Shown here piece by piece: positions 1 through 64,000 of a stretch of DNA of 64,000 nucleotides (position 1 is its first letter; each line of letters starts with the position of its first letter). This DNA is from Candidatus Auribacterota bacterium. Lineage in GTDB: Bacteria > Auribacterota > JAFGBW01. The notes under the pieces are model-generated. The model was not told where the DNA came from and made no database searches. It saw only the letters and a list, made by a program, of their open reading frames with translations. The DNA lies in NCBI GenBank assembly GCA_016932965.1, contig JAFGBW010000103.1:9998-73997 (forward strand), written 5' to 3'. A program made the position numbers and the translations under genes.

Positions 1-2194
1 CATAGATATCGAGGAATTGCGACAAATCTCGGCTCATGGAAGGAACCGATAGGATCAAGGAGGATTCCTTTTCAGGAGTGAAATGCCCGTCAACAGGCAT
101 GGGGTACCACAGAGCATCGTTGAAGGGTTGAACTACGACAGTTTTTTTCAGAAGAGATGATTTGATGAGTTTTGCTGAAAGATGTCTTTCAACAAAGACT
201 TTTTCTATTCCCAGCGTGTTGATCCATTCGGCCAGGGAAGCGACATTTTCTGTTCCCCGAGGAATCAGTGGCAAGGGTTCAAATAAATAGCATTCTGCCA
301 TTGAAAACGGGGAGGAAGAGACAAATTCAACATAAGAGACTCTTTCAGGAGGGAATTCGAATTCATAGCGGGCCTGGATCCAGTTGAAGTAGATTTTATG
401 TGAAGACGTATAAACGGGCATGATCCGGTTCTGTTTGATTTTCTTTGTCCATGATATTCCATCATCGGAAACATTGATTTGCAGGTCATTTTTTTTGTAA
501 GGAAGAAAGTCAGGAGGAAAGAAAATGATTTTACCTAGTTGCGTACTCTGTGAGAGTTTGACCAGGATATGATAGCGATTCCGGATTTTCTGAGCCATGG
601 CACAGGTGCGATGGTTCCGGTCAAAGAGGCCGCCATGATAGTGGAAGGAATAAGAATGAGTGTGTGAGACAGAGAGGGGTAGGGTGCGGTAACAGTACCG
701 GGGCTCATAGCGGATATGATTGAGGACCGTGATCTGGTCATTACGGACAGGACAATCGTATTGAACCGGGAGAATATCGGATAGATACCGGTCGTATTCG
801 AATCCGGTGGATGTATAGAGCAGGAAAGGGTTTTCTGCTGCGTCTGCATTCAATTCGATGGTTTTATTTTTCTCCTGAAAAATGGCGGCAGAGGCCAGTT
901 GGATTTTCCCTTTGGAAAGAAAATCAATTTGAGGGGCTTTCCGGAATTCCGATGTGGGGGTGACGCCTATAGGTTCATTCAGGGTGGATAAAGGAGTCAT
1001 GAATTTATCATCTATCAGATCCGATATCCGCTTGGACTTTTCCAGAATATACCGGCTGCCGGAATAGCCGTGTTCAATTCTGAGAAGGAGAAAAATAACT
1101 AAAAGGGTCAGCGCCGTTTTTTTCCATTTTTCCATGAGCCAGATAAAAGAGGCCGCCATCATGATGGAAATAGGGAAGTAGATGGATAAAACGAACCGCG
1201 GAGAAGTCATTCTTCTAAAACGGTAACAGATAAAAATGACGATGGTGACTGTCACCATGAGAGGGAGTATGAGGGAAAGAAAACGGTTTTCTTTTGCAGG
1301 TGAAAAATGAAATTTTTTGATCACAGGAATGAAATACAGGACCAGCAATAACACTGTGAGCACGAAAATGGTTCCATAGAAGTATAAACGGTAGGGGGGA
1401 GGATTCAGCATCGGCTCTTTGTAGAGGAGTCCCGGCAGGATGTGGTGGAACATGTTCCAAATCCCCGTCTGAAAAGGAGTGTCCGGCTGATCGTGCAGGA
1501 GTTGTACTGTGATAAACCGGTAATGGATATTCGCAATCCACCAGGGAAGACTGCCGAGCAGAAATGAAGGCAGCGCCCACATATTTTTTTTTGCAAAGAA
1601 AAGTGATGGACGGTAGAACAGGATGAATAACAGGGAAGTCGCCACTGAAAAGATAATCAGACTGTGGTTCCACCAGCCCAATCCAGCAATGAGCCCCCAC
1701 AGGAGAATGTCCCCGGTCCGGTTTTTTTTCAGTATTCGTACGGTGATCCACAATAACAGAACGGAAAACAGCGAGGTTACGGCATAAACGACTCTGGGAT
1801 AATAGCTGTACACCAGCGGTTCAAACGAGGGAAACAGGAGGAACAGAAGAGAAAGTCCTGCCACCTTTTCGTTAAAGAGTTCTTTGGCTAACAAATAGGT
1901 GGCTCCCATGGTAAAAAGATACAGAACAACAATGGAGGCATGAAGGGAGGCCTTGGTTTCCCCGAAAAGGAGAATGAAAAACACGGAAAAGAAGGTTTCA
2001 AGCGTCCCGCTGTAACCATGTCCGTAGAAAAAAGGTTCAAAACGGGCCTGTTTCAGCATGTTTCTGGCCATGACTCCCACCATGCCGGAATCGTACGTGA
2101 GATTGCACGGATAGAGGAGGATGAAAGGCAGTCTGGAGACCAGGGTGACAAGGGCCACGAAGAGAAGATACATTCTGCTGGATAAAAAATTCAT
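1..2194 (-). CDS. GT39-family membrane glycosyltransferase-like protein, partial
   Basis: An open frame runs leftward without a stop from about 2194 to the window edge, giving about 730 codons, so the 3' end lies outside. The first two thirds is strongly hydrophobic with many membrane segments. Near residue 34 there is a loop with YDSGMVG, which resembles the acidic first-loop motif of GT39/PMT_2 (ArnT-like) lipid-linked sugar transferases. The last 250 or so visible residues are soluble and probably periplasmic. Two in-frame ATGs (2209 and 2194) are possible; the GGGG stretch upstream favours 2194 only weakly. It is divergent from a second GT39-like gene, which suggests joint work on glycan or envelope modification. 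The exact donor and acceptor are unknown. Reading through the T9 run at 1584-1592 keeps the frame, so no frameshift is needed. Confidence 0.75.
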   Translation of the reverse strand, partial: MNFLSSRMYLLFVALVTLVSRLPFILLYPCNLTYDSGMVGVMARNMLKQARFEPFFYGHGYSGTLETFFSVFFILLFGETKASLHASIVVLYLFTMGATYLLAKELFNEKVAGLSLLFLLFPSFEPLVYSYYPRVVYAVTSLFSVLLLWITVRILKKNRTGDILLWGLIAGLGWWNHSLIIFSVATSLLFILFYRPSLFFAKKNMWALPSFLLGSLPWWIANIHYRFITVQLLHDQPDTPFQTGIWNMFHHILPGLLYKEPMLNPPPYRLYFYGTIFVLTVLLLVLYFIPVIKKFHFSPAKENRFLSLILPLMVTVTIVIFICYRFRRMTSPRFVLSIYFPISIMMAASFIWLMEKWKKTALTLLVIFLLLRIEHGYSGSRYILEKSKRISDLIDDKFMTPLSTLNEPIGVTPTSEFRKAPQIDFLSKGKIQLASAAIFQEKNKTIELNADAAENPFLLYTSTGFEYDRYLSDILPVQYDCPVRNDQITVLNHIRYEPRYCYRTLPLSVSHTHSYSFHYHGGLFDRNHRTCAMAQKIRNRYHILVKLSQSTQLGKIIFFPPDFLPYKKNDLQINVSDDGISWTKKIKQNRIMPVYTSSHKIYFNWIQARYEFEFPPERVSYVEFVSSSPFSMAECYLFEPLPLIPRGTENVASLAEWINTLGIEKVFVERHLSAKLIKSSLLKKTVVVQPFNDALWYPMPVDGHFTPEKESSLILSVPSMSRDLSQFLDIY

Positions 2195-2408
2195 TCGGTT
2201 TGGCCCCATGAGTATTTTGTTGAAAATCGGTTATATATCGCAGGTGATTTTATATCAGTTTTATCATTGAAATGCATAGAATACATAAAAAAAGGTAATT
2301 GGGAATCCGGATTTTTCAGCAAACGGAGGGTGAATCTTCTTGCCATATCTCAATCGCAGTGCTTCAATTTACACCGTTATCATTCTATGAGATGAGGTAT
2401 TTTCAGGA

Positions 2409-4160
2409 TTGAATTTCACCGTGCGAAAAGTTTTATTTCTTATTCTGCTTTCGTTGTCGCTTCGTTTTATCCATTTGATTGAACTGGATTATTCCGTCCT
2501 GGCGAATCATTTAACCGGGGATGAGATCACGCACAAACAATGGGCCTCTGATGTGCTGCATGGCAGAATAAAGGAACTGGTTCCTTTTTTTCGCGCTCCT
2601 CTCTATGGTTTTTTTCTCGCTTGGATCATCAACATTTCAAACGGAACTTTGTATGCCATCCGTTTTTTTCAACAGGTCATTGGAACAGCAACAGTCGTCA
2701 TGAGTTTTCTCATCGGATTGGAATTGTTCTCCCCTCTTGTTGCTCTGACGGCCGGACTGATTCTGGCCTCATATCCTTTGCTGATGTATTTTGAAGGGTT
2801 TTTGTTCCTGGAAAATCTTTATCTTTTTTTTGTCATGGCAGGGATTTTATTTTTCGTTCGTGCCATCAAGTATAAGCAGTTCAAGTGGACAGGAGGATCG
2901 GCTCTTTTTTTAAGTGCTGCCGCCTTGACCAGGCCCAATATATTATTTTTCATTCCTTTTGTTTTTCTGGCCTTCATCAAGGAGTCTCTGCCAAAAAAAC
3001 AGATACTGGGTTTTAGCTTTTTTTTACTCCTCATGATATGTCCGGTGACTCTTGTTAATGACTGGTATGGGAAAGGATTCTGCCTCATTTCCACTCAGGG
3101 GGGGATCAATTTTTATGCGGGGAACAGCCTTGCATCCGATGGAATTATCCCGTGCGTTCCAAATTCGTCACTCTCTGATCAGGAGTTAACAGCCAGATGC
3201 TCTTTTTTGAAAAAGACCGCATGGAATGTGGATAATCTATGGCAGGTCTCACAAATCATCCCCAATATCGGAAATGATAAACAGCTATCGGAAATCGAAG
3301 TATCAGGATGGTGGTACAAAAAGACGCTTGAAGAAATCCGGTCCGATATTCCGTTGTTTTTAAAAAGGCTTGCCAGAAAATTCCTGTTTTTGGTCGGTTC
3401 CTATGAACCTCCTAATAATACGGACCCTGGTTATGCCATGGGCCGGTTTTTCCCTTTATTAAGAGGGTTGAGCCGGGTAATTAATTTTTGTATTCTCTGG
3501 GTTTTTTTCCTTCCAGGCTGCTTTCTTGCATGGAAGCTCTATCCCCGTTCGAGATGGTTGTTGCTCTATCTGATATCCATGAGCGCTGTGATTCTGGCTT
3601 TTTTTGTAAACGCAAGATTCCGTGTTCAATTGATCCCTGTGATGGCCTTGTTTTCGGCGGTTTTTATTGAATGGCTGATGAAGAAAAAAGGGCTTTTTTC
3701 CATTTCAGCCTTGCTGATACCGGTCATGGTGGTCACGGCTGTTGTTTTTTCCCAGCTATTCCGGCTTTATCCGGAAACCAGTCAGATCAGGTCATCCAAA
3801 GCCTTGTTTCATAATTCCCTTTCCCTGGCTTATCTGGATCATCAGCAAAGCGATAAGGCTTTGGATGAGATCAATGCTGCTCTGCGCCTTCATACAGGCG
3901 AGGAATTTATTTTTCTTCATACCCTTTCGGTCATTCAGTCGCGGTATCTCAATAAACCAGATGAAGCGATCCGCTCACTAGAAAAATCGGTTGAATTATG
4001 CGAGCATCCGGTCTCACTTTTTGATCTGGCTTCTCTTTATTATCAGAGAGGCCTAAACGATCCATGCCTGAATGCATTGAATCGGCTGCTGCTTCTGGCA
4101 CCGGATCATTCGCGTGCTCGGGAGTTAAAAGAAAAAGTAGTCCGGGAAGATAGGGGGTAG
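2409..4160 (+). CDS. GT39-like membrane glycosyltransferase with C-terminal TPR
   Basis: The product has 583 residues and starts with TTG; GAGG lies 11 bases upstream. About ten hydrophobic segments fill residues 5-450. An acidic TGDE motif sits in the first large loop (about residue 36), followed by FRAPLYGFFLA, a pattern typical of GT39 or dolichyl-phosphate-mannose transferase relatives. Residues 470-575 look like two or three tetratricopeptide repeats (DKALDEINAAL, DEAIRSLEKSVEL), a tail often fused to such transferases. The likely role is transfer of a sugar from a polyprenyl-phosphate donor on the outer face of the inner membrane. The gene is convergent with the TMTC-like gene, with only 7 bases between the two stops. 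Confidence 0.75.
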   Translation: MNFTVRKVLFLILLSLSLRFIHLIELDYSVLANHLTGDEITHKQWASDVLHGRIKELVPFFRAPLYGFFLAWIINISNGTLYAIRFFQQVIGTATVVMSFLIGLELFSPLVALTAGLILASYPLLMYFEGFLFLENLYLFFVMAGILFFVRAIKYKQFKWTGGSALFLSAAALTRPNILFFIPFVFLAFIKESLPKKQILGFSFFLLLMICPVTLVNDWYGKGFCLISTQGGINFYAGNSLASDGIIPCVPNSSLSDQELTARCSFLKKTAWNVDNLWQVSQIIPNIGNDKQLSEIEVSGWWYKKTLEEIRSDIPLFLKRLARKFLFLVGSYEPPNNTDPGYAMGRFFPLLRGLSRVINFCILWVFFLPGCFLAWKLYPRSRWLLLYLISMSAVILAFFVNARFRVQLIPVMALFSAVFIEWLMKKKGLFSISALLIPVMVVTAVVFSQLFRLYPETSQIRSSKALFHNSLSLAYLDHQQSDKALDEINAALRLHTGEEFIFLHTLSVIQSRYLNKPDEAIRSLEKSVELCEHPVSLFDLASLYYQRGLNDPCLNALNRLLLLAPDHSRARELKEKVVREDRG

Positions 4161-4167
4161 AATGGGT

Positions 4168-5766
4168 TCATGCTCTGTCCGGATTTGTATCCCGGCCTGG
4201 CTTGTTTTCTTCCATGTCTTTTATAATCCTTCTGGCAGTCGGAGAAGGGATTTTTTTTACAAAGTCCGCAAAATCCTTCCAGTCTTTTTCGGAAAGGAAC
4301 CTTTCTCCGTGGCTCCCCTTATTGGCTTCTTTCAAAGCCTGGTAATAGGACCAGAAATCGTCTTCATTTTTGACCAAACCTGAAACAAGGCAGAGCACAT
4401 CATAATAATAAGGGATATAATTCTCAGTAAGGGTAACAGGCGTCGTTTTGAAGAAATTCAATAAATCCACACTCCTGTTTCCATCCAGAAGGGCGCAGGT
4501 CATGTTCCATAACGCGGTGGGGTGGTTCGTTTTTTCCCATGTTTTCTGCCACAGAAGCGCCGGATCTTTCCATTCCTGATTCCGGTTGAATCCGGTTAAA
4601 TATATAACGGAAAGCAGCAGCAAACACAATCGGCGCATGAGAGGGGTTGAAAAAAATATCACAAGGCTTTTTTCCCTGCTGATGATCATGAAGACAGACA
4701 GGAGCCCAATGAGGGAGGGAAAATAAAATAGCCGGTCATTGATAAATGTATTGATGGGAATGAGGTTCACAATCGGCAGGGTTGAAATCAAAAATGCACC
4801 CGGGTAAATCCAGGTTTCGTTTTTCCTGATAAATACCGTGATGGTATAGGCAAGTATCGCGGCAAATAGAGCGAGGCTGATGATCAGTCCCGGCAATCCT
4901 TCTTGAGGCAGATATAAAAGCGACAAGTTCAGCGGAAAAAAGAAATAGAACAGGTAATAAAAAAGTGTCTGCAGGATATAGATGAAATGATCCGGGAGAG
5001 AAGTGATCTCTCTTTGTGCCAGCATGCCGACTGCGGCCTCTCTCTGGATTAAGTAGAGCACGGAAAGCATGAGTAAAGCCAGGGCTTGAAGAGTAGAGAA
5101 TTTATTTCTGAAAAGAATCCATAAAATGACCGGGCATGTGATGAATATTTCCTTGCACAACATCGCAAGATAGCAGGCCAAAAGGATGAAAAACATCCTG
5201 CCGTGATGAATGTTTCCGGAGGTATTTCGGATCTGTCTGAAAGCTAAAAGAAAAAGCAGTGTTCCCATCATGTCGCCGCAGCCGTTGATGGTATTGATGT
5301 TTTCGAGATGAATGGGATGAAATAAGAAAAGAAAAGAAAAAAAGAAAGACAGAAACAGGCCTTGATTCAATGCAACGGCCTGTTTTCTTAATGTCAGCCA
5401 GAAGAAAAAACTCACTGTAAAATGCCAGATGATGTTGAAAAAGTGGAATGTGATTTCGGATTTTCCGAAAAAATACGTCAGAAGAATGAAGTAGATGGTC
5501 CGTAATGGGCGAAAAATATGTTTATCAAATCCCTGTTCAGTGCCGGATGTAATGCCCTGGTCGGTGAAGACGTTGGAAATCTGGCCGCAGTCATTTAAAT
5601 AAGGATTGTCTTTGATCAAGTAATAGTCATCCCAGAAATAAGATAAACTAAGAGAAGGGGCAAAAAAGAAGTAAATGGCAGAAGATAAAATAACGATAAC
5701 ACTAAAAGAGAGAGCCCCTTTTTTTATCCGGTCCGCATGGATTCTTTTCCAATTTTCAATTTTCAA
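4168..5766 (-). CDS. TMTC-like polytopic membrane protein
   Basis: This 532-residue protein has about ten membrane segments. Near residue 45 it has YFWDDYYLIKDNPYLND, and near residue 150 it has FHPIHLENINTINGCGDMMG. This arrangement (WDD...NP and HPIH.E....G..D) is characteristic of TMTC-type protein O-mannosyltransferases and their bacterial relatives. A C-terminal soluble stretch of about 100 residues may be a degenerate TPR. The only available start is a TTG that lies inside a heptameric AATTTTC repeat, so the first few residues (MKIENWK) are dubious. It sits among other glycan-related membrane genes. Family membership is fairly sure, the substrate is not. Confidence 0.7.
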   Translation of the reverse strand: MKIENWKRIHADRIKKGALSFSVIVILSSAIYFFFAPSLSLSYFWDDYYLIKDNPYLNDCGQISNVFTDQGITSGTEQGFDKHIFRPLRTIYFILLTYFFGKSEITFHFFNIIWHFTVSFFFWLTLRKQAVALNQGLFLSFFFSFLFLFHPIHLENINTINGCGDMMGTLLFLLAFRQIRNTSGNIHHGRMFFILLACYLAMLCKEIFITCPVILWILFRNKFSTLQALALLMLSVLYLIQREAAVGMLAQREITSLPDHFIYILQTLFYYLFYFFFPLNLSLLYLPQEGLPGLIISLALFAAILAYTITVFIRKNETWIYPGAFLISTLPIVNLIPINTFINDRLFYFPSLIGLLSVFMIISREKSLVIFFSTPLMRRLCLLLLSVIYLTGFNRNQEWKDPALLWQKTWEKTNHPTALWNMTCALLDGNRSVDLLNFFKTTPVTLTENYIPYYYDVLCLVSGLVKNEDDFWSYYQALKEANKGSHGERFLSEKDWKDFADFVKKIPSPTARRIIKDMEENKPGRDTNPDRA

Positions 5767-5770
5767 TTTT
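5750..5770. repeat. Three tandem CAATTTT heptamers
   Basis: Three exact direct copies of a 7-base unit overlap the 5' end of the TMTC-like gene and supply its TTG start codon. This is a simple sequence array, possibly phase-variable or just an AT-rich intergenic repeat. Confidence 0.7.
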
Positions 5771-5820
5771 CAGTTCTCGATTAAATTGTTTGCAATCCGG
5801 ACTGATCCGCGATTTGCTTG

Positions 5821-8172
5821 TCAGATTTCTTCCAGGAAGCGGTATATTTCCTGTGCTTCGATTTTAAACATGTTTTTTGCGGCTGAAAATTCCAGGACAG
5901 GCAGATCATCGGTGTGAATCGGACCCGGCTGAATTTTGGTTTTGATCCTTTCTCCTGTCTGAATACGAAACCGGTTGAATTCCTCGAATGTTCCTGCCCC
6001 GATCTGATTCATTTCCTTTTTGTAATATAAATTCTGCATGATCGAATCGTATTTTTCTCTGATGAGAGGGGATTTTTTCTTTTTCCATCCGACCAGAAAA
6101 ACGTCTCCGTAATTGAATGAACCCCAGATTTCGAATGTCGGAAACACGGAGGAAAAGGTTCTCAGCGCGGTCTGGAAATCATCCAACGAGAGCTTATAAA
6201 CATGAATCCACTGGACAAGGACTCCCTTTTCAGTGAGAAGATGCTTGCAATCCTGGAAATATTCTCGTGTGAATAAATGCGCCACTCCTGAAACCCAGAT
6301 GTTGGAGGGTTCTGCGGATATAAAATCATATTTTTCCTTTTGCATCCGTATGTATCTTCTGGCATCTCCCAGAATCAGATGGATATTTTTAGATTGCAGC
6401 GCAGATAAATTGAAAGGTTCAAAAAAAGGCGATGCCTCCATGACGGCTTTTTCTATTTCGAGGCAGTCGAGATGCTGCACATGCCGGCAGAGAATCCCGG
6501 CGGTCACCCCGCTGCCGTAACCTACCACCAGGCCCCTTTCCATGCGGTTGCTCAGCATCAGAGGTAATAATGCAAGAAAAGACTGGGTGGGCATGTCACT
6601 TTCGAAAAAATCACCAACGGAAGCATCCACTTTTCCGTCAATGACCAAGGCGGTGTTGAGATTGCTTTTAAGCACCGCTACGGAACTGATCAGTCCGTGC
6701 TTGCACCATAATGTTTTGGATGCTGTTTTGCTTTTTTTATTTTTTTTGGCATATTGATAATGAGGATTGTCGCTTAAATATCGGGGATTTTGTTGAACCA
6801 CGCCTGAGTATGTGCCGGAATAGAACCCGGTTAAGATATCCTCTTTTTGGGAAAGAGAAAATTGTTTCCATAGAAAGAAAATGCCGAGAATAAAAAGCAG
6901 GTGATTGGTTGTGAGTTTTTTGCCAAAAGGAACGGGGGCAACCAGAATCATGATGACCCAATGTATGGCCGCAGCGATCCATATGGCCTTAAACGGGCCT
7001 GTTTTCGCCATGAACCAAAAACCAGTCGATAGGGCGCCTGCTATAGCTCCCAGGGTATTCACGCAGTATGCCAATCCCACGCTTTTTTCGTCAGGCTCGC
7101 CTTTTTTCGGAACCAAAGAGCAAAGCAATGGAAAAGAAGCTCCGATGAAAAAGGCAGAAGGAGCCATGATCATAAAAAGAAGGATGAATTCAGCCAAAAT
7201 GACTTTCCAGTAGATGCCGTGCGTATACTCAAAGAGAGCCTGGGTGATGAGGGGAATACGCAATGCAAAAAAAATGAAAATGGAGGCAGCCAGAAAAATT
7301 TTTGTCTGAAGATCGCTTAAGATCATTTTCTGTTCTACGGTATCAGTGCCGGTTTTACGTTTGATCCATGCGGCCCCCAGTCCAAGCCCCAGAAGAAAAG
7401 TGAACAGGATCAGAGAAAAGGTATAGGTCGAGGAACCGAAAGAAAAATTCAGCGCCCTGCTCCAGGTTATTTCATAAAGCATGGTGCAAAATCCCGCGAG
7501 AAAAAGACCGGCGAGGATTTTTACGTTGACCGCTTGACTATCTGAAGACCGGGAAATGAGACGTTCGGAAGAGGAGGTGTTTTCCCGTATTTTTAGAAAG
7601 AGGAAAAAGAGGAATAAATTGACTGAAACAGCTATACCCAGGGTATGCTGCAGGCCTATGCGACTGATTAAAAAATAACCGGAGACAAGGATGCCTGTCA
7701 CGGCGCCAAACGTGTTGATCACGTACAGGTTGGAAAGAATGCGCAAAGGGGGATTTTCTTTCTCATGGAGGAAAGACTTATACAACACAGGGAAAGTGCC
7801 TCCCATGGCAACGGTAGGGGGCAAGATACAGAGAGTGCAGATCAGCAGTTTGAACCCAAAATCCAGAAAGTCGTTTTGAAGACAGAACTGATGAGCAAAA
7901 GGGAGAAAGTAGATGGAAAATAGTCCGAAAAATCCAACCAGACCTTCTAATAATCCATAACAGAACAAGGGCCTTTTGGAGAACGGCATATGGTTTCCAA
8001 TCCATATTGATCCTGCTGCCAATCCTCCCATAAACAGTCCCAGAACAATGCTTTGGGCATATACCGTGGCCCCGAAAATGAGTGCAAGCATTCTGGACCA
8101 GACGACTTCATAGATGAGAGCTGCGAATCCGGAAAGGAAAAATGCTGTGAAAATGAGAGGAACACGTTTCAT
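5821..8172 (-). CDS. Fused MFS transporter / spermidine synthase-like protein
   Basis: The N-terminal 480 residues contain about 12-14 membrane segments and two copies of an MFS-like opening: GFAALIYEVVWSRML near the start and GFCTMLYEITWSRAL near residue 235. The C-terminal 300 residues form a spermidine-synthase-type Rossmann fold, with GLVVGYGSGVTAG as the nucleotide-binding loop, DCLEIEKAV as the acidic strand and LGDARRY further on. This two-part architecture is a known family of uncertain substrate; the synthase half often lacks proof of aminopropyl transfer. I chose ATG at 8172 over an upstream in-frame TTG (8190) because AAGG lies 9 bases before the ATG. An arginine decarboxylase gene 3.3 kb away would supply agmatine, the usual polyamine precursor, but a link is only inferred. 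Confidence 0.85.
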   Translation of the reverse strand: MKRVPLIFTAFFLSGFAALIYEVVWSRMLALIFGATVYAQSIVLGLFMGGLAAGSIWIGNHMPFSKRPLFCYGLLEGLVGFFGLFSIYFLPFAHQFCLQNDFLDFGFKLLICTLCILPPTVAMGGTFPVLYKSFLHEKENPPLRILSNLYVINTFGAVTGILVSGYFLISRIGLQHTLGIAVSVNLFLFFLFLKIRENTSSSERLISRSSDSQAVNVKILAGLFLAGFCTMLYEITWSRALNFSFGSSTYTFSLILFTFLLGLGLGAAWIKRKTGTDTVEQKMILSDLQTKIFLAASIFIFFALRIPLITQALFEYTHGIYWKVILAEFILLFMIMAPSAFFIGASFPLLCSLVPKKGEPDEKSVGLAYCVNTLGAIAGALSTGFWFMAKTGPFKAIWIAAAIHWVIMILVAPVPFGKKLTTNHLLFILGIFFLWKQFSLSQKEDILTGFYSGTYSGVVQQNPRYLSDNPHYQYAKKNKKSKTASKTLWCKHGLISSVAVLKSNLNTALVIDGKVDASVGDFFESDMPTQSFLALLPLMLSNRMERGLVVGYGSGVTAGILCRHVQHLDCLEIEKAVMEASPFFEPFNLSALQSKNIHLILGDARRYIRMQKEKYDFISAEPSNIWVSGVAHLFTREYFQDCKHLLTEKGVLVQWIHVYKLSLDDFQTALRTFSSVFPTFEIWGSFNYGDVFLVGWKKKKSPLIREKYDSIMQNLYYKKEMNQIGAGTFEEFNRFRIQTGERIKTKIQPGPIHTDDLPVLEFSAAKNMFKIEAQEIYRFLEEI

Positions 8173-8601
8173 AGTGTCAAACCTTATCAATTGAGATCAT
8201 TTCAAACAAGCATGAAGGAGTTAAAATCACTCGTGTCCGGTTTATTCTTTATCTGGAGATGACATTCATCATCAATGGCTTTAATTCATTTAATGTGTTT
8301 TTGAATTCAGGATCGAGAATCGAGAATTGTTCCGGCCCTCGGCCTCCATCCCTAACGGGAGTCCGAACGATAAGGGTGAAGCGTGAAGCAATCTTATGTC
8401 CGGCTTTGTTTTATTTTTAATCAGGCCCTATATTTTATAGTTTTTCATGCTATTTCTTTTATTTTAAACCGGACATTGATGAGTTAAAATATAATTATCG
8501 TGTCTTTTGTTCTCCAAATCAGCTAAAGTCAGTTTTGGACTATTGGCTCATCATACAAAAACCTGCTGACATGCTGGCGGAACGATTTTGTTGCAGTAGA
8601 A
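8173..8601. other. 429-bp divergent intergenic region with an imperfect inverted repeat
   Basis: There is no credible coding sequence. Two arms, ATGTCCGGCTTT (about 8396) and AAACCGGACAT (about 8465), are complementary with one mismatch and flank an AT-rich spacer; a third GTCCGG copy lies near 8239. It may carry the promoters of the two divergent genes. No confident -10/-35 pair was identified. Confidence 0.4.
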
Positions 8602-10086
8602 ATGAAAAGAATATCAACATGGATTATCTGGATCGTATGCCTGGGATTGGCATGGAGCATTTTTTCTCCATCCAAACACTCTGTTCATTTGCCGAGCCAG
8701 ACTAACCGATACCTGATAGGGGCCTACTATTATCTCTGGTATCCGAAAAATTTTACCAAATACGGTTATCTCAGGAAAATGCTGGATCCTCCCCAGACTC
8801 CGCTGTTAGGTGTTTACGATTCATCAAAAATCGAGGTGGCGGAACAGCATATTGCATGGTGTTCCCAGTATGGAATTGATTTTTTAGCATTGAACTGGTG
8901 GCCAACTCGCCCCGAACAAAATCGATGCATTGAGGACAGTTTTTTAAAAGCCAAAAACATTAAGGACATCCGATTCTGTATTTTTTATGAAGCCTGGAAT
9001 TTAAATTGGGATCCCAAAACAGCCACCACTGTTTTTACGGACCAGACCATAGAGAAATTGATTCGTGATTTTTCAGACATGGCTGATTCATATTTCTATC
9101 ATCCGTCTTATTTGAGGATCCAGGGTAGGCCGGTTGTGATACTGTATCTCACAAGGACGTTTACAGGGAGATACCATCAAGCCATTGCTCGTCTCAGATC
9201 CGAAATAAATAAAAAAGGATGGAATCTTTTTCTCATAGGAGACGAAGTTTTTTGGGATGCCATTTCGGAGAGGATTTTTCGCCCGCCTTGTCTTTCGGTC
9301 AAACCGCAAAGTAACCGGGTGAGACTTTTTGATGCTGTGACGGCGTACAATATGTATGAACATGGTAAAAAAGAATATGCCGGGTATGGTTCCCAAACGA
9401 GGTTTTTAAAGGATGTGGCGGAAAAATATCGAGAATATTTTTCTTTATTCAGGAATAAAGTCGGTTTCGTTCCCAACGTGATTCCGGGCTACAACGACCG
9501 GGGGGTCAGAAGGGTCAGCGATCATTTTGTTATTCCGAGACAATATGATTTGGGAGGGAAAGAGGCGTCTTTTCTCCTGGAGAATATCGTTCAGACGGTT
9601 CTCCCTTACGTGGATCCTCGTTTGAACATGGTTTTAATCACGTCATGGAATGAATGGAATGAGGACACGGCCATCGAGCCCCTTCTTTTAAGCGGGACGA
9701 CTTCGAAGGATCAAAGTCCAAGCGGGACTCTTTTTACCCAGGGTTTTTCTTACAGCGGCCACGGCACCGTTTATCTTGAGATGGTTCGGGACCAGTTTGT
9801 GGCTGTCTATGGCCGCGTGATGGATATCCACGGACAGCCGGTTCCCGGAATTTCGGTCGTTGCCTTCAAGAATCGACGGATCATGGCCAGGGACAGGTCT
9901 GATTCAAACGGATATTACAGGCTTTCAAGGCTTCATCTACACGAGGGGAACTATCGTGTCTGCCCTGAAAGGTATCCAAAAAAAGACAAACAGGTCGTCA
10001 TTGTTCCTGAGAAGGCGGTTTGTCAGGATTTCACTTTAGATTATCAATCTATCCTCTTGAGGGATGCATCCCTGGTGTCAGGCTGA
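8602..10086 (+). CDS. GH99-like glycoside hydrolase with C-terminal CarboxypepD_reg-like domain
   Basis: The product has 494 residues and an N-terminal signal anchor (residues 5-22). The sequence from GAYYYLWYP through TPLLGVYDS to YGIDFLALNWW follows the conserved opening of GH99/endo-mannosidase-like and WbsX-like TIM barrels. SWNEWNEDTAIEP near residue 350 is the signature near the end of the barrel. From about residue 405 there is a short beta domain (GRVMDIHGQPVPGISVVAF...DSNGYYRL) typical of carboxypeptidase-regulatory-like folds. It is probably exported or membrane-anchored and acts on mannose-containing or related glycans. It lies next to glycosyltransferase-like genes, consistent with a role in making or remodelling a surface polysaccharide. 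Substrate specificity cannot be deduced. Confidence 0.8.
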   Translation: MKRISTWIIWIVCLGLAWSIFSPSKHSVHLPSQTNRYLIGAYYYLWYPKNFTKYGYLRKMLDPPQTPLLGVYDSSKIEVAEQHIAWCSQYGIDFLALNWWPTRPEQNRCIEDSFLKAKNIKDIRFCIFYEAWNLNWDPKTATTVFTDQTIEKLIRDFSDMADSYFYHPSYLRIQGRPVVILYLTRTFTGRYHQAIARLRSEINKKGWNLFLIGDEVFWDAISERIFRPPCLSVKPQSNRVRLFDAVTAYNMYEHGKKEYAGYGSQTRFLKDVAEKYREYFSLFRNKVGFVPNVIPGYNDRGVRRVSDHFVIPRQYDLGGKEASFLLENIVQTVLPYVDPRLNMVLITSWNEWNEDTAIEPLLLSGTTSKDQSPSGTLFTQGFSYSGHGTVYLEMVRDQFVAVYGRVMDIHGQPVPGISVVAFKNRRIMARDRSDSNGYYRLSRLHLHEGNYRVCPERYPKKDKQVVIVPEKAVCQDFTLDYQSILLRDASLVSG

Positions 10087-10278
10087 CAAATCCGTCATTT
10101 TTATATTTTGCTGTACATCTTTGAACAGTATTTTTCCCATGGGGGAATGACTTGGATTCCGAGTTATCCCTTTATCATTCAAGATGATACGGATTCATTT
10201 CAATGAAATAATCAGTTGGCATCTGTTGTGCGTTTCTTTCCCTTCACTAATGAATCAATTCACCAGGAGGAAAAAGAA

Positions 10279-10638
10279 ATGCCGGATAAATTATCGAAAA
10301 AAATCGAATTGGAAATCGAACACGAACCCCGTATCATTGATCTCATCAGGTTGTATCATCAGATCAAAGAACAGTTTGAACTTCCTTTGATCACCTTGGA
10401 ATCGATTTTTTACATTCTATTCGTAGAAAAGTATTCTTTGATACAGAAAATGATAGAAATCGCAAAATTACTGATCGTCTCCAAGGAAGAAGAAATGAAT
10501 TTGAAGCTGGTCAACAAAACACAGCAAACGATTTGTGAAATTGTGAGTCATACCAATCTGCACAGATTGAATTGTATCCGCGTGCTCCATTATTTTTCCG
10601 ATCATACTCACGGTTTGACTCAGATGATTTTTGTCTAA
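10279..10638 (+). CDS. Small hypothetical protein
   Basis: The product has 119 residues. A perfect AGGAGG (10265-10270) eight bases before the ATG fixes the start at 10279, although the frame is open further upstream. The protein is mostly helical and charged (MPDKLSKKIELEIE...), with a hydrophobic patch near residues 40-60 and no signal peptide, membrane segment or recognisable motif. It stands alone before a long repeat-containing gap. Function unknown. Confidence 0.65.
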   Translation: MPDKLSKKIELEIEHEPRIIDLIRLYHQIKEQFELPLITLESIFYILFVEKYSLIQKMIEIAKLLIVSKEEEMNLKLVNKTQQTICEIVSHTNLHRLNCIRVLHYFSDHTHGLTQMIFV

Positions 10639-10813
10639 TCCTGAATGGTGAAGGGTTGATGGTTGCTAGTGGGTGGCTGTTAGTGAATAGTGAGGGGAAT
10701 ATATCTTGATTTATTAACGCCTTAGAAAGAATTTAATACGGCTCCGGCAAATGAATACATGCATTTTAAAGGTCATTAGCCTGCGGGTATAACTGGAGCA
10801 TATTTAAATATTT

Positions 10814-11150
10814 AATTAATCCGGTATATCACCGCCACAGGATTTGGACTAGCAAAGTTTGACAATTCCGTGAATGCTAAGAGGAATAATATCACCACAG
10901 AGAGGACACGGAGAGCACGGAGAAATCATCATTGTGAGTTTTGAGGGTTTAGTTATGAATTGAATTGATCGAATTTCATTTGAATTTTGAAATTCAACAC
11001 CTATAACTTTTTTTACCCTCCGTGCTCTCCGTGTCCTCTGTGGCAGAAAAAAAATGGAAATATTTTATACAGTATATTTCATTAAAATTGATCGCTTTGA
11101 GAGGTTCACATTTCAAGCCACCGGCTCTGCCGGTGGTAGTTGACTGCCCC
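10814..11150 (+). repeat. Dispersed repeat element, copy A (near complete)
   Basis: The left block starts AATTAATCCGG and continues to GATTTGGACTAGCAAAG. A central long inverted repeat follows, with arms at 10894-10920 (CACAGAGAGGACACGGAGAG...) and 11019-11043 (reverse complement, two bases shorter). The right end contains a perfect hairpin, CCACCGGC-TCT-GCCGGTGG, and TTGACTG. The same modules recur at 14967, 37696, 43674 and 45341. It lies upstream of the arginine decarboxylase gene. The rest of the 10639-11469 gap shows no gene. Confidence 0.8.
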
Positions 11151-11187
11151 AGTAATAATTTATCCTGTCTAAAAAATTTATATTCCC

Positions 11188-11280
11188 ATTCCTCTGCGCC
11201 TCAGCGTCTCTGCGGGAGTCCTTCTTTATCTTGCGGGCGTATGCGACCAGTTCCTTTCTCCGTGTTCTGTCGTGAAAAAT
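11188..11280. repeat. Degenerate fragments of CTCTGCG/CTCCGTG repeat type
   Basis: This stretch contains CCTCTGCGCCTCAGCGTCTC and CTCCGTGTTCTGTCGTG, which resemble the arm of the dispersed element but are not in its usual arrangement. It is non-coding and probably a relic of another copy. Confidence 0.45.
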
Positions 11281-11469
11281 AGATATAAATCCAATGAGTC
11301 AGTAGAAATGTTTGCTCTTTATTATGATCTCATGAAATGCTTAGATGAGGAGGGGGGTAATTTTATTTTTGCGTTACGGGAAAAATTTTGCTTTTTATAT
11401 CAGCAAATGGATTCATTTTTAGTGATAGGTTAATAAATTCAAGAGACATTAACCCGGAAGGATCAGAAC

Positions 11470-12012
11470 ATGGTACCTAAAAAAATTTTTTTGACCAAAG
11501 GAGTTGGAGCACATAAGCATAAACTTCGGAGTTTCGAGCAGGCATTGAGGATGGCAGGTATTCAAGCGTGCAATTTAGTGCAGGTGTCCAGTATTTTTCC
11601 CCCGAAATGTAAACTCATCACCAGAAAAGTAGGATTAACCTGTCTCAAAGCTGGTGCTATCCAGCATGTGGTCATGGCCAGAAACGAAACCAATGAAGCC
11701 AACCGCATGATTGCGGCATCGGTGGGGCTGTCCAAGCCCATTAAAAATAATGCGTACGGATATCTGAGCGAATACCATTCATTTGGGGAAAATGCCAAGA
11801 TTGCAGGAGATTATGCTGAGGATCTGGCTGCAAGCATGCTGGCTGAAACATTGGGGCTTACCGGTTTTGACGCGGATATTGCCTGGGATTCCCGTAAGGA
11901 ATTATATAAAACCACAAAGGGATTTTTTACTTCCCGTAATGTCACGCAAACGGCGCGGGGTATCACAGGAAAATGGATTACGGTCATTGCGGCAGCGGTG
12001 CTGGTTATCTGA
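11470..12012 (+). CDS. pdaD: Pyruvoyl-dependent arginine decarboxylase
   Basis: The product has 180 residues, the usual size. It converts arginine to agmatine and CO2. The proenzyme self-cleaves at a Ser-Ser bond, and the serine becomes the pyruvoyl cofactor. Here the site is QVSSIFPP (S40-S41), preceded by the conserved start FLTKGVGAHKHKLRSFEQAL and followed by ARNETNEANRMIAASVG. It is cytoplasmic. GGAAGGATCAG upstream acts as the ribosome binding site. The next plus-strand gene is a chorismate-synthase-like protein, with a tRNA on the other strand between them. Polyamine synthesis (agmatine to putrescine/spermidine) is the likely purpose; the later enzymes are not in this window unless the MFS/spermidine-synthase fusion takes part. 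Confidence 0.9.
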   Translation: MVPKKIFLTKGVGAHKHKLRSFEQALRMAGIQACNLVQVSSIFPPKCKLITRKVGLTCLKAGAIQHVVMARNETNEANRMIAASVGLSKPIKNNAYGYLSEYHSFGENAKIAGDYAEDLAASMLAETLGLTGFDADIAWDSRKELYKTTKGFFTSRNVTQTARGITGKWITVIAAAVLVI

Positions 12013-12057
12013 TTTGATAGAGTCAGGAAAAAGAACTGCCTCATTGGGGATGATGAA

Positions 12058-12131
12058 CACGCCCGACAGGATTTGAACCTGTGACCCACGGATTAGAAAT
12101 CCGTTGCTCTATCCAACTGAGCTACGGGCGC
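12058..12131 (-). tRNA. tRNA-Arg (anticodon TCT)
   Basis: A full cloverleaf is visible on the minus strand: the 7-bp acceptor stem GCGCCCG/CGGGCGT (with one G-U pair), D arm GCTC...GAGC, anticodon arm ACGGA-TTTCTAA-TCCGT, and T arm ACAGG-TTCAAAT-CCTGT. The anticodon TCT reads AGA. The CCA end is not encoded. Confidence 0.97.
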
Positions 12132-12196
12132 AAGAGCTACATATACTGGCTGTATATTGAAATTGATGCAAGAATTTTTTTAATAAAGGAGAGAGT

Positions 12197-13525
12197 ATGT
12201 TCGGATGTCATCTGGGAAGAGTATTTCAATTAACGGTTGGCGGCGGATCTTATCAGGAGGGATTGACATCGGTGGTCATGGGATGCCCTCCCGGCATCAT
12301 CTTGACAGAACAGGAAATCTATGGAGACTTGTTATTGAGGAAACCGGGTGCGGATGAGCTGTCTTCTCCAAGAAAAGAGCCGGATTTACCCGTGATTTAT
12401 ACAGGTTTGAATGCTGCTGACACCATCGAACATGCTGGAAATAAGCACCATACCAACGGAACGCCTGTTACCATTCTGATCCCGAATCTGGACCGTCATT
12501 TTATTCACATCAAACAATATCAGGACACCAATCGGACACCTAGGCCTGGACATGCCTCTTATGCTTCTTTTATGAAGTACGGGCCAGATGATGACGCGGT
12601 GGGTGCCGGTATTTTCAGCGGGCGATACACCTCCACGATCGTTGCAGGGGGGTATGTGGCGAAAAAAATACTTGAGAAATGCGGCATCAGGGTTTTTGCC
12701 TATATAAAAGAAGCAGCCGGTGTCAAGGCAGATGATCTGGACATGGAAATGTCGTGGAAAAGGAACGCCGCGTATAAAGAGATGCGCCGTGATTTTGACC
12801 CGTTTTACCAGGAGATTTATGTTAAAACAAGGATCCATCCGGACATGCATTTCCTTGAGAAGATGAAGGTCTTTGCTGAAATAGAAAAGGAAATTGATGA
12901 TATCCGGGCTAAAACACCGCTGTTTGATCCTAAAAAAGTGGAAGAACAATATGGGATCAATCCGCTTCTGAACTGTCCTGATCTGGCTGCTGCAAAGGAA
13001 ATGGTCAAAGCCATCAATAAAATCACGCATACCGGGGATTCAAGCGGAGGGGTCGTGGAAGTCATTGCTTTGGGAGTGCCGCCGGGTCTTGGCGAACCTG
13101 TTTTTGATAAATTGGATGCGGAATTAGGCAGGATGCTGGGTATTGGCGCTGTTAAAGCCGTAGAAGTGGGTGCCGGCCTTTCAGTCAAAGACTTGACCGG
13201 GATTCAAAGTAATGATCAGATGCGTTCTGAAAAGGGGAAAGTCCTGTTTGATTCGAATAATGCCGGCGGAATCACAGGCGGTCTTGCCACAGGACAACCG
13301 ATTTTAGTGCGTTTGGCAGTCAAACCGACTCCGACCATTGCCAAAAAACAGCACACCATTGATAAATATACCCTGGAAAACGTCGAATTGGCCGCTATCA
13401 CACGCCGGGACCCCACCATTGTTGCCCGTATCTGGCCAGTGGCGGAAAATTATACGGCACTGGTGCTTTTAGATCATCTGATGCTTCATTTTGGTTTCCA
13501 GAAAATCAAAGAAATGATCCGGTAG
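12197..13525 (+). CDS. Divergent chorismate synthase-like protein
   Basis: The product has 442 residues (true AroC is about 350-390). The scaffold is clearly chorismate synthase: [45 protein letters not shown] and [13 protein letters not shown]. Several active-site positions differ. The His of the GESHG motif is Tyr19 (GGSYQEG); RET after SA is RYT; GRHDP is TRRDP. An insertion of roughly 60-70 residues (near residues 175-255) is rich in charged helix. This suggests either a very divergent AroC or a paralogue with another FMN-dependent or FMN-free role. AAAGGAG lies 7 bases before the ATG. It is placed directly before sufB (4-base gap), so it may be co-transcribed with the SUF genes, and downstream of pdaD. 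I give no symbol because the chorismate reaction is not assured. Confidence 0.8.
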
Positions 13526-13529
13526 AAGA

Positions 13530-14960
13530 ATGTCCCCTCTTCATTCCATCAGCCAGGAAAAATACGGTTTTATTACTGACGTGGAATCCGATGAAGCTCC
13601 AAAAGGGTTGAATGAAGATATCATCCGTCTGATTTCTGTGAAAAAGAACGAGCCTCAATTCATGCTGGATTTCAGGCTCGATGCATTTCAAAAGTGGCTG
13701 TCCCTGCCGCTTCCCCAGTGGGCTAAAGTGAGCCATCCTGAAATAGATTTTCAATCTATCAAGTATTATTCAGCTCCCAGACAAAAAAACCAAAATCCTA
13801 AAGATTTGACCGAAGTGGATAAGGAGATCCTTGAAACATTCGAGAAACTGGGGATCCCCTTGAGAGAACAGAAAAGACTTGCCGGAGTGGCAGTGGATGC
13901 AGTCTTTGACAGTATTTCTGTGGGGACAACCCATCAGGAAATGCTGGCAGAATATGGCATTATTTTTTGTTCCATCTCGGAAGCAGTCCATAAATATCCG
14001 GACCTCATTAAAAAATATCTCGGCTCTGTTGTTCCGGTTACGGATAATTTTTACGCGGCATTGAACAGCGCCGTGTTCAGTGACGGATCGTTTTGCTATA
14101 TCCCCAAAGGGGTTCGCTGCCCTGTGGATTTATCGACGTATTTCCGTATCAATGCATCGGAAACAGGACAATTTGAGAGAACGCTCATCATTGCCGAGGA
14201 AGGAAGCTACGTGAATTATCTGGAGGGGTGTACGGCTCCTATCCGGCATGAAAACCAGCTCCATGCGGCTGTTGTGGAACTCATCGCCATGGACCATGCG
14301 GAAATCAAGTATTCCACGGTACAGAACTGGTATGCGGGCGATAAAAACGGTGTAGGAGGGATCTATAATTTTGTCACTAAGCGCGGTAAATGCGCAGGCA
14401 ACTATTCTAAAATTTCCTGGACCCAGGTGGAAGCCGGATCGGCCATTACCTGGAAATATCCGGGCTGCATCCTTTTGGGGGATCATTCGGTCGGTGCCTT
14501 TTATTCGGTTGCTCTGACCAACAACCGGATGCAGGCTGATACAGGAACCAAGATGATCCATATCGGGAAGAACACCAAAAGCACCATCATTTCCAAGGGG
14601 ATTTCAGCGGATGAATCATCAAACACCTATCGGGGCCTGATCAAGGTGCTTCCTTCTGCCGAAGGCGCCAGAGCTTATTCACAGTGCGATTCTCTGCTTG
14701 TGGGAGACCGATGCAGAGCCAATACATTTCCCTGCCTGGAAGTGGAAAATGATACGGGTGTGGTGGAGCATGAAGCCACGACCAGCCGCATGAATGAAGA
14801 GCAGATTTTTTATCTGCGGTCACGGGGAATTGATTCAGAAGGAGCGATTTCCCTTTTGGTGAACGGGTTTTGCAAGGAGGTGTTCCAGGAACTGCCTCTG
14901 GAATTTTCCGTGGAAGCAGTGCGTCTTCTGGAAATGAAGCTGGAAGGCAGTATCGGGTGA
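13530..14960 (+). CDS. sufB: Fe-S cluster assembly scaffold SufB
   Basis: The product has 476 residues, the normal length. SufB forms the cytoplasmic SufBC2D scaffold on which [4Fe-4S] clusters are built from sulfur delivered by SufS-SufU. Conserved features include [33 protein letters not shown], the beta-helix core, and [18 protein letters not shown] with [21 protein letters not shown] near the C-terminus. It begins 4 bases after the chorismate-synthase-like gene. The next SUF gene is separated from it by a repeat element, which is unusual for this operon. Confidence 0.95.
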
Positions 14961-14966
14961 AGTTTT

Positions 14967-15277
14967 AATTAATCCGGTAAACCACCACCATTGGTTTTGG
15001 ACTAGTCAAGTTTGACAGATGAGTAAGTATTTTTAAAAAATTTTCACCACGAAGGGTAAAAAGAGTTATTGGTGTTGAGTTTACATTTTATTTATTAACT
15101 CATGACTCAAAATTTTTCTCATTTTTTCGTGCTCTTCGTGTCCTTAGTGGTAAAATAAAAATATTTAACTAGAGAATAATATGAATGTTATGCCATATTC
15201 AGTGGCTTAATATGAGGAGGCTTTGAGCCGGGAATATTTTCAAGTCTTCACCTCTGGTGGAGATAACTGACTCAAAG
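14967..15277 (+). repeat. Dispersed repeat element, copy B (between sufB and sufC)
   Basis: The left block is AATTAATCCGGTAAACCACC and then TTGGACTAGTCAAGTTTGACA. The central arms are TTCACCACGAAGGG (about 15043) and CGTGCTCTTCGTGTCC (15128 on). Right hairpins include GCCATATTCAGTGGC, and CTTTGAG...CTCAAAG forms an outer pair. It interrupts the suf operon and occupies most of the 379-bp gap. Confidence 0.85.
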
Positions 15278-15339
15278 CATAGGCCAGTACTTTCGGTAGG
15301 GCATCCGAGGAGAGGAATTCGATAAGAAGGATCATCAAT

Positions 15340-16107
15340 ATGCTTGTCATAAATAATTTGAAAGTGAGTGTGAATGAAAAGCCGATTCTGGATTCCATCC
15401 GTCTTTCTGTCGGGAAAGGGGAGATTCACGCGATCATGGGCCCGAATGGTTCCGGCAAGAGCACACTGGCCAAGGTCATTGTGGGGCATCCGTTATGCAA
15501 GGTGACGGAAGGAAGCATGGAATATAACATCAATGGGCAAAGGATCAATTTATTGCCCCTGTCTCCGGAGGAAAGGGCGAGAGAAGGTATATTTCTGGCA
15601 TTTCAGTATCCAATGGAAATACCGGGTGTGAGCAATGCCGTTTTCTTAAGGGCGGCGTATAATGAGATTCTCAAAAAAACAGGCCGTGAGGAAATGGATC
15701 CCATGGATTTCAATATTTTCATAAAACAAAAAATGAAGGAATTGGATCTGGATGAATCTTTTATCAACCGTTTTGTGAATGTGGATTTTTCAGGGGGAGA
15801 AAAGAAGAGAAATGAGATACTTCAGATGGCGGTTCTTTCCCCCAGGCTTGTTTTTCTGGATGAAGTCGATTCCGGATTGGATGTGGATTCACTCAGGACA
15901 GTGGCTGACCGGATCAACCGTTTGAAAACCAAAGACAATGCATTAGTTCTGGTCACCCATTATCAACGGATACTCAATTACGTGGTTCCGGATTATGTTC
16001 ATGTTCTCTCCAACGGCAGAATCATTAAAACGGGCGGAAAAGACCTGGCTTTATATATTGAGGAAAATGGATACGATACCATCAAAGAGGAGAAGAAAAG
16101 GGTATGA
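15340..16107 (+). CDS. sufC: Fe-S cluster assembly ATPase SufC
   Basis: The product has 255 residues. It is an ABC-type ATPase subunit that drives the SufBCD scaffold in the cytoplasm. Walker A GPNGSGKST is at residues 34-42, the signature FSGGEKKRNEILQM near residue 148, Walker B LVFLDEVDSGLD and the switch His in LVTHYQRIL. AAGG (15327-15330) precedes the ATG by 9 bases. The stop overlaps the next start (ATGA), which indicates translational coupling to the secreted-protein gene. Confidence 0.95.
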   Translation: MLVINNLKVSVNEKPILDSIRLSVGKGEIHAIMGPNGSGKSTLAKVIVGHPLCKVTEGSMEYNINGQRINLLPLSPEERAREGIFLAFQYPMEIPGVSNAVFLRAAYNEILKKTGREEMDPMDFNIFIKQKMKELDLDESFINRFVNVDFSGGEKKRNEILQMAVLSPRLVFLDEVDSGLDVDSLRTVADRINRLKTKDNALVLVTHYQRILNYVVPDYVHVLSNGRIIKTGGKDLALYIEENGYDTIKEEKKRV

Positions 16108-16619
16108 AAAAAACGGTATTATTTATTTTAACTGTTTTGATTGGATCGGCTGTCTCCACTTTTTCTTATTCAGAGGAGACGGTCGCCCAGTTGAAAGAAA
16201 AAATCATTGATATCCAGAATGCGGGAGAACTGGGATTTCGCAATTTCACTCTCTGCACCAATATCATCGGATACGGCCAGTATGTGGCCGCTCCTGATAA
16301 CAAGGTCAAAGCAGGATCGGAGATTTATTTTTACTACGAGCCGGTGAATTTGTTTACCAACCGCCTGAATCAATCCTATCAGATTTGGTATACACAGGAT
16401 ATGATCATCCTTTCCCAGGACGGCAAGGAATTGTACCGGGCTTCCGATGCTTTGAATTTTAATTATCAGAGTCTGGCTCCTGTCATGGATATATATGCTT
16501 CGAATACATTGAATCTGAAGGAAGTGCCTCCTGGAATATATCAGTTCCAGGCAGTCATTCATGATAAATTGAAAAAAAGGGATGCCACGTATTCTTTTGT
16601 TTTTGAAGTGGTTCCATGA
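16104..16619 (+). CDS. Small secreted protein encoded within the suf operon
   Basis: The product has 171 residues and a clear signal peptide (MKKTVLFILTVLIGSAVSTFSYS). The mature part is predicted to be rich in beta strands, with many aromatic residues (EIYFYYEPVNLF, YQIWYTQDMIIL). No cysteine pair or metal motif stands out. It starts in a 4-base overlap with sufC and lies directly before sufD. An exported protein within a cytoplasmic assembly operon is unexpected. It may be a passenger gene. Function unknown. Confidence 0.85.
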   Translation: MKKTVLFILTVLIGSAVSTFSYSEETVAQLKEKIIDIQNAGELGFRNFTLCTNIIGYGQYVAAPDNKVKAGSEIYFYYEPVNLFTNRLNQSYQIWYTQDMIILSQDGKELYRASDALNFNYQSLAPVMDIYASNTLNLKEVPPGIYQFQAVIHDKLKKRDATYSFVFEVVP

Positions 16620-16632
16620 TGTTTCAGTGCCG

Positions 16633-17973
16633 ATGAATAAACAGGCTCATTCTTTGGGGATACCGGATGACTTTATCCGGTCTTATGAGGCAACCTGGCA
16701 GGAAGTTCTGGTTCCTGAATGGGTTCGTTCCTGCCGCTCTGAATCCCTGGAGCGTTTGAAAATGATGGGATTCCCTTCCAAGAAGTCTGAGGACTGGAAG
16801 TATACGGACCTGACCCCAATCGTGAACGGGGCCTTTCATTTTTCAAAAGAGCACAGTCTGCCTCAGAATTGCTGTTATAACAGGTTTCACGGTCTATCAG
16901 GCCAGGAAATCGAGCTGGTATTCATCAATGGTGTTTTTTCAAAAGAGATTTCCACCACGGCGAGATCTTTTCCCGGGATAAGAATACGAACGCTCAGGCA
17001 AGCAATGCTGGAAAACGACGGCATGCTGAAACAGTGTCTTGAAAGAATAAACCAGACCGGCGATTCTTTCAGCCTCCTCAATCAGGCTTTTTTTCAGGAC
17101 GGGATTTTCTTGGAAGTTGAAGCGGATTGCCGGTTTCAACCCTGGATTCATCTGGTCTTTTTTTCGACATCCAGTGATAATTTTTTTGCTTCTTTTCCTG
17201 CCAATTTCCTCGTTGTCGGCCAGGGTGCATCAGTCAGGATTTTTGAAAGCTATGTTTCTTTTTCTCAGAATCAGTATTTCACGAACAGCATGACCTCCGT
17301 TTTTCTTGAGGAAGGCGCCTCATTGATGCTAGGCATTATTCAGGCGGAAAGTTTCCATTCCTTTCATATCTGTTCCACCAGAGTGATCCAGGAAAAACGA
17401 TCCCGTTTTGATTCATTTTCTTTTCTGTTTGGAGGGGATATTGTCAGGCATAATCTGGATATCCTTCAGCAGGGCGAGCAAGCCCAGAGCTATTTAAACG
17501 GACTTTACGCCCTGAAAGGACGGCAGCATTTTGATACGAAAGTCGTGATTGATCACCAGCGCACAGGCGGCATCAGCAGGCAGTTGTATAAAGGTATCCT
17601 GGGAGAAACGGCGCGGTCCGTTTTTAACGGACAAATTCATGTGCGTAAATCAGCCCAGAAAACGGATGCTTTTCAGTTGAATAAAAATTTGCTTTTGAAC
17701 ACCCGATGCCGTGTGGATACTAAGCCGCAGCTTGAAATTGAAACGGACGATGTCAAATGCAGCCATGGTGCTGCCGTCGGCCAATTAAATGAGGAAGAGT
17801 TGTTTTATTTGTTGAGCCGCGGAATATCCAGGTCTCAGGCAGTGGAGATCCTTCTTCATGGATTCGCCGACGAGGTTATCAGCAGACTTGAAAATGAGAC
17901 CCAGCGTGAGATGATCCGAAATTTGCTGTCCGGGAATATTTTTTCAAAAATCAAAGTGGATTTGTTAAACTGA
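16633..17973 (+). CDS. sufD: Fe-S cluster assembly protein SufD
   Basis: The product has 446 residues from the ATG at 16633; the frame is open further upstream, but that part overlaps the preceding gene. SufD pairs with SufB in the SufBC2D scaffold. KKSEDWKYTDLTP near residue 55 and CRVDTKPQLEIETDDVKC with GAAVGQLNEEELFYLLSRG near the C-terminus are the family signatures. It follows the secreted-protein gene by 13 bases and precedes sufS. No strong ribosome binding site is seen, so coupling to the upstream gene is likely. Confidence 0.93.
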   Translation: MNKQAHSLGIPDDFIRSYEATWQEVLVPEWVRSCRSESLERLKMMGFPSKKSEDWKYTDLTPIVNGAFHFSKEHSLPQNCCYNRFHGLSGQEIELVFINGVFSKEISTTARSFPGIRIRTLRQAMLENDGMLKQCLERINQTGDSFSLLNQAFFQDGIFLEVEADCRFQPWIHLVFFSTSSDNFFASFPANFLVVGQGASVRIFESYVSFSQNQYFTNSMTSVFLEEGASLMLGIIQAESFHSFHICSTRVIQEKRSRFDSFSFLFGGDIVRHNLDILQQGEQAQSYLNGLYALKGRQHFDTKVVIDHQRTGGISRQLYKGILGETARSVFNGQIHVRKSAQKTDAFQLNKNLLLNTRCRVDTKPQLEIETDDVKCSHGAAVGQLNEEELFYLLSRGISRSQAVEILLHGFADEVISRLENETQREMIRNLLSGNIFSKIKVDLLN

Positions 17974-18046
17974 ATCGGGCATCATTTTTTGATTTATATT
18001 ATGGACCCATTTAGAACAAGAATAGCTGCGATAGGATAGAGATCTC

Positions 18047-19264
18047 ATGCTGGATATCAATAAAATCAAAAATGACTTTCCTATTTTGAAAAGAGAGATT
18101 CACGGGAAACCTCTTGTTTATCTGGATAATGCGGCGACCACTTTAAAACCCGTATCCGTTGTCGAAAGGATCCGTCAGTATTATCTCATGGAAACTTCCA
18201 ATATCCATAGAGGGGTCTATTATCTGAGTGAACAGGGCACGCTTGCCTTCGAAGCAGTCAGGAAAAAAATCAAGGATTTCATCGGAGCTGGAGATACCAG
18301 CGAGATTATTTTCACCAAAAGCGCCACGGAATCCATTAATCTGGTCGCACACAGCTTCGGCAGGACTTATATCAAAGAAGGAGACGAAATTCTTATTACT
18401 GAAATGGAGCATCATTCCAATATCGTTCCCTGGCAGATGCTTTGTCAGGAAATAGGCTGTTTGATAAAAGTGATCCCGATTGATGATGAGGGCTCTATTC
18501 GTTTTGATCAATATGAGGAAATGTTAAATCCGAAAGTCAAATTAGTTTCACTCCTGCATGTGTCCAATGCACTCGGCTCGATCAATCCTGTTAAGAAGAT
18601 CATTGACTCCGCGCATAGACTGAATATTCCCGTTCTGATTGACGGCACTCAGGCTGTCAGTAATACTCATGTCAATGTCAGGGAACTGGATTGCGATTTT
18701 TATGTTTTTTCAGGTCATAAGATCTTTGGCCCGACAGGGATTGGCGTTTTGTACGGAAAAGCATCCTGGCTGGAAGCCATGCCGCCCTTTTTAGGCGGCG
18801 GAGACATGATCCTATCCGTCACTTTTGAAAAAACCATTTACAATCATATTCCTTATAAGTTCGAGGCTGGTACTCCTCCGATCGCGGAAGTGATTGGATT
18901 GGGATCAGCCATTGATTATATCCTTTCTATCGGCTTACCTTTGATCACGTCACATGCTGAGGAATTGGCCCTTTATGGAACACAGGCATTACAAACGGTC
19001 CCGGGAATCCGGCTCATTGGAACTGCTGCGAACAAAAGGCCGATATTTTCGTTTGTTTTTGAGGAGATCCATCCTCATGATATCGGGACGCTTTTGGACC
19101 GGCAAGGTATTGCCGTGAGGACCGGACATCATTGCACTCAGCCTGTCATGCATCGTTATCAAGTGCCGGCCACGACTCGTGCCTCTTTTTCCATTTATAA
19201 CTCTAAAGAGGATATGGACAAGCTGATACAAGTCCTTATGAGTGTGAAGGATAGATTCAAATGA
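18047..19264 (+). CDS. sufS: Cysteine desulfurase SufS
   Basis: The product has 405 residues. It is a PLP-dependent enzyme that removes sulfur from cysteine as a persulfide for cluster assembly. The Schiff-base lysine is K225 in FSGHKIFGPTGIGVLYG, and the catalytic cysteine is C363 in RTGHHCTQPVMHRY, typical of group II desulfurases. VYLDNAATTLKP near the N-terminus is also conserved. Its stop overlaps the sufU start by 4 bases, consistent with a SufS-SufU pair. Confidence 0.95.
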   Translation: MLDINKIKNDFPILKREIHGKPLVYLDNAATTLKPVSVVERIRQYYLMETSNIHRGVYYLSEQGTLAFEAVRKKIKDFIGAGDTSEIIFTKSATESINLVAHSFGRTYIKEGDEILITEMEHHSNIVPWQMLCQEIGCLIKVIPIDDEGSIRFDQYEEMLNPKVKLVSLLHVSNALGSINPVKKIIDSAHRLNIPVLIDGTQAVSNTHVNVRELDCDFYVFSGHKIFGPTGIGVLYGKASWLEAMPPFLGGGDMILSVTFEKTIYNHIPYKFEAGTPPIAEVIGLGSAIDYILSIGLPLITSHAEELALYGTQALQTVPGIRLIGTAANKRPIFSFVFEEIHPHDIGTLLDRQGIAVRTGHHCTQPVMHRYQVPATTRASFSIYNSKEDMDKLIQVLMSVKDRFK

Positions 19265-19722
19265 ATGCATCTGAAAGAGACGAGCTGTATCAGGAACTGA
19301 TCCTGGAACACAATAAGAAGCCGAGAAATTACAGAAAAATCGACAATCCGAGTCATGCTGTTGAAGGGTACAATCCCATTTGCGGTGATCATATCTACCT
19401 GTATCTTAAAATGGATGAAAATAAAATCATCGAGGACATTGCCTTTGAAGGTTCCGGATGCGCCATTTCGAAATCTTCTGCATCGCTGTTGACCATGACA
19501 TTGAAAGGGAAGACAGAACAGGAGGCCAGACAGTTATTTGCTGAATTCCATGATCTTTTGACCGGAAAAATGGACCTTCAGAAGAGCGGACATCATTTGG
19601 GGAAATTGGCGGTCTTTTCCGGCATATGGCAGTATCCTTCCCGTATTAAATGCGCTAGTTTAGCCTGGCATGCACTTGAAAGCGCTTTGAAGGACGGGAA
19701 GAAACAAGTTTCGACAGAATAA
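19261..19722 (+). CDS. sufU: SufU-type sulfur relay protein
   Basis: The product has 153 residues, the length of SufU rather than IscU. It accepts sulfur from SufS using a zinc-bound site. The expected ligands are visible: C41 and D43 (YNPICGDH), C67 (FEGSGCAIS) and C131 (RIKCASLAWHAL). The insertion between the second and third cysteines is the SufU hallmark. It is the last gene of the operon and is followed at once by a strong terminator. Confidence 0.95.
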   Translation: MNASERDELYQELILEHNKKPRNYRKIDNPSHAVEGYNPICGDHIYLYLKMDENKIIEDIAFEGSGCAISKSSASLLTMTLKGKTEQEARQLFAEFHDLLTGKMDLQKSGHHLGKLAVFSGIWQYPSRIKCASLAWHALESALKDGKKQVSTE

Positions 19723-19752
19723 AAAAACCCGATCAATGATCGGGTTTTTTTA
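19721..19752 (+). terminator. Rho-independent terminator after sufU
   Basis: CCCGAT-CAATG-ATCGGG (19728-19744) is preceded by seven A and followed by TTTTTTTTATT. The A/T flanks make it bidirectional, so it can also end the minus-strand coiled-coil gene. Confidence 0.93.
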
Positions 19753-19790
19753 TTCAAACGGATTAAATCTGTCCGGGATGGGACAATAAA

Positions 19791-20450
19791 TTATATTTTT
19801 GCCAGCTCTTTTTGTTTTGCGTCGATGCTCTTACGGATTTCATCCCGGCTTTGTTTCAGGTCTGTCACTTTAGAGCTTGCTTTTTCCAGGTCGCCCTTTT
19901 TATTCTGGACCTTTTTTGTAAGGCTGGCATTCTTGGATTGAAGTGCATTTAAGCTTTTCTTATCCGCGTCTAATTCATTTTGGACTTTTTTCAATTCAGT
20001 GGTTTTTTCAGAAATCAATTTTTCCAGGGAGGCTTTTTCCGCCATCTTGGCATTGATACTGTCACTCAAGGGCTTTTGGCCTTCACTCTCCTTGGCCAAT
20101 TCTTTTTCAAGCTCATTGTACTCGTTTTCGTTTCCTTTTTCTACCTCTTCCGCATCCTTGATTTGCTTATTGAGACTTTCTTCCTGAATTTTCAGATCGT
20201 CAATTTGTTTCTGGAGTTCATTCTGTTTTTCAAGTCGTTCCTGAGCCTGTTTTTTCTTCTGTTGAGCCTGCATGAGCAGGGCCTGTAATTGGGCTTCTTC
20301 CTTTGCAGCCTGATCAAAGGTCGTCTGCGGGGTGACGCCTTGACCCGGTTTTGCACTTTTCTCTTTTTGAGGGGCAGTTTCTTCTGCAGCCATCACCTGC
20401 ATACTTGTGCCCAGAAATAGAACCAATAATAGAGTCATCATGTATCTCAT
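19791..20450 (-). CDS. Secreted coiled-coil protein
   Basis: The product has 219 residues, with a signal peptide (MRYMMTLLLVLFLGTSMQVMA) and then an almost continuous coiled coil rich in Lys, Glu and Gln (residues 45-219). AAAGG lies about 8 bases before the ATG. There is no enzymatic motif. It is likely a periplasmic structural or adaptor protein, similar in style to the coiled-coil parts of murein-hydrolase activators but without a LytM domain. It shares the terminator of the suf operon on the opposite side. Confidence 0.8.
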   Translation of the reverse strand: MRYMMTLLLVLFLGTSMQVMAAEETAPQKEKSAKPGQGVTPQTTFDQAAKEEAQLQALLMQAQQKKKQAQERLEKQNELQKQIDDLKIQEESLNKQIKDAEEVEKGNENEYNELEKELAKESEGQKPLSDSINAKMAEKASLEKLISEKTTELKKVQNELDADKKSLNALQSKNASLTKKVQNKKGDLEKASSKVTDLKQSRDEIRKSIDAKQKELAKI

Positions 20451-20590
20451 GGTTCAAACCTTTCTTGATATTTTAAAGTTCCCGATTGTTTCATTTTGTG
20501 ATCTATACTTTATCTAATAAAAAATTATTCTTTTGTCCAAATAAAAAAAAGTTATTTATTATTATCTTAACACAAGGAGAACAGGTCATC

Positions 20591-21724
20591 ATGAAGATAC
20601 TCATAGATGCGCAATCGATTGTTGAGAACAGAACAGGTGTCGGCCGCTATACTCTGAATCTTCTGCTTGCCATGGCGCAGCTTAAGAATCCGCATGAATA
20701 TATCCCGGTATATTTCAATTTCAGACGCCGTTTTAAGGAACAGTTTTTATGGGAAAAATATTCCAGCATCAGACCTTGTGAAATCAGGTGTGTCCCGGGC
20801 TTTGTCATGCACCGTCTTTGGAGGTATTTTTCCTTTTTGCCGCTGGATTATTTTTCAGGCAGAGCGGACGTCGTTTTGTTTCCTAATTATACGATTGAAC
20901 CCCTATCCTCAGGGAAGACGGTCATGACAGTACATGACCTGTGTTTCCTGCGTTTTCCTGACACACTGATGCCTAAAAATTTAAGGAGATTGAAACGAGC
21001 CTTTGAAAAAAGTCTCAGTTCTTCGGATGCGGTTCTGACGGTGTCCGAGTTTTCAAGGAGCGAATTTTTTCATTATTATCCCAGTTATCAAAAGCCGGTT
21101 GTGGTGACTCCCAACGGAATAGATGAATTTCTTGGTTTCATTCCGGATGAGGAGCAGCAGAAGAGGGTGAAACTCACTCATTCTCTTCCGGAAGATTTCC
21201 TTCTTTACGTGGGAGCCGTTGAACCCAGAAAAAATCTCATTCTTTTATTGAAGGCCTTTTCCATTTTGAGAAAAAAATATCCTGATCTCAAACTGGTGAT
21301 GGCCGGAACCAAAGGATGGCTGAGCGGGGAATTTCATGAGACAGTGCATCAACTGGATCTGAAAGAATGGATCCTGTTTCCTGGTTTTATATCCGACGAG
21401 GACCTGAAGCTGATCTATTCGCTGGCTAAATTATTCGTCTTTCCCAGTATTTATGAAGGATTTGGACTGCCTCCCCTGGAAGCCATGGCCTGCGGAGCGC
21501 CGGTTCTGGCTTCCTCCATCCCGGTACACCGGGAAATATTGGGGAACGCCGCCTGTTTCTGTTCTCCTGACGCATCCCCCCATGAATGGGCAGAGACGAT
21601 CAGCCGTATCATCAGTTCGACTGAAACGGTTTCGGACATGGTGCAGAAAGGCAGAACAACAGCCGCCGCTTTCACCTGGAAGAAAACGGCAGAACTCACC
21701 TTGAATTTATTTGAAAAATTATGA
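20591..21724 (+). CDS. Glycosyltransferase family 4 protein
   Basis: The product has 377 residues from the ATG at 20591, selected because AAGGAGA (20574-20580) lies 10 bases upstream; an upstream extension in frame is not protein-like. It is a GT-B fold enzyme: an N-terminal acceptor domain opening MKILIDAQSI...GVGRYTLNLL, then FLLYVGAVEPRKNLILLLKAF (donor-domain start) and FPSIYEGFGLPPLEAMACG with the E-x7-E motif. It transfers a sugar from a nucleotide donor on the cytoplasmic side, probably in surface polysaccharide synthesis. Confidence 0.9.
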   Translation: MKILIDAQSIVENRTGVGRYTLNLLLAMAQLKNPHEYIPVYFNFRRRFKEQFLWEKYSSIRPCEIRCVPGFVMHRLWRYFSFLPLDYFSGRADVVLFPNYTIEPLSSGKTVMTVHDLCFLRFPDTLMPKNLRRLKRAFEKSLSSSDAVLTVSEFSRSEFFHYYPSYQKPVVVTPNGIDEFLGFIPDEEQQKRVKLTHSLPEDFLLYVGAVEPRKNLILLLKAFSILRKKYPDLKLVMAGTKGWLSGEFHETVHQLDLKEWILFPGFISDEDLKLIYSLAKLFVFPSIYEGFGLPPLEAMACGAPVLASSIPVHREILGNAACFCSPDASPHEWAETISRIISSTETVSDMVQKGRTTAAAFTWKKTAELTLNLFEKL

Positions 21725-21740
21725 ATCTGGAAGAATCAAT

Positions 21741-21760
21741 AAAATTAAGAATTAAGAATT
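21741..21760. repeat. AATTAAGAATT short repeat
   Basis: AAAATTAAGAATTAAGAATT follows the glycosyltransferase stop; a similar array occurs at 40985-41020. It is a short AT-rich intergenic repeat of unknown function. Confidence 0.5.
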
Positions 21761-21872
21761 GGGGAAGAAAAGGGATGCTTGGAAAACAGATGCCTTTCTA
21801 TCTTTACTATCCATTGACCCTGATACTCCGAATATACATATTTGTTGATTCTCAATGCTTTATTTACCTCAT

Positions 21873-22496
21873 TCAGTGCCGGACCAGGGCTTGAATTAGA
21901 AAGGAAAGCCATTCCAGACTCTTGAAATAGAGCCAGTCAATGAAACGGGTTTGAAGCAGCAGAATAATCAGGATAAAACCCACGCCGGCAAGTCTGTTGT
22001 AGCGTTCTGCCACCTCGCGGGGTAGCAGCCCTGAAACAATCCTGGATCCGTCAAGGGGAGGAATCGGGAGAAGATTGAAAATGGCCAGCAGCCAGTTTAG
22101 ATTGAAGATATGCATGAACACGATTTCCCATTGGTCAGCCGGATGGAAAAAAACAAGGAACAGGACAGACAGAAAAGCCAATCCAAGGTTGGATAAGGGG
22201 CCGGCGGACGAGACGACAGCCAGACCGATTTTTTGACGGCGGAAGCGATGGTGGTTGACCGGTACGGGTTTGGCATAACCGAAAACAGGAACATGACCCC
22301 CTGACAGATAAGAAACTGCAAGGAGCAATAACGGCAGGAGGATGGTTCCGAATGGATCAATGTGTTTAAGAGGATTCAAAGTGAGTCTTCCCTGTTCTTT
22401 GGCCGTGGGGTCTCCCATCATCAAAGCGCTCCAGCCATGAGCAAATTCATGGACAGAAAGAGAAAACAGAACGATCAGGAATATAAGGATTATCAT
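21873..22496 (-). CDS. Site-2-protease-like (M50) membrane metalloprotease
   Basis: The product has 207 residues and about five or six membrane segments. The zinc motif HEFAH is at residues 16-20, and the second signature NLLPIPPLDGSR is near residue 140, both in membrane helices. It is a minimal S2P family member without PDZ or CBS domains, thought to cleave substrates within the membrane. No partner anti-sigma factor is nearby, so the substrate is unknown. It is divergent from the PKD-protein gene. Confidence 0.9.
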   Translation of the reverse strand: MIILIFLIVLFSLSVHEFAHGWSALMMGDPTAKEQGRLTLNPLKHIDPFGTILLPLLLLAVSYLSGGHVPVFGYAKPVPVNHHRFRRQKIGLAVVSSAGPLSNLGLAFLSVLFLVFFHPADQWEIVFMHIFNLNWLLAIFNLLPIPPLDGSRIVSGLLPREVAERYNRLAGVGFILIILLLQTRFIDWLYFKSLEWLSFLIQALVRH

Positions 22497-22632
22497 AACG
22501 GGAGATTCCGGTTCATTGTCTTAATGGACGTTTGTCTGATGTAGATATAATTCATTTCTTTTTTTCTGGCTACGAGTTCTTTTATTTTGTAAGTTTTTTT
22601 CTTAAAAATACAACATTTTAGGGAAAAATCTT

Positions 22633-23877
22633 ATGAAAAACCTGTTTATTTATCTAAAGAATATTTTATTGATATCAGTGGTTTTATGTCTTTCCTTGTA
22701 TGCGGAGGAGCCAGGAGACGAAACCATGGGACCCGAACCTGTTCGGTATAAAAATTCATTTGAAATCAATCCCACCAGTGAGAGTTGTTATCTGGGATAC
22801 GAAAGACTGATGACCCTGGGCGATCATGCCATATTGATTTTTGATATAAAAAACACATGCAAACAGGGGGATGATTTCGGTTTGTCAGGGTTCACCTGGC
22901 GTTTGAGTATGAATGACAAGTCTCTTTTTTCAGCCAGAGTGCAGACATCCTGGATGGATGGGCTTCATAATATCGGTTTAAGACTGGGTTATGACAACCG
23001 ATTTTTCGGCTGTGTTCTGACAGGAGTGAAAAGCTTGAGTGATCCTGAGACGATTCACGCAGAGGAATCCATTCTGGATGAGGCATCTACTTATGACGAT
23101 ACTTTTGTCGAAACACGGGGACAAAATGATGTGTATGACCGTGCGATAACCACGACCAGAGATGTTCTCATTTCCGAGACGCGTCTTGCCACTCCTGACG
23201 GTCTGTTACTGGACATGAATGTCAATTGTTTTAATCGGTTCAATTTTAATTTTGGCGGTTCTTACTGGGAGGCAGAAGACTGGGATGAAACCGGATTCCA
23301 CGGCAGTTGTTCCTGGCAACTTACAGGCGCGGATGTGCTTGGCGGTCATTATGCAAAGGTGGGTGATAACGAGGAGGGCGGGATTTTTTATAAAAAGCGG
23401 TTTAATTCGCTCAAAGATATCTTTAAAAAGGGTCCCAAATTCACTCCCGGAGAAGATATCCCTCTTTTGCACCGGTTTTCATCCATCCCCTTTTCTTTGC
23501 CGCCTATTAGGATTTTAGCTGCCCAGACTTACAGGAAAGAAATAAGAGAAACCCGGACCGAAGTCAATCATGAAGAAGTTTTGATCCGGAGAGAGGAGCC
23601 GACTAACAATCCTCCTGTGATCACGGCGTTCACCTGTGCCCCTGAAACAGCCGGGCAGTTTCGTGTCACTGCAGCCTCTGCCACAGATTCCGATGGGACC
23701 ATTGTTTCGTGGATAATAACCAGCGATATTGACGGAGACTTAGACGACGGGATTTGGCCCATCACCATTCCCTCTATCATCTCGACTCCTACCACTGATA
23801 TTCATACGATCACCCTAACTGTCACGGATGACAAGGGCGCCACCGCCACTGCATCAACGACAGTGAGCACCATGTAA
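22633..23877 (+). CDS. Secreted protein with C-terminal PKD-like domain
   Basis: The product has 414 residues with a signal peptide ending near YAEEP. Residues 35-270 are rich in alternating hydrophobic strands (GHYAKVGDNEEGG, NIGLRLGYDNRFFG), consistent with a beta-sandwich or outer-membrane-like fold. Residues 320-414 form a PKD/Ig-like domain: NNPPVITAFTC, ATDSDGTIVSWIIT, HTITLTVTDDKGATATA. GGGAAAAATCTT stands before the ATG. It is probably at the cell surface. It is followed after 71 bases by a TPR lipoprotein gene. Exact role unknown. Confidence 0.75.
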   Translation: MKNLFIYLKNILLISVVLCLSLYAEEPGDETMGPEPVRYKNSFEINPTSESCYLGYERLMTLGDHAILIFDIKNTCKQGDDFGLSGFTWRLSMNDKSLFSARVQTSWMDGLHNIGLRLGYDNRFFGCVLTGVKSLSDPETIHAEESILDEASTYDDTFVETRGQNDVYDRAITTTRDVLISETRLATPDGLLLDMNVNCFNRFNFNFGGSYWEAEDWDETGFHGSCSWQLTGADVLGGHYAKVGDNEEGGIFYKKRFNSLKDIFKKGPKFTPGEDIPLLHRFSSIPFSLPPIRILAAQTYRKEIRETRTEVNHEEVLIRREEPTNNPPVITAFTCAPETAGQFRVTAASATDSDGTIVSWIITSDIDGDLDDGIWPITIPSIISTPTTDIHTITLTVTDDKGATATASTTVSTM

Positions 23878-23948
23878 AATTGAGTGTAGATGGTTATATA
23901 ATTAAAAAGTCGAGACTCTACCGACATTAATGAACCTGATGGGATTTC

Positions 23949-25082
23949 ATGATGAATCCTTTTTTTCCGATCCTGCGGGCATCCCTGATCACATTTGTCT
24001 TGTTGTTATTTGTTTTTTTCTTCCAGGGATGCGGCAAGAAAATAGACTATGGATCTGAAATCAATGCCATTTTATCTGAATTGAACCGTTCTCCCCAGTC
24101 CGAAGAGTGGACCAAAAAAGCCGTCAATAAATTCATTGAATACAAATATCATGAGGAGGCCCGGGACCAGATTCGTCGTTTGCGTTCCCTGGCTTATGCG
24201 AATTTTGAGAATTATGTATATATTGGTGAATCCTATGAAAAAATACACGATTTCACCTCTGCAAAGAGCCATTATGAGAGTTATATCTCATCCAAGGAAT
24301 TTGCTCCTGTGCGGAATTTTTTTATCGCTCAGCTTCACTACCGATCCGGTGAGCTTGATCAGGCCTTGACATTCATCCAATACTCATTGAATGAAAGTAA
24401 AGATTCTTTTTTTCTAAAGATCGAAGCCCTCAATCTGGAAGCCCGGATACACCAACTGCGGAGAGAGGATGAAGCGTGTATTGAGACCTGTAATGCGATT
24501 TTAACTCTGGATGATAAAAATGATGAGGCGCTCATACGGCTTGGAAACATGGCTTACCGGAAATCCGATTTCTCTTCAGCCATGATTCATTATAACCGGA
24601 TTCTTGAAAAAGACCCCCTGCATTACGAGGCCAATTATAAAATGGGCCTGATCCATTATTTTAAAAACGATATTCCCCAGGCTCAGGTTTATCTTGGCAA
24701 AGCGGCTTCACAGGATTCGTCGCTCATGAATTTGATGAAGCTGCTGGAGGTAAAAAAATTTTATGATACCCATGATGCAGTGAATACAGCGCTGGTCAAA
24801 GTGAGTGAAACCTATTGGTGGCAAAATGAAAATGCTTTGTCCTGTTTCACGGTTGCTGAATCCATGGGGCTTCAAAAGGCGACCGATGTCAGGATTTACA
24901 TCCAGACTTATGCTGAAGACGGAAAGATGACAGACCAGATCGTTGAGAAATCATCCCCGGCTAACCTTTTTCCCGGCCAAACCTATCATTTCAGAAGGGA
25001 ACTGCCGATTTCCCAGCCTGTTAAGGATGTCAGTGTCACCGTTTCCTGGAATAGAGGGAATGCTTCTTTATCTTATGAATAA
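23949..25082 (+). CDS. TPR-containing lipoprotein
   Basis: The product has 377 residues. The signal sequence ends in a lipobox-like FFQGC, so it is probably lipid-anchored in the envelope. From about residue 60 to 270 there are six or so tetratricopeptide units (for example YHEEARDQIRRL, GELDQALTFIQYSL, KSDFSSAMIHYNRIL, FKNDIPQAQVYLGKA). The last 90 residues look like a beta domain. Such proteins serve as assembly or interaction platforms. It probably forms an operon with the PKD protein upstream. Confidence 0.8.
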   Translation: MMNPFFPILRASLITFVLLLFVFFFQGCGKKIDYGSEINAILSELNRSPQSEEWTKKAVNKFIEYKYHEEARDQIRRLRSLAYANFENYVYIGESYEKIHDFTSAKSHYESYISSKEFAPVRNFFIAQLHYRSGELDQALTFIQYSLNESKDSFFLKIEALNLEARIHQLRREDEACIETCNAILTLDDKNDEALIRLGNMAYRKSDFSSAMIHYNRILEKDPLHYEANYKMGLIHYFKNDIPQAQVYLGKAASQDSSLMNLMKLLEVKKFYDTHDAVNTALVKVSETYWWQNENALSCFTVAESMGLQKATDVRIYIQTYAEDGKMTDQIVEKSSPANLFPGQTYHFRRELPISQPVKDVSVTVSWNRGNASLSYE

Positions 25083-25451
25083 GGTGTATCACTCCTGTCC
25101 GGTCTTCATTCATAACTCGATTCTTGCTTCTTACTCAGCAGTTGTGATTTTTTAACGCGTCATGTTTAACTCATGATTCAATCCTGGAAGCAGTAATTGT
25201 ATAAACGCATATTTGACATTAACTTAATCATGGGGGTAAATAATTCGTATGTGAAATGATTCATGAATGCAGATGAAATATTAAAGATGAAATAATTCCA
25301 CAAATTTTTTTTACTCCCTGTTGTAGTTCTTATTTTATCCGTTAAGATAGTAGGCGGTTCAGAAACTTTTGTCCCTTCTCTTAGCGGCCTGCTTTTCCTT
25401 GCCCCGCATTCTGCAGTCGAGGATTTAAGTTATGATTTCCTGTTTAAGCAT
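25083..25451. other. 369-bp gap with an open frame lacking a start
   Basis: From the TAA near 25293 the frame of the downstream gene is open and reads plausible residues (for example LILSVKIVGG and FLAPHSAVEDL) but contains no ATG, GTG or TTG before 25452. The remainder is AT-rich with no gene or repeat recognised. Confidence 0.4.
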
Positions 25452-26192
25452 GTGACCAGGAAATTATTTATCCCGGGAGATAAGAATCCGGTGAAAAACA
25501 GTTTTTTTTGCCATTTGCTTCATGTTTTTTATGACTTAGTTGCATCAAGATTCAGAGATCCGGTTGTTTATTATTTTGGAATAGGCGGGGGAAAGGCTGT
25601 GTCTGCTGAAGGATATCAGCCTATTGATATTTTATCGCCGCTCATCGCCTCGGATTTCAGTTTGCTGATAGGCAGTGATATTTCCAAAGGGAATTTCCGG
25701 GCATTCGTATCCCTGGTTAAAAGAGAATTAGGACAGCTCCCTGGGATCGAGATGGGAGATGTCTCCTTCAGTGAGCTTACGAAGGATGCAGAGTTTCAAG
25801 TTGATTTCATGTTCATGGGAAAATCAAGAACCATCAGGATATATTATAACGTGGATTCGACAAAAGAGGGGCCTTCAGCTCTTAACAAATCATTGAGGAA
25901 GGGTTTTCAGGTATTATTTTCAAGAGGGATTCCAGGCATCATTCCGGACATGGTCAGGGGAAAGACCATGGAGAAACTGCTGGGAAATCTTTCTGATGGT
26001 GGTTTGTTGTTTCTTGAGATGCCGGAAAATTTCACTCTGCCCGGCCCTGGTTTGAGACAAGAGGAACATACGGTTGTTTCTGATTTTTCTATATTCAAAC
26101 GGATTCGTTTATATTCGCTGGAACAGCCATCCAGGATGTGGCCGTTGTTAATACTAGGAAAGATTTTTTCAACTTTTCGGAGAGCAGCTTAG
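25452..26192 (+). CDS. Hypothetical protein, possibly a Rossmann/methyltransferase-like fold
   Basis: The product has 246 residues from a GTG with no good ribosome binding site. YYFGIGGGKAVSAEGY near residue 37, LLIGSDISKGNF, RIYYNVDST and GGLLFLEMPENF resemble the loops and strands of class I SAM-dependent enzymes, but the classical motifs are not convincing. It ends with a basic hydrophobic tail. The N-terminus is uncertain: the frame is open for about 150 bases upstream, without a usual start codon. A perfect-looking terminator follows. I do not recognise the family. Confidence 0.55.
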   Translation: MTRKLFIPGDKNPVKNSFFCHLLHVFYDLVASRFRDPVVYYFGIGGGKAVSAEGYQPIDILSPLIASDFSLLIGSDISKGNFRAFVSLVKRELGQLPGIEMGDVSFSELTKDAEFQVDFMFMGKSRTIRIYYNVDSTKEGPSALNKSLRKGFQVLFSRGIPGIIPDMVRGKTMEKLLGNLSDGGLLFLEMPENFTLPGPGLRQEEHTVVSDFSIFKRIRLYSLEQPSRMWPLLILGKIFSTFRRAA

Positions 26193-26227
26193 TCTATCCG
26201 GAGTTGAGAATCTTATGGATACTTTTT

Positions 26228-26279
26228 AATCTCTTGATTTTCTTGAAACAGGAAAATCAAGGGATTACGTTGTTTTTTT
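26228..26279 (+). terminator. Rho-independent terminator
   Basis: There is a 15-bp stem, AATCTCTTGATTTTC / GAAAATCAAGGGATT (26228-26242 with 26252-26266, one G-U pair), with a 9-base loop. ACGTTG and then seven T follow. It ends the 25452-26192 gene. Confidence 0.75.
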
Positions 26280-26341
26280 GAAAGGAAGCGAAAAGTATTC
26301 CTCCGCATTTTCTCTTCTGTCCTTCGGACGGATGGTCTCCT

Positions 26342-29224
26342 TTATTTTTCACTGAAATTTTTTTCAATGAAATCATCCAGAAACACGAGCCGGTTGCGGA
26401 TCCATTCCTTGGTTTGACTCATGACTTCGTCGTGAAGAGGGCCTTCTTTGACCGGCCATGTTCTGAAATTGCGGATGCAGGCCTGTCTCATCTGTGCATC
26501 CAGATGGTCGATGTTTTTTAGAAGCGTTTCTTCGGACAACTGGTTTGATCTGAGTTCCTTCCATCTTGTTTTGAACAGGGAATTGTAACCCGGATAATCC
26601 GCGCTCATGCGCCGGAACAGGTGGTTGTTCAGCCAGCCGGTGTGTTCCAGTCCCAGACTTTTATCATAATCCCAGGGGACAATGAAGAAGGGGGCATCCG
26701 GGTGTTTGTTTCTGGCCAGGAAGAGGTTATGGCGGTTTCCGTCCTTGTTGTAAGTGACATTAAGAAAAATTTCAAAATCAATGACATTGCCGATATCGAT
26801 ATTCATTGAAACATTCCTGATGAATTCCTCCCTGGGAGATGATCCCAGAAAACGGATGAGTGATTCATAGGGCTCCCAGTATTCAAGAACCTCAGGAGGA
26901 GGCTCTGTCTGCAGGTAAGCCCCGCGTGCGGATACCTGGAAATTAGCCTGGGTGTCTTCAGCCTTGTAAATCACGCTGTGGGCCGGATCTTTTTCCGAAT
27001 AAGGGGCAAAACCCAGTGTGGCGGCGTTGATTTTTTCTGATAAGGAATAAACCCCCTGATATTCGTGGTTGAGAATCACTTCGACCAGACGGATTTTAGG
27101 GGTGATTCTCGGGGCTGCTTCCTTTGAAAAATTTCTGAACAGGTCATAGTTGATCACATTTTTCATGAGTGTCCGGTCAGGATAGTTCCCCATCAGGGCG
27201 AAACGGCTGTTGCAGTTGAAATCAAAAAAACTCCGGCTGTTTTTCAGACTCAGGGCATATGATTTTTTCGGATAGAGCAGGCAGGTATTGCCCCTGTATT
27301 TGATTTGGCCTTCCATCCAGCCGCTGTTTTTATCCGGCTCGTATAGTTTCACCAGGCAGGGGGTTTTATTTTCCTTTCGGACCGGGTTCGGAATTTGAAG
27401 CTGTAAAACACAAATGGGATTACAAAGGGGCATGACCGTAATCAAATATTTTCTTTCCACACTCCGGAAAGTGTCTGAAATGACCGCTGTCAGCGTCACG
27501 AATGCGGGCTCCTCTCCTTTTGGCCGTGTGATCTTACCGTCTTTTGTGAGGACTGTTTCATCCGAACTTTTCCATGAAAGGGAAGCTCCGGAGCATCCGG
27601 GCAGTTTTAAATCCCCCGTCACGCAATCCAGTGAAGGATTTTCATTCAGGATGAGTATATCACCGAGACATCTTCTTATTTTATTGAGCTTTTGAAGGCG
27701 GGGAGAGTCCCGCATTCTTTCCATTTCTTTTCTGAGCAATTCCTCCTCTTTTTTGAAGAAATATTTTATGGCCCGGACATTCAACTGCAGACTCCGGTCA
27801 TTTTTAAACAGGGGGATCCATTTTTTGACCAATTCCCGGTATTGTGACAGCACTTCCTCTTCTGAGAAAGGAAACCATTTCAATACATTTAAAATGGAAC
27901 TGTGATCCGAATAACTGCGGTATCCGTTCAATTTGAATTCTTCAAAGTAATACAAGCCCTGGTTGATGCCATTGATCCTGACAAGGCAAATGCCGTTTGG
28001 AGTATAGGGCAGGTGATGGCTCCGGCATAATTCTTTCAAAAGTAACGGACGGAGATAGCCTTTGATATGAAGCGGAAGCAGAACCATTTTTTTCATCCCC
28101 ATGAAGGATTTGTTTTCTAGATCCAGATAATAGGCTTTCTTGGGCATGGGCCAATATTCGGAAGAAGGACCATACAGCCCCATTCTTACCTTGAAAAACC
28201 GGTTTGGGCCGGCAGTCATGTCCACCCGTCTTTTTTTATAGGCCTTTTTCAAGGCACAGCCGTGTTGAAGACAGAGATTCTGGTTTTGGTTGAAAAAACG
28301 GAGATCTTTTTTAGACAGGGCGAAATCAAGTATGCAGATATCCTCCTGTTGATAGAGATGACTTTCATGATAAAACAGATTGAAATAATCCTCGAAGTCG
28401 AGAAGCGACCGGATCGTTTTGTTCAGGTTTTCCCAGAATTTGATTTTTAGATAAAATTTGGAAGAAACCTGGTAGGGCAGAGCGGTTTTCCCGCGGTATA
28501 TTTCCCTCACTTCCCTTCTGGAGAGAGAACGGTTATAGAGGATCACTTCATCGAGAATGCCGTTTAATGGGTAGAGCACATGATATTCCCGGTATTTCCC
28601 GAATTCAATATTTGCACATATTGGGTGGACGGCGGATATCGGAACAGAACCTTTTAGTTCGCCGTTTTCATAAAGACTGGCCTTTTGACCGGCCAGATCC
28701 ACTACGCCGGTGAGATTCACAAATTCGTCATACTTGTTAAAAATGTAACCTGCCTTCTGGATTTCCTTGTCGTTCGGAACGAAGAATTTCATTTCTCCGT
28801 TTTCTAAAACCAGTCCCGAATAGAGCCGGCCTGAATTTCTGGCCACAATCGTCTGGTTTTTTGAATGGCGGCTCAATTTAACCCGGCAGGAAATCGTGTA
28901 TTGGAATCCCAGCTCGCTCCACGGGAGGCCCGTTTCAATATGATTGTTTTTCCTTCCGTTGAATAATCGGCCCTGCCCAAACCGGGCCTGGCTTAAAACC
29001 GTTTGATAATTCACGGTGTCCCATCTGTCGAAGTATTCTTTAGGGTCGATCTCATCCATGGACCAGTAAGCCAGAACCCCTTTTTTTGTCATGCGTCTTG
29101 CTAATTTTTTTTTTGCAGTACAAACAGCTCTGTCAGGCAGTTCAAAGACAATGTGATCAGAGAAATAGGACAGAAAAAAAAGGATTGCTATGAAGCTGAA
29201 TAAAATCCGCTGTTTTCTTTTCAT
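26342..29224 (-). CDS. Large LamG / tandem CotH-kinase-like exported protein
   Basis: The product has about 960 residues; the ATG at 29224 begins a basic n-region plus signal anchor (MKRKQRILFSFIAILFFL), and a GTG at 29242 is an alternative. Residues 55-250 form a LamG/concanavalin-like domain (GRLFNGRKNNHIETGLPW, LNGILDEVILYNRSLS). Residues 345-440 resemble a CotH N-lobe (PKKAYYLDL...INGINQGLYYFEE). An atrophied-Ig-like domain follows at about 530-605, then a fuller CotH domain at 625-900 (YRGNTCLLYPKKSYALSL, MGNYPDRTLMKN, DGNRHNLFLARN, FIVPWDYDKSLG). CotH proteins are atypical secreted kinases; activity here is not shown. It stands alone, with promoter space upstream. Confidence 0.85.
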   Translation of the reverse strand: MKRKQRILFSFIAILFFLSYFSDHIVFELPDRAVCTAKKKLARRMTKKGVLAYWSMDEIDPKEYFDRWDTVNYQTVLSQARFGQGRLFNGRKNNHIETGLPWSELGFQYTISCRVKLSRHSKNQTIVARNSGRLYSGLVLENGEMKFFVPNDKEIQKAGYIFNKYDEFVNLTGVVDLAGQKASLYENGELKGSVPISAVHPICANIEFGKYREYHVLYPLNGILDEVILYNRSLSRREVREIYRGKTALPYQVSSKFYLKIKFWENLNKTIRSLLDFEDYFNLFYHESHLYQQEDICILDFALSKKDLRFFNQNQNLCLQHGCALKKAYKKRRVDMTAGPNRFFKVRMGLYGPSSEYWPMPKKAYYLDLENKSFMGMKKMVLLPLHIKGYLRPLLLKELCRSHHLPYTPNGICLVRINGINQGLYYFEEFKLNGYRSYSDHSSILNVLKWFPFSEEEVLSQYRELVKKWIPLFKNDRSLQLNVRAIKYFFKKEEELLRKEMERMRDSPRLQKLNKIRRCLGDILILNENPSLDCVTGDLKLPGCSGASLSWKSSDETVLTKDGKITRPKGEEPAFVTLTAVISDTFRSVERKYLITVMPLCNPICVLQLQIPNPVRKENKTPCLVKLYEPDKNSGWMEGQIKYRGNTCLLYPKKSYALSLKNSRSFFDFNCNSRFALMGNYPDRTLMKNVINYDLFRNFSKEAAPRITPKIRLVEVILNHEYQGVYSLSEKINAATLGFAPYSEKDPAHSVIYKAEDTQANFQVSARGAYLQTEPPPEVLEYWEPYESLIRFLGSSPREEFIRNVSMNIDIGNVIDFEIFLNVTYNKDGNRHNLFLARNKHPDAPFFIVPWDYDKSLGLEHTGWLNNHLFRRMSADYPGYNSLFKTRWKELRSNQLSEETLLKNIDHLDAQMRQACIRNFRTWPVKEGPLHDEVMSQTKEWIRNRLVFLDDFIEKNFSEK

Positions 29225-29539
29225 GAATCGGTCTGATTGCACTTTCTATCCGGATGATTCCTGGTTTGAGCATGATCCGACGCCGGGGCGGGATTGAATC
29301 CTACTATAATTGTAGCTGTGGAAGCGAAGGAAATATTTCTAAAAAAAATGGCCATCCAAGCTTGAAATACACGGAACGGCCTTCTCTTTCAGAAGACTTG
29401 TTTCTGGAAAACAAACATTTTATAAAAAAAATGTAAAGTATTTTTCTTTTTCATTTTCCTGTTTATTTATGATAAGATGACATATAATTTCAATTCACCT
29501 GTTTACTATTAATCCATTTTTATCGGGAACCGAAATCGA

Positions 29540-32128
29540 ATGAAACAAATGGTGTTATTCATTCTGCTTTTGTCTTTTCCTTGTTTAGCACAAGAAGAAT
29601 TCAGGTTGAATCCCCATTTGTCTGTTTATGAACTTAAAAACGGCCTGAAAGTCATCCTATCGCCGCGGAATCAGGGTGAATTGATTGCAGTAAGGCTTTT
29701 TGTCAAGGCAGGTTCCATGACGGAGAATCCCTATTTAGGAAGCGGAATCTCGCATTTTGTGGAACACCTGTGTTTTAAAGGGAGCGAAAGGGGACGGACC
29801 ACTTCGCTTACGCAGGAGGTCAGAAAAAAAGGCGGGACCGTCAATGCCCACACCTCTTTTTTGAATACGGTCTATGAAGTGACTTTTCCCTCAATTTATC
29901 TTGAAGACGCACTGAAGATCGTTTCAGATCTCGTGCTCCACCTTCGTTTCAGCCAAGAGGACTTCGATAAGGAGAAATCGGTGATCGAAAGGGAGATGGA
30001 CATGATCGAAGATGATCATGACCGCTACTTGTCCGAAACATTCTGGCATCTGGCGTATTGCTATTCACCGGTCCGGTACCGGGTGATCGGTGAACGCTCC
30101 TTATTTAGAAAACTCACTCCTGATCATGTCAGAGAATATTACGAAGCCCATTATGTGCCCGGTAATATGATTTTATCGGTTACTGGAAATTTTTTCCCAA
30201 CTTCGGTGAAGCCTCTTATCGAAAAATACTATCAATTCGAGTCCAGACAATTTTATCCCGCTGCAGGGGTCTGGAATGAGCCCCCTCCCTCTGCTGAAAA
30301 GTACCTGGAAGTCGAACGCGAGCGTCTTCCTTTATACAAGGCCATCATTGGCTGGCAGACTACGGATATTCACAGCATTGACGTGGCAACATTGGATGTC
30401 CTTTCCATGATTCTGGGCGAAATGAAATCCTCGCTTCTTCCTTATTATCTGATTCCCACAGGAGAAATTTTAGGAATCTCCAGTTGGTCCTTTACGCCTG
30501 AATTTCCCGGTTTTCTAGGGATAGGTTTTTCCTGGCAGGACGGGTCTCCTGAGGATAAATCAGTCCTGGTTGAAAAAGTGATTGACAAGGTCAAAGCGGG
30601 AGATTTCAGCAATGCTTTGTTGAAAACCGCTCTCCAGCAGGTCCGGCTCGGCCTTTTTTTGAAAATGGAAAGCGTAGAGGGAGAGGCTGAAATATTAGGG
30701 AGTAATCTGCAGACCACAGGCAATGTGCGTTACATTGAAACCTGGTTGAAAGATCTGGAACGTATCACGAAGGCCGATATTCAGGAAGCTGCGAAAAAAT
30801 ATCTTATTCCTGTCAGGAAAACCACCCTTGTTCTCACGCCGGCTTCCAAACGGCCTTCACCCCCTCCCAAGAAACTGGAAAAAATCATTCTTCGTCCGGT
30901 TTTATTGAAACTGCCTTCCGGTTTAAGAGTGATTTTATTGAATGACGACCGGCTTCCCTTGACTTACGTTCAATGGGTTGGTCTGGGCGGCACCATGGCG
31001 GAACCAGATCACAAAGAAGGAGTGGGAGCCTTGCTTGGTAATATACTCGGAACAGCCAGCCGTAAACTGGACCGCTTCAGCCTCGACAGGAAAATGGATT
31101 CTCTTGGCAGTGAAGTGAGAGGATTCTCAGGAAGAAACAGTTTTGGACTTTCCGGTACCGTTGTATCTGAAAACCTGCCTGCCATTCTGCCTGATTTTTT
31201 TAATCTTCTATTGACGCCGCGGTGGATAAAAAGTGACGTGGAAAGGGAAAAGAAGATTTTGAAAGTGGAAATGAATACCTCCATGGAGGACCCGTTTGAC
31301 CGCGCCGCCATTGAAATGCGCAAGGCGCTATACGGTAGTCACCCTTATGGGCGCATGATCAAGGGGACTGTAGAATCTATTTCACAAATGACGACGGAGG
31401 ATATTGAATCTTTCTACAGACAGATTTTTTGTCTTGAGAGAGGCGTGCTTTCTATCATGGGAAAATTCGATCTCCCCTGGGTCATGGACTGGCTCCATAA
31501 GATGGACAGAAAAAAAACACCGCAAATACCCCCATGGAAAAGCACACTTTTGCCGGTTTTTCAGCCTTGTGAAAAACTGATCCCTCTTGAGAACGTGGAA
31601 CAGACCATTCTCATGCTGGGTTATCCTACTGTTTCCATGCATCATGAGGACGCGCTGGCTCTGGATTTTCTTTCTGCGCATCTTTCGGAACAAAATTCTC
31701 CGCTTTTTAAAAGAATCAGGGAGGAAAAGGGGTGGGCTTATATTACCGGGGCTGAGAGTTCCTGTAACTTGGCAGGAGGCCATTTTATTGTTTATGCCGC
31801 CTTCAAGGAAGATGTGATGGAAGAGATAGACGGGATCATCCAGGATATTTTTTTCAATCTGGCAAAAGAGGACATGCCCCTGGATATATTTGAAGAAACC
31901 AGATCATTTCTTCTTGGGCAGGATTTAAGAAGGATGGCTAATACCAGTGATCTTGGCCTGCGAAGCGCCCTTGAAGAGCTTTATGGCCTGGGTTATGATC
32001 ATTATTCGAAAAGGGCGGAGAAGATTAAAACCTTGACTCCGATTCAGGTCCGTGAAACAGTCAAAAAATATTTCCATAACAAATCCCATGTCAAACTCGT
32101 TGTAGGAAAGCGCGCCGTGTGCAAATGA
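29540..32128 (+). CDS. M16-family zinc protease, two-lobed
   Basis: The product has 862 residues with a signal peptide ending FPCLAQ. The first M16 half carries the inverted zinc motif HFVEH (H72, E75, H76) with the downstream acidic EREMDMIEDDHDRY. The second half (from about residue 450, LPSGLRVILLNDDRLP) keeps the fold but lacks HxxEH, as is usual for the non-catalytic lobe. It is probably periplasmic and degrades peptides. The stop codon overlaps the start of the kinase gene (ATGA), so the two are co-expressed. Confidence 0.93.
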   Translation: MKQMVLFILLLSFPCLAQEEFRLNPHLSVYELKNGLKVILSPRNQGELIAVRLFVKAGSMTENPYLGSGISHFVEHLCFKGSERGRTTSLTQEVRKKGGTVNAHTSFLNTVYEVTFPSIYLEDALKIVSDLVLHLRFSQEDFDKEKSVIEREMDMIEDDHDRYLSETFWHLAYCYSPVRYRVIGERSLFRKLTPDHVREYYEAHYVPGNMILSVTGNFFPTSVKPLIEKYYQFESRQFYPAAGVWNEPPPSAEKYLEVERERLPLYKAIIGWQTTDIHSIDVATLDVLSMILGEMKSSLLPYYLIPTGEILGISSWSFTPEFPGFLGIGFSWQDGSPEDKSVLVEKVIDKVKAGDFSNALLKTALQQVRLGLFLKMESVEGEAEILGSNLQTTGNVRYIETWLKDLERITKADIQEAAKKYLIPVRKTTLVLTPASKRPSPPPKKLEKIILRPVLLKLPSGLRVILLNDDRLPLTYVQWVGLGGTMAEPDHKEGVGALLGNILGTASRKLDRFSLDRKMDSLGSEVRGFSGRNSFGLSGTVVSENLPAILPDFFNLLLTPRWIKSDVEREKKILKVEMNTSMEDPFDRAAIEMRKALYGSHPYGRMIKGTVESISQMTTEDIESFYRQIFCLERGVLSIMGKFDLPWVMDWLHKMDRKKTPQIPPWKSTLLPVFQPCEKLIPLENVEQTILMLGYPTVSMHHEDALALDFLSAHLSEQNSPLFKRIREEKGWAYITGAESSCNLAGGHFIVYAAFKEDVMEEIDGIIQDIFFNLAKEDMPLDIFEETRSFLLGQDLRRMANTSDLGLRSALEELYGLGYDHYSKRAEKIKTLTPIQVRETVKKYFHNKSHVKLVVGKRAVCK

Positions 32129-34608
32129 ACATGAATGAAAACGATAGTGCTTTATCCATGGAAGACACGACCGTTCAGGAGGGAACAGAAGAAGTTTTTT
32201 TTTCAAAAAAGAATCATCTCAGATTCAATGATTTGAAGCAGGATCTGGAAATGTATGATGTGCTTTCTGAAATCGGAGAGGGGGCCACGGGTATTGTATA
32301 TGAAGCCGTTCATAAAAAATTAGGACGGCCCGTAGCCATCAAAATGCTGCGTCCCGAATACTTTAAAGATCATGATATCTTAAAAAATTTTCGCAGGGAG
32401 GCTCAAATCATCTCCCGCATCAAGCACGAGAATATCGCCTCTGTTTATGATTTCATCGAAGCCAATAAACACTATTACATCATCATGGAAAAAGTGTATG
32501 GAAAGAGCCTGTCTGATATCATCAAGACGAAACGGATGACGGAGGAGGAAATTCTCCATGTCATGCTGGGGCTTTTGGAAGGGGTGCGCTATTCCCATAA
32601 TAAAAAGATCCTGCACCTGGATATCAAGCCATCCAATATCTTAATAAACGAGTATGGTGAACCTGTGATCGTTGACTTCGGAATTTCCCGGTTTCAATTC
32701 TCTAACACTGAAAAGAACAGGATCGTGGGTACGCCGCACTACATGGCTCCTGAACAGTATTCCCGGTCCCAGTCCTGTCTGGATGTGCGTACTGACATTT
32801 ATGCCCTCGGCATTTTATTTTATCAGCTTGTAAGCGGTCAGCTGCCTTTTAACGGGAATTCTTTCTCCGAGATCAGGGAAAAAGTGATGAATCATGATCC
32901 CTTGAGGTTATCTTCCATCTGCCCTGATATTTCCCCCGGCCTGGAAGCCATTATTTTAAAAATGATCCGTCAGTCTCCTTCTGAGAGATATCCCGATGCC
33001 CAATTGGTCATTGATGACATCAAAAGATATTTGAATAATGAACCGGTCAAGGCTTATCAATATAAGCGGCTTTCTCTTGTGTGGAATTGGATGATCAGAA
33101 ATATGGCTGTGACCGTATTATCTCTTTTGACTCTGGCCGTGACGTTTGCCTTTATCGTATATTTTCACAATAAGGTCATCGAACAAACCCCCCAATGGAA
33201 ACAGGCCTTTTCCGAAGATTTTAACCAGGATTTTTTGGGTAAGTGGGAAGGGTATTCCGGATTCGTCAACGGGTGTCTTACTCCTGTCAAAGCTGAAGAT
33301 TTTATGAAGATTTTCAGCCGGAAAATCAAGGTATGCGGTTTTAAAAAAGAATACGATTCTTTACTGCTTTCTAACCAGTCGTTTAATGAAAACGTTAAAT
33401 TGCTTTTTGAATGCACGGTCAATCCCAATCCTTTGAAAGGTTCGCATTTCGGTTTTTTTGTCAATGGATCTCCTTCAGAGAATGAGTGGGGATATTTGAT
33501 TGATTGCCAGGATAGTAAAATGTCCCTCATCCGGGACAATATTAACAGCACTCCGTTATGGACCGGTGACTATGTGTTTAAATCGGATCAGATTTATCAG
33601 ATTGCTCTTGAAGTCATCAATGGACATATTCATCTCTTCATCAATAACAAACTCATTTTTGATTTTCAGGATATCGTGACCTGGTTTTCGAAAAACGATA
33701 ACCGGATTGGTTTTTACGCAACCAATGTGGATATGGAGGTGGATAATGTGGTTCTTTTCCAGCAGAATACAGCCCTCCTGATCACTCCTTTGGATATCGG
33801 ACACCGTTTTTTCCAGTTGGGACGATTCGACGAAGCCATTCATGAATACGCGAGTGTCATTGAAAAATATCCCGCACATAAAATGACTTTAGATGCTTAT
33901 TATTTCAAGGGTCTGGCTCTCATTAAAAACAATCATCCTGTGAAAGCACTGCGTGATTTCGATCGGCTCATTTCGCTCACCAAGGAAGACAGCGTCAAAG
34001 GGAAATGTTACTATCAAAAGGGAGTTTGTCTTTTAGAATTGAACGAATTGCCTAATGCCTGCAAGTCCTTTGACTATGCTCTCAGCGTTTATGATATTGC
34101 CTCCCTGCGGTCCAATGTAATCAATGTTGTTGTTGATACGGCCTTGAAAAAAGTAGCTGAAGCGACGATGGGGAGTGTTTCTGACGCTGAATATCTGTTT
34201 CAATATCTGATTAAGCTGAATTCCCCCTGGAAACTGTCTTATGTGGAGGTCCCTAAAAAGATCATCTTATATTATTTTGACCGCGGATATTATGAGAAAT
34301 GCCTGCAAAGCCTGGATCTCCTCATAAGGCATTATACTCCCAAAAAAGATTTACTGGCTTTTGCCACGTGGAAAAAAGCAAGGGCCTATTCAGAGATGGC
34401 CAGACTGCAGAAAGAGGAAGCGGCTACTCGTTCTTATAATGAAAAGGCGATTGATTGCTATAATACTATTTTGACTCGATATCCTGAAATTGAGATATAT
34501 TGTTCTTTTGCGCATGAAGAACTCGCTAAGATTTACCGTTCCATGGGAGAGTTTGTTTTGGCCAATACCCATGAGAAGCAGGTGAAAAGAGAATGGATGG
34601 AGAATTAA
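32125..34608 (+). CDS. Membrane Ser/Thr protein kinase with LamG-like and TPR regions
   Basis: The product is about 827 residues. I chose the ATG that overlaps the upstream stop; a GTG lies 6 bases earlier. The kinase domain spans roughly residues 43-300: glycine loop GEGATGIVYEA, lysine in VAIKML (K73), HLDIKPSN with D166 (Leu in place of the usual Arg of HRD), DFG, and GTPHYMAPEQ. One membrane helix follows (about 330-350). Residues 370-540 look like a LamG/DUF1080-type beta sandwich (GHIHLFINNKLIFDF). The rest is TPR-like (FDEAIHEYASVIEKYP). It is a transmembrane kinase with a probable extracytoplasmic sensor, coupled to the M16 protease. Confidence 0.9.
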   Translation: MNMNENDSALSMEDTTVQEGTEEVFFSKKNHLRFNDLKQDLEMYDVLSEIGEGATGIVYEAVHKKLGRPVAIKMLRPEYFKDHDILKNFRREAQIISRIKHENIASVYDFIEANKHYYIIMEKVYGKSLSDIIKTKRMTEEEILHVMLGLLEGVRYSHNKKILHLDIKPSNILINEYGEPVIVDFGISRFQFSNTEKNRIVGTPHYMAPEQYSRSQSCLDVRTDIYALGILFYQLVSGQLPFNGNSFSEIREKVMNHDPLRLSSICPDISPGLEAIILKMIRQSPSERYPDAQLVIDDIKRYLNNEPVKAYQYKRLSLVWNWMIRNMAVTVLSLLTLAVTFAFIVYFHNKVIEQTPQWKQAFSEDFNQDFLGKWEGYSGFVNGCLTPVKAEDFMKIFSRKIKVCGFKKEYDSLLLSNQSFNENVKLLFECTVNPNPLKGSHFGFFVNGSPSENEWGYLIDCQDSKMSLIRDNINSTPLWTGDYVFKSDQIYQIALEVINGHIHLFINNKLIFDFQDIVTWFSKNDNRIGFYATNVDMEVDNVVLFQQNTALLITPLDIGHRFFQLGRFDEAIHEYASVIEKYPAHKMTLDAYYFKGLALIKNNHPVKALRDFDRLISLTKEDSVKGKCYYQKGVCLLELNELPNACKSFDYALSVYDIASLRSNVINVVVDTALKKVAEATMGSVSDAEYLFQYLIKLNSPWKLSYVEVPKKIILYYFDRGYYEKCLQSLDLLIRHYTPKKDLLAFATWKKARAYSEMARLQKEEAATRSYNEKAIDCYNTILTRYPEIEIYCSFAHEELAKIYRSMGEFVLANTHEKQVKREWMEN

Positions 34609-34752
34609 GGGCGGATCATTCATCAAATCGAGAATGGTGCCCCGAAATCCTATTTGTATAAAAAAAGGAACCAATCCCTTTTGAGGGGGATATAAAATCC
34701 AAGCCTCGCTATATGTGTGGCACCGGGCTAAACTTCAGATGGTTAGACACAT

Positions 34753-35520
34753 ATGTCGTATTTTTCCGTGATGCTTTTAGGTTTATTGCAGGGTCTGTTT
34801 GAATTCCTTCCTGTGAGCAGTTCTGGTCATCTGGTCATGGCTAGATCGCTTTTGGGGATCAGGGATAACGGAATGGCCATTGATATTGCCCTGCATGCAG
34901 GAACTCTGTTTTCCATTCTTTATTATTATAGAAAAGACCTGATAAAAATATGGAAGACCAAAACAGAACCACAGACAGCCAATTTTTTGGTTTTGATAGT
35001 CTTGGGGATATTGCCGGCTGCTGTAACCGGTTTATTTTTAGCGGATTTGTTCGATTCCTGGTTCATGGATCCGAGGAGAGTCCTCGTCACATTTCCTGTC
35101 ACAGGATTGATCCTTTTTTCAACCCGATATGTCCATCCTGAGTCGCTGTTACCGATCAATCTTAAGAGGGCTTTTCTGATAGGGTTATGCCAGATAGGAG
35201 CGCTGTTCCCGGGTATCTCAAGATCAGGAGTCACGATTTCAGCCGGCATTCATCTGAAAATTTCAAGGAAGGAGGCGGCGGATTTTTCTTTTCTGATGTT
35301 CATCCCTCTTCTTATCGGAGCTTTGGTTCTTCATGTAAGGGATTTTACCGCCCTTTCTTTCAATGATTTGACTATCCTCATGACAGGCGTGCTGACGGCA
35401 TTTTTATCAGGATTGGCGGCGATCCATCTGGTTCATATTTTGTTGATTAAGGAAAAGTTTCATTTTTTCGCCTGGTATTTATGGCTGGTGACGCTGGCTG
35501 GATGGTTTGTTTTCCGTTGA
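34753..35520 (+). CDS. uppP: Undecaprenyl-diphosphatase
   Basis: The product has 255 residues and about seven or eight membrane segments. It removes a phosphate from undecaprenyl diphosphate so the lipid carrier can be reused in cell-wall and polysaccharide synthesis. Signature regions are LLQGLFEFLPVSSSGHLVMA near the start and LFPGISRSGVTISAGI near residue 155. It is followed by a short-chain prenyl synthase, which makes precursors of the same lipid, so a functional pairing is plausible. Confidence 0.95.
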   Translation: MSYFSVMLLGLLQGLFEFLPVSSSGHLVMARSLLGIRDNGMAIDIALHAGTLFSILYYYRKDLIKIWKTKTEPQTANFLVLIVLGILPAAVTGLFLADLFDSWFMDPRRVLVTFPVTGLILFSTRYVHPESLLPINLKRAFLIGLCQIGALFPGISRSGVTISAGIHLKISRKEAADFSFLMFIPLLIGALVLHVRDFTALSFNDLTILMTGVLTAFLSGLAAIHLVHILLIKEKFHFFAWYLWLVTLAGWFVFR

Positions 35521-35656
35521 TCCGTGAAACCTTCCTGATCTGGAGAAACTGCTCCATAAACGTGCGGATGATCAGCCAGTCACTTGCGTGATGCAGAGGA
35601 TGAGAGTGATATTTTTTCTTTTTTGAAATGATATTTCGTGCCATATTCAGATCCAT

Positions 35657-36553
35657 ATGGAAATAAAAATGCAAAAGTTTAAAACGCTGCTTTTTCAAAA
35701 AAAAGAGCTGGTGGAGAAGGAACTGAAAAAGATGATGATCTCCTTTTCTTCCTCCCCCCCTGTGTTAAGGGAGGCTGTTGCCTATTCCCTTTTGGCTTCT
35801 GCAAAACGGATTCGTCCTGTGTTATGCCTTATGACGGCGGAATTATTCGGTCCTGTTTCCCCTGCTGTTCTCCGGTGTTCAACAGCACTGGAATTGCTTC
35901 ATACCTACACCCTCATCCATGATGATCTTCCCTGCATGGATGACGATGATTTAAGACGGGGAAGACCGACGCTTCATCGGGTTTATCCGGAGGGGATCGC
36001 TTTGTTAGCCGGGGATGCCCTTTTAACTCATGCTTTTTTGATTTTGGCTGAAAATGCACCTGATGCTGAAAAGGGTGTCCGCGTGATTGCTGATTTTGCC
36101 CAATTGACAGGAGGCGCAGGAACCATTGGTGGTCAGGTCCTGGATCTCATTTCAGAGGATCAGGATCTTTCCTTGAACCAATTGCAGCAGATTCATTTAT
36201 GTAAAACAGGAAAATTGATCATGGCTTCGGTACGGATTGGCTGTATTCTGGGAGGGGGTGATGAGGATGACCTGAAAGCATTGACTCAATACGGGAAAAA
36301 CATCGGGCTGGCGTTTCAGATTGCAGATGACCTTCTGGATGAAACCGGAGACATCGTTCAGATGGGTAAGAGGACCCGTAAGGACGCCGGCAGAAAAAAA
36401 GCAACTTATCCCAGGCTTCTTGGACTGGAAAAATCAAGGGGAATCCTTGAAAAGACCCTTCATTCGGCCGTGGGGAATTTGAAATGTTTTTCAGAAGAAA
36501 AAGCATTTTCATTACGCCAGATGGCTTTTTATATCGGCAACCGTGAAAAGTAA
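35657..36553 (+). CDS. ispA: Short-chain polyprenyl diphosphate synthase (FPP/GGPP type)
   Basis: The product has 298 residues. It condenses IPP with allylic diphosphates. The first aspartate-rich motif is DDLPCMDDDDLRRG, the second DDLLDETGD, with GGQVLDL between, all typical of bacterial IspA. It is cytoplasmic. The 3' end overlaps the DUF2752 gene by 11 bases. Chain length is inferred from family, not measured. Confidence 0.92.
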   Translation: MEIKMQKFKTLLFQKKELVEKELKKMMISFSSSPPVLREAVAYSLLASAKRIRPVLCLMTAELFGPVSPAVLRCSTALELLHTYTLIHDDLPCMDDDDLRRGRPTLHRVYPEGIALLAGDALLTHAFLILAENAPDAEKGVRVIADFAQLTGGAGTIGGQVLDLISEDQDLSLNQLQQIHLCKTGKLIMASVRIGCILGGGDEDDLKALTQYGKNIGLAFQIADDLLDETGDIVQMGKRTRKDAGRKKATYPRLLGLEKSRGILEKTLHSAVGNLKCFSEEKAFSLRQMAFYIGNREK

Positions 36554-36965
36554 CCCGCTTAAGGATAACCTTTTTTTTTTGATATCAGGAGTGGTTATTT
36601 TTTTTCTTGCCAGGTTTTGGTGGCCGTTTTCCGAATGGATCAACGGCTGGATACCCGGTTTGTTGAAATGCCGGTTTTATGAAATGACCGGTTTTCCCTG
36701 TATCACCTGCGGTGGTGTCCGCTCAGCCTATCATTTTGTCCGCGGATCCTGGCTGGATTCGTTCAATCAAAATGCCGGAGTTTTTTTTACGCTTTTCATG
36801 GTGTTCTTTGTCATGATCCAGTCCATTTACGGCCTGATCAGAAAAGTACCTGTTAGAACAGGGTTATTTTTAAATAATACCCTTTTATTTTGTCTGGCCT
36901 GTGTTTTTTTGATTCATTGGATAATTAAAATCGTTCAGTCTATTTTTTTTAGTCTTTCGGGTTAA
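36543..36965 (+). CDS. DUF2752-family membrane protein
   Basis: The product has 140 residues from a GTG that overlaps the prenyl-synthase gene by 11 bases. There are three or four membrane helices. CRFYEMTGFPCITCGGVRSA matches the family pattern (C...TG.PC..CG..RA). The family's function is unknown. The following stretch begins with a short TTTTCACCACGAAGGAT fragment of the dispersed repeat. Confidence 0.85.
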   Translation: MKSNPLKDNLFFLISGVVIFFLARFWWPFSEWINGWIPGLLKCRFYEMTGFPCITCGGVRSAYHFVRGSWLDSFNQNAGVFFTLFMVFFVMIQSIYGLIRKVPVRTGLFLNNTLLFCLACVFLIHWIIKIVQSIFFSLSG

Positions 36966-36986
36966 TTTTCACCACGAAGGATAGGG

Positions 36987-37688
36987 ATGAGTGTCATGCA
37001 GGCAAACAGAATTTATTTTTACCCTTATGAAACGCAAGAATTGAATTTCAACATGGCTCTGGATGAAGTTCTTCTGGATGAATCCATTGAAAAAGGCACG
37101 GCTTTTTTCCGTTGTTACGGTTTTTCTTTTCGGTCCTGTTCCATCGGGTATTTTCAGGCTCATTCATTCCTTGATCCTCATGATGAAAGCTGGACGAGAA
37201 GACTCACAGGCGGAGGCAGAGTGGATCATGGCGAGGACATGGTCATTTCCCTGAGTTTTCACCGGCTTTCAGGCAATAGAAGCATTTTAGTTTTATATCG
37301 TGACATTCATGCTGCCATCAGGGCCGTGCTGATAAAAGCAGGTATTCCGGCTGAAGTGTTTAAAGAGAGATCCCAGCCTTTGGTTTCCAGGAATTATAGG
37401 TGTTTCGATGCTCCTGTTGAACAGGATCTGGGCATAGAGGGAAGAAAAATAGCGGGAGGTGCGCTTTATCGCAGAAAGGATTGGTTTTTATATCAGGGGT
37501 CCATTCAGACGGATCATGACATGATTTCTGTATTGTCCGGCAATGAAATGAAGAGACAATTTGTAGACAAGATAGGGGGCTTGTCAGACAGGCTTTCAGA
37601 AGAAGTTTTGATTCCTGAAAAACTGAAAGACAGGGCCCGGATTTTAGCAGGAGAAAAATACAAATCCATCCACTGGAAAATAAAATAA
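36987..37688 (+). CDS. Lipoate-protein ligase A family protein
   Basis: The product has 233 residues. It has the BPL/LplA/LipM fold: NMALDEVLLDE at the start, RRLTGGGRVDHGEDMVISL (RRxTGGGxxxH) near residue 70, and the catalytic lysine in RKIAGGALYRR near residue 150. It attaches or transfers lipoate or octanoate to enzyme domains in the cytoplasm. Whether it is a ligase or an octanoyltransferase (LipM-like) is not resolved; the small C-terminal domain of LplA seems absent. The target complexes are not in the window. Confidence 0.88.
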   Translation: MSVMQANRIYFYPYETQELNFNMALDEVLLDESIEKGTAFFRCYGFSFRSCSIGYFQAHSFLDPHDESWTRRLTGGGRVDHGEDMVISLSFHRLSGNRSILVLYRDIHAAIRAVLIKAGIPAEVFKERSQPLVSRNYRCFDAPVEQDLGIEGRKIAGGALYRRKDWFLYQGSIQTDHDMISVLSGNEMKRQFVDKIGGLSDRLSEEVLIPEKLKDRARILAGEKYKSIHWKIK

Positions 37689-37695
37689 AACGGGA

Positions 37696-38035
37696 TTTAA
37701 TCCATTAAAATACCGGCATAGCTTTTGGACTGGTGAAGTATGACAGTGGGAGGAAATTGTTAAAAAAATTGTTCACCACGGACACGGAAAGCACGGAGGA
37801 TGAGAGTAAATTTTGGGTTGTGAGTTTTATGTTATGAGTTGAAATGATGAAATCATATTTTCTCTCATGATTTAATACTGAACACTTATCAGTCTTATTC
37901 TCCGTGCTTTCCGTGGTGAAAAAATAAATGATCAAATATGCACAACAATCATGCCACTTTAAGTGGCTTTATATAAGGCTTTGAGCCGAAACCGGTTAAA
38001 CTTTTCACCTTTGATAGGGTGATTGTCCAACTTTA
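37696..38035 (+). repeat. Dispersed repeat element, copy C (near complete)
   Basis: The left block is TTTAATCC...GCTTTTGGACTGG. The arms are TTCACCACGGACACGGAAAG (about 37770) and CTCCGTGCTTTCCGTGGTGAA (about 37900). The right hairpin is GCCACT-TTA-AGTGGC, then GGCTTTGAGCC. It fills the 432-bp gap before the HEAT/TPR gene. Confidence 0.85.
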
Positions 38036-38120
38036 GTGAATCTCAGGATTTGCTGGTTTCTGTTGCGAAGATGCAGATGAATCCTTAATATTCTTTTCAA
38101 GGAGTGATAAATACTCAATC

Positions 38121-40976
38121 ATGCGCAGATGGATTTATATTGTACTGCTTTTATTCTGTCTGTCCGGAGTCGCTTTTTTTTATCCTTCACTTGAAAAAGC
38201 CTGGTTCTATGTCCGGCTGGAATATCTGGATACTCCTCCGGAATGGTTCAAGGGAAAAGGGGATGGCGCGGTCAGCCTTGCTGAAGACTTTCTGAGTTCT
38301 TCCGAGAATGTTCAGAACATCAAGGGACTTGAATTATCGGTCCATCTTTCTTCCCCCCGGCTGGCTCCCCTGGTGATTCCTCTCATTAAGTCCGAAGACC
38401 GGGCGGTTTCAGAACTGGCTTTGACATCCTTAGGGAACATGGCATCGGCGGACCTTATCCCTCCTTTGTCCGCGATGGCTAAAACAACGGATATCCGGAC
38501 CCGTCTGGGTGTATTACAGGCTTTGTCCCAAATCAAAACAGGAAAAGACCTCTCCGCGGTTCTGGCTGCATTTATGAATGACCATAGCTGGATTGTCCGC
38601 CTGGTTCTGTCTGATGAAATATTCTTTCATAAGGGAAAGGATACAGTCAGGGTGTTGAGGAGCCTGGTTTCCGATGATTATTTCGAAGTGGCTTTCAATG
38701 CGGCTTTAAATCTGGCTGAGATGGGTGAAGATAAGATTTTTTCCGATATTTTTTCCCATCTCAAAACTGATCAAAGCTGGATCGACCAGTTTAAAGCCAT
38801 CCGGCTGATCACCCTTTTTCCGGAAAAACTGGTGAGTTACCTTGTGGCCCGTTATGTCGGAAACACCTATCCTTTTTTGGCCGTGGCAGCTCTTGAATGG
38901 ATGATGGTCAAAGGGGATGAAAGGGATTTTGCCCTGATTGTCAGGGAAACCAATGATAAACCGGAAGGGGTCGTCAAATCGGTTTCCCTGAAAGCATTGG
39001 CACGACTGGCCCCCCTCACGACTAAAAAGGACCAGGTGATACTGACGCTCATGAAATTTTTACGTGTCAAGAATCAGGAAACCGTTGCAGCCGCATTGGA
39101 GGGCCTGAGGATATTGAAAGCCTCCATTGCCGGAACTGAAATATTGCCTTTCACGGAGAATGATTTTTTGGAATTGAGCGCTGAGGCCATTTTGACTCTG
39201 GGCTCTTTTGCAGATCCGAAATACCTTCCTGTTTTGATCAAGCAGATATTTAGCGAGCATTCGGTTCGCAGAAAGGCCGCCTATCTGGGATTATTGTATT
39301 ATAACGAATTGCCTTCTTCCCTGGACCTGAAGCAAATAAAAAACTGCGCCAATTGTGATGAGGTTGAATCGCTTGGACTGTTTTTATTGTTTCATGCCCC
39401 TTTAAAAGGAGGCGAGATTTTATTGAGCCAATACCGCTCTGCTGAAAATCAGGAAGTGAAAATAACAATTCTGGAACTCTTGTCCGTATTCAATGACAAG
39501 GTTACCAATCTGGATCTGTTGAAATTGCTTTCCGCTCCTGAGATAACGAGCTGGGAAAAAGCCAAAAATATCATGGACCGTTCCCTCTTTAAACTGGATA
39601 CTTCCGCTGTCATCGAGGGATTTTCCTTCTACCGAGGCCGTCAGGTTAAAGACGTTCAGTATTCGGTCTTTTCCTTTCAATCCGCTTCCGAATCCATCTG
39701 GAATCAGAAGGATGTTCTCTATTTGAAAGGAGCTCAGGGGTCACAAGGGAAGGTGGAAGGTGTTCTATTGCATGAAGATGCGGGCTCTTACTACGTTTCA
39801 ACTACGATTGAAGAAGTGATCCAACTGGAAAAAAATCTTGTTTCGTCAACGCGTTTTTCCCTTTTATACGAATTATGGAAACTGAAGAAGAAACTGATTT
39901 TTTATCAGGAATGGTTTGACGAGGCTTTGGAAAGAAAATTTTTTGATGCAGCGGGCTATCTTCTGCAGAAGGCGCTGGTCCGGATTGAAATATTGAACGC
40001 GGAAACTGCTCATCATCCTGTGACACGGGAGGCTTTGACTGAGATGCAGGAAGTCTGGAAAACCAATGCCCTCCGGTTCGAACAGCTTTTAAAGGAAACC
40101 AATCAGGTCAGGTTTGCCGGCCGATATCTCACGCAAAATGAGGCGGTTGCCAGGGAACTAGAGGAGAAATTCAAAGGAGAGGCTGAAAAGAGGAAAAAAC
40201 AGGCGGAAGAAATTTTCAGCCGGGGCCAGACACTCATGGAGTCGCAGGAATGGGAAAAAGCCATATCGAAATATAAACAAACGCTGGAGATATGGCCTTT
40301 TCATTCTGAAGCCATGAAACAGATCGGAATCGCTTACGCCACTCTTGGGGAATATGACAAGGCGCTTTCATTTTATATGGAAATGAAAAAGAAATTTCCC
40401 AGTGATGTGAACGTCATGAACAGCATGTCACTTGTGTATCGTCTCAAGGAAGACAATGAAAACGCGTTGAAGTGTCTGACGCAGGAAATCGAGATTGACC
40501 CGTCTCTTTACCGGGGATATGAAGATGCATCAGATGTCCTGGTTAAAATGGACCGTCTTGACGATGCGGAAGAGCTTCTGGAAGCTGGGGTGAAAACCGT
40601 GAAGGATTCCCATTCCCTGTATTTCAAACTGGCTAAACTGGTTTTTAAGCAAAAGGAAATCGATAAGGCCTTGGAGTATCTTCAGATATGCCTGAAATTC
40701 AAACCGGATTGGGTCGAAGCACTGACTTATCAGGGATATGTCTATTTTGCTGCCGGAAAAAATGAGGCGGCTGTTTCCATACTTAAAAAAGCCATAGCGT
40801 ATGATCTGGCCAATATCCCGGCACGTCTCACTCTCGCAGATGTTTATCAGAGCCTGGGTAAGACAAGGGAAGCTACGATGGAGTTAACCAAAGTGCTGGC
40901 AATAGATCCCAATAATGAAGAGGCAAAAAGTATTCTCGATTCGATCTCGAACGAAGACAAGAGGAAAGGAAGATAG
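38121..40976 (+). CDS. Membrane-anchored HEAT and TPR repeat protein
   Basis: The product has 951 residues with one N-terminal signal anchor (WIYIVLLLFCLSGVAFFY). Residues 70-480 form an array of HEAT-like helical pairs (RAVSELALTSLGNMASADLI, VRLVLSDEIFF). A coiled-coil linker follows (residues 670-710, EELEEKFKGEAEKRKKQ). Residues 705-945 contain about six TPR units (EWEKAISKYKQTLEIWP, GEYDKALSFYMEMKK, IDKALEYLQICLKFKP). It is a large scaffold for protein contacts, probably at the inner membrane facing the periplasm. No enzymatic motif. Confidence 0.85.
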   Translation: MRRWIYIVLLLFCLSGVAFFYPSLEKAWFYVRLEYLDTPPEWFKGKGDGAVSLAEDFLSSSENVQNIKGLELSVHLSSPRLAPLVIPLIKSEDRAVSELALTSLGNMASADLIPPLSAMAKTTDIRTRLGVLQALSQIKTGKDLSAVLAAFMNDHSWIVRLVLSDEIFFHKGKDTVRVLRSLVSDDYFEVAFNAALNLAEMGEDKIFSDIFSHLKTDQSWIDQFKAIRLITLFPEKLVSYLVARYVGNTYPFLAVAALEWMMVKGDERDFALIVRETNDKPEGVVKSVSLKALARLAPLTTKKDQVILTLMKFLRVKNQETVAAALEGLRILKASIAGTEILPFTENDFLELSAEAILTLGSFADPKYLPVLIKQIFSEHSVRRKAAYLGLLYYNELPSSLDLKQIKNCANCDEVESLGLFLLFHAPLKGGEILLSQYRSAENQEVKITILELLSVFNDKVTNLDLLKLLSAPEITSWEKAKNIMDRSLFKLDTSAVIEGFSFYRGRQVKDVQYSVFSFQSASESIWNQKDVLYLKGAQGSQGKVEGVLLHEDAGSYYVSTTIEEVIQLEKNLVSSTRFSLLYELWKLKKKLIFYQEWFDEALERKFFDAAGYLLQKALVRIEILNAETAHHPVTREALTEMQEVWKTNALRFEQLLKETNQVRFAGRYLTQNEAVARELEEKFKGEAEKRKKQAEEIFSRGQTLMESQEWEKAISKYKQTLEIWPFHSEAMKQIGIAYATLGEYDKALSFYMEMKKKFPSDVNVMNSMSLVYRLKEDNENALKCLTQEIEIDPSLYRGYEDASDVLVKMDRLDDAEELLEAGVKTVKDSHSLYFKLAKLVFKQKEIDKALEYLQICLKFKPDWVEALTYQGYVYFAAGKNEAAVSILKKAIAYDLANIPARLTLADVYQSLGKTREATMELTKVLAIDPNNEEAKSILDSISNEDKRKGR

Positions 40977-40984
40977 GGGGATAA

Positions 40985-41020
40985 CAATTGAGAATTAAGA
41001 ATTTAGAATTATGAATTGAG
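40985..41020. repeat. AATTGAGAATTAAGAATT-type repeat
   Basis: CAATTGAGAATTAAGAATTT and then AGAATTATGAATTGAG form an imperfect short array after the HEAT/TPR gene, related to the one at 21741. Confidence 0.5.
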
Positions 41021-41042
41021 AGCGGGGGAGGTATGTTCTTTC

Positions 41043-41948
41043 ATGAAACTATTTGACGGAGCCGTATTTAATAGCAATGGCATGAAGAGATTTTTTTATT
41101 TTTTTTTATTCTATTTGTTCAGTTTTATTGTGACAGCGGATGAGGCTGTTTGTGTTTTTGTCAGTATTTTGCCGCAGAAATATTTCGTGGAAAAAATCGG
41201 TCAAAAAAGGGTCAAAGTTTCCGTTCTGGTTCAACCGGGTTATGAGCCGCATTCATATGAGCCAAAGCCAAGGCAGATGATGGAACTGGCTGCTGCCAGG
41301 ATCTATTTTGCTATTGGTTTTCCTTTCGAGCAGACCTGGCTGTCCAAGTTTCGGTCAGTCAATCCTTCCATGCTCATTGTACAAACAGATGAAGGGATCC
41401 GGAAAGTCCCTTCTGTCCATCACGAACAAGCAGGCGAAAAGGGGGAAAATGAAGTGTTGGATCCCCATATCTGGCTTTCTCCGGTTTTGGTCCGGAAACA
41501 GGCCTTAACGATCAAAAATGCGCTGATCAGAGCCGATCCTATGCATCAGGATCAATATGAATCCAATTTCAGACAATTTGACAATGAATTGAGCGGTTTA
41601 CACCAGGAATTCAAAAGGATTTTCAGCGAGGGTACATTAAAGAACAGGGCTTTTCTGGTCTATCATCCGTCATGGGGATATTTTGCCAGGGATTATCATT
41701 TGGATCAGATCCCCATTGAACAGGAAGGCAAAGAGCCCAAGCCTCAATATCTGGAACAGCTGATCATCCGTTCCAGAACGCTCGGAATCAAGGTTGTTTT
41801 GATCCAGCCTGAATATTCCGTGAAGATGGCGCAGACCATTGCTTCCGCGACCGGGGCGAAAGTGATTACAGCAGATGTCATGAGCGAAAATTGGGGTGAA
41901 AATCTGAAAAAAGTGTCCCGGGAGTTACAAGCTGCTATGCAGGAATAA
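41043..41948 (+). CDS. ZnuA-like metal ABC transporter substrate-binding protein
   Basis: The product has about 301 residues from the ATG at 41043, which has GGGGGAGG 11 bases upstream; an internal ATG at 41082 directly precedes the hydrophobic signal core. It binds zinc or manganese in the periplasm. Likely ligands are H in YEPHSYEPKP, H in DPHIWLSP, H in YHPSWGYFARDYHL and D in ITADVMSENWG near the end. The histidine-rich loop is short. No ATPase or permease gene is adjacent, so the partner genes must be elsewhere. Confidence 0.85.
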   Translation: MKLFDGAVFNSNGMKRFFYFFLFYLFSFIVTADEAVCVFVSILPQKYFVEKIGQKRVKVSVLVQPGYEPHSYEPKPRQMMELAAARIYFAIGFPFEQTWLSKFRSVNPSMLIVQTDEGIRKVPSVHHEQAGEKGENEVLDPHIWLSPVLVRKQALTIKNALIRADPMHQDQYESNFRQFDNELSGLHQEFKRIFSEGTLKNRAFLVYHPSWGYFARDYHLDQIPIEQEGKEPKPQYLEQLIIRSRTLGIKVVLIQPEYSVKMAQTIASATGAKVITADVMSENWGENLKKVSRELQAAMQE

Positions 41949-42093
41949 GCTCCCGCTGATGAATCCAAGGACTAGGGAATGAGGGATGAACTCGCCGGCT
42001 TCATCCCCCTTTGTTTGCAGCGGCGGAAGGGCTGAAAAAACAGTCCGGATGCATCTCAATTTTTATTGGTTTGTACACCCCGCCACGGATTTT

Positions 42094-42735
42094 TCATCCT
42101 GGACCGCCTCGTGAGATACGCAGCAGATGGTTTTTCCATGAAATCCGTTTTTCCTTAGTCAGGCGATGGAGAAGCCGCGATAAGGTTTCAGGATTGGTGC
42201 CGATGGCAGAGGACAGGTCTTTCTTGGAAATGGGAATGGAGTACAGGTCTTTCTTCCCGTATTGTTCCTCCAGGAAGCTGAAAAATCTGCCTTCCACGTC
42301 CCGGGCAGTCAGGTAAAGGATCCGTCTTGTCAGATAACGCTGTTTTTCCATAAGCATCCGGATGAATTCATTCCGGAATTTTTCCTGGTTCAACAGATGC
42401 CGGAATTTCATTTTAGGCAGGAAAAAGACAAAGCTTTCCTTCAGACATACAGCACTCACCGGATAATTTTCCTTTTCAAACAAGGTCACTTCGGCAAAGA
42501 TTTCTCCGGGCTGGATCATCTTGATAACAGCCTCTTTTCCATCGGGTGTAGTTTTGTAAAGGCGGATGCTTCCTGAGGCCAGAAGAAACGCCCCGTTTCC
42601 TGAATCCTCCTCCAGGAAAAGATGTCCGTTTTTTCTGAATTTTTTACCCATGCAGATGGAACTGAGCAATTGTTTGCTTTGTTCAGAAAGCCCGTCGAAT
42701 AACTCGACTTTTTTTAATATTTCATAGGCATTCAT
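42094..42735 (-). CDS. Crp/Fnr-family transcription regulator
   Basis: The product has 213 residues from the ATG at 42735. The N-terminal cyclic-nucleotide-binding-type barrel (residues 1-110) is followed by a dimer helix and a winged helix-turn-helix (ISKKDLSSAIGTNPETLSRL, residues 169-188). Recognition-helix residues E183, S186 and R187 match the FNR pattern E--SR that reads TTGA. The N-terminus has one cysteine, not the four of the FNR [4Fe-4S] sensor, so another signal (NO, CO, heme or oxidant, as in DNR/HcpR relatives) is likelier. It is divergent from a ferredoxin gene with an FNR-like box between them. Confidence 0.92.
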   Translation of the reverse strand: MNAYEILKKVELFDGLSEQSKQLLSSICMGKKFRKNGHLFLEEDSGNGAFLLASGSIRLYKTTPDGKEAVIKMIQPGEIFAEVTLFEKENYPVSAVCLKESFVFFLPKMKFRHLLNQEKFRNEFIRMLMEKQRYLTRRILYLTARDVEGRFFSFLEEQYGKKDLYSIPISKKDLSSAIGTNPETLSRLLHRLTKEKRISWKNHLLRISRGGPG

Positions 42736-42749
42736 CAATCTTCGCTTTC

Positions 42750-42763
42750 TTGACCTGCATCAA
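42750..42763. promoter_or_regulatory. FNR-type operator
   Basis: TTGAC-CTGC-ATCAA matches the FNR/DNR consensus TTGAT-N4-ATCAA at 9 of 10 positions. It lies in the 81-bp divergent gap, 14 bases upstream of the regulator ATG and 53 bases upstream of the ferredoxin ATG. Its position suits autoregulation and control of the ferredoxin gene. Confidence 0.7.
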
Positions 42764-42816
42764 GGTTTATTCAATACCCGTTGTTATTATATAGAAATAG
42801 AATGAGGAGAGAAATC

Positions 42817-43665
42817 ATGAAAAGAAAAATTATCCACATCGATGAAAACAAATGCACCGGATGCGGCGAATGTATTCCGGCTTGTCCTGAAGGAGCCATT
42901 CAGATTATTGACGGTAAGGCCATTTTGGTCAGCGACCTTTTTTGCGACGGACTGGGTTCGTGCCTGGGCCATTGTCCTGAAGGAGCGATTCATGTTGAAG
43001 AACGGGAGGCGGAAGCTTATGACGAGGAAAAAACCATGTCCAATATCGTCAAACAGGGAAAATCAGTCGTTCATGCCCATATCCAACATCTTAAAGAGCA
43101 TGGTGATGAGGTCCATTTCCAGGAAGCGCTGAATTTTCTTAAACAGAATAAAATGGAGATTCCCCATGAGGAAAACATCCAGTTACAATCCCATTCGCAT
43201 TCAGGCTGCCCCGGTTCCATGATGAAGGATTATTCCCAAAAGAAGGATGAAAGGCTCAAGGAAGATGGAAAACGAGGATCTCATTTGCTGCAATGGCCGG
43301 TTCAGATGCATCTGATCTCTCCTGCAGCGCCGTATTTTAAAAGGAAAGACCTCTTACTCGCCGCGGATTGTACCGCTTTTACCGTGGGTGATTTTCATAA
43401 GGATTGCCTTCAGGGAAAGAGCCTCTGTATTGCCTGTCCTAAACTGGATTCCGGCCGGGAAATCTATATTGGAAAAATCCGGGAACTCATTGATGAGGCA
43501 CAAATCAATACCCTGACCGTCATGATCATGGAGGTTCCCTGCTGCGGAGGACTTCTTCAACTGGCCTTGGAAGCGGTCTCCAAGGCAAAAAGAAAGATTC
43601 CCATTAAAGAAATCGTGGTTGGAATTCAGGGGGACATTCTGTCTGAAGACTGGGTGGGTACATGA
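42817..43665 (+). CDS. Two-cluster 4Fe-4S ferredoxin-type protein
   Basis: The product has 282 residues from the ATG at 42817, with GAGGAGA six bases upstream. The first cluster is CTGCGECIPACPEG (C13, C16, C19, C23), the second CDGLGSCLGHCPEG. A longer C-terminal part has further cysteines (ADCTAFTVGDFHKDC, LCIACPKLDS, MEVPCCGGL). This is a recognised family in anaerobes, thought to act in electron transfer or redox defence. It is divergent from the Crp/Fnr gene and probably its target. Confidence 0.9.
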   Translation: MKRKIIHIDENKCTGCGECIPACPEGAIQIIDGKAILVSDLFCDGLGSCLGHCPEGAIHVEEREAEAYDEEKTMSNIVKQGKSVVHAHIQHLKEHGDEVHFQEALNFLKQNKMEIPHEENIQLQSHSHSGCPGSMMKDYSQKKDERLKEDGKRGSHLLQWPVQMHLISPAAPYFKRKDLLLAADCTAFTVGDFHKDCLQGKSLCIACPKLDSGREIYIGKIRELIDEAQINTLTVMIMEVPCCGGLLQLALEAVSKAKRKIPIKEIVVGIQGDILSEDWVGT

Positions 43666-43673
43666 AAACAATG

Positions 43674-43780
43674 AATTAATCCGGTAAACCACCCCAAGAG
43701 GATTTGAACCAGCCAAGTTGTTTGACAATTCCGGAAATTTTAAAAAAGAAATAATTTCATCACAGAGAACACAGAGATTT
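43674..43780 (+). repeat. Dispersed repeat element, copy D (left part only)
   Basis: AATTAATCCGGTAAACCACC, GGATTTGAACCAGCCAAG and the first arm ATCACAGAGAACACAGAG are present; the second arm and right end are missing. It occupies the first third of the 325-bp gap between the ferredoxin and receiver genes. The rest of the gap shows nothing recognisable. Confidence 0.75.
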
Positions 43781-43990
43781 ATAAAACAAATCTTCTGATT
43801 CCTTTAATTGCCTTCAGTATATTTACTTCTTATCCGTTTGAGGCTTTCATTTATCATGGCGGTATTTTATTCTCATGGCCCCATTTTTTCTCAATAAAGA
43901 ACAGCTTCTTTTGATCTGGAATGAAATTGTGCTTGAATCTTTCTTCTGCGCAGGTTAAATTCTCTTTAAATCATGAATCTTGGAAGAAGC

Positions 43991-44404
43991 ATGAAACAAA
44001 AAATTTTAATCCTGGAAGAGGATCCGTCGCTTCGCTATCTGTTGAAGATGCATCTGGAAGCCGCTGAATATGAAGTCACGGTTGCGTCTCATTTGTCTGA
44101 ATGCCTGAATGTATGCAAAAGTATCAAACCCGTGCTGATATTAATGGAACTGCGGAGTACGGATAAATCTTTTTCAGCTTTTTTCCCCGAAATCAAAAAC
44201 AATCCTTCCATCTATGGAATCCCTGTTATCGTGGGTATTACCACGAATGAGGAAAGTGAGTTCATCGCCTCTTATTTGAAGGTAAAAGGAGAAATTGATT
44301 CCGTATTTAGAAAACCTTTTGAGTTTGAAGATCTGAACCGGGAGGTAACAAAGCTTCTTACAGGTGTCAGGGGTAGGACACAAACGGGCACAGGTAAAAA
44401 ATAG
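43991..44404 (+). CDS. Degenerate response-regulator receiver protein
   Basis: The product has 137 residues from the ATG at 43991; an in-frame ATG 18 bases earlier is possible. It is a single CheY-like receiver. The acidic pair E10-D11 (LEEDPSLRYLL) and the lysine of FRKPF are conserved, but the phosphoacceptor position at the end of strand 3 is glutamate E53 (VLILMELRS). Phosphorylation is therefore unlikely; a Glu may imitate the phosphorylated state. It is followed by an MshEN-CheX fusion, 68 bases away. Confidence 0.85.
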   Translation: MKQKILILEEDPSLRYLLKMHLEAAEYEVTVASHLSECLNVCKSIKPVLILMELRSTDKSFSAFFPEIKNNPSIYGIPVIVGITTNEESEFIASYLKVKGEIDSVFRKPFEFEDLNREVTKLLTGVRGRTQTGTGKK

Positions 44405-44472
44405 TCAGATAGCTTAACCGGAAAAGATATATTCTCCACATAACGATACGCCGGATAAGGGGTCAGGAAGAC

Positions 44473-45324
44473 ATGGATATTAAATTTTTCGGCCAGTATT
44501 TATTGGAAAAAAACATCATTACTAAAGTCCAGCTTCTGGAGGCAATCACACTCCAGACCAATACCAATATTTCTTTGCCCATTCTCGCTGTCAAATTGGG
44601 TTATATCGACAAGTCCGCTCATGATAAGATCCAGCAATATCAGATCAGAAATAATCTGAGCTTCATCGAGGCAGCCAAACAACTGCAACTTATCTCTTCT
44701 GAAAAACTCGAACATCTCATTGCGAGACAAGTTTCCAATAATATCCTTCTGGGAGAAGCCCTTGTCAGAAAAAATATTCTTTCCCAGGAACAGGTTGACG
44801 AGCATTTCCGCCGTTTCAGGACAGAACAGTCTGCACTGGAACTGGAAATATTGAGTTCCATCTCATCCCACCACTATGGAGATATCATCGGTGCGTCGCT
44901 GCAGTCTTCCGTGAATCTGTTCCGTTACGCCATGGATGTTCAGCCCAGGATCGGGGCTTTTTATACCCATACTAGCAGCAGCTCTGATCAATACCCCTGG
45001 GTTGCTTTTCAGTCTCTGCAGGGAGATTATAATTTCACCTTTCATCTTTATGTGACTGAACCGCTTATATGTCAGATAGCTTCCTCACTGGTTCAAAGAA
45101 GGGTGGATGATATCAATGAATTGTCTCTGGATGCCATGAAGGAATTTGTCAATACCATTGTCGGATATATCTGCACCACGCTTTCCATTAAAAATATAAA
45201 GGAAGAACCGACGCTGCCTGAAATCGAACGAACGGAAAAAATGATCAAAACGAATGAAATGGTAAAATTGGTGCTGCGTTTTCCTGAAGAAGTCGTTGAA
45301 ATAGGGATCATCTTTCACGAGTAA
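44473..45324 (+). CDS. MshEN-like / CheX-like phosphatase fusion protein
   Basis: The product has 283 residues. The N-terminal 120 residues contain repeated helical units (FGQYLLEKNIITKVQLLEAI, LPILAVKLGYIDKSAHDKI, LLGEALVRKNILSQEQVDEH) like the N-domain of GspE/PilB-type ATPases (MshEN, a c-di-GMP-binding module in some proteins). The C-terminal half resembles CheX/CheC phosphatases and keeps the D-x3-E-x2-N motif (D220, E224, N227 in LDAMKEFVNTIVG). It would remove phosphate from a receiver, perhaps in response to c-di-GMP. The GspE link is by pattern and not certain. Confidence 0.75.
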   Translation: MDIKFFGQYLLEKNIITKVQLLEAITLQTNTNISLPILAVKLGYIDKSAHDKIQQYQIRNNLSFIEAAKQLQLISSEKLEHLIARQVSNNILLGEALVRKNILSQEQVDEHFRRFRTEQSALELEILSSISSHHYGDIIGASLQSSVNLFRYAMDVQPRIGAFYTHTSSSSDQYPWVAFQSLQGDYNFTFHLYVTEPLICQIASSLVQRRVDDINELSLDAMKEFVNTIVGYICTTLSIKNIKEEPTLPEIERTEKMIKTNEMVKLVLRFPEEVVEIGIIFHE

Positions 45325-45340
45325 TTGAGTGTCAAATAAA

Positions 45341-45560
45341 AAAGTTTATCACGGAGGACACGAAGGAATTTAAGTTATGAGTTGGAATGATGAGATTTTA
45401 ACTCACAACTGACACTCAAAACTCTTTTTATCCTCTGTGGTAAAAAATTTTATCAACAGAATTTATCATTGATCATGCCACTTTGAGTGGTGTTATCCAT
45501 GTGGTTTGAGCTGATAACTATTTTCAATCCTCTGGCTCTGGCGGAAGTAACTGACTTGAG
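45341..45560 (+). repeat. Dispersed repeat element, copy E (left block missing)
   Basis: The arm is TTTATCACGGAGGACACGAA, then the spacer GTTATGAGTTGGAATGATGA (shared with copy C), the second arm TTATCCTCTGTGGTA, the right hairpin CCACT-TTG-AGTGG and CTGACTTGAG. It ends only 10 bases before the start of the radical SAM gene. Confidence 0.8.
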
Positions 45561-45569
45561 ATCTGTAAG

Positions 45570-46541
45570 TTGATATTTGAAGATTATTATAGCAATCTCC
45601 TTCATCATTGCGCTCTTTGTCCCAGGCAGTGCCACGCTGATCGGTTTTCTTCAAAATTGGGTTATTGCAACACGGGGGCGGTCTTTCCTGTTTCCTCGAT
45701 CTGCCTTCATCATGGTGAAGAACCGGTCATTTCCGGAAAAAGAGGCATCTGTAATATTTTTTTCAGTCATTGCAATCTCCAGTGCCGTTATTGCCAGAAT
45801 TATCAGATCAGCAGCAATGTCATTGGGGTTGGCCCAATAGTGTTGGAATTGGAGGAAATCATTACGCAACTGGAGGTGCATTTAAAAAATAAGATTACCC
45901 GAATCGGGTTTGTTTCGCCGTCCCATGTTCTGCCTCAGGTGGAAATCATCATGAAGAGGCTGCGTGAAAGGAATTGGAATCCCGTTTTTGTCTATAATAC
46001 GAACGGCTATGACAGGAGTGAACAGATACGGTCCCTGGAAGGGCGGATCCAGGTTTATCTGCCTGACCTCAAATATACGGATGGATCTGTCTCCAAAGCC
46101 TATTCGGATGCAGCCGATTATCCTTTTTATGCGAAAGAGGCCATTAAAGAGATGTTTCGTCAAAAAGGGAGTGAAATCATTCTGGATGAACAAGGAGAAA
46201 TTTTATCAGGCTTGATCATTCGCCATCTGGTTATTCCCGGGCAGGTTGAAAACAGTATAGCCTGCCTTCGTTTCATTGCAGAGGAACTTTCCCCTGATGT
46301 GTCAGTTTCCCTCATGTCCCAGTATCATCCGGTGCCGGCCACGATCAAACACAGATGTCTTGGAAGGACTCTCAACAAAGAAGAATATGCCCAAGTCAGG
46401 CATGAGCTTGAAAAACTGGGAATGCAAAACGGCTGGATCCAGGAATTGGAAAGTTCCGCCTATTATTTTCCTGATTTCAACCGGCCCCATCCGTTTGAAG
46501 AAAAAAATCACCACGGAGGACGCGGAGAGCACGGAGAATAA
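45570..46541 (+). CDS. PflX-type radical SAM protein
   Basis: The product has 323 residues from a TTG start; no ATG is available before the conserved part. A zinc-finger-like N-terminus (CALCPRQCHADR) is followed by the radical SAM cysteines in SHCNLQCRYCQNYQ (CX3CX2C). This is the COG1313/PflX group, related to pyruvate formate-lyase activating enzymes but of unproven substrate. It lies 10 bases after repeat copy E, and its last residues (from about HHGGRGEHGE) are encoded by another repeat fragment. Both ends may thus be modified by the repeat. Confidence 0.88.
   Translation: MIFEDYYSNLLHHCALCPRQCHADRFSSKLGYCNTGAVFPVSSICLHHGEEPVISGKRGICNIFFSHCNLQCRYCQNYQISSNVIGVGPIVLELEEIITQLEVHLKNKITRIGFVSPSHVLPQVEIIMKRLRERNWNPVFVYNTNGYDRSEQIRSLEGRIQVYLPDLKYTDGSVSKAYSDAADYPFYAKEAIKEMFRQKGSEIILDEQGEILSGLIIRHLVIPGQVENSIACLRFIAEELSPDVSVSLMSQYHPVPATIKHRCLGRTLNKEEYAQVRHELEKLGMQNGWIQELESSAYYFPDFNRPHPFEEKNHHGGRGEHGE
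46508..46540 (+). repeat. Repeat-arm fragment inside the end of a gene
   Basis: ATCACCACGGAGGACGCGGA and then GAGCACGGAGAA match the central arm of the dispersed element. It forms the last in-frame codons of the PflX-type gene and directly abuts the convergent Kef gene. Confidence 0.8.
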
Positions 46542-46544
46542 GAG

Positions 46545-48197
46545 TTATTCCTCGAATTCATCTGATATTTTTGTGATATAATCAACGATGAATCTTCCGG
46601 CAAGATCATGGGGGGAAACGACGGCATCGGCTCCGGCATGGATGAGTATTTCTTCCTGTTCCTCTCCGTCTCCCGTGGCGATCACTCTTGCCTTTGGATT
46701 CAGGGTTTTACAATTCCTGACTAGGCTGTAATTATTCGTGCCTTTGAGCAGAACATCCGGGATGGATGAAATGATGATTTGCGCATTGGCTATGTCCGCA
46801 TGCTGGAGTGTATCGGTATGGCTGATATCCCCGAATACGGCTTCGATATGACGGGTTTTGAGCTCGCGGATCAATTCCATGTTGAAATCAATCACTCGGA
46901 TTTTTTTCAGAAGCTCAGGACAGGTGTCCTCCAGGATATTGATAATAGCCCTGCCGCCCCGGTGCATACCCAGTAACAGAATCGGACAGGATTCTTTTTG
47001 GGGTTTGATATGATGTTCCTCCAGAAACTTGATCCATTTGTTTTTTTTCAAGAAGGATTCAACCCATCCGTAAATCGTATAATTATATTTGATGAAATAG
47101 GAGGAAAGAATCGAACTGGCCGCCATGGTATAGATGAGAATGTCCAGGATTTTCTGATCGATATGCTTCAATTGGATACCGATGAGCGCAATGACGAGTG
47201 AAAATTCGCTGATCTGGGAAAGATTAAGCGATGTGATGAAGGCCGTTCTGGGTCCTGAACCTTGCATCATCATGATGGGAATGAGACTTATAAAACGGGT
47301 AGTCATGATGAAAAGCGTCAGGAGGAGACTGTAATAGATGATGGTTTCATCAGGACGGGTGATTTTCATGCCTAGTGAGACAAAGAAAAGAACCAGGAAA
47401 AAGTCCCTCAATGGCTGGGTTTTGGCCGTGATGTGAATGCTGTAGGGGAAGGAGGAAATGGAGATGCCAGCGATCAAGGCTCCCATCTCAATAGAGAGCC
47501 CTAAAAGGCCCGCAAGCCAGGAGACCAGTGCGCACCAGCCGATGGAAATGGACAAAACCATTTCCGGCGAATGGTGAACGGAAGCGCAGATTTTTTTCAG
47601 TACGTATTTGCTGAAAAAAAAGGCAAAGGTCACGAGCAGGGTGCTCTTGATGACAGCGAGTCCAATGATCCGGAAGTCGAAATGGTTGAAATTGGGCTGG
47701 AAGGCTAATATCAGGATGGCCCATAAGTCCTGAATGATCAGGATGCCAACAGAAAATTGCCCGTGGAGCGTATCCAGCTCAAACTTGTCGTTTAAAGCCT
47801 TGACCACAATGGCAGTGCTGCTGAGGGCGCATAAAAGGGAAAGATACAGAATATTCATCGTGTTATTTTTCCCGAACAGGACAAGGAAAAAAGGAATCCC
47901 GAGTAGCACACACAGGACAAACTGACCGATTCCCGCTGTCAGCAGTCGTTTCCCGGCACGAATGAGAGAGGCGATATGAAGTTCCAATCCTGTGATGAAA
48001 AGAAGCAGAATAAGGCCGATTTCAGAAATGATTTCAATGTTGACCTGATTTTCTATCAATTTGCATCCGATCGGGCCGACAATGACTCCGGTGATCAGGT
48101 AACCGAGGAGGATAGGCTGTTTGAACCGGAAACTGATGAGGCCGACTGCAGCAGCGATGATGATGATGGTTCCGATGTCTTCGATAATGTGGTGCAT
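46545..48197 (-). CDS. Kef-type cation:proton antiporter (CPA2) with TrkA-N domain
   Basis: The product has 550 residues. The N-terminal 380 residues form about 12 membrane helices of the monovalent cation:proton antiporter-2 type (LLLFITGLELH, GALIAGISISS). The C-terminal domain has a nucleotide-binding loop LLLGMHRGGRAIINI and continues as a TrkA-N/RCK fold (FGDISHTDTLQHADIANA), which senses NAD(H) or ligands. It exports K+ or Na+ in exchange for protons. It shares no operon with the genes on its left and is separated by 66 bases from lysA. Confidence 0.93.
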   Translation of the reverse strand: MHHIIEDIGTIIIIAAAVGLISFRFKQPILLGYLITGVIVGPIGCKLIENQVNIEIISEIGLILLLFITGLELHIASLIRAGKRLLTAGIGQFVLCVLLGIPFFLVLFGKNNTMNILYLSLLCALSSTAIVVKALNDKFELDTLHGQFSVGILIIQDLWAILILAFQPNFNHFDFRIIGLAVIKSTLLVTFAFFFSKYVLKKICASVHHSPEMVLSISIGWCALVSWLAGLLGLSIEMGALIAGISISSFPYSIHITAKTQPLRDFFLVLFFVSLGMKITRPDETIIYYSLLLTLFIMTTRFISLIPIMMMQGSGPRTAFITSLNLSQISEFSLVIALIGIQLKHIDQKILDILIYTMAASSILSSYFIKYNYTIYGWVESFLKKNKWIKFLEEHHIKPQKESCPILLLGMHRGGRAIINILEDTCPELLKKIRVIDFNMELIRELKTRHIEAVFGDISHTDTLQHADIANAQIIISSIPDVLLKGTNNYSLVRNCKTLNPKARVIATGDGEEQEEILIHAGADAVVSPHDLAGRFIVDYITKISDEFEE

Positions 48198-48263
48198 GTG
48201 ATCGGGTCTTCTGTTGGTTTAGTGGGAGCAGGAAAAATGATTAACTAGCATTCCTTTACCGGG

Positions 48264-49529
48264 TTATGGCCTGAATTCATCCAGTTTTTTAAAATCGAGC
48301 GTCCTAAAATAATCCTGGACGTTTTCGGCCCGGCGTATGGGGATGACCTGGCCGTTTTTCCTGAGTAGTAATTCCGCGGAACGGAGTTTGCCGTTGTAAT
48401 TGAATCCCATGGCATGACCGTGCGCTCCTGTGTCATGGATCACGATGATATCGCCTATTTTGATCTTTGGCAGTTTCCGGTCAATCGCAAATTTGTCGTT
48501 GTTTTCGCACAGTGAACCTGTGACATCCACGGTTTCTTCAGGAGTATTTCGCTTTTTATTCAAAACCGTGATATGATGATAAGCTTTATACAAGGCCGGC
48601 CGCATGAGGTTCGCCATGCAGGCATCCAGACCGATGTATTTTTTATAGATATCTTTGATATGCAGAACCCGGGACACAAGGTATCCATAAGGCCCTGTGA
48701 TCATGCGTCCGCATTCCATGAATATTTTTAGCGGTGCCAGGCCTGCTGTTGCGATTTTTTTCCTGTAAAGACGCTCGATTCCTTTGCCGATGCAAACGAG
48801 ATCCACGGGTTTATCTTCAGGACGGTAAGGGATCCCGATTCCTCCGCTTAAATTGACGAATTCCAGTTTTATTCCGAGCGTATTTTGTAATTCGATGGCC
48901 AGATCAAAGAGCATATTCGCCGTATCAATGAAATATTGGGCGTGCAGTTCATTGGATGCAACAAAGGTATGCAACCCGAAACGCTTAGCCCCTTTCTGAC
49001 GGACCATTTTGAAACCTTCAAAGAGCTGGGCCTTGGTGAAACCGTATTTGGATTCTTCGGGGTGTCCGATGATGAAATTGCCTTTCCGCAGCTTGCCGGG
49101 ATTATAACGGAAGGAAATCACTTTTGGAATGCCGGTGATTTTTTCCAGAAAGGGGATGTGGCTGATGTCATCCAGGTTGATGATGGCACCCAATTCCGCG
49201 GCTTTTTTATATTCCGCTGCCGGGGTGTCATTGGAGGTGAACATGATCTCTTCACCGGTGATGCCCGCTTTTTCCGACAGCATCAGTTCAGGCAGGGAAC
49301 TGCAGTCCGTTCCGAATCCTTCCTTGTGCAGAAGTTTCAGGATATATGGATTGGGAGTGGCCTTGACGGCAAAGTATTCCTTAAAACCCTTGTTCCAGGA
49401 AAAAGCCTTTTTAAAATTCCGGACATTTTCAAGCATGGATTTTTCATCATAAATATGAAAAGGGGTCGGATATCGTTCAATGATTTTTAATAATTGTTCA
49501 TAAGTAAATGGGATGGTTTTATTAACCAT
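48264..49529 (-). CDS. lysA: Diaminopimelate decarboxylase
   Basis: The product has 421 residues. It is a PLP enzyme of the alanine-racemase fold that converts meso-diaminopimelate to lysine. The PLP lysine is K56 in YFAVKATPNPYIL; VNLSGGIGIPYRP, ECGRMITGPYG and VDVTGSLCENNDKFA follow in order, the last contributing Cys-Glu to the substrate site. GAGGAG is 6 bases before the ATG. The family also includes carboxynorspermidine and ornithine decarboxylases, but the pattern is best for LysA. Confidence 0.9.
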   Translation of the reverse strand: MVNKTIPFTYEQLLKIIERYPTPFHIYDEKSMLENVRNFKKAFSWNKGFKEYFAVKATPNPYILKLLHKEGFGTDCSSLPELMLSEKAGITGEEIMFTSNDTPAAEYKKAAELGAIINLDDISHIPFLEKITGIPKVISFRYNPGKLRKGNFIIGHPEESKYGFTKAQLFEGFKMVRQKGAKRFGLHTFVASNELHAQYFIDTANMLFDLAIELQNTLGIKLEFVNLSGGIGIPYRPEDKPVDLVCIGKGIERLYRKKIATAGLAPLKIFMECGRMITGPYGYLVSRVLHIKDIYKKYIGLDACMANLMRPALYKAYHHITVLNKKRNTPEETVDVTGSLCENNDKFAIDRKLPKIKIGDIIVIHDTGAHGHAMGFNYNGKLRSAELLLRKNGQVIPIRRAENVQDYFRTLDFKKLDEFRP

Positions 49530-49913
49530 GTGGGCTCCTCAATAATCTGCTTGTGATGTAATGGGTTCTGGTTTCCCTGCAGTTTCTTCTGCTGTCTGCA
49601 AAAATAATGATGAAAAATAATAAAGCCTTTCAGGAGATTCAAGATAAATCCTTTAACTAACCTGCATCTTTCTTAACATCATGCTATTACAGCCTGCAAT
49701 TTCTTGCTGCAAGCCTCGTTTCTCGAAATTATTTAGGCATAATATGTCCAATATTGCTTCCTCGTGAAATCGTTTCAGCTTAAGCTTTCACGGCGGATTG
49801 AGATGCTTCATTACGAAGATATCATGTGATGTGTGGATTACATACCTCAGATTCCGGGACAGTATGGATATAAATGGCAATCGCCAGTCGGGTTTTCTTA
49901 TCCTTTTATTGTT
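49530..49913. other. 384-bp gap upstream of lysA
   Basis: There is no gene, no dispersed repeat and no lysine riboswitch pattern that I can recognise. It contains short complementary runs around GCAATTTCTTGCTGC (about 49695). The lysA promoter presumably lies here. Confidence 0.4.
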
Positions 49914-50543
49914 TTACCATTGACTGGGACGAATATTGATAAGAATAAAAAAGAATAAATAGGAAAGGAGTTCGTAGAGTTCAGTATAATAATAGGCAAC
50001 ATAGCTTTTTTCATACAGAATAAGAGAGAGACAGTTTCCGAGATTAATTCCAAAAAATATGCAGATTTTAACCATGTCAAGAGGGGGAATCCCTGCTATT
50101 CTCAACATGTTGCGATCATACAGGTTAAATAATGCGTAGAGTATAAATACTGCTATCATTATTCTTTCAAGCTGTTTTTTTACTATGTTGTGAATATTTA
50201 TTTCGTGATAGACATTATATTTAATAAAGAATGCCGGACTTTGAATGTGAAATATGCTTTGTCCATAATTTATTTCTTCGAGGAAAATGAAGACAAATCC
50301 AATACCTGCACCGAGGAAGAAGAGACGATACTGTCTCCAGCCGATTTGTCGGCTTCTTATAAAACAGGAAAGGGCAGTCAGCAGCAATAATACTGCCTGC
50401 AGGTTTTCTACAAGATGATGTTCTCGAAAGCAATCCGGATTGAAAAAATACAGGACGTGCAGAAGTAAAAAACCGGACCCCAGTATAACTCCCAGAGAAA
50501 TGTTCTTTTTTTTTAAGGCGTTTTGCGCCATTTCAGTTTTCAT
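49914..50543 (-). CDS. Hypothetical multi-pass membrane protein
   Basis: The product has 209 residues and about six membrane helices. HHLVENLQAVLLLLTALSCF and FIFLEEINYGQSIF resemble a small uncharacterised membrane family with an EE-x-x-x-GQ motif. The region upstream carries a decayed copy of its C-terminus. No function can be proposed. It begins the A+T-richer part of the window. Confidence 0.75.
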   Translation of the reverse strand: MKTEMAQNALKKKNISLGVILGSGFLLLHVLYFFNPDCFREHHLVENLQAVLLLLTALSCFIRSRQIGWRQYRLFFLGAGIGFVFIFLEEINYGQSIFHIQSPAFFIKYNVYHEINIHNIVKKQLERIMIAVFILYALFNLYDRNMLRIAGIPPLDMVKICIFFGINLGNCLSLILYEKSYVAYYYTELYELLSYLFFFILINIRPSQW

Positions 50544-50606
50544 GAGGTCTAATTTGGTAAATGGTTTTGATTTTCCTTTATACAGGGAATGAATTCAGCG
50601 GTTTTT

Positions 50607-50765
50607 TCACCCTTGTCTGGGTGGGGTGTTGATAAGGATCACCAAGAATAAATAATAAAGAAATCCTGTGATTTCAAAATAAAAATCTCCGACTACATTC
50701 ATACTATATGCCAAAGCACAGATAGTATCATGATAAATGTTGTTTCCGATTAGATTAATGAGGTC
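50607..50765 (-). pseudogene. Remnant of a second copy of the upstream membrane protein (C-terminal part)
   Basis: The minus-strand frame reads ...YSMNVVGDFYFEITGFLYYL and then FLVILINTPPRQG and stop. This parallels the C-terminus of the neighbouring gene (LYELLSYLFFFILINIRPSQ and W). A TGA lies just before it in frame and no N-terminal part remains. It is a relic of a tandem duplication. Confidence 0.65.
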
Positions 50766-50850
50766 TCAGGAAATATGACAGAGAATTTATAAACATCTAA
50801 AAATGATGGTTGGTGCGTGATTCAACCGTTTTCTCAGTATCTGTTTCCAT

Positions 50851-52302
50851 TTATCGGCATGCTTCCGGCTTTTTAATATACAGGTCATAAAGATTTTTCA
50901 GTATCAGAAGAAAACCATTCCAGTATTCCCTTGGACGAATATTTCTGATTGTAAAAAGATGCCGATAAATCATGATGGGTCTGAAATAAAATTGTAAAAA
51001 AGCTTTTTTTTGGGAACGGATGAGTTTCTGCGGAGTCATTCCATCCGGAGTGAAGACCACTTTCTCCGCTGAAGGAGGATAGGATGAAAAACAGATCCAG
51101 GGTAGTCCATTTGTTTTTTTTCTGATTTTTTGATCTTCATACGCTGCCGTTCCAGGAAAGGGAACAAACAAATTGAATTTGGCATAATCCAATCCCATTT
51201 TTTTTGACGCCTCTATCGTTGCCATGATTTCTTCTTCTGTTTCTGTCGGGTTTCCGATGATAAAAAGACCATATAAAAAGATTCCGCATTTTTTTACCAT
51301 GTCCGCGGCCTTGATTGAATCCTGAACGGTAAATCGTTTGTTTAAAATTTTTAATATCCTGTCTGAACCGGACTCAAAACCGATCTGGATTTTGGTGCAT
51401 CCAGCTTTTTTCATGAGTTCAAGAAGCTCTTCATCCAAGAGATCAGGTCTGGTTTCTGTTGTCCAGACGATTTTAGACGGAACATCTAAGCGGATGAGTT
51501 CGTTACAGAATTCAATGGCCTGGTCCCTGTATACGGGGAAATTAGCATCTGAGAAGACAAAACCATCCACTCCGAACCGGTCGTGACACCATAACATTTC
51601 AGAAATAACGTTTTCAACAGAACGTCTTCTCACCTGATTGCCCAATTCCTGATTGCAGAAAATACAATGGAAAGGGCAGCCCCGGTTGAACAAAAGAGGA
51701 AGATTCAGCCGGCCTCCTGGGGTCACTTCAGGCCGGGGTTTGTATTTTTCCAGGGGCAGAATATCCCATGCGGGAAAAGGAATGGAATCCAGATCCTGAA
51801 TCAGGGGCCTTTCCGGATTTCGAATGGGGTTGCCTTTATCCTGATAAGTAATCCCTTTCACATCATCAAGGCTTTGTTTGTTTTCAAAATGGCATACCAG
51901 ATCCAGCAGGGTTTTCTCCCCTTCCCCGTGTACAATCACATCCGCAATGCCCTTAGAAATAAAATCCTTTGCAAAATAATCCGCGTGTCTATGCCCCAGG
52001 ACGATTTTTATTTCAGGAAAATGTTTCCGGATTTCTTTTGTTAGAAAAACAGTCTGATCCGCCAAAGGTGTCAGACACGATATTCCGATCATTTCCGGAG
52101 AATAACTGCGGATGTTTTCCATGATTCCCTTTAAGCCGAGTTTTTCGACGTAATCATCAATGATTTTGACTTCATGTCCGTATTTTTTCAGGTAGGAAGC
52201 AAGATAAGCAAGGCCGATGACAGGAACCGGGGCAAAAAATTTTTCATAATAGGTAAATTCGGATATGGAATAGTAAAAATGATTGATGAGGAGTATTTTC
52301 AT
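50851..52302 (-). CDS. B12-binding-type radical SAM protein
   Basis: The product has 483 residues. The N-terminal 150 residues are a cobalamin-binding-type Rossmann domain (MKILLINHFYYS..., PVIGLAYLASYLKKYGHEV, IGISCLTPLADQTV). The radical SAM core has the cysteine motif NRGCPFHCIFCNQ near residue 215, with GFVFSDANF and GFESGSDRILKILNKR later. Typical reactions of the class are methylation or rearrangement of unactivated carbons, but the substrate is unknown. It is divergent from the next radical SAM gene (95-bp gap). Confidence 0.92.
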   Translation of the reverse strand: MKILLINHFYYSISEFTYYEKFFAPVPVIGLAYLASYLKKYGHEVKIIDDYVEKLGLKGIMENIRSYSPEMIGISCLTPLADQTVFLTKEIRKHFPEIKIVLGHRHADYFAKDFISKGIADVIVHGEGEKTLLDLVCHFENKQSLDDVKGITYQDKGNPIRNPERPLIQDLDSIPFPAWDILPLEKYKPRPEVTPGGRLNLPLLFNRGCPFHCIFCNQELGNQVRRRSVENVISEMLWCHDRFGVDGFVFSDANFPVYRDQAIEFCNELIRLDVPSKIVWTTETRPDLLDEELLELMKKAGCTKIQIGFESGSDRILKILNKRFTVQDSIKAADMVKKCGIFLYGLFIIGNPTETEEEIMATIEASKKMGLDYAKFNLFVPFPGTAAYEDQKIRKKTNGLPWICFSSYPPSAEKVVFTPDGMTPQKLIRSQKKAFLQFYFRPIMIYRHLFTIRNIRPREYWNGFLLILKNLYDLYIKKPEACR

Positions 52303-52397
52303 GGTCTCAATATCATTGTTTTGATTTCATTTTTTTCTATTAAAGGATAAAATTACATCATGTTAATTCAATTTCAGGTTATTTTCAACAGCCAACC

Positions 52398-53834
52398 ATG
52401 AAAAAAATGTCAACTGTTCTCATGATGGCGCCCTGCAGACGCATGCGATACAACATAAGCGATTTGTATCCTCTGCCGCGTCTGGGAATCGGATCTATCT
52501 CGGCTTTTTTAAAAGAGGCGGGATACAATCAGACAAAGATCTGGGATATCATCGCGGAAAAAAAGTGGATACCGGAAATATTAGAAGCTTTTAAAAACGG
52601 GGTATGTCCGGATCTGTTGGGAATCAGTGCGACGCTTTTAAGCATGAAGGAGGCTTTTGAAATTGCTGAATCAGTCAAAAATCAATTTCCTCATATCCAT
52701 ATTGTGTTAGGCGGGCCCGGAGTCAGTTTTCCCGCTGAAGTTTTATTTGAATACGGCAAAGGTGTGGATTTTTATATCCGGGGGGAAGGCGAAGAATCGT
52801 TTGTGCAATTAATCCGATGCCTGGATACCATGGCGTCGGATTTATCCTCAGTCCCCGGGCTTATCTGGAAAAATCAGCAGGGGAAAATCATAGAAAATCC
52901 ATCAGGTAAATTCAGGGATCTTGATGACGGAATCATGAGCGATTATTCATCCATGCCCATGCAGAAATATCAGCTTCATCCCCCTATGGGGATATATCCT
53001 CCTGCAGTCATATTGGAAACAGCCCGGGGGTGTTCTTATTCATGCACATTCTGCTGTATTCCCAGGAAGGTTCGTTTTAAGAATCCTGTACTGGTGGAAA
53101 AAGAAATCATCCGGCTGAAGAAACAATTTGGAATCAATGAAATACATTTTGTGGATCCCACGTTTACTCTTGATTCTGCAAGGACTGAAGAGATGACCGG
53201 AAGAATACAGAAGTTAGACATCAAATGGTCATGCAAGACCCGGGTGGATTTGACGGATTTCTCTCTTTTAAAAAAAATGGCTGATTCAGGCTGTTATCTT
53301 ATTTCCTTTGGCGTGGAATCAGCCGCTGAATCCATTCTGAATGATCTGGATAAGAAAATCATGATCAGCCAGACAAATGAGACATTCATGAATTGCCGTT
53401 CATTGAGAATACGCACCGCGGCCTATCTGATGATTGGAAATCCGGGCGAGACGGATGATACGGTTAAATTGAATATTCAATTCGTCAGACAACTTCAGCC
53501 GGACTATGTCTTATATGGAATCCTTCAACCTGATCCGGCCAGTCAATTGACCCATGACATGATCAGAAAAGGATTTTTTTCAGAAAAGGATTTATACCGG
53601 TATTATTTATCGGACGAAGACAATTATTTCCAGGATCACACGGTTTGCGGGCTTCCGCTCAAGACGGTTCAGGATTGGATCAGGAAGGCAAGCAGGGGTT
53701 TTTATCTTCGTCCGGGATATGTTGTTAGGAGGCTTACTGATTTGAGAAGTATTCAGGACCTTATAAATCTGGGAGCAGGCGGTCTGACATTCATGAAAGA
53801 TTTTATGGGATTGGGACGCCTTTGGAAACAATGA
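52398..53834 (+). CDS. B12-binding-type radical SAM protein
   Basis: The product has 478 residues. The N-terminal half is a B12-type domain (YPLPRLGIGSISAFLKEAGY, LLGISATLLSMKEAF, IVLGGPGVSFPAEVL, FYIRGEGEESFVQL). The radical SAM motif is ARGCSYSCTFCCIP near residue 212, followed by IHFVDPTFTLD and SFGVESAAESILNDLDKK. Its 3' end overlaps the next gene by 4 bases (ATGA). It probably works together with it on the same substrate. Confidence 0.93.
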   Translation: MKKMSTVLMMAPCRRMRYNISDLYPLPRLGIGSISAFLKEAGYNQTKIWDIIAEKKWIPEILEAFKNGVCPDLLGISATLLSMKEAFEIAESVKNQFPHIHIVLGGPGVSFPAEVLFEYGKGVDFYIRGEGEESFVQLIRCLDTMASDLSSVPGLIWKNQQGKIIENPSGKFRDLDDGIMSDYSSMPMQKYQLHPPMGIYPPAVILETARGCSYSCTFCCIPRKVRFKNPVLVEKEIIRLKKQFGINEIHFVDPTFTLDSARTEEMTGRIQKLDIKWSCKTRVDLTDFSLLKKMADSGCYLISFGVESAAESILNDLDKKIMISQTNETFMNCRSLRIRTAAYLMIGNPGETDDTVKLNIQFVRQLQPDYVLYGILQPDPASQLTHDMIRKGFFSEKDLYRYYLSDEDNYFQDHTVCGLPLKTVQDWIRKASRGFYLRPGYVVRRLTDLRSIQDLINLGAGGLTFMKDFMGLGRLWKQ

Positions 53835-55123
53835 ATTCAAAACCGAAAATTCTTCTGCTTCATCCTCCTGCCTCAAAAAAGAGGCGATATCAGCTGGACG
53901 GGTACTGCAGCCAGCCGCAAAAAGGCCCTTTCCGATGGCATCCGCTTGACTTCTGCGCCTTTGCTTCTAAGTTATCCCGGGAAGCGGACCTGGAAATCCT
54001 GGATTTGGGTATTTCTTCCTGTCATGATTTTAATGCCAGGCCCTTGGCGTATGATTTTATCATAGGTCTTATCGGTGCCTATGGGTGGGATGACCAGCTG
54101 CTTTTCTGGAAAGAGATCTTGAAAAAAGGGGTCCCTGTCTTTTTAAGCGGTGATATCGCCAGGTACGAACCGCAGTTTGTCTTTGAACATCTCCCTAATC
54201 TTGGCGGGATCATTCCTGAACTGTCTTTGCCTCCCGCTCTATCTGATTTATCTGACACTAACAGTTCATTCATCTGGCGTCCTGGTAGAAAGGAATATTC
54301 CTTGCCTTCACTCAAAGAACCTTTTTCAATCGGGATTCAGAATTTTAATTTGTGGAAGCATTCTTTGTATCATCTGCCTTTCAATACAGGTCATCCTTTT
54401 GCAAGCATCATCACCCAGGTTGGGTGTCCGTATCATTGTGATTATTGCATCCTGAGCACTTATCCGTCTGCCAAAAGGGATTTAAATGAAGTTGAAGAGG
54501 AGCTTGAATCACTCAAAAAACAGGGAGCAAAGCATGTCTATATCAGGGACGCGACATTGAACAGTTCACAAAAACACCTGGAAGCGGTTTGTGATCTGAT
54601 GAAAAAAACAGGACTTCCATGGAATGCCTTTGTTCATACCCGCGGAATAGGGAAATTTTCAAAAATATTGAAAGAATCCGGCTGCATAGTTCTGCAGCTG
54701 GGAATCGATTCGCCTGATCAGGAAACCCTGAGAAGAAAAAACAAAATACCAGCAAATGCAGAAGAAGAAATTCATTTACTTCAGAAGGAAAAGATTTCCA
54801 CGGCAGGACACTTCATTTACAGATTGGAAGATAATCCTTTACCCCCTCAATCTATTGCAAGGTACGCGGACGAAATCGGGTTGAATTGGTTCACGCTTAC
54901 TCCCTTCATGATCAGACCCGGAATGACATCATGGGATCGAAAAGAACTATCAGTCATCAGTACGATGGATTCATCTATCGAAAGACTGATTCTGAAGACT
55001 AGTCTGTGGTTTTATAGTCGTCCTTCCCGTGTATTCAGACTCATCCGGATCTTTTTCAGACATCCGATATTTTCTTTTTTAAGTTTAATGAATTTATTGA
55101 TGAAGGATAAATACTTGAAATAA
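53831..55123 (+). CDS. Radical SAM protein with degenerate N-terminal B12-like domain
   Basis: The product has 430 residues from the ATG at 53831. The N-terminal 180 residues begin KILLLHPPASKKRRYQLDGY and keep only part of a B12-type fold. The cysteine motif is VGCPYHCDYCILSTYP near residue 200. Later strands read HVYIRDATLN and LQLGIDSPDQETLRRKNKI. The overlap with the upstream gene and the similar C-terminal layout suggest a coupled pair. Substrate unknown. Confidence 0.88.
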   Translation: MNSKPKILLLHPPASKKRRYQLDGYCSQPQKGPFRWHPLDFCAFASKLSREADLEILDLGISSCHDFNARPLAYDFIIGLIGAYGWDDQLLFWKEILKKGVPVFLSGDIARYEPQFVFEHLPNLGGIIPELSLPPALSDLSDTNSSFIWRPGRKEYSLPSLKEPFSIGIQNFNLWKHSLYHLPFNTGHPFASIITQVGCPYHCDYCILSTYPSAKRDLNEVEEELESLKKQGAKHVYIRDATLNSSQKHLEAVCDLMKKTGLPWNAFVHTRGIGKFSKILKESGCIVLQLGIDSPDQETLRRKNKIPANAEEEIHLLQKEKISTAGHFIYRLEDNPLPPQSIARYADEIGLNWFTLTPFMIRPGMTSWDRKELSVISTMDSSIERLILKTSLWFYSRPSRVFRLIRIFFRHPIFSFLSLMNLLMKDKYLK

Positions 55124-55274
55124 TAAGTTATCTTTTCAGCATGAATAAATGGATGGGAGCTTAAAATGAGAGCCGTTTGTCGGAAATAAGTTTTATGCAT
55201 CTGTTATATTCAATTCAAGTTGTATGACATGATTATTTGACGGAATCGAAATCATCAATTTCAGGCAGGGTTAA

Positions 55275-56015
55275 ATGAGTAAGCCAGAATATAATTTTTT
55301 TTGTTATGTCTTCAATCTGTTTCCATTACCCCTGATTGTAATTAATGTCATCATGGCTGCGTGGCTGGTTTTTAATTTCTATATTCTTTTCCGGTGGTCC
55401 CGATATCTTATCATGGAAAGAACCAGTCGAAAAACCGGAATGCATTTGCTGGGTTACGCCTGTCTTTTTGGAATTCTTTCAAAAGTATTTTCATGCCGCT
55501 ATGGTATGCTGGGTTTTCATTTATATGAACTGATTTTTTATTACTTATCGCTTGGATTCCATGTGGCAGCTTTTTATTTCCTGATTAAGAGTTCATGGCA
55601 TTCCTTAAAACCGTGGCTTTTAACATTAGGGAATTATTTTTTCGTATATCATTTCTTATTTTTTCCTATTGTGTTCTGGATGATGTTTACATGGATCATT
55701 CCTTCAGTTGATTTTCACCGGTTAAACGACGGGGTCTATCGTGGTAAAAGCAACAGCATTGCAAATCATACTATTTCTGAAGTGACGGTCAAGGAAGGCA
55801 CTCTTGTTTCGATAAGATGGATACAAAAAGGTTGTTCTGAGTATGGCATGGAAGCCTATGAGCAATTGCCCGGGCGTATTCTCAGACTTCAGTCATTGGA
55901 TGTTGATGGAATCAGCGGGGCTACGCGTACATCTAACCTGATAAAAAGTTCCGTTGGAGATGCCTTGCAGAATAGCACTCATCATCTCGATCAAAGTGAA
56001 AATAGAAAAGACTAG
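55275..56015 (+). CDS. Membrane protein with C-terminal FMN_bind domain
   Basis: The product has 246 residues. Four or five membrane helices (residues 15-150) contain several His (GMHLLG, GFHLYEL, GFHVAAF, VYHFLFF), possible heme ligands. The C-terminal domain DGVYRGKSNSIANHTISEVT ... DGISGATRTSNLIKSSVGDAL has the SGATxTS motif of the FMN_bind family, where the Thr is covalently flavinylated in NqrC/RnfG-like proteins. It may carry electrons across the membrane to a neighbouring enzyme. AGGG lies before the ATG. It is followed by a further membrane gene after 37 bases. Confidence 0.82.
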   Translation: MSKPEYNFFCYVFNLFPLPLIVINVIMAAWLVFNFYILFRWSRYLIMERTSRKTGMHLLGYACLFGILSKVFSCRYGMLGFHLYELIFYYLSLGFHVAAFYFLIKSSWHSLKPWLLTLGNYFFVYHFLFFPIVFWMMFTWIIPSVDFHRLNDGVYRGKSNSIANHTISEVTVKEGTLVSIRWIQKGCSEYGMEAYEQLPGRILRLQSLDVDGISGATRTSNLIKSSVGDALQNSTHHLDQSENRKD

Positions 56016-56052
56016 CGGAAGAATATTGGGAAGGTCAGGAAGAAGACTATAG

Positions 56053-57567
56053 ATGAAAAGAATATTCAATATATTTTTTATATACCCGGTTCTTTCAGTA
56101 CTTGCCTGTTTTTTGATTCTCCCGTTTTTCTTTTCAAGAAATGTAGCTTTTCTCTTTTTTATATGGGCAATTATTATATTTGTATTTCTTTTATTTTCAT
56201 CGATTTCATCCTTACGAAGGATTCTGTTCGATTACGCGAAATTCAGAATCCTTTTAAAATTCAATATTTTTTTATCTATTTTATCTGTTCCCTTTTTTTT
56301 ATATTCATTTTTATTTATATCTAGATTTTTCTTTGTATGGCCCTGCACATTGGGTATCTATGTATCACTTTTTCTGTTTCTGCTTTGGATTCAATTGGGC
56401 TCAAAAAAGTTTAAATCATATTTTTTTCTTTTTCTTACACTCATTCAACTTCTTTTTAATTTGGCAATGGGTGTCTATTTGCCAGAATATTTCTGGCCAG
56501 ACTATAGATGCATCTATCATCCCTCGTTTTTATCTACGAAGCCGGTTTTTTGTCAGAAGGGCCTGAAAAAAATATTTTACGTTTTGGATTTTTTATCTGC
56601 AGATAAACAATTTTATCTATTGAATAATAAAAAAGAGAAATATTACGATCCGTATAATATTTTATACTTTCCAGATAATTCTCTTATTGCGTCTCATGAA
56701 AAGTATAGAAAATTAGTAAAATTTCATCTAACAAAACATGAGCTTGGCATGCTTGATATAAGCTCTACTAATATGTTTACGGAGGATATGAAAACATATC
56801 TTTTTACCGGGAGTTCCTGGGATAAACCTGATGGAAATGAAAGTTTCTACAAAATAGATGCAAGGAACTTACAAGTTATCAACCAGTTCTCATTAAAGAG
56901 TTCCAGTAAAACACTCGAAAATTTAGTCTTCAACTTTAATAAGAATTCTAATTTTTTAACAGGGGTTCAGATAGATAATGATCTATTTATTCTGACCATG
57001 AATGGAAAGCTCATCCAGATGAACGCTGATTCTGGTATGATCTATAATACTATTGATGTTCCTCAGCCCCTACCAGTTCAGTCTGCTTTCGATATTTCGC
57101 GTTATAAATGCTACTACATTACATGTCCTCAAATCAGCTTTTCATTAGATCTATTTAGTATCATCGAAATTGATTTAAAAACTTTTATCATTAAAAGAAA
57201 AGGGCGCCATTTTTGTTCATTATTAAAATATTTTTCAGATAAACAATGGTTGCTTTTATTGAACTCTTTCTCAGGCACCATTCAGATTTATGATGTAGTA
57301 TCCATGAACAAAATCAAAACCATTGATGGCGCATTTGCCTGTCGAGATTTTACCTTTGATAACAAACTGAAATACTTGTTTATTTCACATTATTTCTCAG
57401 GCATGGTTGATGTGGTTGATTTTCAAACATGCAAAGTTCTGTATTCTTTTTATGCAGGGCCTCTTATACGTACTCTTTGCTTTTCTGATGCAACAAAGCG
57501 GATGTATATTGGATCAGCTTTAGGAATTTTTGAATTCGATCCTTCCGTAGCAGGAATCACTCTATAA
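56053..57567 (+). CDS. Membrane protein with C-terminal propeller-like domain
   Basis: The product has 504 residues; AGGAAG lies 11 bases upstream of the ATG. Four or five membrane helices fill residues 10-150. The remainder is a series of strand-rich repeats (LGMLDISSTNMFTEDMKTYL, LIEIDLKTFIIKRK-like, MVDVVDFQTCKVLYSFYAGP, MYIGSALGIFEFDPS) like a YVTN-type beta propeller. It is among the most A+T-rich genes of the window, in contrast to the suf region. Function unknown; it may be a periplasmic binding or docking domain. Confidence 0.75.
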   Translation: MKRIFNIFFIYPVLSVLACFLILPFFFSRNVAFLFFIWAIIIFVFLLFSSISSLRRILFDYAKFRILLKFNIFLSILSVPFFLYSFLFISRFFFVWPCTLGIYVSLFLFLLWIQLGSKKFKSYFFLFLTLIQLLFNLAMGVYLPEYFWPDYRCIYHPSFLSTKPVFCQKGLKKIFYVLDFLSADKQFYLLNNKKEKYYDPYNILYFPDNSLIASHEKYRKLVKFHLTKHELGMLDISSTNMFTEDMKTYLFTGSSWDKPDGNESFYKIDARNLQVINQFSLKSSSKTLENLVFNFNKNSNFLTGVQIDNDLFILTMNGKLIQMNADSGMIYNTIDVPQPLPVQSAFDISRYKCYYITCPQISFSLDLFSIIEIDLKTFIIKRKGRHFCSLLKYFSDKQWLLLLNSFSGTIQIYDVVSMNKIKTIDGAFACRDFTFDNKLKYLFISHYFSGMVDVVDFQTCKVLYSFYAGPLIRTLCFSDATKRMYIGSALGIFEFDPSVAGITL

Positions 57568-57685
57568 TATGGGATGATCAGCATAATCAGTTAGGTGGAC
57601 TGTCCTCTCGGGAAGAAGGATACTCACATCTTCTTCTTTCCATCTGGGCTAATCCAGGAGACATATATAATTTATTATTTATAAA

Positions 57686-58024
57686 TTAACCAGTTGGACA
57701 TGGTTTGAACCTGGGTGACCTTCCCCCCAAAAGAATAGGGATATTCATTTGATTTTTTATTTTTTTTGAAAGACGCAGCGCCCAGTGATAATTATTAGCA
57801 AATACTTGAAAACCTGTGAGATCGGGTTTGGATTGTTCGAGCTTTTCTAAAATAATTTTCTCAAAATTAAAAATTCTGGCTAGAGAATTGTTTTTAACCA
57901 CAGCATCATCAAAAAGTCTCGGATCTATTATTACATCAGTTGAGAATCCATGACTTTTTAAGACTGCAGAAAGATATTCAATGCCCAATGACTCATTTTC
58001 ACTTCCAATAAAACAAATCTTCAT
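57686..58024 (-). CDS. Orphan B12-binding-type domain, truncated radical SAM gene
   Basis: The product has 112 residues. MKICFIGSENESLGIEYLSA ... GFQVFANNYHWALRLSKKI ... NIPILLGG is the N-terminal Rossmann part of a B12 radical SAM protein. It stops after the LLGG turn with an unrelated tail (RSPRFKPCPTG); no radical SAM core follows. A run of six C on the plus strand (57723 region) offers a frameshift, but the alternative frame also stops soon (KVTQVQTMSNWLIYK). It is either a pseudogene or a free domain. It is the last gene of a minus-strand operon, 28 bases after the UbiA gene. Confidence 0.75.
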   Translation of the reverse strand: MKICFIGSENESLGIEYLSAVLKSHGFSTDVIIDPRLFDDAVVKNNSLARIFNFEKIILEKLEQSKPDLTGFQVFANNYHWALRLSKKIKNQMNIPILLGGRSPRFKPCPTG

Positions 58025-58052
58025 TTTTTATCTTCCGATGTTATTTCATCGC

Positions 58053-58919
58053 TTAATTTATATAAAATTCCACAGCCAAGCTAATCCCTAGCACAATGGA
58101 ACACCAGCGCATTCCCAAGCGCATTTTGTCTGAATCAAGCGACTTTTTAAAGAATAACCAGTAAGAAATAAAAATAAGTGCTGAATAAAGAATAGAAGCC
58201 GACAATCCAATGACTCCCATGAAACCGATTTGAAAAAGAAAAAGGGAATAGAAAATAAATAATAAACCAATTACCGTGATCAGATAAAAGGTATGGGTTA
58301 TTCCAAACTTTACTGGAGTGGTTAATATTTGCGCCATCTTATCATCTTCTGTGTCCTCAATCTCATGATACAATTGCATGATGATAATGATAAAAGAAAC
58401 CATCAAAGCAATGGGAAAAGCTGCTTTCCAATATGAAACGACATTCTTCACTCCAAGAAAAACCATGGGCGAAAAAAGAAAAATATTCATTGCGCTTCCT
58501 ATAATAGGAAAACGTTTCATCCGAAACGGAGGAACAGAATACAGGAAGGCAAAGAGGAAAAGGAACAAAAGAATAATGAAATGAGAAACAGAAATAACCA
58601 ACCCGCTGCAAAAAGACGGAAAAACAGGAAGAAAAATCAGAAAAAGATGGCAAGCTTTTTCTGATTTGATTTCATTAAAAAAAGGATTTTTATTCTGATG
58701 ATTTATATCAATGAATCTATCTGTCCAATTATTAATGGAAAAAGCAAAACAGAGATACAAAGCGCAACCGGAAACAAGTAAAAAAAGCTGGGGATAATTC
58801 AATTCTTTGAATTTGCAATGACAAAGCAGAGGAATGCCCAGGAAATGGATCCAGTCTTTCACACGATAAAATGACAAAAGATTAGGAATTAAAGAAACTG
58901 ATGTCATCATATTAATCAT
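58053..58919 (-). CDS. UbiA-family prenyltransferase
   Basis: The product has 288 residues from the ATG at 58919, which has CAGGAA eight bases upstream; a TTG at 58973 overlapping the radical SAM stop is an alternative. It has eight or nine membrane helices. The first aspartate motif is NNWTDRFIDINHQNKN, the second YHEIEDTEDDK, with YSVPPFRMKR between, all typical of UbiA. It attaches a prenyl chain to an aromatic or other acceptor. With the radical SAM and B12-domain genes it forms a three-gene minus-strand operon, which suggests prenylation and radical chemistry on one molecule. Confidence 0.85.
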   Translation of the reverse strand: MINMMTSVSLIPNLLSFYRVKDWIHFLGIPLLCHCKFKELNYPQLFLLVSGCALYLCFAFSINNWTDRFIDINHQNKNPFFNEIKSEKACHLFLIFLPVFPSFCSGLVISVSHFIILLFLFLFAFLYSVPPFRMKRFPIIGSAMNIFLFSPMVFLGVKNVVSYWKAAFPIALMVSFIIIIMQLYHEIEDTEDDKMAQILTTPVKFGITHTFYLITVIGLLFIFYSLFLFQIGFMGVIGLSASILYSALIFISYWLFFKKSLDSDKMRLGMRWCSIVLGISLAVEFYIN

Positions 58920-58969
58920 TTGGGATTCCTGTATGTCATGATCATTTTCCTTAAGGCAACTGTTTTTAA

Positions 58970-59983
58970 TCAAGGTTTCGAATAAAACTGCCTGGATGCA
59001 TTGAATATCGATTCAAGATGCATTTTTCCAAGATAGTCCATTTCTCTGAAAGGAGTGATTTTGCATGGATGAAAGCATTGATGATGCTGACAATGCTCCA
59101 GTGCTGCTTTGAATCCGTCTTTATCGATGTTTTTTGGCGAGAATGAATCCCGGAAGGAGTAACAGGGATAGAGGGATCCGTCCGGATACAGATAAACATA
59201 AAATTTTCCGGCTAAACAATTAAAAGGAATATCATCCACAACAGATAAATTTTTCAGAAAAGTAAAAGAATTGCCTACCAACAGAGGATTTTTCTTCTTA
59301 GCTGAAATCAATATGGATTCAGCCTGTTTTAATTCAGCCGTTGCAGGTTTGAATATCTGCATTTTTTCGTTATCATTTATGGAATCATGTACAATACATA
59401 GGGGTTGAAAAAAACACGTCATTTTGTATTGTTTCCCAATATCCAGAATGAAAGGGATGTGCGAAATATTTTCCTTTGTAAGAACGGTTATAGTCATTTT
59501 TTTTATTTTTATATTATGAACAAGCCGAATAGCATCAAGAGTGTTTTGGAATGAGGTTTCCCCTCGGAATTGATCGTGAATTTTTTCTGGGCCGTCCAAA
59601 CTCAATACAATCTCATCAAGTAATTCTGTGATCCAAAGGCAGTTTTTTAGTTGAATTCCGTTGGTATTCAAACTGGTTAATAAGCCCAATGTTTTTGCAT
59701 GGCGCAATATTGCTGTGCTCTCTTGAATTTTCATCAATGGTTCGCCGCCGCTGATGCCTAAATGAATAAGTCCCCGTTTCTGAAGGAAAAAAATAAAATT
59801 ATTTATTATTTCTATATTGATTTCTGAATCCTGTTTTTGAGGAACAACACAATATTCACATTTTAAATTGCATTTATTCGTCAAAAAGATACTTAAAAAA
59901 AGAGGGGAGCGGCCCCGGAAACCGCCATGGATTAGCCAGCGATATAGCTGGCATAAATAAGAGATATTTTTATGAAGGTTCAT
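58970..59983 (-). CDS. Radical SAM protein with SPASM/twitch-like C-terminus
   Basis: The product has 337 residues. The core motif is TNKCNLKCEYCVVP near residue 37, then ISGGEPLMK and SLDGPEKIHDQFRG. The C-terminal part has cysteines in FNCLAGKFYVYLYPDGSLYP and C, then HCQHHQCFHPC, typical of auxiliary-cluster domains. It may act on a peptide or protein or on a small molecule. It is the first gene of the operon with UbiA, whose possible TTG start overlaps its stop. Confidence 0.9.
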   Translation of the reverse strand: MNLHKNISYLCQLYRWLIHGGFRGRSPLFLSIFLTNKCNLKCEYCVVPQKQDSEINIEIINNFIFFLQKRGLIHLGISGGEPLMKIQESTAILRHAKTLGLLTSLNTNGIQLKNCLWITELLDEIVLSLDGPEKIHDQFRGETSFQNTLDAIRLVHNIKIKKMTITVLTKENISHIPFILDIGKQYKMTCFFQPLCIVHDSINDNEKMQIFKPATAELKQAESILISAKKKNPLLVGNSFTFLKNLSVVDDIPFNCLAGKFYVYLYPDGSLYPCYSFRDSFSPKNIDKDGFKAALEHCQHHQCFHPCKITPFREMDYLGKMHLESIFNASRQFYSKP

Positions 59984-60380
59984 TAATTATATTTACATAT
60001 TAATCCATTCTGTTTTTTAATAAAAAGTTATTACAATAAACTTATGCCAGAAACAAGATATTTTAATCTTGATTGAGAAAGTGCTGAAGGAAAAATAAAG
60101 AAAAAGAATGCCAACAAGAAGCAAAGACATTTTTCCCGGACCAGTCTTGCATCACTGTCATATATCAAAGGATTAGTATTCTAAAACCCCTAGTCTGATT
60201 ATTAAGAAAAGTCAATTATTCACACCTTGATGATTGCCTGTATATTCTGACTGCTCTTTTTATTTGTTCTGGTATGACAATAGAGCGGATGATAGATTCT
60301 AGAATATATTTTTTAAAATGGAGAGGCAGGGTATCCGCAACTGCTTCCGGAATGATCATTAAAAAAAAGGGATTCCTGTA
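59984..60380. other. 397-bp AT-rich divergent gap
   Basis: No RNA gene, dispersed repeat or terminator was recognised. It lies between divergent radical SAM operons and probably holds their promoters. A small minus-strand open frame is listed separately. Confidence 0.4.
60216..60359 (-). CDS. Possible small protein or gene remnant
   Basis: A 47-residue frame starts MIIPEAVADTLPLHFKKYIL and ends RQSSRCE. It is basic and helical. It could be a leftover C-terminus of a radical SAM protein or a genuine small protein. The ribosome binding site is poor and nothing confirms translation. Confidence 0.25.
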   Translation of the reverse strand: MIIPEAVADTLPLHFKKYILESIIRSIVIPEQIKRAVRIYRQSSRCE

Positions 60381-61619
60381 ATGATTCCCGTTGGGCAATA
60401 TAAAATTTTATTAATAAACAGTCTTTATAAGAGCAAAAACAAAGAAACGATTTATCCGGTAGGCCTTTATTATCTTTCCTTGTTTTTGAAAAAGCATTTT
60501 CCCGATCATTATCTGCAAATCTTTGATATGAATTTATCAAAGAATCCTTATCAGGATCTGGAACGAATCCTTTCAAAATATAATTTTCAAATCACCGCCA
60601 TCTCTTACAGAAACCTTATCAGACATTCTTTTTTATCCAAGTTGGCCACAAAAACAATTGATTTTGAAAAAGTCACTCGAATCTGTAAACAAATCCGTCC
60701 CGACATGAAAATCATTATAGGCGGTCCTGCTTTTGCGATTGACCCGGAAAAAGTCTTAAAAAGGTTCGGAAATATTGATTACGGTTTAGTAGATAATGTT
60801 GGAGGCATGTTTGCTGAATTGATTGAATCAAACTTCAATGATCATTCGGTAAAAAATGTTTATTACAGGAACAAGGATCAGATTATTTTTTCCGGATATC
60901 GGTCGGATGATTCATTTGAAAATGCCATAACCGGTTTTACCGTTTTTCCGGGCTTAAATGCCGGAGATTATGATGAAATCGGGATACAAACCAAAAAAGG
61001 CTGCATCTTTCAATGTAAACACTGTCCGCAAAAATATCTCGAAGGCAATAAAATAAGGTTGAGATCAGTCAAAACAGTCATAGATGAAATATCTTTTTAT
61101 TTGGAAATGGGTGTAAGAAATTTTTATTTTACAGATTCGGTTTTTAATTATCCCAATCATTACTGCATGGATCTGCTGCAGGAGATTATCAATAAGAGCC
61201 TTAACATTTCGTGGTCTGCCTTTTTAAAGGCGAGTTATATTGATGATGATCTTGCTGTTTTGTTATTGAAATCGGGCTGCAGGAAAATAGACATTTCGGC
61301 CGAAAGCGGCGATGATAATATTTTAAGATACCTCAACACAAATGAAACAGTTGATTCCATCATTAATGCGGCTGAAATACTGAAGAACTACCCCGCTATC
61401 AGAATCTGCTATTATTTTTTATTAGGAACAGAAAAAGAAAATTTTTCTTCATTAATAAAAACAATGAAATTGGCGCTAAGATTGAGAATGAAATACAAAA
61501 GTGAAATTTATTTCTCAACATTTAATCCCATTAATAAAACAGAAGTCAATGTCAAGTGTCATAATTTCATCATCAACACCCTATCAGCATGTATTTCCGT
61601 ATTTAACCAACTGATATAG
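60381..61619 (+). CDS. B12-binding-type radical SAM protein
   Basis: The product has 412 residues. The N-terminal domain (YKILLINSLYKSKNKETIY, PVGLYYLSLFLKKHFPDHYL, MKIIIGGPAFAI) is a B12-type Rossmann fold. The cysteine motif is KKGCIFQCKHCPQKY near residue 210; NFYFTDSVFNYP and DISAESGDDNILRYLNTN follow. The C-terminus is shorter than in the other cluster enzymes. It stands alone on the plus strand, convergent with the SPASM gene (9-bp gap). Substrate unknown. Confidence 0.9.
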   Translation: MIPVGQYKILLINSLYKSKNKETIYPVGLYYLSLFLKKHFPDHYLQIFDMNLSKNPYQDLERILSKYNFQITAISYRNLIRHSFLSKLATKTIDFEKVTRICKQIRPDMKIIIGGPAFAIDPEKVLKRFGNIDYGLVDNVGGMFAELIESNFNDHSVKNVYYRNKDQIIFSGYRSDDSFENAITGFTVFPGLNAGDYDEIGIQTKKGCIFQCKHCPQKYLEGNKIRLRSVKTVIDEISFYLEMGVRNFYFTDSVFNYPNHYCMDLLQEIINKSLNISWSAFLKASYIDDDLAVLLLKSGCRKIDISAESGDDNILRYLNTNETVDSIINAAEILKNYPAIRICYYFLLGTEKENFSSLIKTMKLALRLRMKYKSEIYFSTFNPINKTEVNVKCHNFIINTLSACISVFNQLI

Positions 61620-61628
61620 TTTCAATAA

Positions 61629-62744
61629 TTACAAGCCAAATACAGTTGGAGGTATTTTATATTCTATATCGCAGAGGGGATCTTTCATTTTAAAATTTTT
61701 ATATTTTAAATAGGCATGAGTCCTGCACCCCCCTCCGCATTCAAATCTGTATTTACAGTCAGAACATTCCTCCGGCAAAATATGCCATTGATTGCGCAAG
61801 GATTTATATCTTTCCCATATTGATTCAATTTTTTCGTTCAGAATATTTCCTATTGTCAGATCTTCAGGGGCAAAAGAACAGGGTAATACATTCCCGTGGG
61901 TTGTGATAAACATGATCCGGTCATAATTCTGACAGCAGCTCCCTGTGATTTTACCTAAAATCCGGTTTGGAACGGGAATGATTTTTTTATCATATAGCCT
62001 GAATACCAAATCAGACCACTCTTTGGAGGTAATTTCAACTCCTTTGGTATAATCGTTGACAGGAAGACATCTTTCGATGATAAATCGAACCCGATGTTTT
62101 CTAAGCATCAGCATGAATTCTTCAACATAGTCATAATTGAGTTTTGTGACAGTAATAAAAATCGAGACAAAATATCTATTTTTTTTAAGTCTCAATATAT
62201 TATTGAATACCGTTTCGTATCCGTTTTCTTTTGCGCCTGTTATTTCAGAATATATTTTGTGATGGTCGAAATTAATATAAAACCTGGGTTTTTTTCTTAA
62301 TAAACGAAGTTGAGAGATAAAATGATCATCTATCAGGGTGCCGTTAGAACTGATGACCACATTTAAGTTTAATTTATCCAATTCGTTTAAAAACCAGAAC
62401 AGCTGTTTATGAAGGGTCGGTTCCCCTCCCAGAAGAAGAATGGATTCAACATCCAGCTTGTTTTTTGCTTCTTTGACAATTTCCAGCCATTGTTCAATTT
62501 TAATATCCTCGATATCACGATATGAATAACAATACCGGCAACGAAGATTACATAGGGAAGAAATGTGGATTCCCAGCATCTGAGGTTTATTTCCGTAAGA
62601 TTTTCTCCAGAGGTAGCGGGCCATTCTCAATAGCACGGGAATATCAAGGAGTTTTCCTGTAAAATGATAGACATAAAAACCCAAAATATTGTATTCAAAG
62701 AAATACCTGTAAAAAGACACGATCTTTTTGGCTAAAAATTTCAT
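61629..62744 (-). CDS. Radical SAM/SPASM maturase-like protein
   Basis: The product has 371 residues. The core motif is SSLCNLRCRYCYSYRD near residue 65, with LLGGEPTLHKQ following. The C-terminal SPASM domain is complete in appearance: CCQNYDRIMFITTHGNVLPC, then SDCKYRFECGGGCRTHAYLK. SPASM enzymes often modify peptides, including RiPPs, but act on other substrates too. It overlaps the U32 gene by 4 bases (ATGA), which shows a coupled pair. Confidence 0.92.
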   Translation of the reverse strand: MKFLAKKIVSFYRYFFEYNILGFYVYHFTGKLLDIPVLLRMARYLWRKSYGNKPQMLGIHISSLCNLRCRYCYSYRDIEDIKIEQWLEIVKEAKNKLDVESILLLGGEPTLHKQLFWFLNELDKLNLNVVISSNGTLIDDHFISQLRLLRKKPRFYINFDHHKIYSEITGAKENGYETVFNNILRLKKNRYFVSIFITVTKLNYDYVEEFMLMLRKHRVRFIIERCLPVNDYTKGVEITSKEWSDLVFRLYDKKIIPVPNRILGKITGSCCQNYDRIMFITTHGNVLPCSFAPEDLTIGNILNEKIESIWERYKSLRNQWHILPEECSDCKYRFECGGGCRTHAYLKYKNFKMKDPLCDIEYKIPPTVFGL

Positions 62745-63931
62745 TTGAATAGATCTCCGCGAACAAACAGGTTTTCGAGTTTCAGCTTATGATCTTTGAT
62801 TAATTCCAGGTCATGCCTATCAATCAGAATTGCTTCATCGGCAATTTTTTTGCAGATCAAACATTGATCGCAATCAGTTGTTTCACAATTGACTTTAAAT
62901 ATTTTTTCTAAATAACCATTGAGTTTTTCATTATTGATATAGGGTACAGGATATGGAGCTGACTTTAAAAATTGATACAATTTGTATACATTATATTTAA
63001 AAGGCTTAAAAAAATATAAAATTTTATTTAAAGAAAATTTTCTGTTTTTTGAATCACTTCCTGTGAAAATCGGCATCAATTCAGACAAATTTCCCGGATA
63101 AGCATTATCGGCATAGGCTTTCGTTATTTTGATAATCTTGTCGGGACTTAAAGTCCGATCGGTTATTTTGAAATGATGAATACCCAAATCCTGATAAGTT
63201 TTTAAATCTTCAGGCCTTATAAAATTGGATTTGATGATCAAATGAGGCGCCAGCAACCGGGAATATCTGCAGTCAAAAGTGTAATAATTTAAATAAGTAG
63301 ACTCCCTGACTTTACCGGACGAATGACTTTCCAGATTGGCGTGTTGATCCGTATTGACACAATGATATAAACAGCAGTTATTAACGATCAGTTGTAAAGG
63401 AATCGAAATGTTTTTTACGATCGATCCAAGTCTTTCCTTGTTTCTTAGAATATTATTGCTGAATAATGTTATTCTTGATGCTCCCAACTCCTGCCAATAT
63501 TTTGCTTTTTCCAGCGTCTCAATCCGGCAAAAAACCGAGGCATTGATTTTAAGATCGGGATAGTTTTTTTTAATCAATTTTGCCAGATAAGGATCCGACA
63601 CTGTTAAAGAGCTTACACCGGAATCGAGTAAATAGTCACATTTATCGAGGATAAAACGGACCCCTTTTTTGGAAAATTGAAGGCCGGAAGCACAATAATG
63701 ATTAAACAGATAATTAAAATTGATTTTCTTGGATTGGCACTTTTTTAAGAACGAAGACACTTGTTTCTTTGAAGCTTTAAGTAAAGTGATATCCGCTCTT
63801 CCGCCTCCAAAAAAATCGTTTGGATCTTTCCCGTAAAATTCAAATGAATCCAGAAACGTATTGATTTCAAATAATTTCATATCCCAGTTACACGGGATAG
63901 AAAATTTTTGTGTTGTTTGACTGTTTTTCAT
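62741..63931 (-). CDS. U32-family protein (peptidase U32 / UbiU-like)
   Basis: The product has 396 residues from the ATG at 63931; a TTG at 63943 is an alternative. LDSGVSSLTVSDPYLAKLIK, INASVFCRIETLEKAKYW and IVNNCCLYHCVNTDQHANLE, then SHSSG, follow the U32 barrel pattern N-x-C-L-x-x-C...H-x-N-x-x-S-H. The C-terminal cysteines (NCETTDCDQCLICKK) fit an iron-sulfur cluster as in UbiU/UbiV. U32 proteins include tRNA and quinone hydroxylation factors and peptidases. It is upstream of and coupled to the SPASM gene. Confidence 0.82.
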   Translation of the reverse strand: MKNSQTTQKFSIPCNWDMKLFEINTFLDSFEFYGKDPNDFFGGGRADITLLKASKKQVSSFLKKCQSKKINFNYLFNHYCASGLQFSKKGVRFILDKCDYLLDSGVSSLTVSDPYLAKLIKKNYPDLKINASVFCRIETLEKAKYWQELGASRITLFSNNILRNKERLGSIVKNISIPLQLIVNNCCLYHCVNTDQHANLESHSSGKVRESTYLNYYTFDCRYSRLLAPHLIIKSNFIRPEDLKTYQDLGIHHFKITDRTLSPDKIIKITKAYADNAYPGNLSELMPIFTGSDSKNRKFSLNKILYFFKPFKYNVYKLYQFLKSAPYPVPYINNEKLNGYLEKIFKVNCETTDCDQCLICKKIADEAILIDRHDLELIKDHKLKLENLFVRGDLFK

Positions 63932-64000
63932 GATGTTATTCAAATTGTTTCTTACGCTTTACGAATATTACAAAACCAGCATTTTAAAGCAATCTTTCTA

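Follow-up and report, generated by a model that had tools for sequence, protein, structure and literature searches.

The window, i.e., the whole stretch of 64,000 nucleotides that was analysed, carries between 50.8 kb and its right edge a cluster of radical SAM, UbiA, FMN_bind and U32 genes, designated here A to K (Table 1).

Table 1. Genes of the locus, with window coordinates, strands and the matches on which their descriptions rest.
Gene	Coordinates	Strand	Description	Basis
A	50851..52302	-	B12-binding + radical SAM protein, 483 aa, BchE/HpnJ-like	Pfam Radical_SAM 93 bits, B12-binding 67 bits; GC 41%
B	52398..53834	+	B12-binding + radical SAM protein, 478 aa, conserved core gene	Pfam
C	53831..55123	+	Radical SAM protein, 430 aa, without recognisable B12 domain, conserved core gene	Pfam 40 bits; overlaps B by 4 bases
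D	55275..56015	+	Membrane protein with C-terminal FMN_bind domain	Pfam FMN_bind 27.6 bits
E	56053..57567	+	504-aa protein, hydrophobic N-terminus (hydropathy), C-terminal propeller-like repeats	Weak propeller-region matches
F	57686..58024	-	Truncated B12-radical SAM gene, B12-binding N-terminus alone	Similarity to full-length proteins
G	58053..58973	-	UbiA-family membrane prenyltransferase	Pfam UbiA 90 bits; overlaps H by 4 bases
H	58970..59983	-	Radical SAM protein, 337 aa	Pfam 58 bits; overlaps G by 4 bases
I	60381..61619	+	B12-binding + radical SAM protein, 412 aa	Pfam
J	61629..62744	-	Radical SAM/SPASM protein, 371 aa	Pfam Radical_SAM 78 bits, SPASM 38 bits; overlaps K by 4 bases
K	62741..63943	-	U32-family protein, 400 aa, putative O2-independent oxidase	Pfam Peptidase_U32 49.5 bits; overlaps J by 4 bases

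The six radical SAM genes reported in a first-pass annotation (A, B, C, H, I and J) all scored above the Pfam Radical_SAM cut-off and contain a CX3CX2C motif. Pfam also confirmed the claimed UbiA (90 bits), FMN_bind (28 bits) and U32 (50 bits) domains, and three gene pairs, B/C, H/G and K/J, overlap by exactly 4 bases, as had been noted. The 3.14-Mb genome has 52 radical SAM domains, 6 of them inside this segment of about 11.5 to 12 kb, a density higher than expected by chance (frequency of 1e-4 in 20,000 random placements). The six proteins are at most 27% identical to one another, which excludes recent tandem duplication. The description of several of them as B12 or SPASM enzymes was correct in part: an N-terminal B12-binding domain precedes the radical SAM core in A, B and I, and J carries a SPASM domain without B12-binding domain, whereas Pfam detected neither in C and H; F represents the B12-binding part alone.

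The strand alternates along the locus, indicating at least five transcription units; in a promoter scan the real sequence performed no better than shuffles. The GC content is 41 to 43%, near host-like, in A to C and 31 to 36% in E to K, with a break at about 55 to 56 kb that splits the locus in two. A chimeric assembly at that point was judged unlikely, as F, on one side of the break, adjoins B/C, on the other side, in two other genomes. The cluster had been said to run off the right edge, and indeed the contig terminates exactly there. Thus, the locus is cut by the assembly and its right flank is missing; no overlap was found between the contig end and 15 other stretches of the same genome.

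A and B resemble BchE/HpnJ-type enzymes in their architecture, with scores of 159 to 212 bits against their best models, but they are far below the equivalog cut-offs, and the 50.8- to 64-kb stretch lacks a bacteriochlorophyll or hopanoid context. A reached 212 bits with NCBIfam BchE (cut-off 481) and fell under all curated equivalog cut-offs, and B reached 164 bits with HpnJ (cut-off 578), a hopanoid-lipid enzyme with which both proteins score 159 to 164 bits. The best family for I was BzaD (178 bits, cut-off 450), followed by TIGR04072, a ladderane-associated B12-radical SAM family of lipid biosynthesis (171 bits, cut-off 360), but the cluster has no fatty acid synthesis genes. None of A, B and I therefore qualifies as a BchE, HpnJ, BzaD or TIGR04072 equivalog at the NCBIfam curated cut-offs. 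The top NCBIfam match of H was the PTO1314 family (73 bits, cut-off 306). A C-terminal tail of the FYxRP type is common to A, B and C. B is 32 to 34% identical over its full length to homologues at loci L059 and L070, with which it shares the motifs ETARGCSY and EIHFVDPTFT, and C is 27% identical over 378 aa to an L059 protein, its top match in genome G357.

What had been called an orphan B12-binding domain corresponds to residues 1 to 100 of a B12-radical SAM enzyme whose gene is truncated. F shows 45% identity over 109 aa to an intact 489-aa paralogue in its own genome, and 34 to 45% over about 105 aa to full-length proteins of 489 to 587 aa. The radical SAM part is absent from the 120 bp before E, and F is probably a pseudogene.

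D carries DGISGAT, a putative flavin-attachment motif, and the genome encodes two ApbE proteins. The FMN_bind domain, the [ST]GAT motif and the genome-encoded ApbE are features of ApbE-flavinylated FMN_bind membrane proteins (PMC8238504), suggesting that D binds FMN covalently. Unlike those systems, D adjoins radical SAM genes and none of the five described transmembrane electron-transfer modules, an association that the text of PMC8238504 does not mention. The FMN_bind domain of D is 35 to 40% identical to proteins that adjoin B12-radical SAM genes in genomes G136 and G274. As in other UbiA prenyltransferases, both aspartate-rich motifs of G are intact, NNWTDRFID (NxxxDxxxD) and DTEDDK, but its scores are under all UbiA equivalog cut-offs of NCBIfam. 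It is one of four UbiA proteins of the genome and was of no use as a marker of related clusters, with no close UbiA homologue among 59 genomes. A second low-GC cluster with UbiA and radical SAM genes in the same genome contains lipid-type genes for a ketoacyl synthase, an ACP-like ORF and a lipid kinase. For E, described as a propeller-like membrane protein, the hydrophobic N-terminus and C-terminal repeats with weak matches to other proteins were found, but it belongs to no Pfam family. It was set aside as an informative family because its homology is confined to the repeats and its structure model (pLDDT 41) was too poor to use.

K exceeds the Peptidase_U32 cut-off of 22.4 bits, and its structure model (pLDDT 83) has the TIM-barrel fold, with the U32 protein 5d88 as the top PDB match by Foldseek (E 1e-11). 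Characterised U32 oxidases are O2-independent hydroxylases in which prephenate is implicated (PMC6747719, PMC11574389). K is similar to UbiU/UbiV, TrhP and RlhA in fold, and C191, C195 and C225 in its core align with three of the four Fe-S cluster cysteines of UbiU/TrhP/RlhA. However, relative to the CX6CX15CX3/4C pattern the first spacing is CX3C and the fourth cysteine is absent, whereas four additional cysteines (C353, C358, C361, C364) are found at the C-terminus. This Cys4 motif is present in 13 to 15 of 15 members of the K clade (cysteine columns of alignment A4). In our tree, that clade is separated from E. coli UbiU, TrhP and RlhA with 96/93 support, K grouping with none of them; UbiV forms a very long branch whose placement is unsure. 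The gene surroundings also set the clade apart from the known oxidases, with polyketide or lipid genes or radical SAM genes nearby. In one genus (L049/L050) the neighbour is chorismate mutase/DAHP synthase, a potential supplier of prephenate; elsewhere it is type III polyketide synthase with YceI or acyl reductase with YceI, and in G136 B12-radical SAM with FMN_bind. None of these partner genes was seen at the K-clade loci L051, L052 and L058. K is the most distinctive part of the locus.

We then looked at the conservation of the neighbourhood, the test set by the first-pass annotation, and the answer was mixed. In the unrelated genome G357 (5.3 Mb), the genome-wide top matches to C, F and K lie within 9 kb of one another with B in between, which is not due to chance. 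G223 has B, C and F next to one another, a Bdellovibrio sp. MAG has F- and C-type genes in a shared cluster, and in G269 these two types lie on one contig. In G136 and G274 FMN_bind genes lie beside several B12-radical SAM genes, in G136 also with a U32 gene. However, a scan with a B alignment of contigs from other genomes, a set that may omit close relatives, yielded six distant loci, with a comparable cluster only in the Bdellovibrio sp. MAG, and C and F are on different contigs in five of the eight genomes that have both. In other genomes the homologues are mostly dispersed, frequently in loci rich in glycosyltransferases, and most C and F homologues lie apart. The homologous clusters examined showed no UbiA gene and no clear counterparts of I and J, and K, G and E have no close homologue in the other 43 genomes of the phylum except for a single 24% UbiA match. 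The set shared with unrelated genomes is thus B/C/F, with or without K, in two to four genomes and without UbiA. As part of the gene set recurs in distantly related bacteria, the locus is probably real but patchwork. Given this recurrence, the scattering of most homologues and the GC difference between A-C and E-K, it is a mosaic with a partly conserved core and not a fixed pathway. This recurring subset is real but does not establish one undescribed pathway for all the genes. The B/C/F group points to B12-radical SAM families without an assigned function whose members move as a set among distant bacteria.

Our tentatively favoured reading is a mosaic locus whose enzymes, in a specialised pathway of anaerobic type, tailor a hydrophobic, membrane-associated, perhaps prenylated molecule without O2. 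G would prenylate an acceptor within the membrane. K might then hydroxylate the product by U32 chemistry, perhaps together with J, its radical SAM partner by gene overlap; by analogy with UbiUV/TrhP, prephenate would probably donate the oxygen. A, B and I, with their B12-binding domains, and the radical SAM enzymes C and H would carry out C-methylation or oxidative ring or bond formation, and D, through its putative covalent FMN, would link redox steps to the membrane electron pool. The hydrophobic nature of the substrate and the order of all steps are our suppositions. This reading is favoured by the B/C/F(/K) neighbourhoods in G357 and G223, the genes that accompany the K clade, the three cluster cysteines that K shares with O2-independent hydroxylases, the FYxRP-type tail of A, B and C with the HpnJ scores of A and B, and the lipid-type genes of the second UbiA cluster. 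It is weakened by the absence of UbiA from homologous clusters, the distance between most C and F homologues, the GC jump, the alternating strands and the K-clade loci without partners.

A glycan would be nearly as plausible as a lipid, because relatives of B, C and F often lie beside glycosyltransferases. In that case a surface glycan or a lipid-linked one would be the target of the radical SAM enzymes, with UbiA and U32 as unrelated neighbours. Homologues of A, B, C, F and H are indeed found among genes for GT2, PMT_2, DegT aminotransferases, epimerases, UDP-sugar dehydrogenases and methyltransferases, one such F homologue coming from the same phylum. We nevertheless consider this rather unlikely, as the 50.8- to 64-kb stretch has no glycosyltransferase or nucleotide-sugar gene, and in G136 B12-radical SAM genes are again accompanied by U32 and FMN_bind. 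Literature searches on B12-radical SAM with surface polysaccharide found no reports in the collection of papers searched. Slightly less probable again is that a recombination-prone island has gathered unrelated radical enzymes of no single pathway, with A to C as resident or old genes and E to K as later arrivals. The GC break, the truncation of F, the alternating strands and the isolation of K, G and E within the phylum fit such a history. However, F, from the low-GC half, has B and C, from the normal-GC half, as neighbours in both G357 and G223, and in G357 K lies with them at a spacing too tight for chance, indicating that the two halves share a history.

A variant of a named pathway (hopanoid, ladderane, bacteriochlorophyll, B12 lower ligand or anaerobic ubiquinone) is improbable. 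Its enzymes HpnJ, TIGR04072, BchE and BzaD provide the top NCBIfam matches of A, B and I, and UbiA with U32 is reminiscent of UbiUV-dependent ubiquinone synthesis, but all scores are less than half of the curated cut-offs, K falls outside UbiU, TrhP and RlhA, and no squalene cyclase, Fab set, chelatase or UbiT was recognised among the genes of the stretch. Even less credible is that the locus serves to mature a RiPP, J and H then acting as peptide maturases of the SPASM type. Their best-scoring families are peptide-maturase and related SPASM families, but all scores are far under cut-off, no convincing small precursor-like ORF was found in the intergenic region 59984-60380, and a peptidase/exporter pair is absent.

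Within the lipid-tailoring reading, K is a putative hydroxylase. Its clade may, still more tentatively, represent a new class of U32 oxidases with a three-cysteine core cluster and a second, C-terminal cluster, hydroxylating lipophilic small molecules such as prenylated aromatics and type III polyketides without O2, and coupled here to B12-radical SAM enzymes in a pathway to a lipid. Literature searches on U32 with radical SAM, UbiA or type III polyketide synthase found no reports in the collection of papers searched. Ubiquinone precursors and RNA are the substrates of the known U32 oxidases, whereas the K clade is widespread with a different cysteine plan. With polyketide, lipid and B12-radical SAM genes as its neighbours and, in one lineage, the gene of an enzyme expected to make prephenate, the clade offers a concrete, testable way of hydroxylating natural products without O2.

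ORF calling and Pfam searches placed eleven genes at 50851-63943, named A to K from left to right. They recovered the six radical SAM genes, the UbiA, U32 and FMN_bind genes and the 4-base overlaps claimed by the first-pass annotation, the last in three gene pairs (B/C, H/G and K/J). That mostly correct observation nevertheless needs corrections: a B12 or SPASM domain was recognized in four of the radical SAM enzymes but not in C and H. Strands alternate along the locus, so that its genes fall into a minimum of five transcription units (A, B-C-D-E, H-G-F, I and K-J), and further genes may be missing because the contig stops at the window edge.

Genes of the locus, with coordinates in the window
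Gene	Coordinates	Product or domain	Assigned by
A	50851-52302	B12-binding/radical SAM protein	Pfam
B		B12-binding/radical SAM protein	Pfam
C		Radical SAM protein, no recognizable B12 or SPASM domain	Pfam
D		Membrane protein, FMN_bind domain at its end	Pfam
E		Membrane protein, propeller-like repeats	
F		B12-domain fragment	
G		UbiA	Pfam
H		Radical SAM protein, no recognizable B12 or SPASM domain	Pfam
I		B12-binding/radical SAM protein	Pfam
J		Radical SAM/SPASM protein	Pfam
K	62741-63943	U32	Pfam

Radical SAM domains number 52 in the 3.14-Mb genome, and six within 11.5 kb occurred in 2 of 20,000 random placements that took no account of contig breaks. Recent duplication does not explain this density, as no two of the six proteins exceed 27% identity. 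Another sampled genome, G357, packs eight genes for radical SAM enzymes into 17 kb (L074:3414-19808), away from its matches to our locus; such dense clusters are recurrent in its lineage.

The GC content of genes at 1-50 kb averages 44.5% (sd 1.8), that of A, B and C is 41-43%, that of D 38% and that of E to K 31-36%, so that the locus consists of two compositional halves. K and E had no comparable homologue among the 43 other genomes from the phylum, the two order-mates included, and G had a single match there (24%). With the GC split, this led us to regard at least the right half as horizontally acquired. A chimeric assembly join at the split is possible but unlikely, since F, from the right half, neighbors B and C, from the left half, in other genomes.

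The "orphan" B12-binding domain of the first-pass annotation, F, is instead a truncated gene. Its first ~105 residues are 34-37% identical to full-length B12-radical SAM proteins (520-590 aa) of G357 and G223, and the same genome encodes an intact paralogue of 489 aa that is 45% identical to it. Its frame departs from the family after ILLGG, at six consecutive G, and E lies only ~120 bp away. Just 2 bp after the intact paralogue (contig C39, L130:1424-4269) comes a radical SAM gene that has J, the SPASM protein, as its best match here.

Parts of the neighborhood recur. In G357, less than 9 kb holds the genome-wide best matches of C (C3:278763), F (C3:283294) and K (C3:287194) and, between these, a B homologue of 32% identity. 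In G223, those of C and F lie 2.5 kb apart, F abutted by a B homologue, and in G269 F, B and C matches share one contig over 21 kb; genome-wide searches for B used the G357 protein as the query instead of B from the window. A Bdellovibrio sp. MAG has F-type and C-type genes in an eight-gene radical SAM cluster (L078). In G136, FMN_bind (36-39% to D) occurs together with a K homologue and several B12-radical SAM genes, and the FMN_bind and radical SAM part is repeated in G274. Among 241 genomes, C had matches in 25 and F in 16; both occurred in 8, on the same contig in only 3, a count blurred by fragmented assemblies. UbiA was found in none of these clusters. Upstream of the G136 cluster (L068:4892-12171), ORFs read by eye as acyltransferase, LolA-like, thioesterase and two phytoene-desaturase-like proteins suggest a lipid locus.

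Of 384 sampled genomes, 19 other than K's own encode a homologue of it, and none of these belongs to the window's phylum. The homologues form a clade apart from Escherichia coli UbiU, UbiV, TrhP and RlhA (support 96/93), in a tree where UbiV has a very long branch and the weak matches L065 and L066 fall within the K clade. The UbiU Fe-S cysteines C169, C176 and C193 align to C191, C195 and C225 of K, kept in 14-15 of 15 clade members; the fourth has no counterpart. Of the 15 members, 13-15 also carry a C-terminal motif, C-x4-C-x2-C-x2-C (C353, C358, C361, C364). The structure model (pLDDT 83, pTM 0.85) best matched the U32 structure 5d88. Known U32 oxidases perform O2-free hydroxylation, with prephenate implicated as the oxygen source (PMC6747719, PMC11574389). 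Clade neighbors are type III PKS and YceI (G199, G111), acyl reductase and YceI (G085, G230, G362), B12-radical SAM genes (G357, G136; two genes away in G269/G129) and chorismate mutase/DAHP synthase (G170/G306). Analogy with the known U32 oxidases makes K a probable O2-independent oxidase of small, mostly hydrophobic molecules. In two genomes of one genus, a U32 gene of the K clade immediately follows a fused chorismate mutase/DAHP synthase gene (L049:8618-11122, L050:8585-10945), consistent with local prephenate supply.

The locus could be assigned to none of the named pathways considered. An FYxRP-type tail is common to A, B and C. With the model of the hopanoid-lipid enzyme HpnJ, A and B reach 159-164 bits, far under its cut-off; D carries a putative motif for flavin attachment, and two ApbE genes are present in the genome. 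Together with UbiA, these features lead us to favor, tentatively, that a lipid-like molecule is tailored in a membrane-associated process that needs no O2. A lipid-linked glycan is a less likely but serious rival; in other genomes, GT2, PMT_2, DegT, epimerase and methyltransferase genes often abound around the homologues. That the genes form no single pathway is slightly less likely again but also serious. The recurrence of B, C, F and sometimes K speaks for the one undescribed pathway proposed initially, and the absence of UbiA from related clusters speaks against it, leaving that proposal only partly supported. The distinct U32 clade and the traveling B/C/F(/K) group are worth carrying forward.

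The same genome has a second low-GC (31-36%) UbiA and radical SAM/SPASM cluster (contig C106, L139:7413-16507), with an FMN oxidoreductase, an ACP-like ORF, a BioF/SPT-type aminotransferase, a lipid kinase, a ketoacyl synthase and a 3-beta-HSD-type reductase; this gene content suggests a sphingolipid-like or other lipid pathway. Left of A, two 85-nt stretches (49909-49993 and 50602-50686) are 71% alike; as the former is the 3' end of a 209-aa membrane ORF (49914-50543), the latter may be a decayed copy. Positions 1-8200 hold several large membrane ORFs, putative GT-C glycosyltransferases, and a putative spermidine-synthase-like protein, as read from the sequence.
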